Positions 1 through 64,000 of a DNA stretch of 64,000 nt are shown here, in pieces; the stretch's first letter is position 1, and each line of letters opens with the position of its first letter. The translations under genes and the position numbers were made by a program. The notes beneath the pieces are model-generated. The model searched no databases, was not told where the DNA came from, and was given only the letters and a program-made list of their open reading frames with translations. This DNA is from Mycolicibacterium tusciae JS617. Its GTDB lineage: Bacteria; Actinomycetota; Actinomycetes; Mycobacteriales; Mycobacteriaceae. The stretch is taken from positions 4,402,001-4,466,000 of the forward strand of contig NZ_KI912270.1 of NCBI RefSeq assembly GCF_000243415.2, given 5' to 3'.

Positions 1-2514
1 CTGACCGCCGCCCACCGATCCGGTGCGGCCGAGGCGGCGGACGACCTTCTGTTCGTCATGCTCGGCCACGATGACAACGGTGCGCCGCTGCTCGATCGGG
101 ACAATATCAACAACCAGATCATGACCTTCCTGATCGCAGGTCAGCTCACCACCTCCGAGCTGATGCCCACTACGGTGTACAACGTCGTGCATCACCCCGC
201 AGTGCTGGCCCGCGTACGCGCCGAGGCGGACGAGGTGTTCGGAACCGACGACGACTACCTGCCCACGTACGATGACATCGGCAGGTTCAGCTATCTGCGC
301 CAGGTCATCAACGAGACGCTGCGACTGTCCCCACCGGTGCTGGAGTTCGATCGAATGGCGTTGTCGGACACCGTCATCGGTGGACAGTATCCCGTCAAGA
401 AGGGTGAGGCTGTCTCGGTGATCACCGGAGCGCTGCACCGTCAGCCGGAGTGGGGCGACAACGTCGAGTTCTTCGACCCTGACCGCTTCTCACCGGAGCG
501 GTCCGAGTCCCGTCCCGCCAGCCTGTTCAAACCGTTCGGCACCGGGGCACGTTCATGCATCGGACGCCAGTTCGCGCTGCACGAGGCGACCCTGGCAATC
601 GCGCGCCTGATCCACCGGTACCGGCTCATCGACTCGCAACACTATGCGCTGCAATGGGATAGCCCCACCAGCCGGCGTCCGGTCGGGTTCCATCTCGACC
701 TCATCCGGCGTAGCGCCGACGACCGTCGAACCCACGTCACGACCGCGGCGGCCACCTCCCCTCAACCGACGGCCGGTCCTGTGGGAGCCGTCAGAGCCGG
801 CACCACCTTGGCGGTGCTGCACGGTTCCAACCTGGGCACCTGCCGGGCGCTCGCCAAACAACTGGCGGAGGAGGCCGCCGACAAGGGATGCCAGACATCC
901 GTTGCGCCGCTTGACAGTGCAGCGGGCCGATTGCCCGAAGTCGATGTCACGCTGATCGTCGCATCGTCCTACAACGGCCAGCCCACCGACGATGCCCGCG
1001 CATTTCTGGCCTGGCTCACCGGAGGTGACGCGGCGCTGGACGGCACACCGCTTTTCGCGGTGCTGGGAGTCGGCGACCACAACTGGGCCGACACTTATCA
1101 GGCCATACCCAAGCGCATCGACCAAAGGCTGGGCGAGCTGGGCGGCATATGCCTGGTGCCGAGGGCTTCGGCCGACACCTCGGGTGACCTCACTGGCACC
1201 GTCGAGGAGTTCTCCACCGCGCTCTGGGCAGCCGTCACCGAGCGTTTCGGCGATCCAGACGCCGCCCCCGTCAGCGACACCGATGAACCGCTCTATGAGC
1301 TGCACCCGATTACCGGTCCGGTGACGACGGCCATCGACAGCCGCTTCGCAGTGACGCCGATGACCGTGCTCGAGAACACCGAGCTTGTCAGCGACGCGGC
1401 CTTCGGGCAGGCCAAACACTATGTGCGCGTTGCGCTTCCTGAAGGCGCCGACTATCACACCGGCGATCACCTGACCGTTCTCGCTGACAATCCGCCCCAA
1501 CTGGTCGACACAGTGGTCGAACTGCTCGAGATCGACCCCGACCTGCGTCTGTCGATCAACCCGCGACGTAGTTCCCGGCGCCTCATCGCCCTGGATCGCG
1601 AAGTCAGTGTGCGCGAGCTGCTCACTCATTTCGTAGAGCTGCGAAAGCCGGCGTCGCGCAGTCAATTAAAGCGACTGGCGGCCGCTAACCCGTGTGTTCC
1701 CGAGCGGCAGCGTCTCGAAGAACTCGCGGCGGCGAACGAGCCTTCAGTACTCAGCACCCTTGAATGCCTGCTGGAGTTCCCCGCGTGCGAGGTGACGGGC
1801 GAAGAACTGCTTGAACTTCTCGAGCCGATGACGCCTCGGCACTATTCCATCGCGTCGTCATCGCGGTTGTCACCACAGGTCGTCGGGCTGGTCGTCAGTG
1901 TGCTCGGTGCACCCGCCCGCTCGGGCCACGGTCGGTTCACGGGCGTGGCTTCCAACCATCTCGCCGCGATCGCGCCGGGAGAGCTGATCCGGGCCCGGGT
2001 GGACCAGGCCCGTCAGGCATTTCGGGCCGGCGCCGACCCCACTCGCAACGTGATCCTGGTCAGCGCGGGAACCGGGGTTGCCCCCTTCTGCGGTTTCCTC
2101 GGAGACAGGTTGGCTGCCAAACAATCCGGAGAGCCGTTTACCTCGGCGCTGTGCTTCTTCGGTGTCCGCGACCCGGCCGTCGACTACATCTTCCGCGAAG
2201 ACTTCGAGGAGGGTGAAAGGCTCGGAATCGTGCGGATGCGGCCTGCGTTTTCGCGCGCGCCGGAGAACGGTGTGCGCTACGTCCAGGACCGCATCGCCGC
2301 TGACGCCGACGACGTCTGGGACGTTCTCGGTGATCCCGCGAAGGACACGTATGTGTACGTGTGCGGCGACGGCGCGCAGATGGCGCCCGCCGTGCGTCGA
2401 TCATTCCTCGACATCTACCGGTCGCGCTGCGGAGCCGGTGAAAACCAGGCTGCGGGCTGGCTCGACGGGCTGGTGGCCTCCGACCGCTATGTCGAAGACG
2501 TATGGGCGGGGTAG
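1..2514 (+). CDS. Self-sufficient cytochrome P450/NADPH-P450 reductase fusion (CYP102 type), 5' end outside window
   Basis: The frame is open from base 1, so about 837 C-terminal residues are visible; full-length CYP102 proteins are about 1050, so roughly the first 200 residues lie outside. The P450 part shows the ExxR helix (NETLRL, Glu codon 313-315) and the haem loop FGTGARSCIG with the Cys codon at 556-558. An FMN flavodoxin domain follows (about 800-1240), then an FAD/NADPH ferredoxin-reductase domain (about 1300-2514) with RHYSIASSS and SAGTGVAP. The family hydroxylates fatty acids using NADPH and O2 in one cytosolic polypeptide. Oddity: the I-helix reads AGQLTTS where BM3 has AGHETTS, so the acidic residue of the acid-alcohol pair is Leu (codon 145-147). 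Family assignment is firm; substrate is not known. Confidence 0.93.
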   Translation: MTAAHRSGAAEAADDLLFVMLGHDDNGAPLLDRDNINNQIMTFLIAGQLTTSELMPTTVYNVVHHPAVLARVRAEADEVFGTDDDYLPTYDDIGRFSYLRQVINETLRLSPPVLEFDRMALSDTVIGGQYPVKKGEAVSVITGALHRQPEWGDNVEFFDPDRFSPERSESRPASLFKPFGTGARSCIGRQFALHEATLAIARLIHRYRLIDSQHYALQWDSPTSRRPVGFHLDLIRRSADDRRTHVTTAAATSPQPTAGPVGAVRAGTTLAVLHGSNLGTCRALAKQLAEEAADKGCQTSVAPLDSAAGRLPEVDVTLIVASSYNGQPTDDARAFLAWLTGGDAALDGTPLFAVLGVGDHNWADTYQAIPKRIDQRLGELGGICLVPRASADTSGDLTGTVEEFSTALWAAVTERFGDPDAAPVSDTDEPLYELHPITGPVTTAIDSRFAVTPMTVLENTELVSDAAFGQAKHYVRVALPEGADYHTGDHLTVLADNPPQLVDTVVELLEIDPDLRLSINPRRSSRRLIALDREVSVRELLTHFVELRKPASRSQLKRLAAANPCVPERQRLEELAAANEPSVLSTLECLLEFPACEVTGEELLELLEPMTPRHYSIASSSRLSPQVVGLVVSVLGAPARSGHGRFTGVASNHLAAIAPGELIRARVDQARQAFRAGADPTRNVILVSAGTGVAPFCGFLGDRLAAKQSGEPFTSALCFFGVRDPAVDYIFREDFEEGERLGIVRMRPAFSRAPENGVRYVQDRIAADADDVWDVLGDPAKDTYVYVCGDGAQMAPAVRRSFLDIYRSRCGAGENQAAGWLDGLVASDRYVEDVWAG

Positions 2515-2577
2515 CGCAATAAGTGCTAACGACGTCCATCTGCCGCCTGCGATCAGCGTAAAGGCCCCGGGGGCGCA

Positions 2578-2594
2578 ATCCCGGATTCCGGGAT
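2578..2594. other. Perfect inverted repeat ATCCCGG-ATT-CCGGGAT
   Basis: Seven-base arms flank a three-base loop, 63 bases after the P450 stop and 69 bases before the dehydratase start. No T-tract follows, so it could be an imperfect terminator or a protein-binding palindrome. Nothing else clear is seen in the gap 2515-2663 apart from a purine-rich GAAGAAG just upstream of the next start. Confidence 0.45.
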
Positions 2595-2663
2595 ACCGGC
2601 GGCTGCGCGTTAATGTGCTTTGGTCGGCCCAGAACCAGGCGAGAAGAAGAGTTGAGTTAATTC

Positions 2664-3692
2664 ATGACCGCACCAGCAGAAACGTCTCCCATGGAAGCGC
2701 GGGTCGGCGCCTACTACCGGATGGACGGCACATACCTCGTCGGCCGCGAGAAGGTCCGCGAGTACGCCCGCGCGGTGCAGGATTATCACCCCGCCCATTG
2801 GGATGTCGCCGCCGCCGCCGAACTGGGCTATTCGGATGTCGTGGCGCCGCTGACGTTCACTTCGACCCCCGGTATGAAGTGCAACCGCCGCATGTTCGAG
2901 TCGATTGTCGTTGGATATGACACCTACCTCCAGACCGAGGAAGTCTTCGAGCAGCACCGCCCGATCGTGGCCGGCGATGAACTGACCATCGACGTCGAAC
3001 TGACGTCGGTGCGCAGGACGGCGGGCAGAGATTTCATCACCGTCACCAATACATTCACCGATGCCGCAGGCGAGCGGGTGCACACCCTGCACACCACCGT
3101 CGTCGGGATCACCGCCGCGGACATCGATGCGGGGGTCAAGACGGCCGTCCAGGCCGCGATGATGCACGACATGAACATCCTCGACATCCCTGGAGCGGAT
3201 GGCGCCTACGAAAAAGACGTTCGCCCCGACGGCGAGATTCGGATTGCCGACGATGACACCCGGGCGCCGGGGACGCCGTCGTTCGAAGACGTCAAGGTCG
3301 GCGACCAGCTGCCGGTGCACCACACCCGGCTGTCGCGCGGCGACCTGGTCAACTATGCCGGCGTAGCCGGCGACGCCAACCCGATCCACTGGGACGAGGG
3401 CATCGCCAAGCTGGCCGGACTGCCCGACGTTATTGCCCACGGAATGCTCACCATGGGGTTGGGTGCCGGATTCGCTTCCGCGTGGTCGGGCGACCCCGGT
3501 GCGTTCACGCGCTACACCGTGCGACTGTCGGCGCCGGCAATCGTCTCGGCCGCCGGAGGTGCGGATATCGAGTTCAGTGGCCGGGTCAAGTCGTTGGATC
3601 CCCAGACCCGCACCGGTGTCGTGATCGTTGCCGCGAAGTCGGACGGCAAGAAGATCTTCGGCATGGCGACGTTGGACGTCCGCTTCCGCTGA
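2664..3692 (+). CDS. Fused double-hotdog (3R)-hydroxyacyl dehydratase (HadA-like + HadB-like / MaoC)
   Basis: The 342-residue protein has two hotdog halves. The N-terminal half resembles the HadA/HadC stabilising subunit of the mycobacterial FAS-II dehydratase (DYHPAHWD, then VVAPLTF) and lacks the catalytic Asp. The C-terminal half carries the hydratase-2 motif YAGVAGDANPIHWDEGIA, with Asp237 and His242 as the expected catalytic pair, followed by IAHGMLTMG as in HadB. It probably dehydrates or hydrates 3-hydroxyacyl thioesters in lipid metabolism. In mycobacteria HadA and HadB are separate genes, so this is a one-chain version. The upstream P450 is in the same direction and could share a lipid pathway, but this is inference. 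GAAGAAG precedes the ATG. Confidence 0.82.
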   Translation: MTAPAETSPMEARVGAYYRMDGTYLVGREKVREYARAVQDYHPAHWDVAAAAELGYSDVVAPLTFTSTPGMKCNRRMFESIVVGYDTYLQTEEVFEQHRPIVAGDELTIDVELTSVRRTAGRDFITVTNTFTDAAGERVHTLHTTVVGITAADIDAGVKTAVQAAMMHDMNILDIPGADGAYEKDVRPDGEIRIADDDTRAPGTPSFEDVKVGDQLPVHHTRLSRGDLVNYAGVAGDANPIHWDEGIAKLAGLPDVIAHGMLTMGLGAGFASAWSGDPGAFTRYTVRLSAPAIVSAAGGADIEFSGRVKSLDPQTRTGVVIVAAKSDGKKIFGMATLDVRFR

Positions 3693-4410
3693 CCTGCGTG
3701 GGCGTCCTAGTCCGCGAACGCTGGCGTGCGTAGCCCGGCGGCGCATCCCGCGTCGTAACCCGTTGGGTCATTGAGGAAGTCGAGCGTGACCTGTTGGGCG
3801 CACGGTGAACTGCTCAATGTTGACTAAGTAACACTCTTCCAAGAAACTCCCGGACATGGGCGCTGATCTCGTCGCCATGGGTCTCCAGCGCAAAATGGCC
3901 CGCATCGAGCAGGTGGAATTCCCCGTTGGGTAGGTCACGCCGGAAGGCTTCCGCGCCTGCGGCACCGAAGATTTCGTCGTTCTTGCCCCAGGTGACGAGC
4001 AGCGGCGGCTGATGGGTACGGAAGTATTCCTGAAACTTCGGGTAGCTGTCGAGGTTGAACTGGTAATCCCAGAACAGCTGCAACTGAACTTCGTCGTTAC
4101 CTTTGCGGTCCAGCCCGGCCTGATCCAATTGCCACGTCTCCGGTGCGATGCGGTCCAGGCGATCAGCGGGGACGCCGTGCGTGTACTGCCAGTACGTCTT
4201 CTCTGCGGTGAAGTATTCGCGGACGCCCGCTTCATTGGTGGCGCGGTCCTTGGCGTGCGCGAACAGGATGTCCCAGAACGGGGTGAACCCCTCCAGATAG
4301 GCATTTCCGCTCTGGGTGATGATCGCGGTGATCCGCTGCGGGGTGGCGCTGGCGATGGACAGCCCGATCGGTGCGCCGTAGTCGTGAATGTAGATGGCGA
4401 ATCGGTGTCG

Positions 4411-4490
4411 CCTGCCAGGAGCATGGGACCAGCGTGAGCTGATTTTGCCAGGGTGATGGGACCACCTGGATTGCCAGTTATGGGACCACC
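4411..4490 (+). repeat. IS21 left-end array of three transposase-binding repeats
   Basis: Three related copies of TTGCCAGGGTGATGGGACCA-like sequence lie at 4411-4430, 4445-4466 and 4471-4490, all in the same orientation. Multiple terminal repeats of this kind are typical of IS21-family ends and are thought to be IstA binding sites. Confidence 0.85.
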
Positions 4491-4564
4491 GGCGCGTCGC
4501 GTCGGTGGTCCCTTCATCTGTTCGTTTGATCGCCGTGACGGTTCAAGTCACGGAGGCGGCGGGC

Positions 4565-6190
4565 ATGGCTTTTCGGGAGGTCAGTGTGAACGAGATCAGG
4601 GAAGTGCTGCGGGTGTGGCTGGGGGTCGCCGGGTTGCCGGCACCGGGTTACCGCACGATTGCCGCGCATTGCGGCGTGGACCGCAAAACGGTGCGCCGCT
4701 ACGTCGAGGCCGCGCAGGCGGCTGGTTTGCGCCGTAGCGACAGCGTCGAGGCTGTCGATGACGGGTTGATCGGGGCGGTCGCCGACGCGGTGCGCCCAGT
4801 ACGCCCGGATGGTCACGGCGCGGCGTGGGAACAGTTGGTGGGGTTCGAGCAGCAGATCACCGCGTGGGTAGCCGGCGACGGTGAACAACGTCCGTTGACG
4901 ATCACCAAGATCCACACCCTGCTGGCTCGCCAAGGCTGCCTGGTGCCGTATCGCACGTTGAACCGATTCGCCGGTGAGCGTTGCGGTTTCGGTGCCAAGG
5001 ACACCACGGTGCGGGTCACCGATGGGGATCCCGGGGTGGAATGCCAGATCGATTTCGGCTACCTGGGGATGCTCACCGATGCCGATGATGGGCGGCGCCG
5101 CAAGGTGCACGCGTTGATCTTCACCGCCGTCTACTCCCGGCACATGTTCGTGTGGCTGTCCTACTCCCAAACCCTGGCGGCGGTGATCGCCGGCTCTGAG
5201 GCGGCGTGGGATTTCTTCGGCGGCGTGTTCGCGGTGCTGATCCCGGACAACTTGAAGCCGGTGATCGCCGCTGCTGATGCGGTCAACCCGCGATTCACCC
5301 AGGGGTGGCTCGACTACGCCAGCCATGTCGGATTCCTCACCGACCCGGCCCGCGTGCGCTCTCCGAAGGACAAGCCGCGGGTGGAACGGGCGGTGCAGTA
5401 CGTGCGCGGAAACTTCTGGGACGGTGAAACATTCACTAGCCTCGAGGAGGCGCAGCAGGCTGCGACGGCGTGGTGTGTGCGTACTGCCGGCACCCGCATC
5501 CACGGCAGCACCTGTGCACGCCCGCTGGAGGTGTTCACCACCGCCGAGCAGGCCCTGCTGCTGCCGGCGCCGGGTGTCTACGACGTGCCGGTGTTCAAAG
5601 CGGTGAAGGTGCACCGCGATTTCCACGCCGAGGCGGCCAAGGCGCTGTACTCGCTGCCCGAGCACTGGATCGGGCACACCCTCGACGTCCGTGCCGACAG
5701 TGAGCTGGTGAAGTTCTATCACCGCGGTGTGCTGGTGAAAGTCCATCCCCGCCAGCCTCCGGGTGGCCGCAGCACCGACCGTGCCGACTTACCCGAACAC
5801 AAAGCCGTCTACGCGATGCGGGACCTGGCGGCGTTGATCGCTACGTGCGCTGCTCACGGCCCCAACATCGGGATCTACGCCGAACGCATCCTGGATGACC
5901 CGCTGCCCTGGACCCGGATGCGCACCGTTTACCGGCTCCAAGGCCTGGTCCGCCGCTACGGCGCCGACCGCGTCGAACGGGCGTGCTCACTGTCGCTGGA
6001 CCTCGATGTCGTCTCGGTCAACAAGATCGCCTCCATGCTGCAGCGCGGCACCGAGAGCACCGCCCCGCAACTGCCACGAGCAGTCGGACAGGCAACTACC
6101 CGTTTCACCCGATGCCCCTCGGAATTCAACACTCCAACAACATCATTGACCATCGTCACCGACGAAACCACACCGCAGGAGATCCGCTGA
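4565..6190 (+). CDS. istA: IS21-family transposase IstA
   Basis: The 541-residue DDE transposase has an N-terminal helix-turn-helix (YRTIAAHCGVDRKTVRRYV) and a retroviral-integrase-type core with Asp in ECQIDFGYLG, Asp in LIPDNLKPVI and Glu in KPRVERAVQY. It catalyses cut and join steps of the element together with IstB. An in-frame ATG exists at 4505, but that would start inside the terminal repeat zone; ATG 4565 fits the usual N-terminus better. The stop at 6190 is one base from the istB start, indicating coupled translation. Confidence 0.93.
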   Translation: MAFREVSVNEIREVLRVWLGVAGLPAPGYRTIAAHCGVDRKTVRRYVEAAQAAGLRRSDSVEAVDDGLIGAVADAVRPVRPDGHGAAWEQLVGFEQQITAWVAGDGEQRPLTITKIHTLLARQGCLVPYRTLNRFAGERCGFGAKDTTVRVTDGDPGVECQIDFGYLGMLTDADDGRRRKVHALIFTAVYSRHMFVWLSYSQTLAAVIAGSEAAWDFFGGVFAVLIPDNLKPVIAAADAVNPRFTQGWLDYASHVGFLTDPARVRSPKDKPRVERAVQYVRGNFWDGETFTSLEEAQQAATAWCVRTAGTRIHGSTCARPLEVFTTAEQALLLPAPGVYDVPVFKAVKVHRDFHAEAAKALYSLPEHWIGHTLDVRADSELVKFYHRGVLVKVHPRQPPGGRSTDRADLPEHKAVYAMRDLAALIATCAAHGPNIGIYAERILDDPLPWTRMRTVYRLQGLVRRYGADRVERACSLSLDLDVVSVNKIASMLQRGTESTAPQLPRAVGQATTRFTRCPSEFNTPTTSLTIVTDETTPQEIR

Positions 6191-6191
6191 C

Positions 6192-6989
6192 ATGACGACT
6201 CACCGCGCACCCGCCGACCCAGTCGGCGCTGACCTGACCCGACTGCTCAAAGCCCTCAAACTCGGTGCTCTGGCCGACACCCTGCCCGAACGGGCCGCCC
6301 TGGCCCGCCAGCACAAACTCAGCCACATCGGATTCCTCGAAACACTTCTCGCCGACGAGGTATCCCGACGCGAATCCCGTTCAGCTGCCCTACGGGCGAC
6401 CAAAGCCGGACTCGATCCGACGATGCGCTTCGACACCTGGACCGCACAAGACGACCTGCGCTACGACCGCACCCTGCTCGGCGACCTGACCTCGCTACGA
6501 TTCCTCGACGCCGGACAGTCCGCGATCATCCTCGGACCCGTCGGCGTAGGCAAGACACATCTAGCAACCGCACTGGGACACATGGCGATTCGACGACGCT
6601 ACACCGTACAGTTCGCCCGATCCGACAAACTGTTCACCCGACTGCGCGCCGCCCGCCTCGACAACACCGTCGACGCCGAGATCCGTCGACTAACCGCCAT
6701 CGACGTCCTCATCATCGACGACTTCGCACTCAGGCCCCTCGGCGCCACCGAAACCAGCGACTTCTACGAGATCATCGTCGAACGACACCGCGCCAAAACG
6801 ACCATCGTGACCTCCAACCGAGAACCCGCCGAATGGCTGACCATGACCGCCGACACCCTGCTCGCACAATCAGCCATCGACAGACTCACCGCCACCGCCC
6901 ACACCCTCGTCATCGAAGGACCGTCCTACCGGCAACGCACCCGACCCGGCCAGCTTGACCCAGACCACCCCGACGAGCATCCTCAATAA
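6192..6989 (+). CDS. istB: IS21-family helper ATPase IstB
   Basis: A 265-residue DnaC/DnaA-like AAA+ ATPase with Walker A GPVGVGKTH and Walker B VLIIDDFAL. IstB stimulates IstA and helps in target selection. The ATG lies one base after the istA stop. Length and motifs are normal for the family and no defect is visible. Confidence 0.94.
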   Translation: MTTHRAPADPVGADLTRLLKALKLGALADTLPERAALARQHKLSHIGFLETLLADEVSRRESRSAALRATKAGLDPTMRFDTWTAQDDLRYDRTLLGDLTSLRFLDAGQSAIILGPVGVGKTHLATALGHMAIRRRYTVQFARSDKLFTRLRAARLDNTVDAEIRRLTAIDVLIIDDFALRPLGATETSDFYEIIVERHRAKTTIVTSNREPAEWLTMTADTLLAQSAIDRLTATAHTLVIEGPSYRQRTRPGQLDPDHPDEHPQ

Positions 6990-6997
6990 CGCGCCAC

Positions 6998-7045
6998 GGT
7001 GGTCCCATCCCCCTGGCAATCAGGTGGTCCCATCACCCTGGCAAG
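6998..7045 (-). repeat. IS21 right-end array of two transposase-binding repeats
   Basis: Two inverted copies of the end repeat (GGTGGTCCCATC...CTGGCAA) occupy 6998-7020 and 7023-7045 on the plus strand, mirroring the three left-end copies. The inner copy begins right after the istB stop. Confidence 0.85.
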
Positions 7046-7432
7046 CGACAATCGGTCCAGCCCCAGGTGCGCGATCAGTTTCTCGGTCACCTCGGTCAAA
7101 TCGCCGAAGCTGTAGTTGAATTCGTGAACGCTCGGCATCGACGACTGTCCGAATCCGATGTGGTCGGGTGCGATCAGATGGTAGGAGTCCGCCAGTGATT
7201 CAATCAGGTTGCGGAACATGTGCGAGCTCGACGGGAAGCCGTGCAGCAGAAGCAGGGTCGGGGTTGGACGGGTCACCAGCCTCCCTATAGAAGACATCGA
7301 GTCCGTCGATGTTGACGGTTTTGTATCGAGTAGTGCTCATGGCGGAACCCTCCAATGACGTTGTTGTCCGCGAACGTATCTCGTCAGAGTTGACCACTTC
7401 TGTATGACCAATGGACGGCCACTTGACGGTGC

Positions 7433-10400
7433 CTAGGCGGCGCCGTCGCCCGCGCTCGGTAAGAGTTGGTCGAGTAGCGCCTGAGCGCGCTGAGCGAACA
7501 GGTGCGCTTCACGATTGACCGATACCGACTGAGCGTGCAGCGCGGCGGCATGCACACGCGCGAAAGGCGCGCCGCGCGATTGCAGGAGGCGGGCACGCAT
7601 GAGAAGCAATAGCCCCTCTGCATAGCGTTGACCGTAGGTCTGCAAGCACCACTCTGCTCTGTCGAGGGCATTCGCGGCGTCTTCGTACCTCTCTGCCTCG
7701 ATCCACATCTCCGCGAGTAGCGCGTACCAAGTGGCGACGCAGGAGCGGGGCGGATCGAGCAGGTTCGCCGTGATGATCTGCTCTGCTTCGGCTGCGGCAT
7801 CCGCAGGTCGATCACCCGTCATCGCCGTCGCCCAGCATTTCGCCAGTCTTAGATAGGTCCCGAGGAACACGAAGTTGAATCCCGGATCCACCGAGATACC
7901 ACGGTCGGCCACCCGGGACGCCCACTGCGGGTCACCCGCGATCGATGCTGTCCGGCAGGTGATTGCCGCCCATACGGTGACCATGTACGGCTCGTTACCT
8001 GCGGCGGACTCGAGGATGTCGAGCAGGTGCCGGGCCGCCTCGATATCGCCATGCAGCGCAGTCGTTTCGGCCAACATTCCGGTCATGAGCCACTGCAGGT
8101 GCCGGTGGACGGGATCCTCGCCGTCTCCGCTCAGGTCATCGAGGAGTGCGTGCTTGGAGCGGTCGAGGAACCGGTATGCCTCGCCGATATGGCCGGCATC
8201 CCATTGCTGAATACCCCAGGCCTGGAAGCCGTATGAACGCACGACGGGCTCTGCGGATGCGCACCCCTGTTTGAGTAGCCGCTGTGCAAGTGGGTGGCTG
8301 GCGTCGAGTTCGATGGCTTGCGCATGCGCCGCCCAGCGTGAGTACAGAAATCCGGCGGCGTCGCGCTCTCGACCGAGTGAGATTGCCAGGTGCTCGGCGC
8401 GCTCCAACAATTCGGGCAACCCGGAGTCGCCGTACATAGACCGCATGCCCACGAGGGCGGTGAGCTCAGCGAGTGCGGTCAGCTCGACTTCTGGCAGGGA
8501 CGCTTTGCGTGCCAAGTCCATTGCCGTGCGGAGGTTCTGCTCGGCCGCCTCGAACGCGAACTTGTTGGCCGCTCGCCGGGCGGCCCGCATCAGCGCGTCA
8601 GCGGTCCTGCCCGCCGCTACCCGCGGCCCGGCCGCCCACAAATGGTGGGCGAGACGCTCATCGACGGATTCACCGTATTCGTCGCAGGATTCGAGCGCAT
8701 CGGCGATACGCGCATGAAGGCGTGTCGCCTGATGAGGGGTTGCCAGTCCTACGACGGCGTCGCGCACCAGGTCGTGGGCGAAGCGGAATGCGTAAGGGTC
8801 GGCAGTCGAGACGAGAACCCCTAGCCCGTCGAGCGGTTCGAGGCGATCCAAACAGGTGTCGATGCCGATACCTGCGGCGTGAGCAAGAACCCTGAGGTCG
8901 ACGTCACGGCCGATGAGGGCAGCGATGAAGAGCAGGCTCTTGGCTTCATCGGCCAGGTCGGTCAGCCGATCGAGCACGACGTCGCGCACGGTGATCGGCA
9001 CTTCGGCGAGGACCGCGGCGTTCCAGGCTGAGACGTCACGGTGCGTGAGTAGCCGTGACAGTTCCCGTACGAAGAACGGGTTGCCCGCGGTTCGGCCGTG
9101 GATGCTGCGCACCGCATCATCGCTGGGTTCGCAGCCGGTCTCGATGTGGACGAGTTCGGCGACGTCGGACGAACTCAGGGGGTCGAGACGGATTCGGCGA
9201 ACGCCCGGCACCCGGCTGGTCGCGGCAAGCATTCGTATCAGCTCGGCCCGGGGCGCAGGCGTGCGATCGCGTAGCGCACCGACGAGCACGACGCCATCGG
9301 GCAGCCGGGACGCCAAGTGTGCGAACAGTTCCAGGGAGGGAAGGTCCGCCCAGTGCAGATCGTCAATTGCGAGCATCACGGGCCGATAGCCCGCGGCTTC
9401 GCCGATCATCTCGGTCACACGCTCGAATAGGCGGAAGCGGGCGCCACTGTCGGGCAGAACCGGCGATCGCTCGTCTGCCGCCGATTCCAGAAGTTGGCCG
9501 ATCTCCCCTACGCGCCAGCGGCGCTGTAGCTCCTCAGGGAAAACTTCAAGCACCATTCCGATGGCCTGTACCCACGGCCACATCGCCGGCGTCCCAGCGG
9601 ACGGCGGGCAATTGCCCCACGCGACAACGGCTCCGGCCCGGTTGGCGATCGCCGCGCTCTCCTCGAGCAGCGTGGTCTTCCCAACTCCCGGTTCGCCCTC
9701 GAGCAGCACGAGCCCGGGTCCGTGCCTGACGACGGCATCCACCGTCTCGTGAACGGCGGCGAGCTCGTGAACGCGCCCAACCAGCGCAGCGGTTCGTGGC
9801 GCGATAGCTGTCACGACGGGTTCTAGTCGGATGTCTTTTGGATTGAGAATTTCTTGGTGGGCCCGTTGCAGAGCGTGGCCCGGGTCGATACCCAGTTCGT
9901 CAGCCAGCCGGCGACTCGTGCTGCGAAACAAGGCCAGCGCCTCAGCCTGCTGTCCGGCGGCGCCCAGCAGCGAGATGAGGGCCGCGTGGACCGGCTCGTT
10001 GAAGGGCGCCATGGCCGCCGCGAGGCGCAGAGGAGCCAACACCCGCTGGGGGGAGGACAACGAGATCGCCAACTCGGCGGCGGTCGCGCACGCGTCGAAG
10101 AAGTGCGTGTTGATCTCGAAAAACACTGCGGTGGCCGACATTGCGGTGTCCAGGCCGTCTCCTGCTGCGCCTTTCCACAACTCCAGCGCCCGCACGTAGT
10201 GGTCCAGTGCCGCCTCGGGTTTGTCGTCGGCAAGCGCGCTCTTGGCGCTCGCAACGAGCTCGCGGAACTCGTCCCAGTCCAGAGTCGCCGACCCCGACGT
10301 GAACAAGTAGCCATTACCGCGCCGATACAGGTGCGAGCCCGAACTACGCGCCGGCACAGACGGTTCGAAGACACGACGCAATGCGCCGATGTATTTGTGA

Positions 10401-10627
10401 ATGACGTTGAGTGCGCTGTCCGGTGCCTGCTCACCCCACATCAGGTCGATCAGATCACCTGTGCTCACGGGTTGTCCGGCTCGGGCGAGAAGGATTGCGA
10501 GAAGGCCAAGTTGTTGACGCGGACCAGCGTCGAGTTCCTGTTCGCCGCGCCATATACGCAGGGGTCCCAGGATCTGCACGCGCAGGCCGTTTCCGGAACC
10601 CGATTCATCCCCATCCATGCGTTCCAC
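7433..10627 (-). CDS. SARP-type transcriptional regulator with AAA ATPase and TPR-like C-terminus (AfsR/LuxR-LAL size class)
   Basis: The 1064-residue protein begins with an OmpR-type winged helix (VQILGPLRIWRG, then WGEQAPDSALNVIHKYIGALRR) and a bacterial transcriptional activation domain to about residue 265. An STAND/AAA ATPase follows, with Walker A EGEPGVGKTT near residue 312 and Walker B LAIDDLHWAD near 420. The remainder is a helical, Ala/Leu-rich repeat region. Such regulators bind direct repeats and activate neighbouring metabolic genes. The adjacent downstream hydrolase pseudogene and the divergent TetR unit are candidate targets. The start is GTG 10627, with ATG 10618 as an alternative; neither has a strong ribosome site. 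There is no C-terminal LuxR helix-turn-helix that I can see. Confidence 0.85.
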   Translation of the reverse strand: MERMDGDESGSGNGLRVQILGPLRIWRGEQELDAGPRQQLGLLAILLARAGQPVSTGDLIDLMWGEQAPDSALNVIHKYIGALRRVFEPSVPARSSGSHLYRRGNGYLFTSGSATLDWDEFRELVASAKSALADDKPEAALDHYVRALELWKGAAGDGLDTAMSATAVFFEINTHFFDACATAAELAISLSSPQRVLAPLRLAAAMAPFNEPVHAALISLLGAAGQQAEALALFRSTSRRLADELGIDPGHALQRAHQEILNPKDIRLEPVVTAIAPRTAALVGRVHELAAVHETVDAVVRHGPGLVLLEGEPGVGKTTLLEESAAIANRAGAVVAWGNCPPSAGTPAMWPWVQAIGMVLEVFPEELQRRWRVGEIGQLLESAADERSPVLPDSGARFRLFERVTEMIGEAAGYRPVMLAIDDLHWADLPSLELFAHLASRLPDGVVLVGALRDRTPAPRAELIRMLAATSRVPGVRRIRLDPLSSSDVAELVHIETGCEPSDDAVRSIHGRTAGNPFFVRELSRLLTHRDVSAWNAAVLAEVPITVRDVVLDRLTDLADEAKSLLFIAALIGRDVDLRVLAHAAGIGIDTCLDRLEPLDGLGVLVSTADPYAFRFAHDLVRDAVVGLATPHQATRLHARIADALESCDEYGESVDERLAHHLWAAGPRVAAGRTADALMRAARRAANKFAFEAAEQNLRTAMDLARKASLPEVELTALAELTALVGMRSMYGDSGLPELLERAEHLAISLGRERDAAGFLYSRWAAHAQAIELDASHPLAQRLLKQGCASAEPVVRSYGFQAWGIQQWDAGHIGEAYRFLDRSKHALLDDLSGDGEDPVHRHLQWLMTGMLAETTALHGDIEAARHLLDILESAAGNEPYMVTVWAAITCRTASIAGDPQWASRVADRGISVDPGFNFVFLGTYLRLAKCWATAMTGDRPADAAAEAEQIITANLLDPPRSCVATWYALLAEMWIEAERYEDAANALDRAEWCLQTYGQRYAEGLLLLMRARLLQSRGAPFARVHAAALHAQSVSVNREAHLFAQRAQALLDQLLPSAGDGAA

Positions 10628-10734
10628 GCCGCCGACCGGACTCAGGCTGAAATCAGTGGGAACTGGAGTTCGACAGGTTCGCTCACTGCGCCCTCTTTTT
10701 CATGGTCCATGCTGCACATCCGGCCCGGTGTCAG

Positions 10735-10759
10735 CTCACTGTAGTGAGACTACAGTGAG
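10735..10759. promoter_or_regulatory. 10-bp inverted repeat, probable TetR operator (CTCACTGTAG-N5-CTACAGTGAG)
   Basis: A perfect palindrome with 10-base arms and a TGAGA spacer lies in the 232-base gap between the divergent SARP gene (start 10627) and TetR gene (start 10860). Size and position fit an autoregulatory TetR operator. Which promoter it covers is not clear. Confidence 0.7.
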
Positions 10760-10791
10760 AGTAGTCAATGGGCAATGGCTATACCACGTGT

Positions 10792-10807
10792 TCACTTGAT
10801 GGAGTGA
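10792..10807. promoter_or_regulatory. Second, weaker TCACT-N6-AGTGA half-operator pair
   Basis: Five-base arms TCACT/AGTGA repeat the outer part of the stronger palindrome at 10735-10759 and lie 52 bases before the TetR start. TAGGAT at about 10822-10827 could be the -10 element of the TetR gene. Suggestive only. Confidence 0.4.
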
Positions 10808-10859
10808 TCGTCCACCGAAGGTAGGATTCGCAAACGATGAAGCAACGGACCGTCTGTTG

Positions 10860-11501
10860 ATGAGCAATCGTCCATCCGAAGATCGCCGCTCGCGGCGTGA
10901 CGAGTACGCCGAGCAGACGCGCCAGGCTGTGCTGACGTCGGCGAGAGCTCTCTTTGCCGAACGCGGCTACGTCGCGACGACAGTCAACGACATCGCCGCG
11001 GCCAGTCGCGTGTCACCGGGGACGGTGTATCAGCAATGCGGCGGTAAGCAGGGCTTGCTGCGCAGGTTGATGGACGAGTGGACCACCTCAGAACTGGTGC
11101 AGAACACTCTGGACGTTGTCGAGGCCGCTGAGTCGCTCGACAAACTGCTCGCCGCGCTGGCCGACTCGTACCTGGAGTTTTGGCGGCGATACGACGACAT
11201 CGTGCAACTCGTGTTGGCTACCGCGGTCCACGACGCGGCGGCCGCCGAGTCGCTGGCTCAAGCCACCGTCCGGCATCGCAACGCCCTCTACGAAATCGCC
11301 CGCAAAGTCCGGCGCCTCGGCGGCTTCCCCGGCTCGTTCACCGACGAGGACTTCGCCGACGTCACCCTCTACCACTACGGACCGCAGAACGGATTTCACT
11401 TCACCGTCACCGTGCTGGGCTGGCCAGAGGACCGAGCCCGGGATTTCATCAGCGCGCAGTTCAGTCGATCGCTGGCCGACATCGCCGCCCGCACCGACTG
11501 A
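10860..11501 (+). CDS. TetR-family transcriptional regulator
   Basis: A 213-residue repressor with an N-terminal TetR helix-turn-helix (ARALFAERGYVATTVNDIAA, then VSPGTVYQQCGGKQGLL). The C-terminal ligand domain is family-variable. ATG 10860 is preferred over the TTG three bases earlier. It stands divergent from the SARP gene and 125 bases upstream of an alpha/beta-hydrolase in the same direction, so it may control that hydrolase as well as itself through the 10735-10759 palindrome. The effector is unknown. Confidence 0.9.
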   Translation: MSNRPSEDRRSRRDEYAEQTRQAVLTSARALFAERGYVATTVNDIAAASRVSPGTVYQQCGGKQGLLRRLMDEWTTSELVQNTLDVVEAAESLDKLLAALADSYLEFWRRYDDIVQLVLATAVHDAAAAESLAQATVRHRNALYEIARKVRRLGGFPGSFTDEDFADVTLYHYGPQNGFHFTVTVLGWPEDRARDFISAQFSRSLADIAARTD

Positions 11502-11626
11502 CCCGGACACACACGTCGACGCCTAGAAATCCGTCCACTGGCCGTCCAGTCGTCGTCAAGAGCTCCGCCATAGCGTTCCCGTCCGTACGGAACACCTCCA
11601 CACATCCGTCGATGGGAGCTCGCACC

Positions 11627-12421
11627 ATGACCAATGTCGTCTTCATCCACGGGCTGTGGGTCTCCCACACTGCCTGGCAGCCCTGGATTGACCACTACGC
11701 AGCACAAGGCCATCACGCCGTCGCCCCACCATGGCCCGGTGAGGGCGAGACCACGGAAGCCAGCCGCGAGAATCTCTCCGCGCAAGCAGGATTCGGCCTC
11801 GACGCAATCACCGAACACTTCGCCACCATCCTGCGTCAATTCGACGAACCCCCGGTTGTCGTCGGACATTCCTTCGGCGGCCTCATCGCCCAGAAGCTCC
11901 TCGACCAAGGCCACGCGGCGGCGGCGGTCGCAATCGCCCCTGCGCCGATCAAGGGTGTGCGGGCCCTCCCGTTGGCGCAGCTGCGCTCCGCATTTCCCGT
12001 CCTGGGAAACCCCGCCAACCGCGGCCGCGCCAAGGCTCTGACCCAGCCACAGTGGCGCTACGGCTTCGGCAACGCCCTGTCCGCTGTCGAGTCGGACGCA
12101 TTGTGGGAGCAGTGGTCCATTCCGTCGCCCGGCAAGCCGTTGTTCGAGGTCGGCACGGCGAACTTCGTACCGAACTCCGCCGCCAAGGTCGACACGTCCA
12201 ACAGCACACGGGGTCCGCTCCTGATCACCGGTGGCACAGCGGATCACACGGTGCCTTTGGCAACTGCCAAAGGTGCTCACCGGCTCTACCGAAAGTCCAA
12301 TGCCGTCACTGACTTCCACGAGTTCGAGGGACGCGGGCACTCGCTGACGATGGACCATGGCTGGCGCGACGTTGCCGACACCTCGTTGTCATGGCTCGCC
12401 CACCGGAGCGTCGCGTCATGA
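11627..12421 (+). CDS. Alpha/beta-fold hydrolase
   Basis: A 264-residue serine hydrolase. VFIHGLW gives the oxyanion region, GHSFGG (Ser82) the nucleophile elbow, TGGTADHTVP the likely acid and GRGHSLTMD the catalytic His. The start ATG is at 11627; the longer open frame upstream runs through the end of the TetR gene and is not coding. It follows the TetR gene and may be its target. No signal peptide is seen, so it is probably cytosolic. Substrate unknown (small ester or lactone by family). Confidence 0.87.
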   Translation: MTNVVFIHGLWVSHTAWQPWIDHYAAQGHHAVAPPWPGEGETTEASRENLSAQAGFGLDAITEHFATILRQFDEPPVVVGHSFGGLIAQKLLDQGHAAAAVAIAPAPIKGVRALPLAQLRSAFPVLGNPANRGRAKALTQPQWRYGFGNALSAVESDALWEQWSIPSPGKPLFEVGTANFVPNSAAKVDTSNSTRGPLLITGGTADHTVPLATAKGAHRLYRKSNAVTDFHEFEGRGHSLTMDHGWRDVADTSLSWLAHRSVAS

Positions 12422-12463
12422 CTGCCCCGCGAGACGGTTGCGCTCGGCACTAGGGTTTGGCGG

Positions 12464-13945
12464 GTGGACGTGCTGCTCGGAATCGACATGGGTACGGGGA
12501 GCACCAAAGGTGTGCTTGTCGACGCGTCAGGAACTGTCCTCGCGTCGGAGGTCATCGCCCACGCGATGAACCTGCCCCGCCCCGGCTGGGCCGAAGTCGA
12601 CGCCGATGCTCTGTGGTGGCACGAGGTGTGCGAGATCAGTACAGCGCTGATGGCGCGGCTTGGGCCGGGCGGTGTGCTGGCCGGAATGTGTGTCAGCGGC
12701 GTGGGTCCGTGCCTGGTCCTGTGTGACGACGATCTGCGACCGTTACGGCCTGCGATCCTCTACGGCATCGACACCCGCGCTTCGGTCGAGATCGACGCGT
12801 TGACGGCTGAATTGGGTGAGCACAGCATCCTCGACCAGGCAGGCACCTTGCTCTCGAGCCAGGCCGTCGGGCCGAAGCTGGAGTGGGTGCGCCGCCATGA
12901 ACCCGAGGTGTTCGAGCGGGCGAGGGGTTGGTACGGCTCGAACTCATACATCGCGGCCAAGCTCACCGGTGAGTACGTCATGGATCACCACACCGCCAGC
13001 CAGTGTGATCCGCTGTACGCCATCCGCGAGTTCGGCTGGAACCGGCAATGGGCGCAACGCATTTGCGGGCATCTACCGCTTCCGCGGCTGGTGTGGCCCA
13101 GCGATGTGGTGGGCACAGTGTCGCCCGCGGCCGCGGCCGCGACCGGAGTGCCGGCGGGTACACCGGTCGCCGCGGGCACTGTGGATGCCTACTCCGAAGC
13201 GTTTTCCGTCGGTGTCCGGCGGCCGGGCGACCAGATGATGATGTACGGCTCGACGATGTTCTTGGTCCAGATCACCGACGAATACCACAGCGATCCGATG
13301 CTGTGGGCGACTGTCGGAGTCGACCAGCAGAGTCGGGCGATCGCCGCGGGAACTTCAACGGCGGGCAGCCTCATCGGTTGGCTGCAAACGATCACCGGCG
13401 GTGCGTCATTCGACGACCTCACCGCCGAGGCGCAACTGGTGCCGCCCGGCAGCGAGGGCCTGCTGATGCTGCCGTATTTCGCGGGTGAGCGGACCCCGGT
13501 TTTCGACCCGCAGGCTCGCGGGGTGGTGGCCGGACTGACTCTGCGACACGGGCGTGGACACCTCTTTCGCGCAGCCTATGAAGGTATCTCGTTCGGCATC
13601 CGCCAGATCCTAGAGCTCTTCGACAACGCCCAACCCTGCATCCGGACGGTCGCGGTCGGCGGTGGGCTACGCAGCCCGGTGTGGTCGCAGACGCTCAGCG
13701 ACATCACCGGCCGTACCCAGTTGGTGCCGGCGCAGGCCATGGGCGCCAGTTATGGCGATGCCCTTCTGGCGGCGATCGGTGTGGGCGTCGTGCCACCGGA
13801 GACCGACTGGGCCACGATTGCCCGGGAGATGACCCCCGACCCACACAATCGCGATCGGTACGACGAGTTGTATGGCACCTGGTGTGAGTTGTATCCGGCG
13901 ACCAGGGATCAGGTGCACCGGCTAGCTGCTGACGATCGCCCATGA
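12464..13945 (+). CDS. FGGY-family carbohydrate kinase (xylulokinase-like)
   Basis: The 493-residue protein starts at GTG 12464 with the phosphate-1 loop LLGIDMGTGSTKGVLVD. It has the two-domain FGGY layout, with Asp241 in GTVDAYSE at the catalytic-base position and a C-terminal VGGGLRSPVW adenosine motif. It should phosphorylate a pentulose or polyol with ATP. The exact sugar cannot be read from the sequence. The NADH dehydrogenase gene lies 57 bases downstream in the same direction. Confidence 0.86.
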   Translation: MDVLLGIDMGTGSTKGVLVDASGTVLASEVIAHAMNLPRPGWAEVDADALWWHEVCEISTALMARLGPGGVLAGMCVSGVGPCLVLCDDDLRPLRPAILYGIDTRASVEIDALTAELGEHSILDQAGTLLSSQAVGPKLEWVRRHEPEVFERARGWYGSNSYIAAKLTGEYVMDHHTASQCDPLYAIREFGWNRQWAQRICGHLPLPRLVWPSDVVGTVSPAAAAATGVPAGTPVAAGTVDAYSEAFSVGVRRPGDQMMMYGSTMFLVQITDEYHSDPMLWATVGVDQQSRAIAAGTSTAGSLIGWLQTITGGASFDDLTAEAQLVPPGSEGLLMLPYFAGERTPVFDPQARGVVAGLTLRHGRGHLFRAAYEGISFGIRQILELFDNAQPCIRTVAVGGGLRSPVWSQTLSDITGRTQLVPAQAMGASYGDALLAAIGVGVVPPETDWATIAREMTPDPHNRDRYDELYGTWCELYPATRDQVHRLAADDRP

Positions 13946-14002
13946 ACTCATGTCGATCAGCGCTGGGTGAATATCACCCTGCTGAACGGGTACGGGGTGG
14001 TA

Positions 14003-15346
14003 ATGAGCAACGAGCGTCCTCGAGTACTCATCATCGGCGGCGGCTTCGGCGGCCTGTTTTGCGCGCGCCGCCTCGGCCGGGTCGACGTGGACGTCACGCT
14101 GCTCGACCGCGCAGCCTGCCACGTCTTTCAGCCACTTCTCTACCAATGCGCGACGGGGACATTGAGCATCGGCCAGATCAGCCGGTCGCTGCGCGAAGAA
14201 CTCTCCAAGCACCGCAACGTGACGACACTGCTCGGTGAGGCCATCCGGCTCGATCCCGACGCACGCCGTGTGACCGCGCGCCGTCCCGACGAAACGAAGT
14301 TCGACGTCGAGTACGACTATCTGGTGATCGCCGCGGGCATGCGTCAGTCGTATTTCGGGAAAGAGGAATTCGCCGCATGGGCCCCCGGCATGAAGACGCT
14401 CGACGATGCGCTCAGCATCCGGCGACGAGTCTTTGCGGCCTTCGAGATCGCCGAGACCCTACCGCCCGGTCCCGAGCGGGATCGATGGCTCACGTTCGCG
14501 GTCACCGGGGCGGGCCCCACCGGCGTCGAATTGGCCGGGCAGATCCGGGAACTCGCGACCCGGTCATTGGCCAACGAGTTCCACAGCATCGAGCCCGAGG
14601 ATGCCCGGGTGCTGTTGTTCGACGGGGGTGACCGAGTGCTCAAGAGCTTCGCGCCGGCACTGTCCGAACGGGCGACACGGACCCTGGAGGAGTTGGGTGT
14701 TGAGTTGCACTTCGGCGTGCACGTATCCGACGTGCGGCGTGACGGCGTGACGGTGAGCCCGAAAGACGGTGGACCCAAACAGGATTACGCCACTCGCACC
14801 GTGTTATGGACCGCGGGTGTTGAGGCTGTACCGTTCGCGAAGCATGCCGCGGAGGTTTTGGGCGCCGACACCGATCGATCGGGGCGCATCCGGGTGAACG
14901 CCGACCTGTCGGTGCCCGGGCATCCCGATGCGTTCGTCATTGGCGACCTGGCCGGTCGCGACGGGTTGCCGGGCGTCGCGGAGAACGCGATGCAGGGCGG
15001 GTGGCACGTCGCGGCCTGCATTCGGCGCGACCTCGGTAGGACCAAGCGCAAGGATTTCCGCTACCGCGACCTCGGATCTGCGGCATACATCAGTCGTGGC
15101 CACGCGGTGCTGCAGGCGGGGCCGGTCAAGCTTGCGGGCCTGGTGGGATGGCTCGGCTGGGGCTTTATCCATATCGCGTTTCTCACCGGCGTGCGCAACC
15201 GATTCAGCACCGTCGCCACCTGGATGGCGACCATTACGCGGGCCAACCGCAGCGACCGCTCGTTCATCCTCGGCGGATCGGGCCACCCTGAAGAGCCGTA
15301 CACGTGGGAGTCGCCGGTACATCAGGGCAACCGCGAGGCGGACTAG
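14003..15346 (+). CDS. Type II NADH dehydrogenase (NDH-2) family oxidoreductase
   Basis: A 447-residue flavoprotein with an FAD Rossmann motif (VLIIGGGFGGLFCARRL), the NDH-2 signature FQPLLYQCATG, a second nucleotide motif (VTGAGPTGVELAG) for NADH and IGDLAGRDGLPGVAENAMQGG near the C-terminus. The last 60 residues hold a hydrophobic stretch (LAGLVGWLGWGFIHIAFL) that would attach it to the inner face of the membrane. The family passes electrons from NADH to menaquinone without pumping protons. ATG 14003 is chosen; an upstream GTG at 13967 adds 12 unlikely residues. It is a second NADH-quinone route beside the complex I operon in this window. Confidence 0.88.
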   Translation: MSNERPRVLIIGGGFGGLFCARRLGRVDVDVTLLDRAACHVFQPLLYQCATGTLSIGQISRSLREELSKHRNVTTLLGEAIRLDPDARRVTARRPDETKFDVEYDYLVIAAGMRQSYFGKEEFAAWAPGMKTLDDALSIRRRVFAAFEIAETLPPGPERDRWLTFAVTGAGPTGVELAGQIRELATRSLANEFHSIEPEDARVLLFDGGDRVLKSFAPALSERATRTLEELGVELHFGVHVSDVRRDGVTVSPKDGGPKQDYATRTVLWTAGVEAVPFAKHAAEVLGADTDRSGRIRVNADLSVPGHPDAFVIGDLAGRDGLPGVAENAMQGGWHVAACIRRDLGRTKRKDFRYRDLGSAAYISRGHAVLQAGPVKLAGLVGWLGWGFIHIAFLTGVRNRFSTVATWMATITRANRSDRSFILGGSGHPEEPYTWESPVHQGNREAD

Positions 15347-15355
15347 CCCTGTTCT

Positions 15356-16570
15356 TCAGCGGATGGCGGGGGGCGCAGCACCCTGCGTCGCGGGTAGACC
15401 TACCCCGGCGAGCTTCTGGATGAACCGAATCTCGTTGTCGTCATGTGCCCGCCCGTCGGGGTGGATGAGATCGCTGAACCACGTCTCCGGCAGCGAGGTG
15501 TAGGGCTGCTGCCACGAGTCCCACGGCAGATACGTCTGCGTCCGCCCGGCGACAAACCCCCAGTTGTACGCGCCCACGTTGCGCCGCTTGGCGATCGGAA
15601 GGATTCCCTCCACGGTGCTTCCCAGATTCCTCGCCAGATACTCGGTGCAGATGATCGGCCGCCCCAGCGGCGTGAGTTCATCGATGCGGGCGTCGAACTC
15701 GGCGGGTTCGGCGTAACTGTGAAAGCTGATGATGTCGGAGTGCTCGAGCTGCAGGCTCGCAATCGTGCTTCGGCTTCCGGGGTCTTTCCAGTCGCCCTGC
15801 CACACACCGCTGGTCAACGGTTGAACCGGGTTGACCGCGCGCACCCACTGAAAAACATGCGGGAGGAACACCGCAACCAGTTCCTCCTTGCCTTGGTGTT
15901 CGACCTTGCGGTAGTCCTTCGACGGATTATCCGGCTCATTCCATACGTCCCAACCGAGCACGCGCGGATCGTTGGCGAACATGCCGACCACACCGGTGAC
16001 ATAACTCTGCAGGACGCGGGTGTAGGCCGGGTCCTGCAGGCGGTGGGCGCCCGGGCTCTGTACCCAGCCGGAGTTGTGCACCCCTTTGATCGGCGCTCGT
16101 TGACGGCCCGCTTTGGGCAACGGATCCCAGCACGAGTCGAACAGGACGAAGAGCGGCTTGATCTGGTGACTCGCTGCAATGGCGACGAATTCAGAAAGCC
16201 GACTGCTGAATCCGGCCCGATCGGTCGCCCACAACTGATCGTGGAGGAACACCCGCATGGTGTTCATGCCAATCCGCCGGGCCACGCTCAGTTCGCCAGC
16301 GATGCGGTGCGGATCGTAGGTACCGGCCTGGAACATCTCGAGCTGGTTCACGGCGGTCGAGGTGACGTAGTTCGCGCCCAGCAGCCAGCCCTGCTTCGCG
16401 TACCAGGCGTTCGCGCGATCTGCCGACCATCGACTCGCTGCGCCAGACGCGAGGGGGATCTTGGTCAGTGCCGCGGCCGCTGCCAGGTACAACGGAAGTT
16501 TGAGGGCGGTTCGCCGGTGCACTCTGTGACCATAAGTGTGGTGGTGTAATTGACGCCGCCGGCTGCTCAT
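15356..16570 (-). CDS. Secreted glycoside hydrolase, GH5/cellulase-like clan
   Basis: About 404 residues. The N-terminus has a twin-Arg signal-like segment (HRRTALKLPLYLAAAAALT), suggesting Tat export. The TIM-barrel shows the acid/base Glu in WDVWNEPDNP (about residue 212) and a nucleophile Glu in CTEYLARN (about 310), as in clan GH-A endoglucanases and mannanases. ATG 16570 is used; GTG 16522, directly before HRRTALKL, is an attractive alternative. Neither start has a good ribosome site. It faces the NDH-2 gene convergently with a nine-base gap. The glycan acted on is unknown. Confidence 0.8.
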   Translation of the reverse strand: MSSRRRQLHHHTYGHRVHRRTALKLPLYLAAAAALTKIPLASGAASRWSADRANAWYAKQGWLLGANYVTSTAVNQLEMFQAGTYDPHRIAGELSVARRIGMNTMRVFLHDQLWATDRAGFSSRLSEFVAIAASHQIKPLFVLFDSCWDPLPKAGRQRAPIKGVHNSGWVQSPGAHRLQDPAYTRVLQSYVTGVVGMFANDPRVLGWDVWNEPDNPSKDYRKVEHQGKEELVAVFLPHVFQWVRAVNPVQPLTSGVWQGDWKDPGSRSTIASLQLEHSDIISFHSYAEPAEFDARIDELTPLGRPIICTEYLARNLGSTVEGILPIAKRRNVGAYNWGFVAGRTQTYLPWDSWQQPYTSLPETWFSDLIHPDGRAHDDNEIRFIQKLAGVGLPATQGAAPPAIR

Positions 16571-16655
16571 GCTGCAACACAACAGGTTTCGAATTGTTAC
16601 CTACCGCGGGATTCGTAGCGCACAATAGCGCGGCCCTGCAGGCATCTTGGGTCGA

Positions 16656-17093
16656 TCACGTCGTGATGCGCAGTTCGGCTCCCGGGTGCGAACTGAGCGT
16701 GACGACCACCGTGCCGCTACCTGTCTCGAACGTGGTGTTGGCGTAGCCGATGAATCCGTAGTGCCCGTCAATCGTCGATACCGCGGTGATGTCACTGCTT
16801 CCTGAAGCACCGGTGTCGAGATTCGTCCACGTTGCGGTCACGGTGAGCGCACACGAACCGTCGTAGATGCCGGCGTCGTAGTGGATGGCCACGCGGACGC
16901 CGTTTTCGACCCGATCGTCGACCTGCACCGGCGTCAGCTGGGCCTCGGCGCTGACGCTACCGGCGCATGTCGGGGACGCCACCACTGGTATTTCACCGAG
17001 TTGCGCGGAGGCTTCCGCGTGCGCTGTTGCCACCGGCAACCAGGGTGCGATCAGCGCGAGGGCGACCGTGCAAGCCACACGAAGGGAGATCAT
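16656..17093 (-). CDS. Hypothetical secreted protein (145 aa)
   Basis: I do not recognise the family. ATG 17093 starts a classical signal peptide (MISLRVACTVALALIAPWLP) ending near AHAEA. The mature part is about 115 residues, rich in Thr, Val and Gly, likely all-beta, with two Cys (about residues 43 and 81) that could form a disulphide. It sits between a GH5-like enzyme and a membrane transporter on the same strand, with 85 bases to the former. Confidence 0.65.
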   Translation of the reverse strand: MISLRVACTVALALIAPWLPVATAHAEASAQLGEIPVVASPTCAGSVSAEAQLTPVQVDDRVENGVRVAIHYDAGIYDGSCALTVTATWTNLDTGASGSSDITAVSTIDGHYGFIGYANTTFETGSGTVVVTLSSHPGAELRITT

Positions 17094-17154
17094 GACCCTG
17101 ATATCGGCGTCCACGAAGGGATCGTTAGCGGTGGTTTGACGCGCTGAGTTCAGC

Positions 17155-18591
17155 TCACGGTGCCGAGGGCACGACAGGCGGGACGAAGTCGAAGGTCATT
17201 CCGAGCAACCACACCAGCACCAGGACCGCGGGTAAGTGAAAAACGAACTGCAGGAACGTGAATCCGACGAGATCGCGTGCCCGCAGGCCGAGCACTGCGA
17301 GCAAGGGCAGCATGAAGAACGGATTGATCAGGTTCGGCAGCGCTTCGGCCACGTTGTCGATCTGAACCGTCCAACCCAGATTCATCTGGACATCCGTGGC
17401 TGATTGCATGACGTACGGAGCCTCGACCAACCATTTTCCGCCGCCGGACGGGACGAACAGACCCAGCACGACGGTGTAGAGAGCGATGACCACGGGGAAA
17501 GCCCCACCGCCGACGCTCGTGAACACCTCCGCCAGCAGATCCGAGACGGTCCGACCGCCTCTGCCGTCCGCCTTGGTGAGGATCGCCGCCATGGCGGCGT
17601 ACAGCGGAAATTGAACGAGGATGCCGCCGGTGGCCGGGACGGCTTTGGCGACGGACTGCAGGAATCTGCGCGGCGTCCCGTGCAGCACGAGTCCCAGGAT
17701 GAGAAACACCAGCAGATACCCGTTCAGGCTGCTGACGACGGTCAAGACCGGCTTGCTGAACAGCGCAGACACCAGCCATCCCAACGTCATCAGGCCCGCC
17801 AGCACGGGCAGAATGCGGCTGTATTCGAGCCACTCGCCCGGCCGCGAGCGCGGCGGCGCCTCTTCGGTTCGGTCGTCCAAGTCCACGTTGAGATCCTCGG
17901 CGGTGGTAATGGCCGCACCGCTGGGAGCGGAGAAATGAGCGATCACCACGGTCAGCGCGATGATGATGGCGCACATCAGCAGGGACTGCCAGGTGAAGAT
18001 CGTGGTGCCGAAATCCAGAACCCCGGTGATTTTCAGGAGCTCAGGAGGCAGCGAGCCCGCAGTTGCCTGCAGCTGCGCGGCCGACGATGACATGCCCAGC
18101 GCCCACACAGCGCCCAACCCCATGAAGGCCGCGGCCCCGAGGGCGCGATAGTCGACCCGCAGATCGGTCCGGCGGGCGATCGCCCGGGCCAGCAGACCAC
18201 CGAAGACCAGGCTTAGTCCCCAGTTCAGGAACGAGACCGACATAGAAAGGAGCGCAACGAAGCTCACCGCGCTCTTTGCCGTGTGGGGCATGGTGGCGAG
18301 GCGATCGATCAACCTGGCCACCGGCGGGCTGGTGGCGACGACGTATCCGGTCAGCACCACCATGGCCATCTGCAGAGTGAACGTGGCCAGATCCCAGAAT
18401 CCGTCGCCAAATGCATCGACGACGGTTTGCGGAGAGGAACCGTTGGCCAGCGCGGCGACAGCGACGAGGACGACACCTGCCAACGCGAAGACATACGCGT
18501 CCGGAAACCATCGCTCTGTCCAACCGGCGAGTGACTGCGCGACGCGCGCCAACCCCTTCTCGGAGCGATATTCCTCAGTGGCAGATGTCAT
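17155..18591 (-). CDS. Short-chain fatty acid transporter, AtoE/TIGR00366 family
   Basis: The 478-residue integral membrane protein has about ten to twelve hydrophobic segments and the family signatures LNWGLSLVFGGLLAR and VPSGGGKW, then PYVMQSA. AtoE-type permeases carry acetoacetate or short-chain fatty acids across the inner membrane. The true start is ATG 18591 (MTSATEEYRSEKG); the open frame extends upstream to 19116 but that part is antisense to the next gene. It diverges from the F420-type reductase gene with 123 bases between. Confidence 0.88.
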   Translation of the reverse strand: MTSATEEYRSEKGLARVAQSLAGWTERWFPDAYVFALAGVVLVAVAALANGSSPQTVVDAFGDGFWDLATFTLQMAMVVLTGYVVATSPPVARLIDRLATMPHTAKSAVSFVALLSMSVSFLNWGLSLVFGGLLARAIARRTDLRVDYRALGAAAFMGLGAVWALGMSSSAAQLQATAGSLPPELLKITGVLDFGTTIFTWQSLLMCAIIIALTVVIAHFSAPSGAAITTAEDLNVDLDDRTEEAPPRSRPGEWLEYSRILPVLAGLMTLGWLVSALFSKPVLTVVSSLNGYLLVFLILGLVLHGTPRRFLQSVAKAVPATGGILVQFPLYAAMAAILTKADGRGGRTVSDLLAEVFTSVGGGAFPVVIALYTVVLGLFVPSGGGKWLVEAPYVMQSATDVQMNLGWTVQIDNVAEALPNLINPFFMLPLLAVLGLRARDLVGFTFLQFVFHLPAVLVLVWLLGMTFDFVPPVVPSAP

Positions 18592-18714
18592 TTGGCCGGT
18601 CCCCGTCTCTCCGTCAGCTACCCAGTATCGACTGTGGAGCGATGATCCGGAATAGCACCGGTGTGCCCGACGTTGGCCCGGGAGGACGAGACCATCACCG
18701 CACGGAGGCGCTGC

Positions 18715-19383
18715 ATGAAGATCGGAATCATCGGGGCAGGTCAAATTGGCGGCACGCTGGTGCGCCGGTTTCGCGAACTCGGGCACGATGTGGCGGTGTC
18801 GAACTCTCGTTCTCCGGAGACACTCGCGGACCTCGCGAGCGAAACCGGTGCGACGGCGGTATGGGCCAAGGACGCCGCCGCCGATGCCGACTTCGTCATC
18901 GTGAGCATTCCGCAGAAGAACGTGCCCGACCTTGCCGACGGAATCGTCGATGCGCGTAAGCCGGGTGCCCCCGTGATCGAGACCAACAACTACTACCCGC
19001 TGCAGCGCGACGGTGAGATCGCGGGGATCGAGGACGGTCAGGTCGAGAGTGCGTGGGTCGCCGAGCAGATCGGCGCACCGGTGTACAAGGTCTTCAACGG
19101 GATCTGGTGGAAGCATCTACTGGAGAAGGGAACACCGAGCGGGACACCGGACCGAATCGCGCTGCCGATCGCCGGCGAGGATGGACCGGGCCGTGAACTG
19201 GTCCACGAAATCGTCGAACAACTCGGATTCGAGCCTGTCGATGCCGGCCCGATTTCTGAATCATGGCGCCAGCAGCCCGGGACTCCGGTGTACGGCAAGG
19301 ACTTCGATGCAGAGAACACCCGTAAGGCGCTCGCCGAGGCGACGCCCGAGCGAACGCCCGAATTCAGCGCACGCGCGGCGTGA
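18715..19383 (+). CDS. NADP-binding oxidoreductase, F420-dependent NADP reductase-like
   Basis: A 222-residue protein with an N-terminal Rossmann fold (MKIGIIGAGQIGGTLVRRF) and a helical tail, the layout of the NADP oxidoreductase coenzyme F420-dependent family (Pfam F420_oxidored). SNSRSPE after the second strand would contact the NADP phosphate. Family members reduce F420 or act as substrate dehydrogenases; which applies here is not clear. It ends 17 bases from a convergent exported protein gene. Confidence 0.8.
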   Translation: MKIGIIGAGQIGGTLVRRFRELGHDVAVSNSRSPETLADLASETGATAVWAKDAAADADFVIVSIPQKNVPDLADGIVDARKPGAPVIETNNYYPLQRDGEIAGIEDGQVESAWVAEQIGAPVYKVFNGIWWKHLLEKGTPSGTPDRIALPIAGEDGPGRELVHEIVEQLGFEPVDAGPISESWRQQPGTPVYGKDFDAENTRKALAEATPERTPEFSARAA

Positions 19384-19400
19384 GTCGGCCGATTCGTCGG

Positions 19401-20543
19401 TTAGCGGCGTGGTGTCGTTGTGATGTGCACGTGGTCGAAGTGGCCGTAACCCGATCCCGCCGGACCGGACGGCGTGTAGTACGTGCCGCGCCAGATCACA
19501 TCCTGTAGCCCGAACCGCCCCGCATTGGCCATCGCGAACGCCATAATCTCGTCCCCAAGCGCGATGCCCTCGGGGCTTTCGGCGTTGGGAATCATGATGT
19601 CAATCGCCAGGCCGCTCGGATGCCACGGCTTCGAGTCCGGCCGGACACCGCCGATCTCGCCGATCTGGGGAAACCTTTGGCTGACGGCACGGGCAGCCAG
19701 GACGGTGTTCGGCTGAAGGCCGCCCTCAAACGCGACACCGACGGGCAGCGCCTCCGGGACATCCATGAGAGCCGCCATGGGGGGCGGGGCGGGGGGCGGG
19801 ACAACGGCGGCGGGGGGTGGGGCGGGCATCGCGACGATCGCCGGATCTGCCGGGGCGGGTACACCCTGCGGCGGCGGTGGTGGCAGTGGCGGCAGCGCGG
19901 CCGCGTTGTCGACCACGGCTTGCTGAGCGGGCGTCAACGCGGCGTACTGGGCCTCCGCGGCGGCGATCTGACGCAACAGTTCTTTCCATTTCGCCTGCAG
20001 GTCTGCGTGCACTGCGGCGGACCGCTCGGCCGCGGCGCGCGCGTCAGCGGCCGATTTCTCCGACGACTTGGCGGCGGTGGCGGCGCCCTCACGCGCGGCT
20101 TGATAGGCCTTCATCTGGTTGGCTGTCTCGGCGACGACGATCCGCTGCACGGACAGCTGGTCAATCAGCTCTTGCGGGGAGCCCGCGGTCATCACCGCCG
20201 CCAACTGACCGGTGCGTCCATTGACATACGTCATCGCCGCCACCTGGTCGGCTGCGGCTTGACGGGTTGCGAGCTGGGCATTCGCGGCGTCGAGGGCCGC
20301 CAAGTCGGCGCGCTGACGGTTTTCTGCAGAGGTCTGCGCAGCCAGTTTGTCTTCGGCATCGTGTTGGGCGGCGGTGACGGCTTCCCGGGTCTGCAACGCC
20401 TGTTGGGACAACTCGTCGAGCCTGGCCAGCGCGTCAGCCGCCGGGTCCGCGTTGACGTCGCCCGCTATCGCGATGGCTAGCACCATGACCCCGGCCGCAA
20501 ATCCGCCCGCCGTTCGCCGCAGAGAGTGGCGCAGCCGACTCAT
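19401..20543 (-). CDS. Exported coiled-coil protein with ARB_07466-like C-terminal domain
   Basis: The 380-residue protein has a signal sequence (residues about 8-30, ending near VNADPA). A long Ala/Gln-rich coiled coil (about 32-190) resembles RipC/PcsB-type hydrolase regulators, followed by a Pro-rich linker (about 200-250). The C-terminal domain of about 125 residues contains QIGEIGGVRPDSKPWHPSG and a HFDHVHI ending, typical of mycobacterial exported proteins of unknown enzymatic role. A wall-associated function is inferred. ATG 20543 is used, but GTG 20555 directly after AAGGACC is a good alternative start. Confidence 0.75.
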   Translation of the reverse strand: MSRLRHSLRRTAGGFAAGVMVLAIAIAGDVNADPAADALARLDELSQQALQTREAVTAAQHDAEDKLAAQTSAENRQRADLAALDAANAQLATRQAAADQVAAMTYVNGRTGQLAAVMTAGSPQELIDQLSVQRIVVAETANQMKAYQAAREGAATAAKSSEKSAADARAAAERSAAVHADLQAKWKELLRQIAAAEAQYAALTPAQQAVVDNAAALPPLPPPPPQGVPAPADPAIVAMPAPPPAAVVPPPAPPPMAALMDVPEALPVGVAFEGGLQPNTVLAARAVSQRFPQIGEIGGVRPDSKPWHPSGLAIDIMIPNAESPEGIALGDEIMAFAMANAGRFGLQDVIWRGTYYTPSGPAGSGYGHFDHVHITTTPRR

Positions 20544-20689
20544 TCGGATTGTCACGGTCCTTCGTTGCAAGCCCCCCGGCTACATACGTCTCGGACAGGC
20601 TATGAACTCGCGTCAACAATGTCCACTCGTCCGTCAATGTGATCGCCGCCCGCATCTGGATAGGCCTCACGTCACCGCGTTCCGCGCAG

Positions 20690-22078
20690 CTAGCCGGTGA
20701 AACCCTCTCCCGATGTCGAACGGTCGTGGTGGGTGTAGGTGATCGGAATCTGCCTGCCGCTGGCGATCTTGTTCAGCATGGCGATCCGCTCACGCGCGGG
20801 CGCGCCGCTCTTGTTCCTACGCTCACTGCGGGGATTGGACCACGGCAACCTGTCGGCCACCATCGCGATACCGACATTGAGTCTGGTGAGGTTCTCGAAG
20901 GCTCGCACCCGGCGCTTGAAGTTGTAGCCCAGCGGCTCGAAGAGCGTGCCGGCGACCATGGCCTCGATCTGCTGGTACCCGAACACCACTCCGGCCGGGG
21001 CAAGCGCAATGGTCGCCGTGATCTGGTTGGCGTAGAGCGCCACTAACTTCCTGGCCCAGCCGGGAAGAGTCTCCGTCAGCGTCGCGATGTGGGACGGACC
21101 CGCGATGGCATCGACGAGTTCGGCGCGCCACGGCGACGGGTTACCACCTCGGGCCAGGACGTAGTTCAGCGATTTGATCAACTCCACACCGTCGGCGGAG
21201 TAGAGCCGCTCGGGCGCACCCCACAACCGCCCGGAGTACGACGAATACTCGGCGAGATCCTCGAGTTGGCGTCGGGTGAGCTTGCGCCCGAACGCGTGGT
21301 CGACGAGACGCCCGAGCAACATTCCGCTGCCGAAGCCGAGCAGCGACGTCACGGGAATCGGCTCCCCGAACTTGAGGTAGACGTCGTCGCCCCACTTCCG
21401 CCGCAGCCCACGGCTGACCAGCGCGTGCATCAGCCGCACCCGCACCACATCCTGGAACGCTTCCGACTGCCGATCGAAGATGTCCGGCAAGGTGAACTGC
21501 GCGAACACCCGTGCCGTCTCGATGAAGCGCCGCGGGCCGTCGTCCGCGAAGCGGCCGGTGGCACCGGTGGCCGCCGAGATGTCGCCCGTCATCGCGGTCT
21601 CGTAGAACGCCCACCCCTGGATGATCGTGGTGGCCGCCTTGGTACTCGACATCGCCAGCATCCGGCCTCGTTCGGCCGAGACGAGATCGAACTGACCGGA
21701 CAACCCATCCAGATGCTCGAAGAGCTCGACAAACTCCTGCGGGGGATCCGTCAGCGTGTCGATGCCCTGAGTCAGGGCCTGCTCGAACAGCGCCCGGCCC
21801 TCCTCATAGCCGAGGCGCTCGAACGCGTCGGCCGCACCGATCATGTGCTCGTCGGCCTGCCAGAAGTAGTCATCGCGCAGGCGTGTGATGTCGTTGGGTT
21901 CGACCTCTTTGTCGATATCGATCCAGTCGCCGAAAATGAACTCACGCATGTGACGCCACTGAGCTGCGAAGTGGTCCCTACCCGGCGGGATGGGCCGCAA
22001 CGGCCGATCGGGATGATCCCGTCGATTGAAATCGACGTCGTCGAGGAGGATCTCTGCACGCTCACCGGTCACAGTCAT
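20690..22078 (-). CDS. Oxygenase MpaB family protein (DUF2236)
   Basis: A 462-residue protein of the DUF2236 family, related to latex-clearing protein Lcp and fungal MpaB. Visible landmarks are WRHMREFIFGDW near the N-terminus, the central IIQGWAFYETAMTGDISAAT and FAQFTLPDIFDRQSEAFQDV, and a basic C-terminal third. Lcp-type members bind b-haem and cleave isoprenoid double bonds with O2; whether this one does is unknown. ATG 22078 is used because the earlier TTG (22105) lacks a spaced ribosome site. It lies downstream of a TetR gene on the same strand with a gap of 188 bases. Confidence 0.78.
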   Translation of the reverse strand: MTVTGERAEILLDDVDFNRRDHPDRPLRPIPPGRDHFAAQWRHMREFIFGDWIDIDKEVEPNDITRLRDDYFWQADEHMIGAADAFERLGYEEGRALFEQALTQGIDTLTDPPQEFVELFEHLDGLSGQFDLVSAERGRMLAMSSTKAATTIIQGWAFYETAMTGDISAATGATGRFADDGPRRFIETARVFAQFTLPDIFDRQSEAFQDVVRVRLMHALVSRGLRRKWGDDVYLKFGEPIPVTSLLGFGSGMLLGRLVDHAFGRKLTRRQLEDLAEYSSYSGRLWGAPERLYSADGVELIKSLNYVLARGGNPSPWRAELVDAIAGPSHIATLTETLPGWARKLVALYANQITATIALAPAGVVFGYQQIEAMVAGTLFEPLGYNFKRRVRAFENLTRLNVGIAMVADRLPWSNPRSERRNKSGAPARERIAMLNKIASGRQIPITYTHHDRSTSGEGFTG

Positions 22079-22266
22079 CAAGCTGGGTCCAATCTCCGAG
22101 TTCAAGGCACTGATTAAGCGTCATCTCACACCCTCGCAGATGTGAATGGCGATTCCTAGTCTGACGGCGAGCTCGTGTGGTGACGGATCGAGCCGCCCGC
22201 ACGCTCGGATTGCGTTCTCGCGCCGCGCGAATCGACTGGACGGCGCCCTGCGGTCCGCGCGATTCC

Positions 22267-22818
22267 TCAGATGCTGTTCGGCCAACCCTGCAACGCCAGT
22301 TCCGCGACGGCATGCAGGTCTGCCCGGCTTGCGCCGCTGCGGGCTTGAACAGCGATCCCTTGGCACACGGCCGCGATCCACCGGGCCAGCAGCAGGGTGT
22401 CCACGCCAGGCAATTCGCCGGCGGCGACAGCAGTGTCGAACCGTTCGGCGAGTCGGTGCACCGTCGCGTCGCGGAACTCGGCGAGGCCCGGTGCCTCGCC
22501 GACGGTCATGCACCCGTGTACATCGCCGCTGACGGTGTCGGCCGCACCGTGCACCATCGCCTCGGCCACCTCATGTGCCGTCGGCCGGTTCAGCGCCTCG
22601 GCCGTGTAGGCGCTGGGACCGTCAAGGTAGCGCCGGAACGCCCGCTCGAACAGCTGCTCCTTGGACCCGAACTCCGCGTAGATGCTGCGCCGGTTGACCC
22701 CGGTCGCGGCGGTCACGTCCGATATCGACACCGCGTCGAAGCCCCGGTCCCAGAACAGCTTCATCGCCGCATCCTCGACCTGATCGGGGTCGAACTCTCG
22801 CGGCCGTCCGACTGCCAT
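22267..22818 (-). CDS. TetR-family transcriptional regulator
   Basis: A 183-residue repressor with the helix-turn-helix AAMKLFWDRGFDAVSISDVT followed by TGVNRRSIYAEFGSKEQLF, and a C-terminal domain containing GCMTVGEAP as in the AcrR/YxaF-like subgroup. ATG 22818 (MAVGRPREF) is the family-typical start. It is divergent from an SDR gene (start 22931), a common repressor-target pair. The 112-base gap holds the direct repeat GTAAC-N12-GTAAC near 22893-22914 but no clear palindrome. Confidence 0.88.
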   Translation of the reverse strand: MAVGRPREFDPDQVEDAAMKLFWDRGFDAVSISDVTAATGVNRRSIYAEFGSKEQLFERAFRRYLDGPSAYTAEALNRPTAHEVAEAMVHGAADTVSGDVHGCMTVGEAPGLAEFRDATVHRLAERFDTAVAAGELPGVDTLLLARWIAAVCQGIAVQARSGASRADLHAVAELALQGWPNSI

Positions 22819-22930
22819 CGTGAACCACCTCCCGTGATGCCGGTCACATTGGGAATGCTTGCGCTGCAATCGGCCTTGACCTCATCGTACTTAGTAACAC
22901 ATCGGTTCGTAACTACCTGGAGGCACCAAG

Positions 22931-23677
22931 ATGAGCACATCACCCCTCACCGGGCGGCGAGCACTGGTCACCGGAGGTTCTCGCGGCATCGGCGCAGAGG
23001 TCGTCCGGCGATTGACCGCCGATGGCGCCTCGGTGGCGTTCACCTATTCGGCCTCGGCGACCAACGCCGAGAAGCTCGTCGCCGAACTGACCGCCGACGG
23101 CGCCAAGGTGGTGGCCATCCAGGCCGACGCCGCCGACGCGGATCAGAACGTGGCCGCGGTCGAGCGGGCCGTCGCCGAACTCGGCGGGCTGGACATCGTG
23201 GTGAACAACGCCGCCGTCGCTCACATGGCACTGATCGACGAGTTCCCGGGCGAGGAGTTCGACCGCCTGGTGGCCATCAACATCGGCGGCATGTTCTGGA
23301 CCACCCGCACCGCGGTCCCGCATTTGAGCGAAGGCGGACGGATCATCAACATCGGGAGCATCAACGCCGACCGGATTCCGGGGGCCGGGGTATCGGCGTA
23401 CGGCATGACCAAGGGTGCGGTCGCCTCGTTCACCCGTGGCCTGGCCCGCGATCTCGGTACGCGCGGCATCACCGTCAACAACGTGCAGCCGGGTCCGATC
23501 GACACCGACGCAAACCCCGACCACGGCGACTTCGCGGAGAGCCTCAAGGTGGTCACCACGCAGGGCCGCTACGGACACACCACCGACGTCGCATCCTTCG
23601 TGAGCTTCCTGGCCGGCCCGGAGTCCGGCTACATCACTGGTGCAAATCTGAACGTCGACGGCGGCTTCACGGTCTGA
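22931..23677 (+). CDS. SDR-family NAD(P)-dependent oxidoreductase
   Basis: A 248-residue classical short-chain dehydrogenase. It has the cofactor motif TGGSRGIG, NNAA in strand 4, a Ser in INIGSINADR and the catalytic pair in SAYGMTK, ending in YITGANLNVDGG. NADP preference is suggested by the Ala/Thr-Tyr-Ser context after strand 2 (VAFTYSASA). GGAGG precedes the ATG. It is divergent from the TetR gene that probably represses it. The substrate is unknown. Confidence 0.9.
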   Translation: MSTSPLTGRRALVTGGSRGIGAEVVRRLTADGASVAFTYSASATNAEKLVAELTADGAKVVAIQADAADADQNVAAVERAVAELGGLDIVVNNAAVAHMALIDEFPGEEFDRLVAINIGGMFWTTRTAVPHLSEGGRIINIGSINADRIPGAGVSAYGMTKGAVASFTRGLARDLGTRGITVNNVQPGPIDTDANPDHGDFAESLKVVTTQGRYGHTTDVASFVSFLAGPESGYITGANLNVDGGFTV

Positions 23678-23836
23678 CGATCACTGGTTCGCGTCGAGGC
23701 GACACACACCTGCCTCGATTCGGTTGGCAAGTAAGCGAATTGCTCGTTATGGGTAACACCTTGGGCCCGGGCTGGGTAATGTCCCGCACATATTCAAAGG
23801 GTGTGTCCGACAAGCCGTAGCCAAGCCGAGGACTTC

Positions 23837-25699
23837 GTGAAGAGACGGGCGACGGCGCCGGACCATCTGGTCGTCGACGACGAGCCGCCGGCACCCGCGA
23901 GCCCTTCGACATGCCGGCAGGCGCTTCGCTATCGGTTCAGGGTCGCCATTCGGCGTCCCGCGACGGTCCTCGGCCTGCTCGGGCTGGTGCTATTCGGCTA
24001 CCTGATCGTGGTGCCGATCGTGACCATGTTGATTCAGGGCGCAACCGTCAGCCCGAAGGACACGTTGATCGTGCAGCAGCCCGCGGGCTCGCTGACGTCG
24101 TACTACCTCTGGCGGGTGTTCCTTTCACCGGTCTCTGCCGACCTGTTCTGGCGACCGCTGCTCCACACCGTGATTGTCAGCGCCTGCTCAGTGGTCTTGT
24201 CGCTGCTGGTCGGCGGAGTGTTCGCGTGGCTCCTGACCCGCACAGATCTGTTGGGACGCCGTTGGTTCAGCACCGCGTTGATCGTCCCTTACATGCTGCC
24301 GACGTGGGCGTTCGCGCTCGCCTGGAGCACGATTTTCAAGAACCGCAGGGCGGGTGGTCAACCCGGTTGGCTCGAGTCCATCGGATTCACACCGCCCGAT
24401 TGGCTTGCCTACGGCGGTGTTCCGATCATCATCATCTTCACGCTGTACTTCTCGCCGCTGGTCATACTGTTGCTCGGCAACGCCCTCGAACGCTTCGACT
24501 CACAACTGGAGGATTCCGCACGGTTACTCGGAGCCGGCTACGGGACCGTCGTCCGCACCATCCTGGTGCCGCTGATGCGGCCGGCCATCGTCTCGGCTGC
24601 CACGTTGATCCTGGCGAAGGTCCTCGGCGAATTCGGGGTGACCTACATTCTCGGACTGCCCACCGACTTCAACGTCTTGGCGACCTCGCTGTACCGAAAC
24701 ATCTCGACCCGGGATAGCGGTTCCGCGGCGGTCATCGCCGGCGCAATCATCGTGATAGGACTGCTCTCCCTGTGGGTGGACGTGCACTTCCTCAAGGAGG
24801 CGCGGCGCTTTGTCACCATCGGGGGCAAGGGGTCGACGCGCGGGACTCGGCCGCTCGGCAGATTGCGGATTCCGGCTACCTCGCTCTGCGGATTCGTGTT
24901 TCTTCTCAGTGTGATCGTCCCCATCGGAGTACTGCTGCTCTCGACCCTGATGCGGCGTCCTGCCGACTTCTCACCGGGCAACTTCACCCTGTCCTACTGG
25001 TTCGGCCGCGGCCTCGACACCCCGGGATTCACCGACGGAGTTTTGAGGAGCAGCGCCGTGTGGTCGGCGGCCTGGAACACACTCTGGATCGTCGGAGTCG
25101 CAGCGGTGTCGGCAGGCATCCTCGGACAGCTCGTCGGCTACGTCGTCGTCCGCTCCCCCAGCCGTCTGCTCGCAACGGCGTTGCGCCAGCTGACATTCCT
25201 TCCGTATCTCGTCCCGGGCATCGCCTTCGCGGTTGCCTACCTCTCCCTGTTCGCCGTACCCCGCGGACCCATTCCGGCGCTCTACGGCACGGCCGCCATA
25301 CTGGTACTGATCTATATGGCCGAGCAGATGCCGTTCGCGTCGCGCGCCGGTATCTCCTCGATGATGCAGCTCGGCCCCGACGCCGAAGAGGCAGCACAGG
25401 TCGCGGGTGCCGGCTGGTGGCGCCGGATGGCGGGGATCATCCTGCCCATCCAAAAGCGCGCTCTGGCAATCGGTGTGCTCCTTCCGTTCATCGCTGGTGT
25501 GCGCAGCCTGAGCCTCGTGGTGATCTTGACCGTGCCGGGTATGGACGTCTTGACCACGTTCGCGCTCAAGCTCGTCGAGTTCGGATTCACCCAGGCCGCC
25601 AACGGCGTCGTCCTCATCGTCTCGGCCATCGCGTTCGGCGGCACCTACGCCATCCAGAAGACCATGAAGACCGACCTTGGTCGGGGATTAGGTGGATGA
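23837..25699 (+). CDS. ABC importer permease, fused two-unit (FbpB/ThiP type)
   Basis: The 620-residue integral membrane protein has two tandem permease halves of about six helices each. Each half has an EAA-like loop: EDSARLLGAGYGTVVRTILVP in the first and EEAAQVAGAGWWRRMAGIILP in the second. Such duplicated permeases belong to iron(III)/thiamine/2-aminoethylphosphonate-type importers. GTG 23837 is chosen because GAGGA sits five bases before it; GTG 23801 upstream is also open. The ATP-binding gene follows three bases after the stop. The substrate cannot be read from sequence. Confidence 0.85.
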   Translation: MKRRATAPDHLVVDDEPPAPASPSTCRQALRYRFRVAIRRPATVLGLLGLVLFGYLIVVPIVTMLIQGATVSPKDTLIVQQPAGSLTSYYLWRVFLSPVSADLFWRPLLHTVIVSACSVVLSLLVGGVFAWLLTRTDLLGRRWFSTALIVPYMLPTWAFALAWSTIFKNRRAGGQPGWLESIGFTPPDWLAYGGVPIIIIFTLYFSPLVILLLGNALERFDSQLEDSARLLGAGYGTVVRTILVPLMRPAIVSAATLILAKVLGEFGVTYILGLPTDFNVLATSLYRNISTRDSGSAAVIAGAIIVIGLLSLWVDVHFLKEARRFVTIGGKGSTRGTRPLGRLRIPATSLCGFVFLLSVIVPIGVLLLSTLMRRPADFSPGNFTLSYWFGRGLDTPGFTDGVLRSSAVWSAAWNTLWIVGVAAVSAGILGQLVGYVVVRSPSRLLATALRQLTFLPYLVPGIAFAVAYLSLFAVPRGPIPALYGTAAILVLIYMAEQMPFASRAGISSMMQLGPDAEEAAQVAGAGWWRRMAGIILPIQKRALAIGVLLPFIAGVRSLSLVVILTVPGMDVLTTFALKLVEFGFTQAANGVVLIVSAIAFGGTYAIQKTMKTDLGRGLGG

Positions 25700-25702
25700 C
25701 CG

Positions 25703-26830
25703 ATGCCCACGATTACCCTGAGTCGTATCACCAAGCTTTATCCGGGGGCGACGACGCGTGCAGTCGATGATCTGGATCTGACGATCGACCACGGTGACTT
25801 CATGTGCATGCTCGGCCCCTCCGGCTGTGGCAAGACGACAACGCTGCGGATGATCGCCGGTCTCGAACAGCCAACGGCCGGTTCGATCTCCGTCAACGAC
25901 CGGGTGCTGGACTCGGTCGACCGCGGGGTGTTCGTTCCACCGGAGCGCCGCGAGATGGGTCTGGTCTTCCAAAGCTATGCATTGTGGCCGCACATGACGA
26001 TCCGTCAGAACACCGAGTACGGTCTGCGCGTGCGCAAGGTCGGCCGAGCCGAGCGAGGAAGGCGCGTCGACGAGGTGATGACGGTGATGGGCATCGACTG
26101 TTACGCAGACCGCTACCCCTCGCAACTGTCGGGCGGACAACAGCAGCGGGTGGCGCTGGCCCGGATGCTGGCCGTCAACCCCGGTGTCATGCTTTTCGAC
26201 GAGCCGCTCTCGAACCTCGACTCACGGCTGCGTCTCGAGATGCGGGCAGAGCTCAAGCGGATTCACCACGACTTTGGCTCCACCATCGTCTTTGTGACCC
26301 ACGATCAGTGGGAGGCAATGACATTGGCCACAAGGATTGCCGTGATGTTCGAGGGTCGACTCCAACAGATCGGAACACCGACCGACATCTACGACCGCCC
26401 CCGAAACCGGTTCGTCGCCGAATTCCTCGGCAACCCTCCCATCAACGTCGTCGACATCGTCGACGCCGAATCCGCCCCCCACGTGGCAGCAGCGTACGAA
26501 TTCGCCCATGCGAGAACGCAGGGCGGCGGGGCCGCACCGGGTTCAGTGGGATTTCGTCCAGAGTCGATCCGCATCGAAAGCCGCGGCGAGCCCGTCGGCG
26601 AGGGTCTGGCCATCGACGCCACCGTGTTCGCCGTACTCGCGACCGGCGGCAGCTGGACCATCGAAGTCGTCGCCGATGACCGCCACCTCTTCGCGACCAC
26701 TTCCGTAACTCCGACGTGCCGGCCGGGCGACGATATCCGAATCCGGGTTGCCGCCAACGATGTTCACGTGTTCGACACCGAAGGTGATTGTGTCGACGTG
26801 AGCTTGCACTCTGCCCGCTCCATCCGCTAA
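25703..26830 (+). CDS. ABC importer ATP-binding protein
   Basis: The 375-residue ATPase of the PotA/FbpC class has Walker A GPSGCGKTT, Q-loop VFQSYALWPHMT, signature LSGGQQQR, Walker B VMLFDEPLSN and H-loop VTHDQWEA. A C-terminal TOBE-type beta domain (about residues 245-360) probably has a regulatory role. It is the middle gene of the permease-ATPase-binding protein operon and energises the upstream permease at the inner membrane face. Confidence 0.92.
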   Translation: MPTITLSRITKLYPGATTRAVDDLDLTIDHGDFMCMLGPSGCGKTTTLRMIAGLEQPTAGSISVNDRVLDSVDRGVFVPPERREMGLVFQSYALWPHMTIRQNTEYGLRVRKVGRAERGRRVDEVMTVMGIDCYADRYPSQLSGGQQQRVALARMLAVNPGVMLFDEPLSNLDSRLRLEMRAELKRIHHDFGSTIVFVTHDQWEAMTLATRIAVMFEGRLQQIGTPTDIYDRPRNRFVAEFLGNPPINVVDIVDAESAPHVAAAYEFAHARTQGGGAAPGSVGFRPESIRIESRGEPVGEGLAIDATVFAVLATGGSWTIEVVADDRHLFATTSVTPTCRPGDDIRIRVAANDVHVFDTEGDCVDVSLHSARSIR

Positions 26831-26854
26831 TTGCTCGCCAACGAAGGAGAAGTC

Positions 26855-28045
26855 ATGATCAGGAACAAATCTCGCGCCCGGCGCCTCACGCGCGCCGGGG
26901 CGGTCCTCGCGCTGCTGGTGGCGGCCTGCGCGCCGCCCGGCCCCACCGATACCGACGCCGACGCCACGTCGCCCCCGCTGGTGCAGAAGTCCACACAGCC
27001 CGACGAGGATCCGGCGGGCTTCGACCTCGATGCGCTGATCGCGGCGGCGCGCACCGAGCCCGGAATCACGGTCTACGACCAAACCACCAAGGTCGTCGCC
27101 ACCGCCGAGGCCTTCGCCGCCAAGTACGGGCTCGAGGCCACCGGGGTGAAGGTCGAGCTCGGAGCCATCGACAAGGTGTTGAAGGAGAACCAGTCCGGCA
27201 ACGTCATCGGTGATGTCGTCATCAACGAAGACCTCCCCACGTACGCCGTCGAGTTGCTGGATCAGGGCGTCCTCGTCAACTGGGTTCCCGGGGACATGAA
27301 GGATTCGATCAAACCCGAGGATCAGTACCCACTGATCGTTCACTACGGTCCGATGGGCTGGGTCTACAACAACCAGACCTACTCGAGCTGCCCGGTATCC
27401 AACATCTGGCAGCTCACCGACGAAGAGTTCGATGGCCGCGTCGCAATCGCCGACCCACTGAGCAACGCCAAATACTCCTACTGGTTCAACACGATGGCCC
27501 TCAACGACGAAGCCGCACTACGGAGCGCCTACAAGGAGCACTTCGGTACGGAACTGACCACGGACCAGCCCGATGCCGCTCACGAGTGGGTGAAACGTTT
27601 CGCACAGAACAATCCCAAGCTCACCCGTAATGACGAGGAAGTCTCCGAAGCCGTCGGGGCCCCCGGCCAGCAGGAGCCGAGCTTCGGCCCTATCTCCATG
27701 GCGAAGTTCCGCAACAACGCCCAGAAGGGCTACCACTTGTCTCTCTGCGACGGCATGAAACCTTGGGCGCTGCAGTCATTCCCGTCGGGAATAGCGTACG
27801 CGTCGAAGACGGACAGCCCCAATGCCGCCAAGCTCTACATCCACTACATGCTGACCGAGGAGGGCTTCGCCATTCAGCTCGCCGACGGCAAGCCCGCCGC
27901 GAATTCCCAGATACCCGCACCGGACGACCCGTCCAACGTGAAGGACTTTCTGGACCAGATGGCGCCGTTCCCCAGCGCCGACCTCGTCAGTGACTATCGC
28001 ACCAAGTCCGAGTGGGAGGACTTCTGGCGCAGTTCGTACAGCTGA
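26855..28045 (+). CDS. ABC importer substrate-binding lipoprotein
   Basis: A 396-residue extracytoplasmic binding protein. AAGGAGA lies just before ATG 26855. A basic n-region and hydrophobic stretch end in the lipobox LVAAC, so the mature protein is probably a lipoprotein. The fold resembles the iron/AEP-binding periplasmic protein class: GITVYDQTTKVV at the start of the mature domain, GDVVINEDLP, GPMGWVYNNQTY and a closing WEDFWRSSYS. Two Cys (SSCPVS and LSLCDGM) are present in the mature domain. The ligand is unknown; iron, phosphonate and small organic acids remain possible. Confidence 0.85.
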   Translation: MIRNKSRARRLTRAGAVLALLVAACAPPGPTDTDADATSPPLVQKSTQPDEDPAGFDLDALIAAARTEPGITVYDQTTKVVATAEAFAAKYGLEATGVKVELGAIDKVLKENQSGNVIGDVVINEDLPTYAVELLDQGVLVNWVPGDMKDSIKPEDQYPLIVHYGPMGWVYNNQTYSSCPVSNIWQLTDEEFDGRVAIADPLSNAKYSYWFNTMALNDEAALRSAYKEHFGTELTTDQPDAAHEWVKRFAQNNPKLTRNDEEVSEAVGAPGQQEPSFGPISMAKFRNNAQKGYHLSLCDGMKPWALQSFPSGIAYASKTDSPNAAKLYIHYMLTEEGFAIQLADGKPAANSQIPAPDDPSNVKDFLDQMAPFPSADLVSDYRTKSEWEDFWRSSYS

Positions 28046-28121
28046 CGGCGGGAGCCGGCGTCCACGTGGCTGAAGGCCGTGCGGCTCGCTGGCGTGAAGG
28101 TGCTCGCAGAGCGGCTCGCGC

Positions 28122-29174
28122 TTACGGATTATTCGATTTGTCGAATCGTTGGCGTTGCCGAACCCCATATGCGGCCGCCTTGACGGCCTCGTCATCCTCC
28201 AATCCCGATCCGAGGGCACCGCCTAATGTTGCGATCGCCGCAACCAGCCAGGCCATCATCAGCAAGGTTGAGGGGCCGACGGGATGGCCGATGTTGTCGG
28301 CGACCAACTGCGGCGGCAGCACCCACCAGGCGGTCACCAGCAGCAGGATGAACAGCCCGATGTGGAGAATGGCGACGCCAACTGTCAGGGTGACGACAGT
28401 GGCTGCGTTGTACAACACCGCGCGTTCACGTTCGTCGGCCGAATGCGGCCGTTCCCACAATTCGTGGTCGAGGACGAGCCATGCGATCATCGCTGCGCTC
28501 GCCAAGATCGTCGCCGCGCTCAACCGCCAGGGGCCCATGGTGTCGGACAACTGCCAAATCGTCGGATACGCAAGGCTCACCGCCCCAGCGGCGAACGCGG
28601 CCATCAACACCTTGGACAAACCGGCAGCCAATCGCCACGGGCGGTTGGCGTAAACCATGCCTATCAGAAGCTTCAGGCGCGCCGGGCCTGCCGGCGCAAT
28701 GTAGCGGACAACATCGTCCTCCTGTGTCCGCGTGAACCGCTTCACAGATCGGTGTTCCTTGTCCGACTGGTAAGTCACCTCGGCTACGACTGTCTGCGCC
28801 AACTTCTGCACCCGGCGACCGATAAACAAACCGCCCACTCCAGGGATGGAAATCAGTCCGAACCGGTTACTCAGGCTGATGTCTGCAATCACCGGCGTCG
28901 TCCCCAGACGTCGTGGCAGATCGGTCAGGTAGATGACGATGTCCTCGGTCTCACCAGCCGGGTCAACGGTGCGGATTACGTCTAAGACCTCGGCATGCTC
29001 ATCTACCGGATAGGAGTCGCGTCGAACAGACACGTCCCAATCGCCCTCCGCGCCAGCATCATCCGCCAGCGCACTCGGGAGCGAATCAGAAAGACGTTCG
29101 GCGATCGCCGCCGGAGCACCGGGATCGGCGACCAACAAGATGGATGACGCGGGCCCTGTCATTGCGTCCGGCAT
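28122..29174 (-). CDS. Hypothetical membrane protein (350 aa)
   Basis: I do not recognise a named family. The first 160 residues are soluble: a Rossmann-like beginning SSILLVADPGAP, then IVIYLTDLPRR. The C-terminal half carries four or five hydrophobic segments (near residues 185-205, 215-235, 262-282, 305-325). The tail is charged (EDDEAVKAAAYGVRQRQRF). The second Met (residue 5, MTGPASS) is an alternative start. It ends 77 bases from the ABC operon end, in convergent orientation. Confidence 0.7.
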   Translation of the reverse strand: MPDAMTGPASSILLVADPGAPAAIAERLSDSLPSALADDAGAEGDWDVSVRRDSYPVDEHAEVLDVIRTVDPAGETEDIVIYLTDLPRRLGTTPVIADISLSNRFGLISIPGVGGLFIGRRVQKLAQTVVAEVTYQSDKEHRSVKRFTRTQEDDVVRYIAPAGPARLKLLIGMVYANRPWRLAAGLSKVLMAAFAAGAVSLAYPTIWQLSDTMGPWRLSAATILASAAMIAWLVLDHELWERPHSADERERAVLYNAATVVTLTVGVAILHIGLFILLLVTAWWVLPPQLVADNIGHPVGPSTLLMMAWLVAAIATLGGALGSGLEDDEAVKAAAYGVRQRQRFDKSNNP

Positions 29175-29377
29175 ACCCCGGTGGCCCAGACCGCCAAACG
29201 TCTCTGGTGGCGTCCATGTCGATCGGTCACCGAGCGGGCGACGGCCCAGATCAGGTCCCGCCTACGACAAGCCGGTCGTCATAGGTCGAATCAACTGTGC
29301 TACACCGTAATTCAATACTGACCGCCTGTGTCGTCTCCCGCAGTTGGCCGCACGAACGCCGGTTCCTGACTGCAGTA

Positions 29378-30109
29378 TCACCGAGCCGCAGCGTGTCCGA
29401 GATCGAACGCGCGCGGAGGACCGCTGAGGGTGGCCTTCGCTTCGGCGCTGAGCCGGTCCAGGATCTCGATTTCTCCGGCCTCGAGCCCGTCGAGAGCGAC
29501 CCTCGCAAGATCGGCCGGGTCGACCACGGACCCTTCGGGGAGCGCGATCCCGGCGGCTTCGGCGTAGTCGAACAGCGTCTGGGTGCCAATCAGCCCGGGC
29601 ACGAGGGCGGTGACGAGCGTTCCCTGGCCGGCAAGTTCGACCCGCACCCCATTGGTCAGCCCCCACTCCGCCGCTTTGGCGGCAGCGTAGGCAGTGTTGC
29701 CATCGACGGTGGTCCACGCCGCGGCCGACAGAACATTGAGGATGGCACCGCCGCCGTTACGAGCGAGGATCGGTGCGAACGCTCGGATCATCGCAAGCGC
29801 GCCATAGTAATTCGACTCCATCACCATTCGGATCGCGTCCAGGTCGCCGGTCACGAGGTTCCCGCCGGCGGTGAACGCGGCATTGTTGATCAACACATCG
29901 ACGTCACCGGCGAGCGCCGCTGCCGCGTCGACCGACGACTGATCGGTGATATCGAGGTGCACCACCTCGGCACCGGGAATGTCGACGAGTTCGGGGCGCC
30001 GGGCGGTCGCGTAGACCTTCGCCCCGCGTCGCAATAACTCGACGGCGAGGTGGTGGCCGAGTCCACGGTTGGTGCCGGTAACTAGTGCGGTCGCGCCGTT
30101 CAGTTGCAT
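29378..30109 (-). CDS. SDR-family oxidoreductase, TetR-regulated
   Basis: A 243-residue short-chain dehydrogenase with TGTNRGLG, INNAAF, Ser in LNVLSAAAW and the catalytic YAAAK. YATARRPE after strand 2 suggests NADP. ATG 30109 is preceded by GGAGG five bases upstream, which decides against the codon at 30121. The gene is divergent from a TetR gene, and two identical operators lie between them. A TTGACC/TATGTT promoter can be drawn on this strand (about 30182 and 30154) overlapping the operators. Confidence 0.9.
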   Translation of the reverse strand: MQLNGATALVTGTNRGLGHHLAVELLRRGAKVYATARRPELVDIPGAEVVHLDITDQSSVDAAAALAGDVDVLINNAAFTAGGNLVTGDLDAIRMVMESNYYGALAMIRAFAPILARNGGGAILNVLSAAAWTTVDGNTAYAAAKAAEWGLTNGVRVELAGQGTLVTALVPGLIGTQTLFDYAEAAGIALPEGSVVDPADLARVALDGLEAGEIEILDRLSAEAKATLSGPPRAFDLGHAAAR

Positions 30110-30125
30110 GCCTACCTCCATAAGA

Positions 30126-30139
30126 TGACCATGCGGTCA
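30126..30139. promoter_or_regulatory. TetR operator 1 (TGACCATGCGGTCA)
   Basis: The 14-base site TGACC-ATGC-GGTCA has five-base perfect arms. It lies 17 bases upstream of the SDR start, so it would block that transcript at or after its start point. The same 14 bases recur exactly 42 bases away. Confidence 0.85.
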
Positions 30140-30167
30140 TGTTGACTTTAGGAACATAACCGCAAAA

Positions 30168-30181
30168 TGACCATGCGGTCA
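30168..30181. promoter_or_regulatory. TetR operator 2 (identical TGACCATGCGGTCA)
   Basis: This is an exact copy of operator 1, spaced 42 bases centre to centre (four helical turns). It lies directly upstream of the TetR -10 hexamer and over the -35 region of the SDR promoter, so binding would repress both genes. Confidence 0.85.
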
Positions 30182-30186
30182 ACTTG

Positions 30187-30192
30187 TAGAAT
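30187..30192 (+). promoter_or_regulatory. -10 element TAGAAT of a probable leaderless TetR transcript
   Basis: TAGAAT matches the mycobacterial TANNNT -10 motif and ends six bases before the GTG start at 30199. Transcription would therefore begin at or within a base of the start codon, and no ribosome site precedes the gene. This is the usual layout of a leaderless mRNA. Confidence 0.65.
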
Positions 30193-30198
30193 TCGCCT

Positions 30199-30801
30199 GT
30201 GCCCCCACCTGCCCGCCCGCTGCGTTCCGATGCGGTACGGAACCGCGAATCGCTGCTGGCTGCAGCCGAGGATGAATTCGCAGCGCGGGGCTTGGATGCC
30301 TCGGTCGCCGACATCGCCCGCCGGGCGGGGGTCGCAAAAGGGACGGTTTTCCGTCATTTCGCGACGAAGGAAGAGCTGATCGCCGCTGTCGTCGCACGGT
30401 ATGTGACGGAGTTGAGAGACGTTGCCCGACGGCTGCTGGATTCACCCGAGCCGGGGGCTGCGCTTCTGGAGTTCCTGACGGTGGCCGCGGACCAGCGCCA
30501 CCAACGCGACCTGACCATCGTGATGTCGGCGAGCGCTGACGACCCGAACGTGCTGCAGCTTCGGGACGACCTACACGCGGGCGTCGTAGCGTTGGTTGAC
30601 CGGGCGCGCGACAGCGGCGCCATTCGGCGGGACATCACCGGAACGGATGTCTTCGTGCTGATATGCGCCCCAGTTCACGCGGTCGAGTATCTGTCCGCGC
30701 CTCCCCCAGATCTATGGCGGCGATATCTCGCCATCATCTTCGATGGCTTTCGTCCTGAAGGCGCCAGCCCACTGCCGCAACCTGCGCCGAGCTGGCCCTG
30801 A
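30199..30801 (+). CDS. TetR-family transcriptional regulator
   Basis: A 200-residue repressor starting at GTG 30199. The helix-turn-helix is AEDEFAARGLDASVADIARR plus AGVAKGTVFRHFATKEELI. The C-terminal region contains ADDPNVLQLRDDL, common in SDR-linked TetR proteins of actinobacteria. It is divergent from the SDR gene, with twin operators between them, so autoregulation and SDR repression are likely. The ligand is unknown. Confidence 0.9.
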   Translation: MPPPARPLRSDAVRNRESLLAAAEDEFAARGLDASVADIARRAGVAKGTVFRHFATKEELIAAVVARYVTELRDVARRLLDSPEPGAALLEFLTVAADQRHQRDLTIVMSASADDPNVLQLRDDLHAGVVALVDRARDSGAIRRDITGTDVFVLICAPVHAVEYLSAPPPDLWRRYLAIIFDGFRPEGASPLPQPAPSWP

Positions 30802-30879
30802 GCACCCGGGCGGCATCCCAGACCTCCCAGCACTACGTCGTGCCCTCAACGTGGCCCACGAACACCGACATACCGTTGT

Positions 30880-30930
30880 GAAGTACCCCAGGTTTCGTTC
30901 CTATGTGGTTGCGAGGGCCGGGGGTACTTC
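30880..30930. other. Long-armed inverted repeat GAAGTACCCC...GGGGTACTTC in a convergent intergenic gap
   Basis: Ten-base perfect arms at 30880-30889 and 30921-30930 enclose 31 bases. The gap 30802-31090 separates the ends of the convergent TetR and FGGY genes; a bidirectional transcription-stop hairpin is plausible although there is no T-tract. Nothing else is visible in this gap. Confidence 0.5.
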
Positions 30931-31090
30931 AGCCGCACAGTTTGTCGACGTGCCGCTCAACGGGACGGCGGCGACAAAAGCGGATGGCCCGCTTCGCCCA
31001 CCGCCAGGCACCACACGACGGCAAACGGGACACCGCGGAACACACTGCAGCTACGGGGAAGGGAGGGCAACAAACCTTTCGCACCCGCGT

Positions 31091-32566
31091 TTACTGGTTC
31101 GCTCCCTTTCGAGCGTGCGAGGCGGTCCTGTCGTCGAGCCATCCCCGCGCCGTCAGCGCCTCGACGAAATCGCCGTAGCGTTGAAGCAACACCGGAGCTC
31201 GAGTCGGGTCAGGTGTGAGTTCGAGATAACTTCGCACCATGCTGCGCGCAGCCTCGACGACAGATCGTCCTGCAAGTGTTGAAGCCAAGACCGCCATACC
31301 CATCGCTGGTTCCGCTTGGGCGGGCAGTCGGACCGATCTTCCAATCAGATCAACGCGAAGCTGCGACCAGTAACGGTTGCGGGTGCCACCGCCAGTCATC
31401 GTCAGCGGGCCGTCTGTGGACGCCCCAAGCAGGTCGAGGTAGTCGATGCAGAGCCGCTCGACACATGCCACCCCCAGCAATAGCGCCGCGAACATCGCCG
31501 CATCGTCGCGAGCGTCGCCGATAACAAACGCTTCCGCGTTGCGCGACACGAACGGGAACCGTTCTGCCCTCGCCACTAGCGGATAAGCCACGGGACCCAC
31601 AGGCATTCGCTCCGCTTGAGCAGTCAGTACATCCAGATCCTTGTCGCCGAACCGCTGCGCAATGACCCCCGCGCCGCTGTTTGACGCCGCGCCCGGTAGC
31701 CAGGTGTCGTTCGGTCCGCGATGACAGTAAACAACTCCGTTCGGGTCGCGGATCAGCCGTTTCGAGACGCCTTTGAGCACGAGCGTGGTGCCCAACACCG
31801 AGTTCCACGACCCCGCTTCGACGGCGCCGGCGCCCAGTTGTGCCGCGCACCCGTCGGTCATGCCGGCCACCACCGGTGTACCAGCGGGAATCCCGGTGAG
31901 AGACGCCGCCGCCGCGCTTACGACACCGAGAACGGTTCCCGGGCGAACCACCTCCGGCAACATGCTCGGTGGCACACCGAGGCGGTCGAAAACCTCGTCG
32001 GGCCATTGCTCCTCGATCACGTCATAGCCCGACTTCAGGGCGTTGGTGGTGTCGGTGGCGACGGGATGTCCTATCAGCCGAGCGGTGATCAGGTCAGCCT
32101 GATGGCACAGCCGCAGATCGCCTGTCGTTAGCTCCGGCCGGTGCCGCAGCAACCAAATGAGCTTGGGCAGAGCCCACGATGGCTGCATTCGGAAATAGCC
32201 AAGCGAAGCCCATACCGGTTCCCCTGCCTCGTCAACGAGACGGGCCTCTTCCGTTGCACGGGCATCGTCATACATCAGACCGGCGGTCCGTGGGCGTCCC
32301 GCCTGATCGGTGAGCAGAATGGTTCCCGACGTCGCATCGACGGCGAGCCCGGCGACGGCACCGCCATCGAGACCGTTCAGAGCTGCGATGGATGCCTCAA
32401 CCACCGCCTCCCACCATCGCTCGGGATCTTGTTCATGTCGCCGACCCCGGCGTTGACCACTAAGCGCGGTCGAGCCGGATCCGGCCACCTGCCCGTCATC
32501 GTCGATGGCAAACACACGGACGCTCTGGGTGCCCACGTCTATCCCGAGCCATAACCGGTCGTACAC
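31091..32566 (-). CDS. FGGY-family carbohydrate kinase (xylulokinase/pentulose kinase-like)
   Basis: A 491-residue sugar kinase beginning WLGIDVGTQSVRVFAID at GTG 32566, with AAGGA eight bases before it. Family marks include HEQDPERWWEA, AVDATSGTILLTD, the catalytic-Asp loop VAGMTDGCAAQLG and the adenosine motif TGGGTRNRYW. It would make a pentulose or polyol phosphate; if xylulose, the product would feed the pentose-phosphate enzymes encoded further right. It is only about 40% complete in motif identity to the first FGGY gene by eye and is not a duplicate. Confidence 0.85.
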   Translation of the reverse strand: MYDRLWLGIDVGTQSVRVFAIDDDGQVAGSGSTALSGQRRGRRHEQDPERWWEAVVEASIAALNGLDGGAVAGLAVDATSGTILLTDQAGRPRTAGLMYDDARATEEARLVDEAGEPVWASLGYFRMQPSWALPKLIWLLRHRPELTTGDLRLCHQADLITARLIGHPVATDTTNALKSGYDVIEEQWPDEVFDRLGVPPSMLPEVVRPGTVLGVVSAAAASLTGIPAGTPVVAGMTDGCAAQLGAGAVEAGSWNSVLGTTLVLKGVSKRLIRDPNGVVYCHRGPNDTWLPGAASNSGAGVIAQRFGDKDLDVLTAQAERMPVGPVAYPLVARAERFPFVSRNAEAFVIGDARDDAAMFAALLLGVACVERLCIDYLDLLGASTDGPLTMTGGGTRNRYWSQLRVDLIGRSVRLPAQAEPAMGMAVLASTLAGRSVVEAARSMVRSYLELTPDPTRAPVLLQRYGDFVEALTARGWLDDRTASHARKGANQ

Positions 32567-32998
32567 GACTGAGGTCCTTCGCTTTCGAACAAATCCCGCC
32601 GAGCTCAGCGCTGGACGACCACGATATTCACGCAACGCCACCGCTCGACCAGCAGTCCGCCAAAGTCAGGTAACCACCGGGGATCAAGCCCAAATCCTTC
32701 GCGCGCCATGAGCTCCGGTTTCCCGGTGGTAGGCCAATCAACCTGACTTCCACCCTCCTGGGGGATGGCGGGCCTTGTCAGTCTCGTAAGAGTTAGCTGC
32801 GTGCTTTGGCTACGCGCGACGGCGCATCTCGCGCAGCCTCGATTCGAGGGACGGTGATGTCCATCCGCAGCGACGGACCCAGCAGCGCGATCACGCCGAC
32901 CCGCGAACAACAACAGGCCCGCAAAGTCAACCTCCCAATCGCAAATACGCATTCGGATATATCGAACTTCCGGAAAGAAAAATAAGAGACGAAGACTG
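32567..32998. other. Gene-free interval with possible remnant of a regulator
   Basis: No intact gene is seen. On the minus strand around 32810-32915 a short open stretch reads VGVIALLGPSLRMDIT and ends in a stop, vaguely like the C-terminus of an IclR-type regulator, which often accompany sugar kinases. The match is too short to be sure. The interval ends at the target duplication of the IS3 element. Confidence 0.3.
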
Positions 32999-33078
32999 TG
33001 AGGTGAGCCCGTCGTAGTGGTCCAGTCATTGTGGGACTCTGTTGCCCGGTGTTCGGGCGAGGAAGAATCAACAACGAC

Positions 33079-33366
33079 ATGGCATCGAACAAGCGCCGGC
33101 GGCATACGCCGGATCAGATCATCCGCAAGCTCGCCGAGGGCAACAAGCTCCTGGGGGCCGGCCAGGAGCTCGACGAGGTGTGCCGACACCTGCAGATCGC
33201 GGAGTCGACGTGGCATCGCTGGCTTGCCCAGTACGGCGGCATGAAAGCCAACGAGGCCAAACGGCTCAAAGAACTCGAGGCCGAGAACACCCGATTGAAG
33301 AAGTTGGTCGCCAACCAGGCCCTCGACATCGACATGCTCAAGGAGATCTCGGCGGGAAACTTCTGA
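33079..33366 (+). CDS. IS3-family OrfA (helix-turn-helix/leucine-zipper subunit)
   Basis: A 95-residue protein with an N-terminal DNA-binding helix-turn-helix (RRHTPDQIIRKLAEG, then VCRHLQIAESTWHRW) and a C-terminal Leu-zipper-like helix (KRLKELEAENTRLKKLV) for oligomerisation. It ends in TGA at 33364-33366, just after the slippery heptamer. ATG 33079 is the first start fitting the family. Confidence 0.92.
   Translation: MASNKRRRHTPDQIIRKLAEGNKLLGAGQELDEVCRHLQIAESTWHRWLAQYGGMKANEAKRLKELEAENTRLKKLVANQALDIDMLKEISAGNF
33354..33360 (+). promoter_or_regulatory. Programmed -1 frameshift heptamer GGGAAAC
   Basis: The zero-frame reading is G GGA AAC followed by TTC TGA; slipping back one base gives GGG AAA and continues with CTT CTG ACC into OrfB. 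This X XXY YYZ heptamer is the classical -1 site used to make the OrfAB transposase. Confidence 0.82.
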
Positions 33367-34217
33367 CCCCGAACCGCAAGCGCCGCGCCGTCACGGCGCT
33401 GCGCGACCGGTTCGGGGTTTCCGAGCGCCGCGCCTGCACAGTGGTTGGCCTGCACCGTTCCACGATGCGCCTGACACCGCCGCCGATCACCACCGAGGAG
33501 GCCGAGTTGCGCGCCTGGCTGCGCCGGTTCTCCACTGACCGGCCCCGCTGGGGATGGCGGCGGGCAGCCAAGATGGCCCGCCGAGCCGGCTGGCAGGTCA
33601 ACAACAAGCGCATCCGTCGTCTGTGGCGCGAGGAGGGCCTCCGCGTCCCGCAGCGCCGCAAGAAGAAGCGTCTGACCGGTATCGGTATCGCCGTGGGCGC
33701 GATGTCACCGATTCGTCCGAACGTCATCTGGGCGATGGACTTCCAGTTCGACACCACCGCCGATGGCCGCACCTTGAAGATGTTGAACGTCATCGACGAG
33801 TTCACCCGCGAAGCCCTCGCGATCGAAGTCGATCGTGGCATCGACGCCGACGGCGTCGTCGACGTGCTGGATCGCCTGGCTCTGCACCACGGTGCGCCGC
33901 ACTACGTGCGCTTCGACAACGGTCCCGAGTTCGTGGCCCACGCGGTCAGTGATTGGTGCCGATTCAACAGTGCTGGTTCACTTTTCATCGATCCGGGCTC
34001 GCCTTGGCAGAACGCCTGGATCGAGTCGTTCAACGGCAGGCTTCGTGATGAACTGCTCAACTCATGGCGCTTCGACTCGCTCCTGGAAGCCCGCGTGATC
34101 ATCGAGGACTGGCGGGTCGACTACAACGCCAACAGGCCCCACTCCGCCCATGGCGAGCTCACCCCTGCCGAGTTCGCTCTACAGTGGACCACGACCCACC
34201 AACCCCAAGTCGCATAG
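33360..34217 (+). CDS. IS3-family transposase OrfB (made as OrfAB by -1 frameshift)
   Basis: About 285 residues of DDE integrase. An HTH_21 segment (RAWLRRFSTDRPRWGWRRA) precedes the core, with Asp in WAMDFQF, Asp in RFDNGPEF and Glu in NAWIESFNGRLRDE. There is no good start codon of its own near the beginning; expression probably needs slippage at 33354-33360 from OrfA. The stop is 29 bases from the right end of the element. Confidence 0.92.
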   Translation, partial: LLTPNRKRRAVTALRDRFGVSERRACTVVGLHRSTMRLTPPPITTEEAELRAWLRRFSTDRPRWGWRRAAKMARRAGWQVNNKRIRRLWREEGLRVPQRRKKKRLTGIGIAVGAMSPIRPNVIWAMDFQFDTTADGRTLKMLNVIDEFTREALAIEVDRGIDADGVVDVLDRLALHHGAPHYVRFDNGPEFVAHAVSDWCRFNSAGSLFIDPGSPWQNAWIESFNGRLRDELLNSWRFDSLLEARVIIEDWRVDYNANRPHSAHGELTPAEFALQWTTTHQPQVA

Positions 34218-34348
34218 CGACTGGACCACCAAACGGGTCCCCCTCAACTGTAGCGACTCCGAAACCATCGGAACACACCGATTGATTTCCGTCGGGTGTG
34301 AAAATCACCAGTTTGCCAGCCTGACCCGCCGAAGCGAGGAAACATTTC

Positions 34349-34528
34349 GTGACCACCGTCAAAGAAGTCACCGCCCTGACTCGCCCAAACCATCCCGACG
34401 ATTGGATGCGCCACGGCCCCGGCGACGCGCACTGGATCGGCCCTGGCAGCTTCGTGTTGTCGGTCGGTCACAGCAGCCTGACGCCGTACATCCAGCTATA
34501 CCTGGGGACCCGGGACGAGTCGCCGTGA
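34349..34528 (+). pseudogene. Transketolase N-terminal fragment (59 codons), internally deleted and truncated
   Basis: GAGGA precedes GTG 34349. Residues 1-19 (VTTVKEVTALTRPNHPDDW) match the start of mycobacterial-type transketolase. The next part jumps to HWIGPGSFVLSVGHSSLTPY and IQLYLG, which in the full enzyme lies some 40 residues further on, skipping the thiamine-site GHPG region. The frame then ends in TRDESP and a stop that overlaps the next GTG. A full enzyme has about 700 residues, so this is a remnant with no activity. Transketolase would belong with the epimerase, FBPase and PRK genes to the right. Confidence 0.72.
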
Positions 34529-34817
34529 TCAATGCATCGCTACCGACGGACTGCCAATCGATACGGGTGCTCACCGCGATCGATGGATCCCAGGTGCCAG
34601 TAACAGTGTCCGGTCCGGTCAAGGGCCGTGTAGTCATCATCTTTGAGCAGGCGCCGTGCAACGGACAGTATTACGACATCGTGCGCGAGCGCCTGCACGT
34701 TGCTGCGTTCCGCACGGTCGTTATTCCCGCGCACCCTGGGCTGACCTCAAAGTCGATCGTCGGGTTTCTCAACCAGCTAAAGATCCCAGGTGGGCTGCTC
34801 GTGGCCGACGCGGCGCT

Positions 34818-36273
34818 GAGGATGTCCCGAGTTCCGTGGAACTTCGGTGGCGGTCCGGTGAGCATCAGGCTGCGCTCACTTGATCATTGTGCACTTCGGG
34901 TACGACAGATTCGGCGGTCTCGCGTTCGAGGGCTGATCGCAGTGACGGCAGGTGCAGGTGGCCGTTCACCCGGCGGAACTGCTTGCCGGCCTCGATCATC
35001 CCGGCCGCACACCAACGCAGCGCCATCTGCCCGTCGCGCCAGCGCTTGACGTTGCCGGCGTGTTCGCGGCAGACCGAGATCATCGACTCGATGCAGTTGG
35101 TCGAGCGCAAGGTGCGGGCCAGGGTGGGCGGCACACCCAGGCGCAGCACCGTGAGCGTCTCATCGAGCCCCTCGCGCACACTCGCCGCCGCGCCGGGATG
35201 GGTGCGGTCGAGTTCCTTGGCCAACCCCAGCAGCGCGGCTTCGGCCTCCAACGCTGATCCGGCGTGGTAGGCATCAGTCATCCTGCGGCCTACGGTGGTT
35301 CGAAGGCGTTGGGGCAAATGGTCTTTCACGTTCCGAATCTTGTGCAGCTGACAGCGCTGGATGACGGGGTGATCGAGCACGTCGAGCACCGCCTTGCGCA
35401 GCGCCTTGGACCCGTCCAGACCGACCAGCATCGGGCGGGTGACGTCCAGGCCACGCTCGCGCAGGTCCACCAGCAGCTCGGTGACCAACGTGGCGTTCTC
35501 CGTGGAGCCCTCCACCAACGCCAGCGGATGCTTGACCCCGTCGATGCCGATCCCCATCGCCACGACGCAACACGACTCGGCGAAGTGCACCCCGTCGATC
35601 ATCAACGCCACCAGATCCAGCCCGGACAGATCAGCGGCCAGCAATTCGGCCAGCGCGGTCTCGGTCATCGCCACGAACCGCCGCGAAACCGCCGACTTGC
35701 TTGTTGCCGAACACGTTTCGGCGACCTGGACGCCGACCGGCTCCAGCCCAACCGGGTAACGGCGAGTGGACAGCCCGGCCAGCATCTTCTCCATCGCCAT
35801 CTTGCCTAGGATCTCGGTGGAACTGAACAGCTCATAGGACGCCACCGCCAACTCGCCCGTCCCGTCGGCGGCGCGCACCCGAGGCCGGGTCACCGGCACC
35901 CGCCGCCCACCCAAGGTCACCGAGCCGCGTTCACGACCATGCCGCACCGCCCGACGCGCGCCGTCATGGCGGCCCTTCGGGCCCGCCAACGCGGTCACGT
36001 CGGCCTCCATCAACGCCGCCATCACCTGCAGGCCCGCGCCGACAGCCAACGCCAGCAGGCCCTCGCTCATGTTTTCGGCGATCTCGCTCATCGCCACACT
36101 GACCCGTTCGGGAACCGCGGATGCGCTCACCTCGACGGACTGAATCTGGTTACTCTTCTTCATGGTGGTCCCCTTGCTGTAGGAGTTCTTGGCGGAACGC
36201 CCGATACCTACCACACGGCAGGTTTCGAGCGGGGGACCGCCACCTCAACTTCTACGAGACCCGGGACAACCTC
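34818..36273 (-). mobile_element. IS256-family insertion sequence (1456 bp)
   Basis: The inverted ends run left GAGGATGTCCCGAGT from 34818 and right (minus strand) GAGGTTGTCCCGGGT from 36273; both continue to a shared GGTGGCGGTCC. A 9-bp duplication CGCGGCGCT is present at 34809-34817 and 36274-36282, in the 8-9 bp range of this family. One transposase is encoded on the minus strand. The element splits the hydrolase gene. Confidence 0.93.
34865..36163 (-). CDS. IS256-family (Mutator-type) transposase
   Basis: A 432-residue transposase starting at ATG 36163 (MKKSNQIQ) after AGGGG. It shows the family features: Asp in LMIDGVHFAESC, Asp in LVGLDGSKALRKAV, the CQLHKIRNVKDHLP signature and STNCIES near the C-terminus, carrying the third acid. 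Length is normal and no defect is visible, so the copy may be active. Confidence 0.93.
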   Translation of the reverse strand: MKKSNQIQSVEVSASAVPERVSVAMSEIAENMSEGLLALAVGAGLQVMAALMEADVTALAGPKGRHDGARRAVRHGRERGSVTLGGRRVPVTRPRVRAADGTGELAVASYELFSSTEILGKMAMEKMLAGLSTRRYPVGLEPVGVQVAETCSATSKSAVSRRFVAMTETALAELLAADLSGLDLVALMIDGVHFAESCCVVAMGIGIDGVKHPLALVEGSTENATLVTELLVDLRERGLDVTRPMLVGLDGSKALRKAVLDVLDHPVIQRCQLHKIRNVKDHLPQRLRTTVGRRMTDAYHAGSALEAEAALLGLAKELDRTHPGAAASVREGLDETLTVLRLGVPPTLARTLRSTNCIESMISVCREHAGNVKRWRDGQMALRWCAAGMIEAGKQFRRVNGHLHLPSLRSALERETAESVVPEVHNDQVSAA

Positions 36274-36715
36274 CGCGGCGCTCGGTGAACTGGCCTGGGA
36301 CCTGGCCGCCACCTTCGGCGACCGATTCACCGGCTTGGTCGTCATCGATAGTGGGCACCCATTGGTTCCCGACGTCCACGGTGTGATCCGCGACAAGGAC
36401 TGCCCGGCGGTGGAACTCGACACCACAGTGCTGGTCAGCACGAGGGCGGCACAAACTGTCGCCCGCGCAAGCAGACGGTATGTGCACGCGGATTTCCGGC
36501 TGGTAGAGCTGGCGGGCCCACGAAAATCTCGCCACTTCACCGCTCAACTGGCCACCGAGATAGTCGTGCGCGCGCTGTCACGCTGAGGGTTTCAGACTGC
36601 CGCGCCGCGGGTCGGCCGGTCACGTCACCCACGAATTCATCCACAAAGGGGAGCCGCACGCCCACCAGCACCGCATAGCGTCGGCCGCCAATGCCCAACA
36701 TGTCCGAGGAGTGCG

Positions 36716-37786
36716 ATGCGCACGATTGGCGAGCCCGCCATCGGGGCCGAATCTCTTATTGCCGAATACTCGGCGGTGATCTGCGATCTCGACGGTGTCG
36801 TGTATCGCGGCGCGGCGCCCGTACCCGGCGCCGTCGAGACCCTGAACCGGCTATCCGCGAACGACATACCAGTCGTTTTCGCGACCAACAACGCATCTCG
36901 CTCGCCCGACGCCGTCGGCGACCATCTCCACGAGCTCGGCATCGGGCGAGACGGGTGGATAGTGGTAACCAGTTCCCAGGCGGCCGCGGCATACCTCGCG
37001 GCGCGGCTACCCAAGCGGACCGCTGTACTTGCGGTCGGGGGGCCAGGGGTCGTGCAGGCACTCACTGACGTCGGACTGGTCCCGGTTCGCGTCTCGGAGT
37101 TGGCTGGCGCATCCGTCGAGGCGGTGGTCCAGGGCCTTGGGGTCGACGTCACCTGGAGTGAACTCGCGGAGGTCGGCTACCGCGTCGAGGCTGGGGCGAC
37201 CTGGGTGGTCACCAACCTCGACATCATGCTCCCGACGTCGCGCGGGCCGGCACCGGGCAATGGTGCGTTGGTCATGGCCGTGCAGACGGCGACGACCGTG
37301 ATCCCGCACGTGGTCGGCAAGCCGGGTAGGGCACTCTTCGACCTGGCACGCGCCACGCTCGGCGTCGAACAAGCGGAGACCGTTGTGTGCGGTGACCGGC
37401 TGGACACCGACATCGAGGGTGCCAACGCTGCCGGTCTGGACTCCTTGCTGGTCCTGAGCGGGGCCTCAGGTCTGAAGGACCTTGCGTTCGCCGCGCCGAC
37501 CGCCCGTCCGACATATGTGGCCGCCGGCCTGACCGGATTGCTCGAGCCCGGCGTGCGCCTGTGTGCGGCTCCGGACGACGTCGTCGAGCCCGTGCCCGAT
37601 GCCGTTCCGCACAACTGGGGCAATGGCGACGACGGCCGCTTGTTGCGGTCCGTCGTGACGACGACGTGGGCAGCCCTCGACGCCGGTCGGGCGGTCTCCG
37701 AAGACACCGGTATATGGCGGCGACTCGAGGGACAGCTTGGTCTCGGCCGCAGCCAACCACCTTCGGAAACCGGAGGACAACGATGA
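36716..37786 (+). CDS. HAD-IIA phosphatase, phosphoglycolate/glycerol-3-phosphate phosphatase-like (NagD/Gpp type)
   Basis: The 356-residue HAD hydrolase has motif I ICDLDGVVY, motif II FATNNASRS, the NagD cap containing WVVTNLD, and motifs III/IV GKPGRALFD and VCGDRLDTDIEGANAAG. The last 80 residues are an extension of low conservation. In CBB gene sets a phosphoglycolate phosphatase removes the RuBisCO side product; the context (CbbY, epimerase, PRK nearby) makes that role plausible, but the catalytic core alone does not fix the substrate. GAGGAG lies before ATG 36716. Its TGA overlaps the start of the next small gene. Confidence 0.83.
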   Translation: MRTIGEPAIGAESLIAEYSAVICDLDGVVYRGAAPVPGAVETLNRLSANDIPVVFATNNASRSPDAVGDHLHELGIGRDGWIVVTSSQAAAAYLAARLPKRTAVLAVGGPGVVQALTDVGLVPVRVSELAGASVEAVVQGLGVDVTWSELAEVGYRVEAGATWVVTNLDIMLPTSRGPAPGNGALVMAVQTATTVIPHVVGKPGRALFDLARATLGVEQAETVVCGDRLDTDIEGANAAGLDSLLVLSGASGLKDLAFAAPTARPTYVAAGLTGLLEPGVRLCAAPDDVVEPVPDAVPHNWGNGDDGRLLRSVVTTTWAALDAGRAVSEDTGIWRRLEGQLGLGRSQPPSETGGQR

Positions 37787-38043
37787 CCACATTCGCCGCC
37801 GCAGCCACCGACAGCCAGACCTGGGTCGTCACCGGAGTGAGGAACTGCGACATATACGGGTGCAGCCAAGACGCTGCCATCATCGCCGACACCTGCAACT
37901 ACGCCCGCTTCTGCCTCACCCACGCCGCCGCAGCAATTGGCATCGCGCTACGCGACCCCATGTTCAATGGCTGGTACCGCATCACCGCCGGCCACTACGA
38001 CGACACCCGGCACTGCCTCATCGTCACGGTGCATCCGCTCTAA
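37783..38043 (+). CDS. Small Cys-containing protein coupled to the phosphatase gene (86 aa)
   Basis: Family not recognised. ATG 37783 overlaps the phosphatase stop (ATGA), and CGGAGGAC lies upstream as a strong ribosome site, so translation is probably coupled. The protein has four Cys within a 25-residue span (CDIYGC, then TCNYARFC) and several His near the C-terminus, which could bind a metal. It ends 4 bases inside the convergent cbbY-like gene. Confidence 0.6.
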   Translation: MTTFAAAATDSQTWVVTGVRNCDIYGCSQDAAIIADTCNYARFCLTHAAAAIGIALRDPMFNGWYRITAGHYDDTRHCLIVTVHPL

Positions 38044-38732
38044 CCGCCCAGGCGGTCGTGGAACCACCCGACGAGCGCCGGGTCGGTGAGCCCGTCTGCG
38101 ACGAGCGTCGCCCCGGACAGGTCGTCGTTTCGGGTGTACGAGTTGTATGCGGCCAAACAGCGCAGACCGGCGGCGACCGCGGCCTGCACACCGTTCGCGG
38201 AGTCCTCAATGGCGACCGCACGCCCGGGCTTGCAGCCCGTCCTGCGCAACACCTCGAGGTACACAGCCGGGCTGGGCTTCAGGTCGGAAACCTCGGTTCC
38301 GGTTATCACTGTTTCGAATCTGTCGCCGAAGGCATGCTTCAGAAGAGGTTCGACCCACGCGCGTGTGCCGGTTGTCGCGACGTGCATCGCAACACCGCTC
38401 GCCTCCAGCACATCGACCAACTGGTGAGTGCCGGGCCGGGCCTGTATGTGCCCATCCGCGATCAGACGGCGCATGATTTGCGTCTTCCGCTTGTGCAGTC
38501 GCTTCGCGAGCCCAGCGGCCTCGTCCGGTGACCTGCCGTTGTTCTCGAGCCAGAACCTTAACCGCTTCGCGCCTCCGGTGATCTTCAGCAACTGCCCATA
38601 GGTGTCGACGTCCCAGTAATCGGTGAGCCCGGCCTCCTCAAACGCCTCGTTGAAGGCCACCCGGTGGCCATCTCGCTCGCTGTCGACGAGCGTGCCGTCG
38701 ACGTCGAAGATGACTGCTTCGAGGCGGCTCAT
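38040..38732 (-). CDS. cbbY: CbbY-type HAD phosphatase (xylulose-1,5-bisphosphatase-like)
   Basis: A 230-residue HAD-IA enzyme with FDVDGTLVDSE (nucleophile and acid Asp), a four-helix cap containing YWDVDTYGQLLKITGGAKR, ATTGTRAW (motif II), KPSPAVY (motif III Lys) and IEDSANGVQAA (motif IV). The WD..Y..LL..TGG.. cap pattern is that of CbbY, which destroys the RuBisCO inhibitor xylulose-1,5-bisphosphate. It lies 16 bases after the epimerase gene on the same strand. Beta-phosphoglucomutase-type relatives share the fold, so function is likely rather than certain. Confidence 0.8.
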   Translation of the reverse strand: MSRLEAVIFDVDGTLVDSERDGHRVAFNEAFEEAGLTDYWDVDTYGQLLKITGGAKRLRFWLENNGRSPDEAAGLAKRLHKRKTQIMRRLIADGHIQARPGTHQLVDVLEASGVAMHVATTGTRAWVEPLLKHAFGDRFETVITGTEVSDLKPSPAVYLEVLRRTGCKPGRAVAIEDSANGVQAAVAAGLRCLAAYNSYTRNDDLSGATLVADGLTDPALVGWFHDRLGG

Positions 38733-38748
38733 CTGTGGCCGAGGTTTG

Positions 38749-39456
38749 TCACCTGGCTGCCTCGGCGTGTGGCGTTATCTCGATCGCGGCAGCGCGCAAC
38801 TGTTTGACAGCGGCCGCCTTGCCTTCCGGGTACGTGTACATCCACGAGCCGGAGATGAAGACATCGGCGCCGGCGGCGGAAGCGCCACGGATGGTTTCGT
38901 CTGTGATGCCGCCGTCGACCTCGAGTTCGATGGGTAGCCCGGATTCGTCGATCATCCGTCGCAGGCGCGCGATCTTCGGCTCCACGGCGGTGATGTAGGA
39001 CTGGCCGCCGAATCCCGGGTTGACGGTCATGGGGAGGACCAGGTCTGTCACGGGCAGGACATGCTCGACAACCTCGGCGGGAGTGTGCGGGTTCAGCGCG
39101 ACGCCGCTGCGCGCGCCGAGGTCGCGGATGCGCGCCAGGGTGCGGTGGAGGTGGGTACAGGCTTCGGCGTGCACGATGACCAGCTCGCATCCCGCGTCGA
39201 CATACCGCCCCAGGAGCTCGTCGGGGTTGACGACCATGAGATGAGCTTCGAACCCGACGGTGCTGTGCGGGCGCGCTGCCGCGATGACGTCGGGGCCGAA
39301 GGTGAGGTTCGGGACGAAGACACCGTCCATGACGTCCCACTGGATCCGGTCCACCCCCGCCTCGCACAGCTCCCCCACCTCGTCACCGAGACGGGCGAAG
39401 TCGGCAGGCAACACCGACGGCACGATGAGCGGCTGGTTGACGCTGGAGTCGGTCAT
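38749..39456 (-). CDS. rpe: Ribulose-phosphate 3-epimerase
   Basis: The 235-residue TIM-barrel enzyme interconverts ribulose-5-phosphate and xylulose-5-phosphate. Signature segments are PSVLPADFARLGDEV, WDVMDGVFVPNLTFGPDV (catalytic Asp and metal ligands), HLMV, VNPGFGGQSYI (phosphate loop) and VDGGITDETI (second catalytic Asp). Its ATG overlaps the stop of the upstream GH15 gene (ATGA). With cbbY downstream and prk/fbp divergently placed, it would serve CBB regeneration as well as the pentose-phosphate pathway. Confidence 0.95.
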   Translation of the reverse strand: MTDSSVNQPLIVPSVLPADFARLGDEVGELCEAGVDRIQWDVMDGVFVPNLTFGPDVIAAARPHSTVGFEAHLMVVNPDELLGRYVDAGCELVIVHAEACTHLHRTLARIRDLGARSGVALNPHTPAEVVEHVLPVTDLVLPMTVNPGFGGQSYITAVEPKIARLRRMIDESGLPIELEVDGGITDETIRGASAAGADVFISGSWMYTYPEGKAAAVKQLRAAAIEITPHAEAAR

Positions 39457-41468
39457 TGGCGCGGCCTTTCCGATCGGGGTGTGTGTTCATCCGACCGGAT
39501 CACGCCCGCGGCGGACACACCCACGGGGGTGGAAGGCAGGGTGACATCCCGTGGAATGTCGTGCCGCCGTTCCGCCCGGATCACGGCGGTTACCGCGTTG
39601 ATCAGCGCCAGGTGCGTGAACGCCTGCGGAAAGTTTCCGAGGTGCCGCCCGCTGTGCGGGTCGATCTCCTCGGCGTAGAGCCCGAGGCTGCTTGCCGACG
39701 CCAGCAGCTTTCCGCACAAGGTTTTGGCTCGCGCCAATTCGCCGATCTCGACCAGTGCGGAGACGAGCCAGAAAGAGCAGATTGTGAAGGTGCCCTCCTC
39801 ACCGCTGAGGCCGTCCTCGGTTTCGTCGAGGCGGTAGCGCAGGACCATTTCCTCCTCGGTGAGCTCGTCGGCGATCGCCAGCACGGTGGCGCGAACCCGC
39901 TCGTCGCTGGGTGGCAGGAATCCGAACAACGGAATGAGTAGCACCGAGGCGTCAAGGGCCTTGGTGTGGTAGTGCTGGGTGAACACACCGCGCTCGTCGA
40001 CGGCGTTGGCGAGCACGTCAGCGTGGATTTCCTCGGCGGCGATGCGCCACCGGGCGGCGAGCTTGTCCTCGCCGCGCACTTCTGCGATCCGCGCGCCGGC
40101 GTCGGCGGCAACCCAGCAGGCCACCTTTGAGAAGGTGAAGTGCTGTGCGCCGGACCGCACCTCCCAGATGCCCTGGTCGGGTTCGCGCCAATGCTTGAGC
40201 GCGCGCTCCACCTGAGTTCGTACGATCCGCCACAGCCGGTCTTCGACGCGATGGTGCGGACCGGTGTGCAGGTCGATCGCGCGCACGATCGCGCCCCACA
40301 CGTCGTGCTGACGTTGGTTGTAAGCGCCGTTGCCGACCCGGACCGGTTGCGCCCCCTCGTATCCGGACAGGTGATCCAAGGCCGTCTCGGTGAGGGCGCG
40401 CTCACCGTCGACGCCGTACATCAACTGCAGGTCGGTATCCGCGGCTCCGGCCACGTCGGCGACGAACCGGAAGAAGTCGTTGGCCTCCCATGCGAGGCCC
40501 AACGCATTCAGCGCCCGCAACGTCTTGGCGGTGTCGCGTATCCAGGTGTAGCGATAGTCCCAGTTGCGCTGGCCGCCAGGAGTTTCCGGGAGAGACGTCG
40601 TTGCGGCCGCCACCATCGCTCCGGACGGGGAGTAGCTCAGGCCCTTGAGCGTTAATGCACTGCGCTGAAGATGGTCGCGCCAGCGATGGTCAGGGAACGT
40701 GCCACGATCGAGCCAATGCTGCCAGTGGTGGCAGGTCCAGCGGAGTTGATGCAGCGCGTCGCCGAGTGTCGCCGGCGGCGCGTGTTTGCTCCACGACAAG
40801 GCGACGAACCTGCGCTCTCCCTCCTTCAGCAGCGTGCGTGCGGTGGCTGTCGGACCCTCGAACCCGATGTTCAGATCGGTCGTGAGGCGTAACCGAGTTC
40901 CGGCGCCTTGCGGAGCCGCCTGGCCTGCGACATAAGGATCCGCCTCGGCGATTGCCTCGTGGTAGCCGTCGCCAGTGTAGGACCAGCAGGGCGGTGAGCG
41001 GCCGTAGTCGAACGAGGGCGTGCAGTCGACGTCCACCTGCACCCGGCCGTTGACACAACGAAGCACGCGCAGCAATACGTGCGCCGCGTCGTAGTCTGTG
41101 GGCGCCCGGCGATGCGACTCCGAGCGCTCGTTCTCGTGATGCCATGGCCCCATCAGCAAGGCGTCAGTGACGACCAGCCAGCCACCCGGCGTCCACCAGC
41201 TGGTCTCGACCACCAGCGTGCCGGGTACGTAGCGGCGTGCGGAAGGGACGTCGACCCCGGCGGGACCGATTCGGAAGTGTCCGGCGTCGCGATCCAGGAT
41301 GGCGCCGAACACGCTGGGCGAGTCCATTCGTGGCAAGCACAGCCACTCCACTGCCCCGTCGGGCGCGATCAGCGCCGTCGTCTCGCAGTCGGATAAGAAC
41401 GCATAGTCCTCGATCGGCGGAAAATGGCTCTGCTCCACACCGAGCCCACGCCTCGCCTCATTGACCAA
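39453..41468 (-). CDS. GH15-family glucoamylase/trehalase
   Basis: The 671-residue protein has an N-terminal beta-sandwich (IEDYAFLSDCETTALI start) and an (alpha/alpha)6 catalytic domain with YRYTWIRDT and the acid-base region GLYAEEIDP. Mycobacterial members of this family are trehalases (Rv2402 type), so hydrolysis of trehalose or an alpha-glucan in the cytosol is likely. The start is TTG 41468, supported by GGAGG upstream; GTG eleven codons in is an alternative. It overlaps rpe by 4 bases, forming a GH15-rpe-cbbY operon that would release hexose into the sugar-phosphate pool. Confidence 0.88.
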   Translation of the reverse strand: MVNEARRGLGVEQSHFPPIEDYAFLSDCETTALIAPDGAVEWLCLPRMDSPSVFGAILDRDAGHFRIGPAGVDVPSARRYVPGTLVVETSWWTPGGWLVVTDALLMGPWHHENERSESHRRAPTDYDAAHVLLRVLRCVNGRVQVDVDCTPSFDYGRSPPCWSYTGDGYHEAIAEADPYVAGQAAPQGAGTRLRLTTDLNIGFEGPTATARTLLKEGERRFVALSWSKHAPPATLGDALHQLRWTCHHWQHWLDRGTFPDHRWRDHLQRSALTLKGLSYSPSGAMVAAATTSLPETPGGQRNWDYRYTWIRDTAKTLRALNALGLAWEANDFFRFVADVAGAADTDLQLMYGVDGERALTETALDHLSGYEGAQPVRVGNGAYNQRQHDVWGAIVRAIDLHTGPHHRVEDRLWRIVRTQVERALKHWREPDQGIWEVRSGAQHFTFSKVACWVAADAGARIAEVRGEDKLAARWRIAAEEIHADVLANAVDERGVFTQHYHTKALDASVLLIPLFGFLPPSDERVRATVLAIADELTEEEMVLRYRLDETEDGLSGEEGTFTICSFWLVSALVEIGELARAKTLCGKLLASASSLGLYAEEIDPHSGRHLGNFPQAFTHLALINAVTAVIRAERRHDIPRDVTLPSTPVGVSAAGVIRSDEHTPRSERPRQ

Positions 41469-41505
41469 AGGAGTTCACCTCCATCCATCTGCATCTCGGC
41501 ATCGC

Positions 41506-41952
41506 TCATCGCTCGATGAGTCGTCGACTCCCGCCGGCTGATAGCCGGCTGCGCAGCAGCGGTACGGCGGCCTCGGCCAGCCGGATCGGGTCGATCGGGT
41601 GCTGCACGGTGGCGTCGACTCGCGACCAGTGCGCCAGCCACGCGTCGTCCGGGCGACCGGTCAGGATCAGGATCGGCGGGCACTGGTCGACCTCGTCGCT
41701 GAGTTGCTTGGCAATCCCCATCCCGCCCGCCGGTGTGGCTTCGCCGTCCAGGATGGCCAGGTCGACGTCGCCGGCGTCCACCCACTCGATGATCACCGAG
41801 CTGGTCGCGACCTCCAGGTAGCTGATCTCCGGCAGGTCAGCGCGCGGGCGTGTGCCCAGCGCTTGGATGACCTGCCGACGGGTCTGGGCGTTGTCGCTGT
41901 ACACCAGCACACGTAAGCGCGTGTGGCCCGCCACTGTCGTCGCCTCGGTCAT
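41506..41952 (-). CDS. Atypical response-regulator receiver protein, Rv3143-like
   Basis: The 148-residue single-domain protein has the CheY-like fold: RVLVYSDNAQTRRQVIQAL at the start, the phospho-acceptor candidate Asp in LAILDGE, and LTGRPDD near strand 4. No DNA-binding domain is attached. In M. tuberculosis a similar receiver gene (Rv3143) lies beside the nuo operon. Here it is next to GH15-rpe-cbbY, 37 bases upstream of GH15, and separated from nuoN by fbp and prk. No kinase gene is near. It may signal through protein contact; this is inference. Confidence 0.8.
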   Translation of the reverse strand: MTEATTVAGHTRLRVLVYSDNAQTRRQVIQALGTRPRADLPEISYLEVATSSVIIEWVDAGDVDLAILDGEATPAGGMGIAKQLSDEVDQCPPILILTGRPDDAWLAHWSRVDATVQHPIDPIRLAEAAVPLLRSRLSAGGSRRLIER

Positions 41953-42109
41953 GAGCGGATGCTAGTGCGATCCAGCCGGCTTTTCGGTGTGACGGCCGTC
42001 GTCCACCCGTCGGTCCACCCACAAGGGGGATGGTCCGCATCACGGCCTGACACAACCTGTGACTGGGCCTTTGGTTTCGTCCGCCTGACGCTGGAACGGG
42101 GTATGAAAA
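41953..42109. promoter_or_regulatory. Divergent promoter region between receiver/GH15/rpe/cbbY and fbp/prk
   Basis: This 157-base gap must hold both promoters of the divergent operons. A spaced TCAC...GTGA pair (about 42039-42061) could be a LysR/CbbR-type site, but the TNA spacing of CbbR motifs is not cleanly met. No cbbR gene is visible in the window. Confidence 0.4.
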
Positions 42110-43183
42110 ATGCTGACCAACCACACGACTCTGGTGCGGTTCCTGATCGAGGAACGTCAACGCCATCCGGGCGCCAGTGGTGAACTCAACGCGCTCATCC
42201 TCGACGTCGCCCTCGCATGCAAAGCGATTGCCAACCGCATAGCGCTAGGGGAACTCGGCGGAGCGCTCGGCTCTGCCCAGGCTGTGAATGTGCAGGGCGA
42301 AGTTCAGCAGAAGCTCGACGTCATCGCCAACGACTACTTCCTGCGCACCAACGAATGGAGCGGGCAAGTCGCCGGGATGGCGTCTGAGGAACTCGACGAT
42401 CCCTACCTGCTGCCGGCCGAATACCCCAGGGGCAAGTACCTTCTGGTGTTCGACCCGCTTGATGGATCCTCCAATATCGACGTCAACGTCTCCGTGGGAA
42501 GCATCTTCTCCATCCTTCGGGCCCCCAGTCCCGGCGTCGACCCCAGCGTGGACGACTTCCTGCAGCCGGGGTCGTCGCAAGTATGTGCCGGCTACGCCCT
42601 CTACGGCCCGTCGACGTTGCTCGTTCTCACGGTCGGGACTGGGGTTCATTGCTTCACACTGGATCCTGGATTGGGCGAATTCATCCTCACCCGCCAAGAC
42701 CTCCAAATCCCCTCCACCGCAAAAGAGTTCGCGATCAATGCCTCGAACCGGCGGTTCTGGGAACCTGCAGTAAAACGGTACATCGACGAGTGTCTTGCCG
42801 GCCGGGCAGGCCCGCGCAGGCGGGACTTCAACATGCGCTGGGTCGCCTCGCTGGTCGCCGAGACGCACCGCATCCTCACTCGCGGAGGCGTTTTCCTCTA
42901 CCCCCGCGACTCGAAGGATCCGGCCAAGCCGGGCCGGCTTCGGCTGATGTACGAGGCCAGCCCCATGGCATTCCTCATCGAGCAGGCGGGTGGTCTGGCG
43001 AGCACGGGCCGGGGCCGGATGCTCGACGTCGTCCCCGAACACCTTCACCAGCGTGTGCCCTTCATCTTCGGAGTGAAAGAGGAAGTGGAGCGCATCGAGG
43101 CCTATCACCTCGAAAGCAACGACCACCCAGGCGATTCGCCGCTCTACAACAGCCGTGGGCTGTTCCGCTCCGCGGCTGGTTGA
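42110..43183 (+). CDS. fbp: Class I fructose-1,6-bisphosphatase
   Basis: The 357-residue class I FBPase carries [10 protein letters not shown] (metal-site Glu), the signature [17 protein letters not shown], and [15 protein letters not shown] near the C-terminus. It hydrolyses fructose-1,6-bisphosphate (and often sedoheptulose-1,7-bisphosphate in CBB operons). Mycobacteria normally rely on class II GlpX, so a class I enzyme is unusual here and fits CbbF. ATG 42110 matches the family N-terminus. Phosphoribulokinase follows 16 bases downstream. Confidence 0.93.
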
Positions 43184-43199
43184 GTTAGGAGAGAAGACA

Positions 43200-44084
43200 A
43201 TGTCCCGTCTGCATCCGATCATCTCGGTCACCGGTTCTTCGGGGGCCGGCACCACATCGGTGATGCGCACCTTCGACCAGATCTTCCGGCGGGAGGCGAT
43301 GAACGTCGCGTTCGTCGAGGGCGACAGCTTTCACCGCTACGACCGCAGTGAAATGAAGGCCGCGATAGCGGACGCTCATGCGCGCGGTGACCACACCTTC
43401 AGCCACTTCGGGCCCGAAGCAAATTTGTTCGAAGAACTCGCGGAGCTGTTCCGGGAATACGGCGAAACCGGGACCGGCAAGGTACGCCGATACCTGCATG
43501 ACGACAAGGAAGCAGAGCCGTACGGACAGGTGCCGGGCACGTTCACGCCGTGGGAATCGATCCCCGACGACACCGACATGCTGTTCTACGAGGGTCTGCA
43601 CGGCGCCATCGTCACCGACGACGTGAACGTCCCGCAGTACGCCGATCTGCGCATCGGGGTTGTCCCGGTGATCAACCTGGAGTGGATTCAGAAGATGCAT
43701 CGGGACAAGTCGTCCCGCGGCTACACCTCGGAGGCGGTCACCGACACCATCCTGCGGCGGATGCCCGACTATGTGAACTACATGTGCCGCCAGTTCTCAC
43801 AGACAGATGTCAACTTCCAGCGGGTGCCCATTGTCGACACCTCCAACCCCTTTATCGCCAGGTCCATTCCAACGGCTGACGAATCGATGCTCATCATCCG
43901 ATTCCGCGATCCGCACGGCATCGACTTCCCGTATCTGCTGTCGATGCTGCATGATTCGTTCATGTCGCGACCCAACACAATCGTCTGCCCCGGCGGCAAA
44001 ATGGATCTCGCGATGCAACTCATCTTCACACCGATGGTCCTGCGGCTGCGGGAGCGACGGACGGCCGAACTCAGCATCCGGTAA
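43200..44084 (+). CDS. prk: Phosphoribulokinase
   Basis: A 294-residue class I (bacterial-type) PRK with the P-loop TGSSGAGTTSV, EGDSFHRYDRSEMK, FEELAELFREY, FYEGLHGA and the Lys/Arg-rich KMHRDKSSRGYT. It makes ribulose-1,5-bisphosphate from ribulose-5-phosphate, a reaction with essentially one known use, to feed RuBisCO. GGAGAGAAG precedes ATG 43200. The start of the longer open frame (43155) lies inside fbp. It ends 19 bases from the convergent nuoN gene. RuBisCO genes are not in the window. Confidence 0.95.
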   Translation: MSRLHPIISVTGSSGAGTTSVMRTFDQIFRREAMNVAFVEGDSFHRYDRSEMKAAIADAHARGDHTFSHFGPEANLFEELAELFREYGETGTGKVRRYLHDDKEAEPYGQVPGTFTPWESIPDDTDMLFYEGLHGAIVTDDVNVPQYADLRIGVVPVINLEWIQKMHRDKSSRGYTSEAVTDTILRRMPDYVNYMCRQFSQTDVNFQRVPIVDTSNPFIARSIPTADESMLIIRFRDPHGIDFPYLLSMLHDSFMSRPNTIVCPGGKMDLAMQLIFTPMVLRLRERRTAELSIR

Positions 44085-44103
44085 GACGACGGCCGCCGCA
44101 GCC

Positions 44104-45651
44104 TCAGCGCAGGAATGCGCCTGCGCTGACCGCCAGGTCCAGCATGGGCTGCGGCAGGACGCCGAACATCACCGTCCCGGCGACCCCCACCAGAATCGCT
44201 GCCGCGGTCCAGGAGCTGGGCACCGCCACCTGCGGCCCGTCGTTTGGCGGTGCCGAGAAGAACATCAGCAGGATCACGCGTGCATAGACGAATGCCGCGA
44301 TGGCGCTGGCGATGACACCGACGATGACCAGCGGGATCGCGCCGCCTTCGGCGGCCGCCTTGAACACCGCGAACTTGCTGACAAAGCCGCTGGTGAGCGG
44401 GATTCCGGCAAACGCAAGCAGGAACAGCGAGAACACCGCACCGAGAATGGGCGCTCGGCGCCCGAGGCCGGCCCAACGGGCCACGTCGGTGTCTTCCTCG
44501 CCACCGTCCGCGCGGACCAGAGTGACGACGGCGAACGCGCCGAGCGCGCTCAAACCGTAGGCAACAAGGTAAAACAGCGTCGAAGACAGCCCGGCATCGT
44601 TAGCCGCGATCACACCCATCAGGATGAAACCGACCTGGGCGACCGCGGAGTAAGCCAACATCCGTTTGATGTCGGTCTGGGTGACGACCATGACCGAACC
44701 CGCCACCATCGTGAGGATGGCGACCGCCCACAGCACGGGACGCCAGTCGTCACGCAGGCCGGGCAGTGCGACGTAAAAGATGCGCAGCGTGGCGCCGAAA
44801 GCGGCGATCTTGGTGGCGGCGGCCATGAATGCGGTGATGGGTGTGGGTGCACCCTGGTAGACGTCGGGGACCCAGGAGTGGAACGGCACGGCGCCGACCT
44901 TGAACAGGACACCGACCGACAGCAGACCCGCACCGATGAGGGCCAACGATTCGTTGCCGGCTCGGGCAGCAATCGCGTCGCCGATACCCGGCAAGCTCAA
45001 AGTGCCGGCGTAGCCGTAGAGCATGGCGGCGCCATAGAGGAAGAACGCCGACGAGAATGCGCCCAGCAGAAAGTATTTCAGCGCGGCTTCCTGGGACAGC
45101 ACGCGACGATGGCGGGCCAACCCGCAGAGCAGATACAGGGGCAGCGAGAACACCTCCAGCGCGATGAACATCGTCAGCAAGTCGTTGGCGGCGGGGAAGA
45201 GCAGCATCCCGCCGAGCGCAAACATCGTCAGCGGGAACACCTCGGTCTGGATGATCCCCACTTTGGTGGCTTCGAGCTGGGCGACGCTGCCGGGAACCGC
45301 GGACGCTTGCGGCGTGAAACCTTCCAGCCCGCCCTCGGCCCGACGTTCCGCGGCGAGCAGCACTGACAGCAGACCGACCAGCAGGATGATGCCCTGCAGG
45401 AACAGGGTCGGCCCGTCAACGGCGACCGCGCCTGCGACCGCCGCATGCCGAGTCCCGGCCAGCGCGATGACGGCCACCAGCGCGGCGGCCAACGCGGCGA
45501 CGCTGAGCACCAACTGGATCCCGTAGCGCCGGTTACGTGGCGCGAACGCCTCGACCACTACCCCGGCGACGGCCACACCGAAGACGATGAGCATCGGCGA
45601 GAGCTCACCGTATTCGACGCTCGGAGTGGGCATGCTCATCAACGCGGTCAT
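44104..45651 (-). CDS. nuoN: NADH-quinone oxidoreductase subunit N
   Basis: The 515-residue membrane-arm subunit of complex I has about 14 hydrophobic segments and the antiporter-like core YFLLGAFSSAFFLYGAA and GVLFKVGAVPFHSWVPDVY, with the Lys residues used in proton transfer, plus TQTDIKRMLAYSA. It is the last gene of the nuo operon. ATG 45651 overlaps the nuoM stop (ATGA). The open frame upstream to 46488 is a shadow inside nuoM. Confidence 0.96.
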   Translation of the reverse strand: MTALMSMPTPSVEYGELSPMLIVFGVAVAGVVVEAFAPRNRRYGIQLVLSVAALAAALVAVIALAGTRHAAVAGAVAVDGPTLFLQGIILLVGLLSVLLAAERRAEGGLEGFTPQASAVPGSVAQLEATKVGIIQTEVFPLTMFALGGMLLFPAANDLLTMFIALEVFSLPLYLLCGLARHRRVLSQEAALKYFLLGAFSSAFFLYGAAMLYGYAGTLSLPGIGDAIAARAGNESLALIGAGLLSVGVLFKVGAVPFHSWVPDVYQGAPTPITAFMAAATKIAAFGATLRIFYVALPGLRDDWRPVLWAVAILTMVAGSVMVVTQTDIKRMLAYSAVAQVGFILMGVIAANDAGLSSTLFYLVAYGLSALGAFAVVTLVRADGGEEDTDVARWAGLGRRAPILGAVFSLFLLAFAGIPLTSGFVSKFAVFKAAAEGGAIPLVIVGVIASAIAAFVYARVILLMFFSAPPNDGPQVAVPSSWTAAAILVGVAGTVMFGVLPQPMLDLAVSAGAFLR

Positions 45652-47219
45652 GGGTGCGGTCCTTCTGCGGTCATTGGTGCAGTCGGCGCGGGGTCGTGCT
45701 GGCCGATGGTGATCAGGGTGTGGCTGACCGCGGGGTTGATCACATCGAGTGCGGGTTTGGGGTAGATGCCCAGCACCAGCAGCAGGGCGATCAGTGGCGT
45801 GATGACCACGAGTTCGCGGGGAAGCAGATCGCGCAGCTTGTCGTTGCCGTCGGTGACCGGGCCGGTCATCATCCGCTGGTAGAGCCACAGGATGTAGATT
45901 GACGACAGCACCAGCGCGGTCGAAGCGAGTACCGCGAACACCGGGTAGCGGGTGAAAGTGCCGATCAGCACGAGGAATTCGCTGATGAACGGCGCCAGGC
46001 CGGGTAGGGCGAGTGTTGCCAGTCCGGCGACCAGGAAGGTGCCGGCCAGTACGGGCGCGACCTTCTGCACCCCGCCGTAGGCGGCGATCGCGCGGGTTCC
46101 CCGCCGCGACACCAGGAATCCGGCGATCAGGAACAGCGCCGCGGTCGAGATTCCGTGGTTGATCATGTAGAGCGTGGCGCCGGATTGTCCCTGGCTGGTC
46201 ATCACGAAGATGCCGAGGACGATGAATCCGAAGTGCGATATCGACGTGTAGGCGATCAGCCGCATCACGTCGGTCTGCCCGATCGCGACGATGGCGCCGT
46301 AGATGATCGCGATGACCGACAGCGTGATGATCAACGGCCGGAATATGGTTGAGGCATCTGGGAACAACTGCAGGCAATACCGCAGCATCCCGAACGTGCC
46401 CACCTTGTCGACGACCGCCATCATCAGCACCGCGGTCGCCGGGGTGGCCTCCACCGCGGCGCCCGGCAGCCAGGTATGGAATGGCCAAAGCGGTGCCTTG
46501 ACCGCGAAGGCGAACATGAAGCCGAGAAACATTGCGTTGAGCACGGCGGGATTGACGCCGAGTTGTCCGCTGGACACCGCGGCCACGATGGCACGGAAAT
46601 CAAATGTCCCCGATGTGCCGCCGCCGACGTCGCTCTGGGCGGTCACCACGTACAGGCCGATCACCGCTGCCAGCATGAGGAGCCCACCGAACAGGTTGTA
46701 CAGCAGGAACTTCAGAGCTGCTCTCGAGCGGCCCGTGCCTCCGAAGCTGCCGATGAGGAAGTACAGCGGGATGAGCATCGCTTCGAAGAACATGAAGAAC
46801 AGCAGCACGTCGAGGGCGATCAGCGAGACCAGCACCATGCCCTCGACGGCCAGGGTCAGTGCGACATAGGCGTGAGTGGATCGGCCCCGATCGCCCGCGT
46901 CGTTCCAGCCGGCGAGTAGAACCAGCGGCACCAGCACTGCGGTGAGCATTACCAGTGCCAACGCGATGCCGTCAATGCCGAGGATATAGCCAGCGCCGAA
47001 TGATGGTATCCAGGTGTGTGATTCGACGAACTGATACTGATTGCCCGTCGGTTGGAACCGGATCGCCAATACGACCGCGATGGCCAGGACGGCGATCGAC
47101 GCGATCAGGGCGGTGCACTTCGCGAGATGGCGGTGCGCCGCGGGCAGCAGCATGACCACGCCGGCGCCGATCAGCGGCACCAGCCACAGCGCGCTCAGCC
47201 ACGGAAAGTGACTCACCAC
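45648..47219 (-). CDS. nuoM: NADH-quinone oxidoreductase subunit M
   Basis: The 523-residue antiporter-like subunit of complex I has 14 or so helices, the Glu in [16 protein letters not shown] and the Lys helix [16 protein letters not shown]. It starts at GTG 47219, inside the end of nuoL. It forms a proton channel of the membrane arm. Confidence 0.96.
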
Positions 47220-49132
47220 ATCCTCACTAGGGCCATGGCGGCGACCACCAGAGTGGCGCCGACAAAGATGGATAGCGCATATGACCGCGCGAACCCCGTC
47301 TGGAGCAGCCGGATCCGGGCCGAGGCTGCGCCGATCACCCGGGCCAATCCCTCCACAAGCCCGTCGATTCCCCGCCTGTCGACATCAACCAGCGAACGGC
47401 TCAGGGCACGGCCGGGACGCATGAAGACCGCCTCGTTGATCGCATCGCCGTAGAGGTCGTCGCGGGCGGCCGCGGTCGCGCCCGAAACCCATGAAGTGGC
47501 AATGGCTTTCACCGGTTGGATGGCGTACATCCGGTAGGCGACGGCCACACCGATGGCGACGACCGAGAGGGTGATGACAGTCATCACCCAGACTGGGGTG
47601 GCGTGTTCGGCTTCGTGGTGACCGACGACGGGTTCGAGCCAGTTCTGCAACGTGCCGCCGATCACAAGCAAAGCGCCGCCCGCGACCGAACCCGCCGCGA
47701 GCACGATCATCGGCCACGTCATCACCGCAGGCGATTCGTGCGGATGCCTGACACCATCCCCCGTCGCTTCGCCGGTCCCGTCATTCCAGCGGCGTTCCCC
47801 GAAGAACGTCATCAGCATGACGCGGCTCATGTAGAAAGCGGTGATCCCTGCGCCCAGCAGTGTGGCGCCACCGAGGATGAGTCCTTTGAGTCCGCCTGCG
47901 GCAAAGGCTGTTTCGATGATCGCGTCCTTGGAGAAGAACCCCGCGAATGGCGGCACGCCGATGATGGCGAGATATCCGAGCCCGAATGTGGCGAATGTAA
48001 TCGGCAGGAACTTTCGCAGCCCGCCGTAGCGACGCATGTCGACGTCGTCGTCCATGGCGTGCATCACCGAACCCGCGCCAAGGAACAGGCCGGCCTTGAA
48101 GAAGCCGTGGGTCAGCAGGTGCAGGATCGCCACCGCATACCCGGCCGGGCCGAGGCCGGCGGCGAGCACCATGTAGCCGATCTGGCTCATCGTCGAGGCG
48201 GCGAGCGCCTTTTTGATGTCGTCCTTGGCGCAGCCGACGACCGCCCCGAACAGCAAGGTGACCGCGCCGACGATGACGACGCCGAGTTGGGCGTAAGGGG
48301 CCAGGTTGAACACCGGACCGGACCGCACGATCAGATAGACGCCGGCGGTCACCATCGTGGCGGCGTGGATCAGCGCCGACACGGGGGTGGGACCCTCCAT
48401 GGCATCGCCGAGCCAGGACTGCAGCGGCACCTGCGCGGATTTGCCGCATGCGGCAAGCAGTAGCAGCAAGCCGATCGCGGTCAGCGTGCCTCCCGACGAC
48501 TCGGCCAGTGCCGGGGCGGCGCCGAACACGCCGGCATAGGAGATGGAGCCAACAGCGGCGAACATCACCATGATGGCGATCGCCAACCCCACATCGCCGA
48601 CCCGGTTCACGACAAACGCCTTCTTGGCTGCGGTGGCCGCCGACGGTTTGGCCGACCAGAATCCGATCAGCAGATACGACGCCAAACCGACGCCTTCCCA
48701 GCCCACATAGAGGCCCAGGTAATTGTCGGCCAGCACCAGCAGCAGCATCGCGGCCACAAACAGATTCAGGTACGCAAAAAAGCGACGGCGACCGGCGTCC
48801 TCTTCCATGTAGCCGATCGAGTAGATGTGGATCAGCGAGCCGACGCCGGTGATCAACAGCACGAAACACACCGACAGCGCGTCGAGTTGCAGACCGAAAT
48901 CGACCTGCAGGCCGGCGACCGGCACCCAGGAGAACAGGTTCTCATGCACAGCCCGGTCGGCGACGTCGGAACTCAGCAGGTCGATGAACAGCACAACCCC
49001 GAGCGCGAATGCGGCGAGCGATGTCGCGCAGCCGAGGAGATGTCCCCACCGGTCGCTGCGCCGCCCGGTCAGCAGCAACACCACCGCGCCCGCCAGCGGT
49101 AGTGCGATCAGCAGCCACACCAGAGTCGTCAT
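47213..49132 (-). CDS. nuoL: NADH-quinone oxidoreductase subunit L
   Basis: The 639-residue largest membrane subunit carries the core [20 protein letters not shown] and [20 protein letters not shown] (proton-path Lys), followed by the C-terminal lateral-helix region. It starts one base after the nuoK stop and overlaps nuoM by seven bases. No truncation is seen. Confidence 0.96.
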
Positions 49133-49133
49133 G

Positions 49134-49433
49134 TCAGTGCCGCAGCAGGTTGGCGGCGTCGACCGAGGCCGACCGGCGGGTGCGGAAGATGGTCATGATG
49201 ATCGCCAACCCGACCACCACCTCGCAGGCGGCGACGACCATCGTGAAGAACGCCACCACCTGCCCATCCAGGTGGCCGTGCATCCGGGAAAACGCGACGA
49301 ACGCCAGGTTCGCGGCGTTCAGCATGAGCTCAACACACATGAACATGACAAGGGCGTTGCGCCGCAACAGCACTCCCGCCGCGCCGACGGTGAACAACAA
49401 CGCAGACAAGTAAAGATAGTTGACCGGGTTCAC
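49134..49433 (-). CDS. nuoK: NADH-quinone oxidoreductase subunit K
   Basis: A 99-residue protein with three membrane helices and the buried Glu residues in [14 protein letters not shown] and [10 protein letters not shown] that belong to the E-channel. It starts at GTG 49433 and overlaps the nuoJ stop. Length is standard. Confidence 0.96.
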
Positions 49434-50239
49434 TGCACACCCTCTTCGGCAGACGAATTCGATGCCGTGTCGGCATCCGCGACGAGCAGCGTCAGCACAA
49501 GTCCCCGCCGCTCCAGGGTTCTGCTGACCGAAAGGTCGCAGAGGGCGCCGCCGGGGAGCCGGGCGGGAATGTCGACGGCGTTGTGGCGGGCGTAGACGCC
49601 GGGCGCAGGCATCGGGGTGGGGTGCCCGCCGGGCTGGAACCGCTCCTGGGCGAGTTCGCGTTGGCCCTTGCGTCGTGAGAGGCGTTCCCGGTGGGCCAGC
49701 ACCATCGCCGCCAGGGTGGCGGTGATGAGTAGCGCGCCGGTGAGTTCGAACGCCCACAGGTACCTGGTGAAGATCAACGCCGCCAGCCCCTGCACGTTAC
49801 CGCCGGCGTTGGCCTGCGCTAGGCCGGTGAACCCGGTCGTGGCGATGCTGCCGATGGCGCCGGCCAGCACGATCGCGAACCCGAGGCCCGCGACGACTGC
49901 GGTGAGGCGTTGTCCGCGAAGGGTTTCCACCAACGATTCGGAAAGATCGACGCCGACGAGCATGACGACGAACAGGAACAACATCATCACCGCGCCGGTG
50001 TAGACGACCACCTGCACCACACCGAGGAACAGTGCGTCCTGCGCGATGTAGAGCACTGCCAGGTTGATCATGGTGGATGCCAGGAAGATCGCCGAGTACA
50101 CCGCCCTGGGTGCCGCGACCACACCCACCGCTGCAAGCACCGTCATTGCCCCGAGGATCCAGAACACGACCGCCTCGGAGGTCGAGGTCTGCGCGAGGGG
50201 TTCGGCTGCAAGTAGTGCCGTCGAGGCGACGATGGTCAT
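49430..50239 (-). CDS. nuoJ: NADH-quinone oxidoreductase subunit J
   Basis: The 269-residue protein has five membrane helices, with the conserved [20 protein letters not shown] (pi-bulge helix) and a long hydrophilic C-terminal tail as in other mycobacteria. ATG 50239 overlaps the nuoI stop (ATGA). Confidence 0.95.
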
Positions 50240-50778
50240 GTGGCTGACCTCCTGGCTGGGTGGGTGTCCGTGGGGCCGGCGATGTTGCCGCGGTAGTAGT
50301 CCTCGTCGGTGGCGCCCTCGGCCATCGGGTGTGGTGTGGGCGCCATGCCGGACTGCAGTGGGGCGAGGAGCTTGTCCTTGCCGTAGATGAGGTCGGCGCG
50401 GTTGTTGTCGGCCATCTCGTAGTCGGTGGTCATGGTCAGGGCGCGGGTGGGGCAGGCCTCGATGCACAGCCCGCAGCCGATGCAGCGCAGATAGTTGATC
50501 TGGTACACCTGCCCGTAGCGTTCGCCCGGCGAGAAGCGTTCTGTCTCGGTGTTGTCGGCGCCTTCGACGTAGATGGCGTCGGCGGGGCACGCCCAGGCGC
50601 ACAGCTCGCAGCCGATGCATTTCTCCAGCCCGTCGTCGTACCGGTTCAACTGGTGCCGGCCGTGATAGCGCGGCGCGGTCGGCTCCTTTTGTTCTGGGTA
50701 CTGCTCGGTGACCGGCTTCTTGAACATCGTCGAGAACGTGACCCCGAAACCGGCAACCGCATCGAGAAACTTAGGCAT
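50236..50778 (-). CDS. nuoI: NADH-quinone oxidoreductase subunit I
   Basis: A 180-residue ferredoxin-like subunit with two 8-iron-type motifs, [12 protein letters not shown] and [12 protein letters not shown], which bind clusters N6a and N6b and pass electrons towards N2. Its start overlaps the nuoH end by 8 bases. Confidence 0.97.
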
Positions 50779-52084
50779 CGTGACTACTCCCCCTGGTCAG
50801 CACGGCGTCGATTCGGATCGGCTTCCCGTTGTGGATTGGCTTGGCGATGTGCTCGGCACTGGACACCCTGGCCGGGTGCGCCTGGCCCGGCAGCGGCGGG
50901 ATAGGGAATCCACCTACCATCGGGTCGAACGGCCGCACCGCTGTTTCCGGCTCAGGTTCACCTCGAGCGCGGCTGAGGCGCAACAGAATCAGCACCGCGA
51001 CGAGTAGGGCAAGGCCGGTGAGAATTCCTGGGATGACACCCGTGACATCGAGTGAACGCAAGGTGGCCACGGTCATGATCCAGGCCAGCGACACCGGGAT
51101 GAGGAGCTTCCAGCCCAGGGCCATGAACTGGTCGTAGCGCAGCCGCGGCAGGGTGGCGCGCAGCCAGATGAAGGCAAACAGGAACGTCCACACCTTGGCG
51201 GTGAACCAGATCAGTGGCCACCATCCGGAGTTGGCGCCGTCCCACATGTTGATCGGCCAGGGAGCATGCCAGCCGCCGAGGAAGATGGTGGTCGCCAGGG
51301 CGGAGACGGTGGTCATGTTGACGTACTCGGCGAGCATGAACATCGCGAACTTCAGCGACGAGTACTCGGTATGGAAGCCGCCGACCAGCTCGCCCTCTGC
51401 CTCGGGCAGATCGAAAGGCGCACGGTTGGTTTCGCCGACCATCGCCGTCACGTACACCAAGAACGACGGCAGCAGCAGGAAGACGTACCAGGTACCCTCC
51501 TGGGCCGCCACGATCCCCGATGTCGACATGGTGCCCGCGTACAGGAACACCGCCGCGAAGGACAACGCCATCGCGATCTCGTAGGAGACCACCTGGGCAC
51601 TGGAGCGCAAACCACCCAGCAGTGGATAGGTGGAGCCGGACGCCCAGCCGGCCAGCACGATCCCGTACACCCCGATCGAGGTGACCGCGAGAATGTAGAG
51701 CACCGCAACTGGCATATCGGTCAGCTGCAGCGGCGTGCGATGTCCCAACACCGACACACCGCCACCCATCGGGATCACCGCGAACGCCATGAATGCCGGG
51801 ATCACCGCGATGATCGGCGCGAGTAGGTAGATCGGCCTGTCCACCCCGGCCGGCACCAGGCCCTCCTTGAGGGCGAGCTTGACGCCGTCGACCAGCGACT
51901 GCAACATCCCGAACGGCCCCACCCGGTTCGGGCCAAACCGCATTTGCATCCGTCCAAGTACCTTGCGTTCGACCAGGATCGCCACCAGCACCGTCACAAG
52001 CAGGAACGCGAAGACACCGAGCGCCTTGGCCAGGACCAACCACCACGGGTCGTGGCCGAACATCGACAGGTCGGGTTGTTGCAT
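50771..52084 (-). CDS. nuoH: NADH-quinone oxidoreductase subunit H
   Basis: The 437-residue subunit has eight helices and forms the quinone-chamber floor. Signatures include [41 protein letters not shown] and [15 protein letters not shown]. The C-terminal extension of about 70 residues is hydrophilic, as in mycobacteria. ATG 52084 overlaps the nuoG stop by one base. Confidence 0.96.
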
Positions 52085-54471
52085 CAGCGCGTCCCCCGGA
52101 TCTGCACTACTGCACCGGTGGCGACCCCGAGCTGGGCGTGAACCGCCGACCCAATCGAATTGAGCGGCAGCCAGACCACACGGTCAGGCATCTCGGTGAT
52201 CGCGAGCGGCAGGCTGATTGCACCGCGGTCGGTGCTGACCGTCACCAGATCACCCGGCGTTGCGCTGATTTCGCAGGCCGTCGCCGCCGACAGCCGAGCC
52301 ACTGGGGGCCGCGCGGTGCCGGCCAGATTCGGTTCCCCATCCTGCAGTCGGCCGGCGTCGAGGAGCATCCGCCAACCGGCCAGCACCGCTTGACCGGCGC
52401 CGGGCCGCGCAGGCTCTTTTGGCCCGACGTCCGGTGTGGCGGGCCGCCGCCCGGCCCAGGCCCCGAGGCGCGCCAGCTCCGCCGCCGCGACGGCCGGAGT
52501 CGGGCAGCCAAGGTCGAAACCGATCTCGTCGGCGAGGACGTGCAGGACCCGCGAATCCGGGATGGCGTTGGTCGGCAGCGCGGCCTCAAACGATCGAAAA
52601 CGGCCCTCCCAGTTCAGGAATGCCCCAGCCTTCTCCACTGCAGGCGCGACGGGGAACACGACGTCGGCGAGGTCGGTGACCGCGCCCTGCCTCAACTCAA
52701 GGCTGACGACGAAGTGCGCGGCAGCGATGGCGGCGACTGCGGCGCCGGGATCGGGTAGGTCGGCGGGATCGACGCCGCCGATGAGCAGGGCGCCCAGTTC
52801 GCCGGTGCGTGCCGCGGCCAGGATGCCTGCCGTATCCCGCCCGGGCGCCGCGGGCAGGTCGGCGTGATTCCAGGCAGCGGCGGTCTGCTCGCGGGCCCGC
52901 TGATCGGCGACGGGTCGCCCGCCGGGCAGCAGGTTAGGCAGGCAGCCGGCCTCCAACGCGCCACGTTCTCCGGCCCGCCGGGGAATCCACGCCAGCCGCG
53001 CGTCGGTCGCCGCGGCGAGACGCATTGCGGCGGACAGTGCTCCGGGGCTGGTGGCCAGTCGCTCCCCTACCAGGATCAGAGCACCGGGTTGACGCAACAG
53101 CTCCTCTTCCGAGAGGCCGGCCAGGGCGGTGGCCTCACCACCCGGGGCTGTCGCGATGACGCGGCCACCCGTTTTGGTCAGGCCGCGGGTGGCGAACGGC
53201 GCGATCGAAAGGATCCGGGTGCCGTTCTTTCGCGCGGCTTTGCGAAGCCGGAGGAACACGATCGGGGATTCCTCTTCGGGCTCGAACCCGGCCAACAGAA
53301 CCGCAGGGGCATTTTCCAGGTCGGCGTAGCTGACTGTCATCGGTTGCCCGGCGACATGGGTGGCAAGGAACTGTGCCTCTTCATCTGAGTGGGGCCGAGC
53401 GCGGAAGTCGATATCGTTGGTGCCCAACACTGTTCGTGCGAACTTCGAATAGGCGTAGGCGTCTTCGACAGTGGTTCGCCCGCCGACAAGCACCCCTGTG
53501 CTACCCGTCGCGGCCGCCAGCCCGGTCGCGGCCACCCTGACGGCTTCCGGCCAGGATGCGGGCCGCAGCTTGCCGTCCACGCCACGGATCTGCGGTGTGG
53601 TGATGCGGTCACCGACCGTCGCATACGTGAACGCCCAGCGGCCCTTGTCGCAGTTCCACTCCTCGTTGACCTCAGGGTCGTCACCCGACAGCCGGCGCAG
53701 CACCTTTTCGCGGCGATGGTCGGTGCGCTGCGCGCAACCCGACGCACAGTGCTCACACACAGTCGGCGAGGAGACGAGGTCGAACGGCCGGGCCCGAAAT
53801 CGGTACGTGCTCCCTGTCAGCGCGCCGACCGGGCAGATCTGTACGGTGTTGCCCGAAAAGTACGAGTCGAACGGCTCATTGGCCGCAATGCCAACCTGTT
53901 GGGACGCGCCACGTTCCAACAGTTCGATGAACGGATCTCCGGCGATCTGCTTGGAGAACCGGGTGCAGCGGGCGCACAACACGCAGCGCTCCCGGTCAAG
54001 CAGCACCTGCGACGAAAGGTTGATCGGCTTAGGGAAGGTCCGCTTGACGTCGGTGAACCGACTTTCGGCCCGCCCGTTGGACATGGCCTGGTTCTGTAGT
54101 GGGCACTCCCCACCTTTGTCACAGACCGGGCAGTCCAGCGGGTGGTTGATCAGCAGTAGCTCCATCACGCTCTGTTGAGCCTTGTCCGCGGACTCCGACG
54201 TGTACTGCGTGCGCACCACCATGTCCGGTGTCACGGCGACCGTGCACGACGCAACAAGTTTGCGTTGCCCCTCGACCTCGACCAGGCACTGCCGGCAGGC
54301 TCCCACCGGATCCAACAGCGGGTGGTCACAGAACCGTGGAATCTGCACACCGATCAACTCCGCAGCCCGAATCACCAAGGTGCCCTGGGGCACCGACACC
54401 GGCACGTCGTCGATGGTGAGGTTCACCATGTCCACGTCGGTGGTGCTCTTCGTAGGCTCGACCAGAGTCAC
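52084..54471 (-). CDS. nuoG: NADH-quinone oxidoreductase subunit G
   Basis: The 795-residue iron-sulphur subunit has an N-terminal [2Fe-2S] set ([16 protein letters not shown]), the His/Cys cluster region [17 protein letters not shown], the [4Fe-4S] set [11 protein letters not shown], and the extra N7-type motif CEHCASGC, all followed by a molybdopterin-oxidoreductase-like domain. It starts at GTG 54471, overlapping the nuoF stop by four bases. N7 is found only in some bacteria. Confidence 0.96.
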
Positions 54472-55805
54472 CTCGCACCTACCTCAGCCGACGCAAGCAT
54501 CGAGGCGGACGGGTCAAACGGGCACCCGCCGTGTAGGTGTGCTTCGTACTCGGCGCGGAAGAAGCTGACCGACGAGATGATCGGGCTTGCTGCGCCATCG
54601 CCTAACGCGCAGAACGACTTTCCGAACAGGGTGTCTGAGATGTCGAGCAACTTCTGGATATCCGACTGGGTGCCCGCCCCGTTCTCCAACCGCTCATAGA
54701 TCTGCGTCAGCCAGTACGTGCCCTCCCGGCACGGTGTGCATTTGCCACAAGACTCGTGCGCGTAGAACTGGGTCCAGCGCCGCGCCGCGCGCACCACACA
54801 CGTGGTCTCGTCGAAGATCTGAAGCGCCTTTGTGCCCAGCATCGAGCCGACACCGGTCATGCCCTCGTAATCCAAGGGCACGTCAAGGTGTTCGGCGGTC
54901 AGCAGCGGCGTCGACGAACCACCCGGGGTCCAGAACTTCAACTCGTGCCCGTCGCGTACGCCGCCCGCGTATGCCAGCAGTTCGCGCAGGGTGATGCCGA
55001 GCGGCGCCTCGTACTGGCCGGGCCGATTCACATGCCCGGACAGCGAATACAGCGTGAAACCCGGCGATTCCTCTGACCCCATGGAGGTGAACCAGTCGAT
55101 GCCGTTCAGCAGGATCGGCGGGACGCTGGCGATGGACTCGACGTTGTTGACCACCGTCGGGCAGGCATACAGCCCCGCCACCGCCGGGAACGGCGGCCGC
55201 AACCGGGGTTGGCCGCGGCCACCCTCCAGCGAATCCAGCAGGGCGGTCTCCTCCCCGCAGATGTACGCGCCCGCCCCCGCATGTACCACCAGCTCCAGAT
55301 CGAATCCGGACCAGCCGATGTCACGGCCGAGGTAACCCGCAGCATAGGCCTCGGCGACCGCGGTCTGCAGCCGCCGCAGCACCGGAGCCACCTCCCCGCG
55401 CACATAGATGAACGCGTGATGTGCCCGGATCGCGTAAGCCGCGATGATCGCCCCCTCGATCAGGGCGTGCGGGGATGCCAGCATCAGCGGAATGTCTTTG
55501 CACGTACCAGGTTCGGACTCGTCGGCGTTGATTACCAGGTAGTGCGGTTTGGCACCGGCGCCGGTGTCGTCCTGTGGAATGTAGGACCACTTGGTGCCGG
55601 TACGGAATCCCGCACCGCCGCGGCCCCGCAACCCCGATTTCTCGACCAGCGCGATCACATCGTCGGGATCCATGCCGAACGCCTTGTCCAGGGCGCGGTA
55701 GCCGTCGTGGCGGCGATACGTTTCCAACGACCAGGACTCCGGCTCATCCCAGAACCGGCTGAGCACTGGCGTCAGAGGTGTCTGCGGTGTTCGCGAATGC
55801 GCCAT
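54468..55805 (-). CDS. nuoF: NADH-quinone oxidoreductase subunit F
   Basis: The 445-residue subunit binds NADH and [43 protein letters not shown] and the [4Fe-4S] cluster N3 motif [12 protein letters not shown]. It accepts hydride from NADH. Spacing to nuoE is zero bases (55805/55806). Confidence 0.97.
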
Positions 55806-56552
55806 CTACTCTCCCGAATCCGTAGCGGTGTCTGGTATGTCGGGCGCGGCCATGCCCAACTCCCGGGCCACCCGCAGCCCGGCGAGCGTCGCCGCACAGG
55901 CCTGCCCGGGATCGGCTTCCGCGTGCGCGACGGGCACCCCCGCCAGAATGCGAGAAGTGTCGCGGAAGCTGCATAGCGTTGCGCCGCGAGTCGGTACCGG
56001 CGGTTGGCCTGCGCGCAGCGCGTCGACGAGTTCACGTGCGCTGCGCGGTGTTTGGTTGTCGAAGAATTCCCAGTTGACCATCACGACCGGGGCGTAGTCG
56101 CAGGCGGCGTTGCATTCGACATGCTCGAGCGTCACCCGACCGTCATCGGTGGTCTGCCCGACGTCGACACCGAGATGGTCCTGCAGGGTGTCGAGGATGG
56201 CATCGCCGCCCATCACCGCACACAGCGTGTTCGTGCACACCCCGACCAGGAACTCCCCGGTCGGGCTGCGCCGGTACATCGTGTAGAAGGTGGCTACCGC
56301 GGTCACCTCCGCGTCGGTCAGGTCCAGGCGGCGTGCACAGAATTTGATACCGGCGGCGGTGAGGTAGCCGTCCTGCGCCTGCACCAGATGCAACAGCGGC
56401 AGCAGCGCAGAGCGGGCCTTCGGGTATTTCGCGATGATCTGCTCGGCGTCGGCGTCCAGCTGCGCCGCCACGTCGGCCGGGTATTCGGCGCCACCGCCGA
56501 TGGGCGGGCCGGGTTCGTCGGGCCGTGGCCCCAACTGCAGGTCCACCGTCAT
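55806..56552 (-). CDS. nuoE: NADH-quinone oxidoreductase subunit E
   Basis: A 248-residue thioredoxin-like subunit with the [2Fe-2S] N1a ligands in CTNTLC and [11 protein letters not shown]. The C-terminal 70 residues form a low-complexity extension usual in mycobacteria. ATG 56552 overlaps nuoD by four bases. Confidence 0.95.
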
Positions 56553-57844
56553 CTGTCCACCCCGCCCATGACCGGGTCGATGCTCGCGACGGCGGCGATG
56601 ACGTCGGCGACCAAGCCGCCCTCACACATGGCGGCAACGGCCTGCAGATTGGTGAACGAGGGGTCGCGGTAGTGCACCCGGTAGGGCCGGGTGCCGCCGT
56701 CGGACACCATGTGCACACCCAACTCGCCCCGAGGACTTTCGACTGCGACGTAGACCTGCCCGGCCGGTACTCGGATTCCCTCGGTGACGAGCTTGAAGTG
56801 GTGGATGAGCCCCTCCATGGAGTCGCCCATGATCTTGGAGATGTGCTCAGGAGAGTTGCCCAGGCCGTCGGGCCCCAGCTTCAGGTCCGCCGGCCAGGCC
56901 AGTTTCTTGTCGGTGATCATCACCGGACCGGGTTCCAGGCGCTGCACGCACTGCTCGACGATCTTCAGCGATTCCTTCATCTCCTCGACCCGGATCAAGT
57001 AGCGGCCGTAGGCATCGCATCCGTCGTCGGTGATGACGTCAAAGTCATAAGTCTCATATCCGCAGTAGGGTTGGGCCTTGCGCAGATCGTGCGGCAGCCC
57101 GGTGGACCGCAGCACGGGGCCGGTGATCCCGAGGGCCATGCACCCGGTCAGATCCAGGTACCCGATGCCCTTGTTGCGGGCCTTCCAGATGGCGTTCTCG
57201 CGCAGCAGGTCCTCCAGCTCGCGTAGCTGGCCCGGCAGGGTCTTCAACAGCGCTCGGACCCGGTCGACGCCGTCGTCGGGCAGGTCGACGGCCAGCCCGC
57301 CCGGCCGGACGTAGGCGTGGTTCATCCGCAGGCCGGTGACCGCCTCGAATACCTTCAGGATGTCTTCGCGTCCGAGGAATCCGAAGAACATCGCGCTCAT
57401 CGCGCCCAGCTCCATGCCGCCGGTCGCCAGCGCGACCAGATGACTGGAGATGCGGTTGAGTTCCATCAGCAGCACCCGAATCACGCTGGCGCGCTCGGGG
57501 ATGTCGTCGGTGACGTCGAGCAGCTTCTCGACACCGAGGCAGTAGGCGGTCTCGTTGAAGAACGGAGACAGATAATCCATCCGGGTCACGAACGTCACGC
57601 CCTGCGTCCAGTTGCGGAACTCCAGGTTCTTCTCGATGCCCGTATGCAGATAGCCGATGCCGCAGCGGGCCTCGGTGACCGTCTCGCCCTCGATTTCCAG
57701 GATCAGCCGCAACACGCCGTGCGTTGACGGGTGCTGCGGGCCCATGTTGACCACGATGCGTTCCCCGGACGGTGACCCCGCCGTGGCCGCCGCCACGATC
57801 TGGTCCCAGTCCTGCCCACCCACGGTGATCACGGTTTCGGTCAT
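56549..57844 (-). CDS. nuoD: NADH-quinone oxidoreductase subunit D
   Basis: The 431-residue 49-kDa-type subunit lines the quinone site: [37 protein letters not shown] and the C-terminal [16 protein letters not shown]. It is evolutionarily related to the large subunit of [NiFe] hydrogenases. The start overlaps the nuoC stop. Confidence 0.97.
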
Positions 57845-58509
57845 CAGCGGTATGCCCTCCGCGCGTCGGGCGGGGGAATCGCAGCGCCGTGGTACTCCAC
57901 GGGTATGCCGCCCAACGGGTAGTCCTTGCGTTGCGGATGGCCTTCCCAGTCGTCGGGCATCTCGATGCGGGTCAACGACGGATGCCCGTCGAAGACGATC
58001 CCGAAGAAGTCATAGGTCTCCCGCTCGTGCCAGTCCGTCGTCGGATAGACCGAAAACAGTGACGGCACATGCGGATCAGCGTCGGGGCACGTCACCTCGA
58101 GCTGGATGCGACGGTTGTGGGTGATCGACATCAACGGATACATCGCGTGCAACTCACGACCGGTGTCATCGGGGTAGTGCACCCCCGACACCCCCAGACA
58201 CAGCTCGAACCGCAACCCCGGGTCGTCGCGCAACACCTGCGCCACCTGAGGCAGGCGCCCGCGCCGTACGTCAAGCGTCAATTCGTCGCGGAATACGACG
58301 ACCCGCTCGATGGCGTCGGTGACGTCGGCCTCGGCGAGCCTGGCCGTCAGAAGATCGACGACCTCATCGAAGTAACCGGAGTAAGGCCGGGAGTTGCCCT
58401 GCGGCTTCGGGGTTGATCGGACGAGCCGCCCATAACCCGACGTGTCGCCACTACCGGTCACACCGAACATCCCGTGGCGCACGCCATTCGCGCCATTCCT
58501 GCCACTCAT
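57844..58509 (-). CDS. nuoC: NADH-quinone oxidoreductase subunit C
   Basis: The 221-residue 30-kDa-type subunit has [20 protein letters not shown] and [11 protein letters not shown] 58509 overlaps the nuoB stop by four bases. It is separate from nuoD, not fused as in enterobacteria. The open frame further upstream overlaps nuoB and is not used. Confidence 0.96.
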
Positions 58510-59060
58510 CGGAGCAGGCCCTTCAATTCGATAGTGGGGGTCGATGCCAGCGCTGCCTGTTCCGCGGCGGCGATGGCCTCCGCGCGGTGCACACCCAACG
58601 GCATATTCTGAATCTTGTCGTGCAGCATCAGGATTGCGTTCAGCAGCATCTCCGGGCGCGGGGGGCACCCCGGCAGGTAGATGTCCACCGGCACGACATG
58701 GTCGACGCCCTGCACGATCGCGTAGTTGTTGAACATCCCGCCCGAGGACGCGCAGACCCCCATCGCCAGCACCCACTTCGGTTCGGCCATCTGGTCGTAA
58801 ACCTGCCGCAGCACCGGCGCCATCTTCTGAGACACCCGCCCCGCCACGATCATCAGATCGGCCTGCCGCGGTGTCGCCGAGAACCGCTCCATCCCGAACC
58901 GGGCGATATCGAAGCGCGGCGACGCCGTCGACATCATCTCGATCGCGCAGCACGCCAACCCGAACGTCGCCGGCCACAACGATCCCTTGCGGACGTAGCC
59001 GGCCACCTTCTCCAGGGTCGACAGCAAGATCCCGCCCGGCAGCTGCTCTTCTAGTCCCAA
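58506..59060 (-). CDS. nuoB: NADH-quinone oxidoreductase subunit B
   Basis: The 184-residue subunit carries N2: tandem Cys in [16 protein letters not shown] and CPPRPEM. TTG 59060 ([13 protein letters not shown]) is the start that matches the mycobacterial N-terminus and it overlaps the nuoA stop by 10 bases; the longer frame to 59171 would read through nuoA. N2 passes electrons to quinone. Confidence 0.95.
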
Positions 59061-59410
59061 TTGAGGCCACCCCGTCTCCACACGTAGGCGTAGGCCACGA
59101 ACACCGTCAGCACGAACAGCAGCATCTCGACCAACGCGAAGAGACCCAGCGAGTCGAACGACACCGCCCACGGGTACAGGAACACGATCTCGATGTCGAA
59201 CACGATGAACAACATCGCGGTCAGGTAGAACTTGATCGGAAAGCGACCCAATCCCATCGGCTGGTCGGCCGGTTCAATACCGCACTCGTAGACGTCGAGC
59301 TTGGCCCGGTTGTATCGGCGCGGACCGATCGCCAACGCCATTCCCACCGAGCCCACCGCGAACCCAGCCGCGATCGCGCCCAGCACGAGGATCGGCAAAT
59401 AGACACCCAT
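59051..59410 (-). CDS. nuoA: NADH-quinone oxidoreductase subunit A
   Basis: A 119-residue, three-helix subunit with YECGIEP (quinone-site loop) and FVIFDIE-like [17 protein letters not shown] 59410 is preceded by GGAGGCAGGC. It is the first gene of the 14-gene operon. Confidence 0.96.
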
Positions 59411-59561
59411 GCCTGCCTCCTCGCTCGCTGAAGTGACGCAACGTAAACCGATGCCGCCAAGGCCCACCTCGGCCTTACCGATAACCGCATGTCTACTGAC
59501 CGAACGCAGGCGGGTAGACCCCGATATGGGGGAGATGTCAGGTGAATCGGGGGATGCGCTA
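59411..59561 (-). promoter_or_regulatory. nuo upstream region with three inverted repeats
   Basis: The 151 bases between the upstream unknown gene and nuoA contain AAGGCC-N6-GGCCTT (59459-59476), CCCC-GATAT-GGGG (59519-59531) and the start of a hairpin at 59554-59570. I cannot place a confident -10/-35 pair. The region probably holds the nuo promoter and its control sites, but read-through from the hyp operon is also possible. Confidence 0.45.
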
Positions 59562-59570
59562 TCAGCGCAT
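59554..59570 (-). terminator. Hairpin ATGCGCT-N3-AGCGCAT over the end of the hyp operon
   Basis: Seven-base perfect arms with a three-base loop overlap the stop codon (59562-59564) of the last hyp-operon gene. There is no T-tract, so termination strength is uncertain; it could also stabilise the mRNA end or attenuate read-through into nuo. Confidence 0.45.
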
Positions 59571-60404
59571 TAGCGGCGGGGCCAGCAGCCCAGGGTCAAC
59601 CGTGGCCCGAGCCCCAACCGATGCGCCGGCGGCAGCGACGATCACCGCAGCGTCGGCATCTCGGCCTTTCGGGAACACGATCTCCGCACTGTCCGGCCCG
59701 TCGCGGTGAGCCATCAGCCAGTCGTACAGCAACCAGTCCAGGGCGCACGCCGCAGCCATGGGGTCGGCATCCGGCGCCGTCGCCGCGGACACCACCGACG
59801 ACAACGCGTCTCGATGTTCGTTGTGCGCGGCGTCTTTGTTCACCCCGGAACTGTCGAACAGCATCATCGACAACGTCAGCGGGAAACGCAGTCCTGATTC
59901 GGTGCGGACGATCCAGCGCCCACCCTTCCATGGCCTGTCCGGGTCCACCTGGCACATCTCACCGAATCCGCTGACCACACCGAGCGACGGGTCGTCGAGT
60001 TCGCCGTCGAAGGGAGCGGGGCCCAGGAGACCCAATGGTTCCCGGGCGCATATCGAGAACAGCGCGGCGGTGCCGATGATCTTGCCGGCGCGCAAATCGG
60101 GGCTGATGCCCGTTAATTCGAGGGCCGTCGCGTACTGGTGGCAGAGTCCGTCCAGAGTGCGGTGCAGATGGGCCAGGTCGTCTCGCTCCAGATCTGTTTC
60201 CGGTCGGCGACCGCCGCCGAGCAGTTCGCCGAACCGTTCCGCGGCGATGATCAGTGCATCGTCGAGGGCTTCCAGATGTGTCGCGACCAGCCGATCGGCT
60301 TCATCGTCGTCAACGACCAAGTCGGGCAACGTCGTTGGTACACCCTTCGCCGTCGCCCAATGGAATCCGATCTGGCCATCGGCCTGCACGATCCGAGGTC
60401 TCAT
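59562..60404 (-). CDS. Unknown protein at the end of the hydrogenase maturation operon (280 aa)
   Basis: I do not recognise a family. ATG 60404 (MRPRIVQADGQIGFHW) overlaps the stop of the DUF6390-like gene (ATGA), so it belongs to the same operon. The protein is soluble and helical in the first half, with HRTLDGLCHQYATALELTG, and has an alpha/beta C-terminus with DWLLYDWLMAHRDGPDSAEI. Cys residues are few (about four) and not in a cluster motif. Its place suggests a hydrogenase assembly or regulatory role; this is inference. Confidence 0.72.
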   Translation of the reverse strand: MRPRIVQADGQIGFHWATAKGVPTTLPDLVVDDDEADRLVATHLEALDDALIIAAERFGELLGGGRRPETDLERDDLAHLHRTLDGLCHQYATALELTGISPDLRAGKIIGTAALFSICAREPLGLLGPAPFDGELDDPSLGVVSGFGEMCQVDPDRPWKGGRWIVRTESGLRFPLTLSMMLFDSSGVNKDAAHNEHRDALSSVVSAATAPDADPMAAACALDWLLYDWLMAHRDGPDSAEIVFPKGRDADAAVIVAAAGASVGARATVDPGLLAPPLMR

Positions 60405-61165
60405 CGCGCCCGCGCGAGCCGGTTGTTGGTGAGCTGGAGTTGGCGGGCGGTGCTGTCCTCGAGCGCACTGACCTGATCGGGTGACAGGCGGCCGCACAAT
60501 CGATCCCAGTGCACGGCGACCTCATCGCCGACGGCCGCATCGGGCACAGCACTGTACCCGTCCTCCCAGATCTCGAGTCGCCGCGTCAACGGCTCTGACA
60601 ACCGGAACTCGTGACCGTCCCAGACCAACCGTCGGGCTTCGACCTCGAGATCATCTCCAGCACGGGAAAGCACAGTCGCCCAGGTGATTCGGCAACTGTC
60701 GAGGACGTGCAAGGGATGCTCGTCCATCCCGCGGCCGAGCAGCCGGGACCACGGATACACGCCGAACACGTGGAAGCAATGGTTGCCGGCCGCCTCGGCA
60801 CCGAGTTCGGAGGTGAGGTGCGACCAGTAATGGCCGGCCCGCGGCCCGATCACGGCGAGCAACTCGTCCGCGAACTCCCGCGGGTCGAGATTGGCCGCGA
60901 CCCCACCACCGAGCCAGTACGACTCGACGAGTCGGTAGTCCAACGGATCTGCGATACCGGTCATCCGGGACAACACCTGCAGGTACGGCCAGGCGCCGGA
61001 AAACCTCTTCGCGACTTCTCGCACCTCCTCGGCCGAGCCGCCCCGCAAAGTGACCGCCTCCGGCGGGCCGCAGTACCCGAGTTGGTTGGGGGCGTAGGCG
61101 TAGCGTGCGAACATCTCGGCGCCCCTGGTGTCAAGGGATCGCGGGGCCGCCGACGACGGGCTCAC
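60401..61165 (-). CDS. DUF6390-like hydrogenase-operon protein (254 aa)
   Basis: The protein starts at GTG 61165, overlapping the hypD stop (GTGA). Features are FARYAYAPNQLGYCGPPE at the start, PYLQVLSRMTG, ESYWLGGGVAANLD and NHCFHVFGVYPWSRLLG, a pattern I associate with the DUF6390 family seen beside actinobacterial hydrogenase genes. It has no membrane segments. Function unknown; the conserved Cys and His could bind metal or a nickel intermediate. The following gene overlaps it by four bases. Confidence 0.75.
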   Translation of the reverse strand: MSPSSAAPRSLDTRGAEMFARYAYAPNQLGYCGPPEAVTLRGGSAEEVREVAKRFSGAWPYLQVLSRMTGIADPLDYRLVESYWLGGGVAANLDPREFADELLAVIGPRAGHYWSHLTSELGAEAAGNHCFHVFGVYPWSRLLGRGMDEHPLHVLDSCRITWATVLSRAGDDLEVEARRLVWDGHEFRLSEPLTRRLEIWEDGYSAVPDAAVGDEVAVHWDRLCGRLSPDQVSALEDSTARQLQLTNNRLARAR

Positions 61166-62301
61166 CCCCGTGCACCCTGCCCAACGAGCTTGGCGGCGTC
61201 GCGGTGCATCCGGCCGAAGTTGTAATACGCCGCACAGGCGCCCTCAGCGGATACCATGCAGGTCCCGATCGGCGTCTCCGGGGTACACGCGGTGCCGAAA
61301 ACCTTGCATTCCCACGGCTTGAGGACGCCCTTGAGCACCTCGCCGCACTGGCACGCCTTCGGATCGGCGACGCGCACACCGGGCATCGCGTAGCGCAGTT
61401 CGGCATCGAACTTCGCGAAGTCGTCGTGCAGTTTCAACGCGCTCTGCGAGATGAATCCCAGCCCACGCCACTCGAAATGCGGACGCAGCGCGAAGACCGT
61501 CGCCATCAGCGCCAACGCCGCGGGGTTGCCTTCTGCATGCACCACCCGCGAGTACTGGTTCTCCACCTCGCAGCGGCCCTCGCGGATCTGGGTCAACAGC
61601 ATCGCGACCGACGCCATGATGTCGAGCGGCTCAAAGCCGGCTACCACCAAAGGTTTACCGTAGACCTCGGGAACGAACCGGTACGGCCTGTTCCCGACGA
61701 CCGTCGATACGTGGCCGGGCCCGAGGAAGCCGGACAAGCGGAGATCAGGTGACTCGAGGATCGCCTTGATCGGCGGCACGATCGTGACGTGATTGCAGAA
61801 CACCGTGAAGTTTTCGACACCCAGCTCACGAGCGCGCACCAGGGTGACCGCGGTCGACGGTGCGGTGGTTTCGAAGCCGATCGCGAAGAACACCACCTGC
61901 TTGTCGGGATTGTCGACGGCCATCTTGAGTGCGTCCAGCGGGGAATAGACGAACCGCACGTCGGCACCGCGCGCCTTGGCGTCCAGCAGGCTGCCGTTCG
62001 ACCCCGGTACCCGCATCATGTCGCCGAAGCAGGTGAAGATGACGTCGGGCTGCTGCGCCAGCCACATCGCGTCATCGATACGGCCCATGGGGATTACACA
62101 GACCGGACAGCCGGGGCCGTGCACCAGCTCGACGTTGTCCGGCAGCAGGTGTTCGATGCCGTGACGGTAGATGGTATGGGTGTGCCCGCCGCACACCTCC
62201 ATGAACTTGAACTGCTCGGCACCGTCGCCCGCGAGGTGCTCGATCGCGCCCAAGAGCTTGCGGGCGGCCGCCGGATCACGAAACTCATCGACGAAACGCA
62301 T
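61162..62301 (-). CDS. hypD: Hydrogenase maturation protein HypD
   Basis: The 379-residue scaffold protein builds the Fe(CN)2CO unit with HypC. Signatures are MEVCGGHTH, GPGCPVCV, a GFETTAPS segment, FLGPGHVS and a C-terminal [4Fe-4S] region (CQCGEVLKG, CTPETPIGTCMVSAEGAC). ATG 62301 lies 14 bases after hypC. Length is normal. Confidence 0.96.
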   Translation of the reverse strand: MRFVDEFRDPAAARKLLGAIEHLAGDGAEQFKFMEVCGGHTHTIYRHGIEHLLPDNVELVHGPGCPVCVIPMGRIDDAMWLAQQPDVIFTCFGDMMRVPGSNGSLLDAKARGADVRFVYSPLDALKMAVDNPDKQVVFFAIGFETTAPSTAVTLVRARELGVENFTVFCNHVTIVPPIKAILESPDLRLSGFLGPGHVSTVVGNRPYRFVPEVYGKPLVVAGFEPLDIMASVAMLLTQIREGRCEVENQYSRVVHAEGNPAALALMATVFALRPHFEWRGLGFISQSALKLHDDFAKFDAELRYAMPGVRVADPKACQCGEVLKGVLKPWECKVFGTACTPETPIGTCMVSAEGACAAYYNFGRMHRDAAKLVGQGARG

Positions 62302-62315
62302 GGCGTGTCTCCCTT

Positions 62316-62588
62316 TCAGATGATCGACGACGAGTCGAAAGCTTCGATCTCGTCGGAATAGCTGGTCCCGAGCTTCTGGACGGCCGCAAGCGTCAGCAAC
62401 GCCTCGGTCTCATCGATCTTGGCCATCGCAAAGCCGACGTGAACCAGCACCCATTCGTCCGGCTCGGGCATGTCCTTCTCCAGCAGCCGGACGCTGATCG
62501 TTCGCCGTACGCCGTTGACGTCGACCTTCGCCAAATAGTTAGCGGCGTCGGTGATCTCGACGATCCGGCCGGGGATTCCAAGACACAT
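62316..62588 (-). CDS. hypC: Hydrogenase maturation chaperone HypC
   Basis: A 90-residue chaperone starting MCLGIPGRIVEI, with the essential Cys2 that carries the iron moiety between HypD and the hydrogenase large subunit. The core is an OB-like barrel (GVRRTISVRLL, WVLVHVGFAMAKID). ATG 62588 follows GAAGGATGTG. It sits between hypE and hypD. Confidence 0.95.
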   Translation of the reverse strand: MCLGIPGRIVEITDAANYLAKVDVNGVRRTISVRLLEKDMPEPDEWVLVHVGFAMAKIDETEALLTLAAVQKLGTSYSDEIEAFDSSSII

Positions 62589-62604
62589 TTTCCTCACATC
62601 CTTC

Positions 62605-63717
62605 TCAGCAGATACGCGGTAACGGGTCGCCGACGAGCATGTCCACGATCCGGGTACCGCCGAACCCGGTGCGCACCACGACCGTCGCCGCGGGCTCCTG
62701 GGTGATCTCGCCGACTTCGGCGGCATCGATTCCCAACGGATGCGAGCGCAGCGCAGCGAGACCGGCCTCGCTGTCCTCGGGCGCCACGACCGCAATGAAT
62801 TTGCCCTCGTTGGCCACGTACAGCGGATCGATGCCGAGCATTTCGCAGGCACCGTTGACCATCGGACGGATCGGCAGGTGCTCCTCGTCGAGCACCACGC
62901 CGAGGCCGGTGGACTGGGCGAGTTCGTTGCAGACGGTGCCCACTCCCCCCCGGGTGGGGTCGCGCAGCCAGCGAGTTGACGGTGCGGCCGCCAGCAGCAA
63001 CTCCACCAGGGGGCTCACGGCCGCGGTATCGGATTCGATGTCGGCCTCGATGGCCAGGTCGCCACGGGCCAGCATCACCGCCATACCGTGATCGCCCATC
63101 GAGCCGGACAGCAGCACCCTGTCCCCCGCCTTCACCGATTCCGGCGACAGCGCACGGTGCGACGGAATCACACCGATTCCGGCGGTCGTGACGAACAGTC
63201 CGTCGGCCGCGCCCCTGGGCACGACCTTCGTGTCGCCGGTGACGATCTCTACGCCGGCCGCGGCGGCCGCCGCGGCCATATCGGCGACGATCTCCTTCAG
63301 TTCGGCGATCGGGAAGCCCTCCTCGAGCACGAATGCCGCGGAGATCGACGACGGCACCGCGCCGACCATCGCGAGGTCGTTGACGGTGCCATGCACGGCG
63401 AGGTGGCCGATCGAGCCGCCGGGAAATCGCAAGGGCTGCACCACGAACGAGTCGGTGGACATCGCGATCCGCTCCCCGCTCGGCAGGGTGACAATCGCGC
63501 CGTCGCCGAGCGATTCGAGTTGCGGGTTGCGGAACGCCTCGAGAAACACCGCGTCGACCAACGCCGCCGACGCCTTACCGCCCGCTCCGTGCGCGAGCGT
63601 CACGACCTCGTCGCGCAGCCGCGGACGACGCCTGCGGAACAATTCGATCCGCTCGATCACCTCGCCCTCGGCGAAGCTCGGTCCCGACGACAGGTACTCG
63701 CCTGCTGCCTTGTTCAT
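62605..63717 (-). CDS. hypE: Hydrogenase maturation protein HypE
   Basis: A 370-residue PurM-like ATP-dependent dehydratase that turns the C-terminal Cys thiocarbamate into thiocyanate for cyanide delivery. It ends in the diagnostic PRIC, with LAHGAGGKAS and VHGTVNDLAM in the N-half and DPTRGGVGTV in the centre. ATG 63717 overlaps the upstream gene's stop by one base (TGATG). Confidence 0.96.
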   Translation of the reverse strand: MNKAAGEYLSSGPSFAEGEVIERIELFRRRRPRLRDEVVTLAHGAGGKASAALVDAVFLEAFRNPQLESLGDGAIVTLPSGERIAMSTDSFVVQPLRFPGGSIGHLAVHGTVNDLAMVGAVPSSISAAFVLEEGFPIAELKEIVADMAAAAAAAGVEIVTGDTKVVPRGAADGLFVTTAGIGVIPSHRALSPESVKAGDRVLLSGSMGDHGMAVMLARGDLAIEADIESDTAAVSPLVELLLAAAPSTRWLRDPTRGGVGTVCNELAQSTGLGVVLDEEHLPIRPMVNGACEMLGIDPLYVANEGKFIAVVAPEDSEAGLAALRSHPLGIDAAEVGEITQEPAATVVVRTGFGGTRIVDMLVGDPLPRIC

Positions 63718-64000
63718 CAGACCTCGGTCCCTTGCTCGTGTACGGCCGACCACAGTTGGTAGCCGAGCAGCGCCTGCGATTCCTGTATCCGGTGCACGCT
63801 CTGCGAATGCACGATGAAGCAGGCGTCGACATCCGGGCTGGTCGCGAAGGTGCCGCCGTCGTATCCGGCGAATCCGACGGTGTACATGCCGCGTTTGCGT
63901 GCCTCGCGCAGCGCCACCGTGAGATCCGCCGAGCTGCCGCTGGTGGACATGGCGACCGCGATGTCCCCGGCCTTGGCCCGGGCGATCAGCTGTCGGGCGA
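63717..64000 (-). CDS. SIS-domain protein (phosphosugar isomerase/GmhA-like), 5' end outside window
   Basis: The C-terminal 93 residues are visible, and the frame stays open to the window edge. AVAMSTSGSSADLTVAL is the phosphosugar-binding loop of SIS domains, and VHSQSVHRIQESQALLGYQ is a GmhA-like helix with the His/Gln used in sedoheptulose-7-phosphate isomerases. A SIS gene in this position is known from mycobacterial hydrogenase loci. It overlaps hypE by one base, so it belongs to the same operon. Function in maturation is not understood. Confidence 0.82.
   Translation of the reverse strand, partial: ARQLIARAKAGDIAVAMSTSGSSADLTVALREARKRGMYTVGFAGYDGGTFATSPDVDACFIVHSQSVHRIQESQALLGYQLWSAVHEQGTEV

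Follow-up and report, generated by a model that had tools for sequence, protein, structure and literature searches.

The question raised by this locus is why a mycobacterial chromosome should carry a phosphoribulokinase (PRK) gene amid other Calvin-cycle genes with no RuBisCO gene in sight. The window, a stretch of 64,000 nucleotides from Mycolicibacterium tusciae JS617, harbors these genes at positions 36716-44084, and the original prediction had left three explanations for them: cbbLS sits elsewhere, the organism has lost RuBisCO, or PRK serves a RuBisCO-free purpose. We conclude, with a probability of about 0.93, that the interval belongs to a Calvin-cycle gene set and that the RuBisCO of this set is encoded outside the window. 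RuBisCO appeared to be absent because the window ended before cbbL, and the apparent paradox of a Calvin cycle without RuBisCO is thereby removed. The gene set is of an already described kind, for living on H2 and CO2; unusual is the second complex I in its middle.

The five genes that had been named for the interval were all found approximately at the predicted positions (gene families were assigned from sequence matches), the scores of PRK, fructose-1,6-bisphosphatase (FBPase) and epimerase being far from chance. The interval begins on the forward strand with a HAD-IIA phosphatase gene (36716..37786; PF13344/PF13242), followed on the reverse strand by the genes for a CbbY-like (xylulose-1,5-bisphosphate phosphatase-like) HAD-IA protein (38040..38732) and for ribulose-phosphate 3-epimerase (rpe/cbbE, 38749..39456; TIGR01163, 246.6 bits, cut-off 212.6). 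It ends on the forward strand with the genes for class I FBPase (fbp/cbbF, 42110..43183; NF006779, 516.1 bits, cut-off 349; PDB 7K74, 416.7 bits) and PRK (prk/cbbP, 43200..44084; NF011997, 496.6 bits, cut-off 362). Two further genes inside the interval, both on the reverse strand, had been overlooked: one for a GH15 trehalase-like protein (39453..41468; PF00723, 231 bits; PF19291, 72.5 bits) and one for an orphan response regulator of the Rv3143 family, a companion of complex I (41506..41952; NF050825, 206.3 bits, cut-off 200). In a comparison of the fetched flanks of 80 PRK loci (the top-ranking ones of 457 relatives), fbp was present in 77. The GH15 trehalase was rejected as a conserved part, with a homologue (at least 40% identity, at least 40% coverage) in 0/80 of these flanks; adjoining rpe, its gene is probably a passenger.

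Judged by its sequence, the prk product is a true phosphoribulokinase. Its translation most likely starts at the ATG at 43200, which follows AGGAGAG and lies 16 bases beyond the fbp stop (a GTG at 43155 is less likely). With 1A7J the protein scores 424 bits and shares 186/286 aligned residues, and of the residues at 19 selected positions inspected against 1A7J, 18 are identical and one is an S/T exchange. A grouping with uridine-kinase-like proteins, which would have spoken against a Calvin-cycle enzyme, was not found: the protein shares 43/208 aligned residues with E. coli Udk, and the uridine kinase model TIGR00235 gives 23 bits (cut-off 220). Identity counts were used for this placement because, in a PRK tree of 25 rows, support was weak and the branches leading to Udk and PrkB were very long. 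The view that PRK is practically confined to the cycle must be qualified: E. coli possesses PrkB, with 169/289 aligned residues identical to the PRK described here, yet in a PF00016 profile search of 14 control genomes, five of which matched, E. coli was not among the five (it does match PF00485). The Calvin-cycle role of PRK is therefore unproven by sequence alone.

For the CbbY-like protein the three best matches of solved structure are two proteins named CbbY (144.8 bits for 4UAR, and 142.6 bits) and the Arabidopsis-type At3g48420 (141.4 bits), the next solved protein, not of the CbbY type, following at 59.4 bits; the DVDGT motif of the HAD nucleophile is present. The CbbY label is thus well supported by similarity to solved CbbY, but no NCBIfam equivalog cut-off was reached (best 25 of 33 families). 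The second phosphatase had been called phosphoglycolate-phosphatase-like: the only cut-off passed is that of the broad HAD-IIA subfamily TIGR01460 (121 bits, cut-off 100), whereas the phosphoglycolate phosphatase models NF053752 (157 bits, cut-off 475) and TIGR01452 (115 bits, cut-off 202) gave scores below theirs. Its best solved relative is 4I9F (201 bits), named glycerol 3-phosphate phosphatase, and homologues occur at 15 of the 80 PRK loci taken as the best of 457, within the flanks fetched, nine of them with at least 52% identity. The protein could possibly act on 2-phosphoglycolate.

The missing RuBisCO is encoded on the same contig, approximately 15 kb beyond the right window edge and 34,878 bases from prk. 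In a search of the whole genome with PF00016 a single match was obtained, cbbL, which lies outside the window; the idea that the organism has lost the enzyme is not supported. The genes run in the order cbbL-cbbS-cbbX-LysR and are accompanied by those for class I fructose-bisphosphate aldolase (FBA), phosphoglycerate kinase (PGK), GAPDH and transketolase (all in C4:4478562-4488187), with two hydrogenases and hyp genes around them. The regeneration enzymes looked for, namely FBPase, aldolase, transketolase, epimerase, PGK and GAPDH, were found in the region. CbbL (PF00016, 449.7 bits; NF003252, 764 bits, cut-off 438) contains GLDFTKDDE, TTKPKLG and LHLHRAGH, three of four RuBisCO patterns applied; the fourth had no match, but the protein aligns with form I RuBisCO along nearly its whole length, GTVVGKLEG included. 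CbbS (PF00101, 133 bits) and the RuBisCO activase CbbX (TIGR02880, 474.7 bits, cut-off 459.25) are likewise encoded there, and among the proteins scanned around cbbL there were no carboxysome shell proteins. The LysR gene that follows cbbX co-directionally has CbbR as its best NCBIfam match, but with 144 bits it stays below the cut-off of 450 of the curated CbbR model NF045990; the protein may regulate the cbb genes.

Between prk and cbbL lies a second operon for complex I, complete from nuoA to nuoN (44104..59467, reverse strand), with nuoN adjoining prk, nuoA at the far end and all subunits A-N identified. Another nuo cluster is found elsewhere in the genome, and a paralogue 65% identical to the response regulator of the window is encoded there upstream of nuoB. 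Beyond nuoA follow, again on the reverse strand, the genes for a DUF6390 protein (60401..61165; PF19927, 366 bits), located between nuo and hyp genes, and for the hydrogenase maturation proteins HypD (61162..62301; TIGR00075, 500 bits, cut-off 193), HypC (62316..62852, the C-terminal part of this open reading frame; TIGR00074, 75.6 bits, cut-off 48) and HypE (62605..63753; TIGR02124, 417.6 bits, cut-off 252). One of the two hydrogenases of the region matches 7UTD, which we take to be the entry of M. smegmatis Huc, along the whole chain of its large subunit (1081 bits); the other, of the 1h type, matches 5AA5 (1074 bits). A second copy of the 1h-type hydrogenase (92% identical) and one NuoD-like protein are encoded elsewhere in the genome.

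We propose that the interval forms the left-hand part of a chemolithoautotrophy region of approximately 55 kb in the mycobacterial chromosome. PRK would form RuBP, which would be carboxylated by the form I RuBisCO encoded, together with CbbX, at a distance of 35 kb, and FBPase, aldolase, transketolase, epimerase, PGK and GAPDH would regenerate the cycle, while the CbbY-like protein, and perhaps also the HAD-IIA phosphatase, would clear inhibitory or waste sugar phosphates. Electrons would come from H2 via the Huc and group 1h-type hydrogenases of the same region. Because Huc hands electrons to menaquinone, as stated in excerpts of PMC10017518, the second complex I is proposed to work in the reverse direction at the expense of the proton gradient and to supply the cycle with NADH. 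That H2-fed autotrophic mycobacteria keep in the autotrophy region a second complex I, accompanied by an Rv3143-type regulator of its own and dedicated to generating NADH for CO2 fixation by reverse electron flow, the other complex I being used for ordinary respiration, we offer as a tentative proposal with rather less than an even chance of being correct.

PRK could have a function independent of RuBisCO, as may be the case for the orphan E. coli PrkB; the neighboring sugar-phosphate enzymes would then be ordinary heterotrophic ones. The close similarity to PrkB would fit; against it stands RuBisCO in the same genome and in 52/52 PRK carriers of a genus sample of 396 genomes, 50 with form I and two with form II. 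The two form II genomes (G281, G391) had appeared as PRK-only in the first survey because the query was form I; for one of them the record appears to be that of a methanotroph (L034). Where form I cbbL and prk are both present, they share a contig in 43/50 genomes. CbbL without this PRK was seen in two genomes. In one (G314) the contig with cbbL also carries a PRK of a different class (NF005655, 343 bits, cut-off 236), and in the other (G293, 74% complete) no PRK was seen, so that both enzymes are encoded in 53/54 carriers of either. A RuBisCO-free PRK was rejected for this genome and for the genus sample, in which no RuBisCO-free carrier of this PRK remains, and as an explanation of the locus it is very improbable. 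The complete cycle might also be used, in place of autotrophy, to balance redox or to recapture CO2 while the organism grows heterotrophically or on C1 compounds, for which the two form II carriers, with the apparent methanotroph, and the fact that most mycobacteria are known as heterotrophs could be adduced. This we consider unlikely, since two hydrogenases and hyp genes lie in the region and PMC12999727 describes Mycolicibacterium growing as an autotroph on H2.

Somewhat less than an even chance has to be given to an explanation in which the second complex I hitch-hikes with the region as a neighbor and is no working part of autotrophy. Two NuoL copies occur in 36/396 genomes, all 36 of them with PRK and RuBisCO, and two NuoL matches at threshold in 0/344 PRK-negative genomes, which argues against mere hitch-hiking, as do the two nuo clusters of this genome: their DNA is approximately 75% identical along the operon with the reading frames kept, suggesting long-term upkeep. 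However, 16 of the 52 PRK carriers have fewer than two NuoL (ten have one, six none), and the second complex I can therefore not be called obligatory. Some of these 16 may have lost a second copy in assembly, as suggested by contigs that end within nuo and by patchy near-identity. Exactly one NuoD was found in 34/34 hand-picked large PRK-negative genomes, and none at 1e-100 in five genomes that are 99-100% complete (G043, G144, G176, G314, G395), which is not fully explained. Also in favor of a hitch-hiker, the prk-linked NuoL copies are not gathered in a single clade: a NuoL tree with 35 rows (29 copies from genomes and six of seven further PRK loci tried; the G389 copy on another contig counted as prk-linked by assumption, and some rows possibly one genome twice, as named locus and as G handle) needs seven label changes, at least five of them forced by well-supported branches. 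A single origin of the prk-linked complex I is therefore not supported. The patchy identity between the two copies in G004 and in G012 would favor gene conversion, a further point for a hitch-hiker.

The second complex I, which in mycobacteria tracks the autotrophy genes (36/36 genomes with two NuoL), is relevant to the question of where bacteria whose hydrogenases are linked to menaquinone get the NADH needed to fix CO2. Among the matches listed, in a scope with most subscription journals outside it, there was no paper that by its title or the opening of its abstract deals with a second complex I in autotrophic mycobacteria. RuBisCO of Mycobacterium JC1 (DSM 3803) has reportedly been the subject of earlier work.

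With the form I cbb clusters of actinobacteria and proteobacteria the region has in common PRK, FBPase, CbbL, CbbS, CbbX and the regeneration enzymes, but in M. tusciae the genes stand in two places, fbp-prk being separated from cbbLSX by 34.9 kb that contain nuo, hyp and hydrogenase genes. In E. coli, which shares a similar PRK (169/289), prkB is located near crp, and no cbb gene was seen within 7 kb around it. H2-fed autotrophy in Mycolicibacterium and species of Mycobacteriales with form IE RbcL are reported in the excerpts of PMC12999727; these members of the same order have RuBisCO, PRK, PGK, GAPDH and hydrogenase in one genome, as found here. Those excerpts describe no gene order and no second complex I, and the CbbL of M. 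tusciae is called form I only. According to excerpts of PMC7895386, hydrogenase genes are usually more than 80 genes away from those of Rubisco or Prk, so that the tight clustering of hydrogenase and cbb genes seen here is not the rule. The Huc of M. smegmatis (PMC10017518, in excerpts) is alike in its large subunit, and in M. tusciae Huc lies beside cbb genes. Rv3143/MSMEG_2064, associated with nuo in excerpts of PMC9274095, is of the same family as the regulator of the window, which is also near nuo; here fbp-prk lies between the regulator and nuoN, whereas in the other cluster the regulator is found upstream of nuoB.

The Calvin-cycle support genes at 36716..44084 had been predicted without a RuBisCO gene in the window, for which three explanations were offered: cbbLS elsewhere, loss of cbbLS, or a RuBisCO-free purpose of phosphoribulokinase (PRK). 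Searching the whole genome (7.3 Mb, four contigs) with PF00016 gave a single match, C4:4481025-4481948, on the same contig as the window (C4:4402001-4466000) and 15 kb beyond its right edge. The puzzle was thus a window-edge effect and the first explanation holds, CbbL and CbbS both being encoded to the right of the window, with 34,878 bases between prk and cbbL. The genes for CbbL (476 aa), CbbS, CbbX and a LysR regulator form a tight run on the minus strand, of which the LysR gene lies nearest to the window (12.6 kb away). Beyond the run follow a class I aldolase (+), PGK and GAPDH (-) and transketolase (+), and then, in the same fetched stretches, HypA, a HypB-type protein and a hydrogenase pair. 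CbbL contains catalytic motifs and its top matches are form I enzymes (1BWV, 815 bits); an excerpt of a published study assigns RbcL of Mycobacteriales to form IE in seven of seven species (PMC12999727).

Within 36716-44084 the genes named in the original prediction are present and were correctly called, as judged by matches to family models and solved structures. The PRK open reading frame (43155-44084; NF011997, 496.6 bits, cut-off 362) probably starts at the ATG at 43200, which is preceded by AGGAGAG, and 186 of 286 aligned residues are identical to those of the solved PRK 1A7J, which we take to be from R. sphaeroides. FBPase scored 516 bits (cut-off 349) and ribulose-phosphate epimerase 246.6 bits (cut-off 212.6). 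The CbbY-like HAD protein matched 4UAR with 144.8 bits, the next non-CbbY-type solved protein scoring 59.4, and passed none of the curated equivalog cut-offs. On sequence grounds these four assignments are sound. The HAD-IIA protein is harder to assign: among solved structures its best match bears the name glycerol 3-phosphate phosphatase, and no phosphoglycolate-phosphatase family cut-off was reached. It may serve phosphoglycolate salvage, because a homologue lies within the fetched fbp-prk flanks of 15 of 80 PRK loci (best 80 of 457). Nine of the 15 are at least 52% identical, in records named Nocardioides, Kribbella, Actinophytocola, Acidobacteriaceae and M. neglectum; the other six (42-47%) may be other HAD-IIA genes. 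In the same best 80 of 457, fbp is found within the fetched flanks of 77. The interval holds two more genes, for an Rv3143-family response regulator and a GH15 trehalase-like protein (39453-41468); the latter gene adjoins rpe and has a homologue in none of the 80 PRK loci. At the left border, left of the HAD-IIA gene, are transposases of the IS3 (33042-34217, +) and IS256 (34865-36214, -) families, and at 31091-32641 (-) an FGGY-family, xylulokinase-like sugar kinase that is below the cut-offs of all 12 NCBIfam families matched.

In the genus sample, too, this PRK goes together with RuBisCO. In 396 evenly spread genomes the PRK and CbbL queries (E <= 1e-50) each matched 52, with both in 50. 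The two PRK-only genomes carry form II RuBisCO (NF010002, 810.7 and 895 bits, cut-off 489); RuBisCO is therefore present in all 52 carriers. One of the two CbbL-only genomes has a PRK of another class on the cbbL contig; in the other, which is 74% complete, no PRK was found. Where both genes occur they share a contig in 43 genomes and are on different contigs in six, cbbL being split in one. Their gaps range from 142 to 34,948 bases (34.8-34.9 kb in seven genomes, including this one), so that the spacing seen here is one among several for this gene set. The two mycobacterial genomes that pair this PRK type with form II RuBisCO are G281 and G391 (loci L034, L132 and L133); G281 is apparently Candidatus Mycobacterium methanotrophicum, on the sole ground of a coordinate match with L034. 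In G314, the CbbL-only genome with a PRK of another class (NF005655), this PRK adjoins transketolase on the cbb contig (L136), replacing the usual one.

The stretch from prk to the hyp genes contains a complete nuoA-N operon (44104-59467). The other nuo cluster of the genome (C4:2.41-2.43 Mb; NuoL 76% identical) contains nuoB to nuoN by similarity, nuoA not being found with a rough query, and upstream an Rv3143-type regulator 65% identical to that of the window. At E <= 1e-180, with at most three candidates scored per genome, two NuoL matches were obtained in 36 of 396 genomes, all 36 PRK- and RuBisCO-positive, and in none of the 344 PRK-negative ones; scoring all candidates in 19 genomes left the counts unchanged. 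Among 48 hand-picked genomes with all candidates scored, the 34 PRK-negative ones of at least 6.5 Mb each had exactly one NuoD.

Sixteen of the 52 PRK carriers do not fit, ten having one NuoL and six none. In 12 of these and G314, NuoD was found twice in one, once in six and not in six. The RuBisCO carriers G043, G144, G176, G395 and G314, rated 99-100% complete, gave no NuoD match at 1e-100, possibly owing to contig breaks inside nuo. Of 11 mycobacterial PRK loci, hand-picked for contig ends within the flank, eight have that end inside a NuoN or NuoL match or no more than ~500 bases from one. Exact stretches of 128 bases in G004 and 179 bases in G012 are common to both nuo copies of the genome, and the identity around them is patchy: 500-column windows are 67-95% identical in G004 (L140/L141), where one 910-base piece reaches 97%, and 67-94% in G012 (L142/L143). 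Assembly loss is therefore a likely but unproven cause of the unseen second NuoL; the patchiness itself suggests gene conversion. The prk-linked NuoL copies are not united in the NuoL tree.

The reduction of NAD+ with menaquinol requires proton-driven reverse electron flow. Of the two hydrogenase large subunits on fetched stretches, one (L005:8006-10036) is Huc-like (7UTD, 1081 bits) and the other (L006:5221-7017) is closest to HofG 5AA5 (1074 bits), presumably of the actinobacterial 1h type. A genome search with PF00374 added two loci, one 92% identical to the 5AA5-like subunit and one NuoD-like (29% identity to NuoD). No NAD-reducing hydrogenase is apparent among the four loci; as the sole control, the same search gives a match in Synechococcus elongatus, whose enzyme we take to be NAD(P)-linked. 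The electron acceptor of Huc is menaquinone, according to an excerpt of the report (PMC10017518).

Among the literature matches listed, none deals with a second complex I in autotrophic mycobacteria. As far as the excerpts of two studies go, Calvin-cycle autotrophy on H2 has already been reported in Mycolicibacterium, as has RuBisCO together with hydrogenase in Mycobacteriales (PMC12999727), and hydrogenases have been linked to Calvin-cycle genomes, usually more than 80 genes away from Rubisco or Prk, in work whose ranked-feature table includes quinone-reducing NADH dehydrogenase (6.05 and 4.94) (PMC7895386). In the latter excerpt, Mycolicibacterium mageritense is set aside as a probable false positive for the Calvin cycle, on the ground that it is pathogenic to humans (PMC7895386); from our genus counts such hits may be real. 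The gene set is thus an ordinary one of already known kind, and the association of complex I with PRK and RuBisCO, which may be a new detail, is the one lead.
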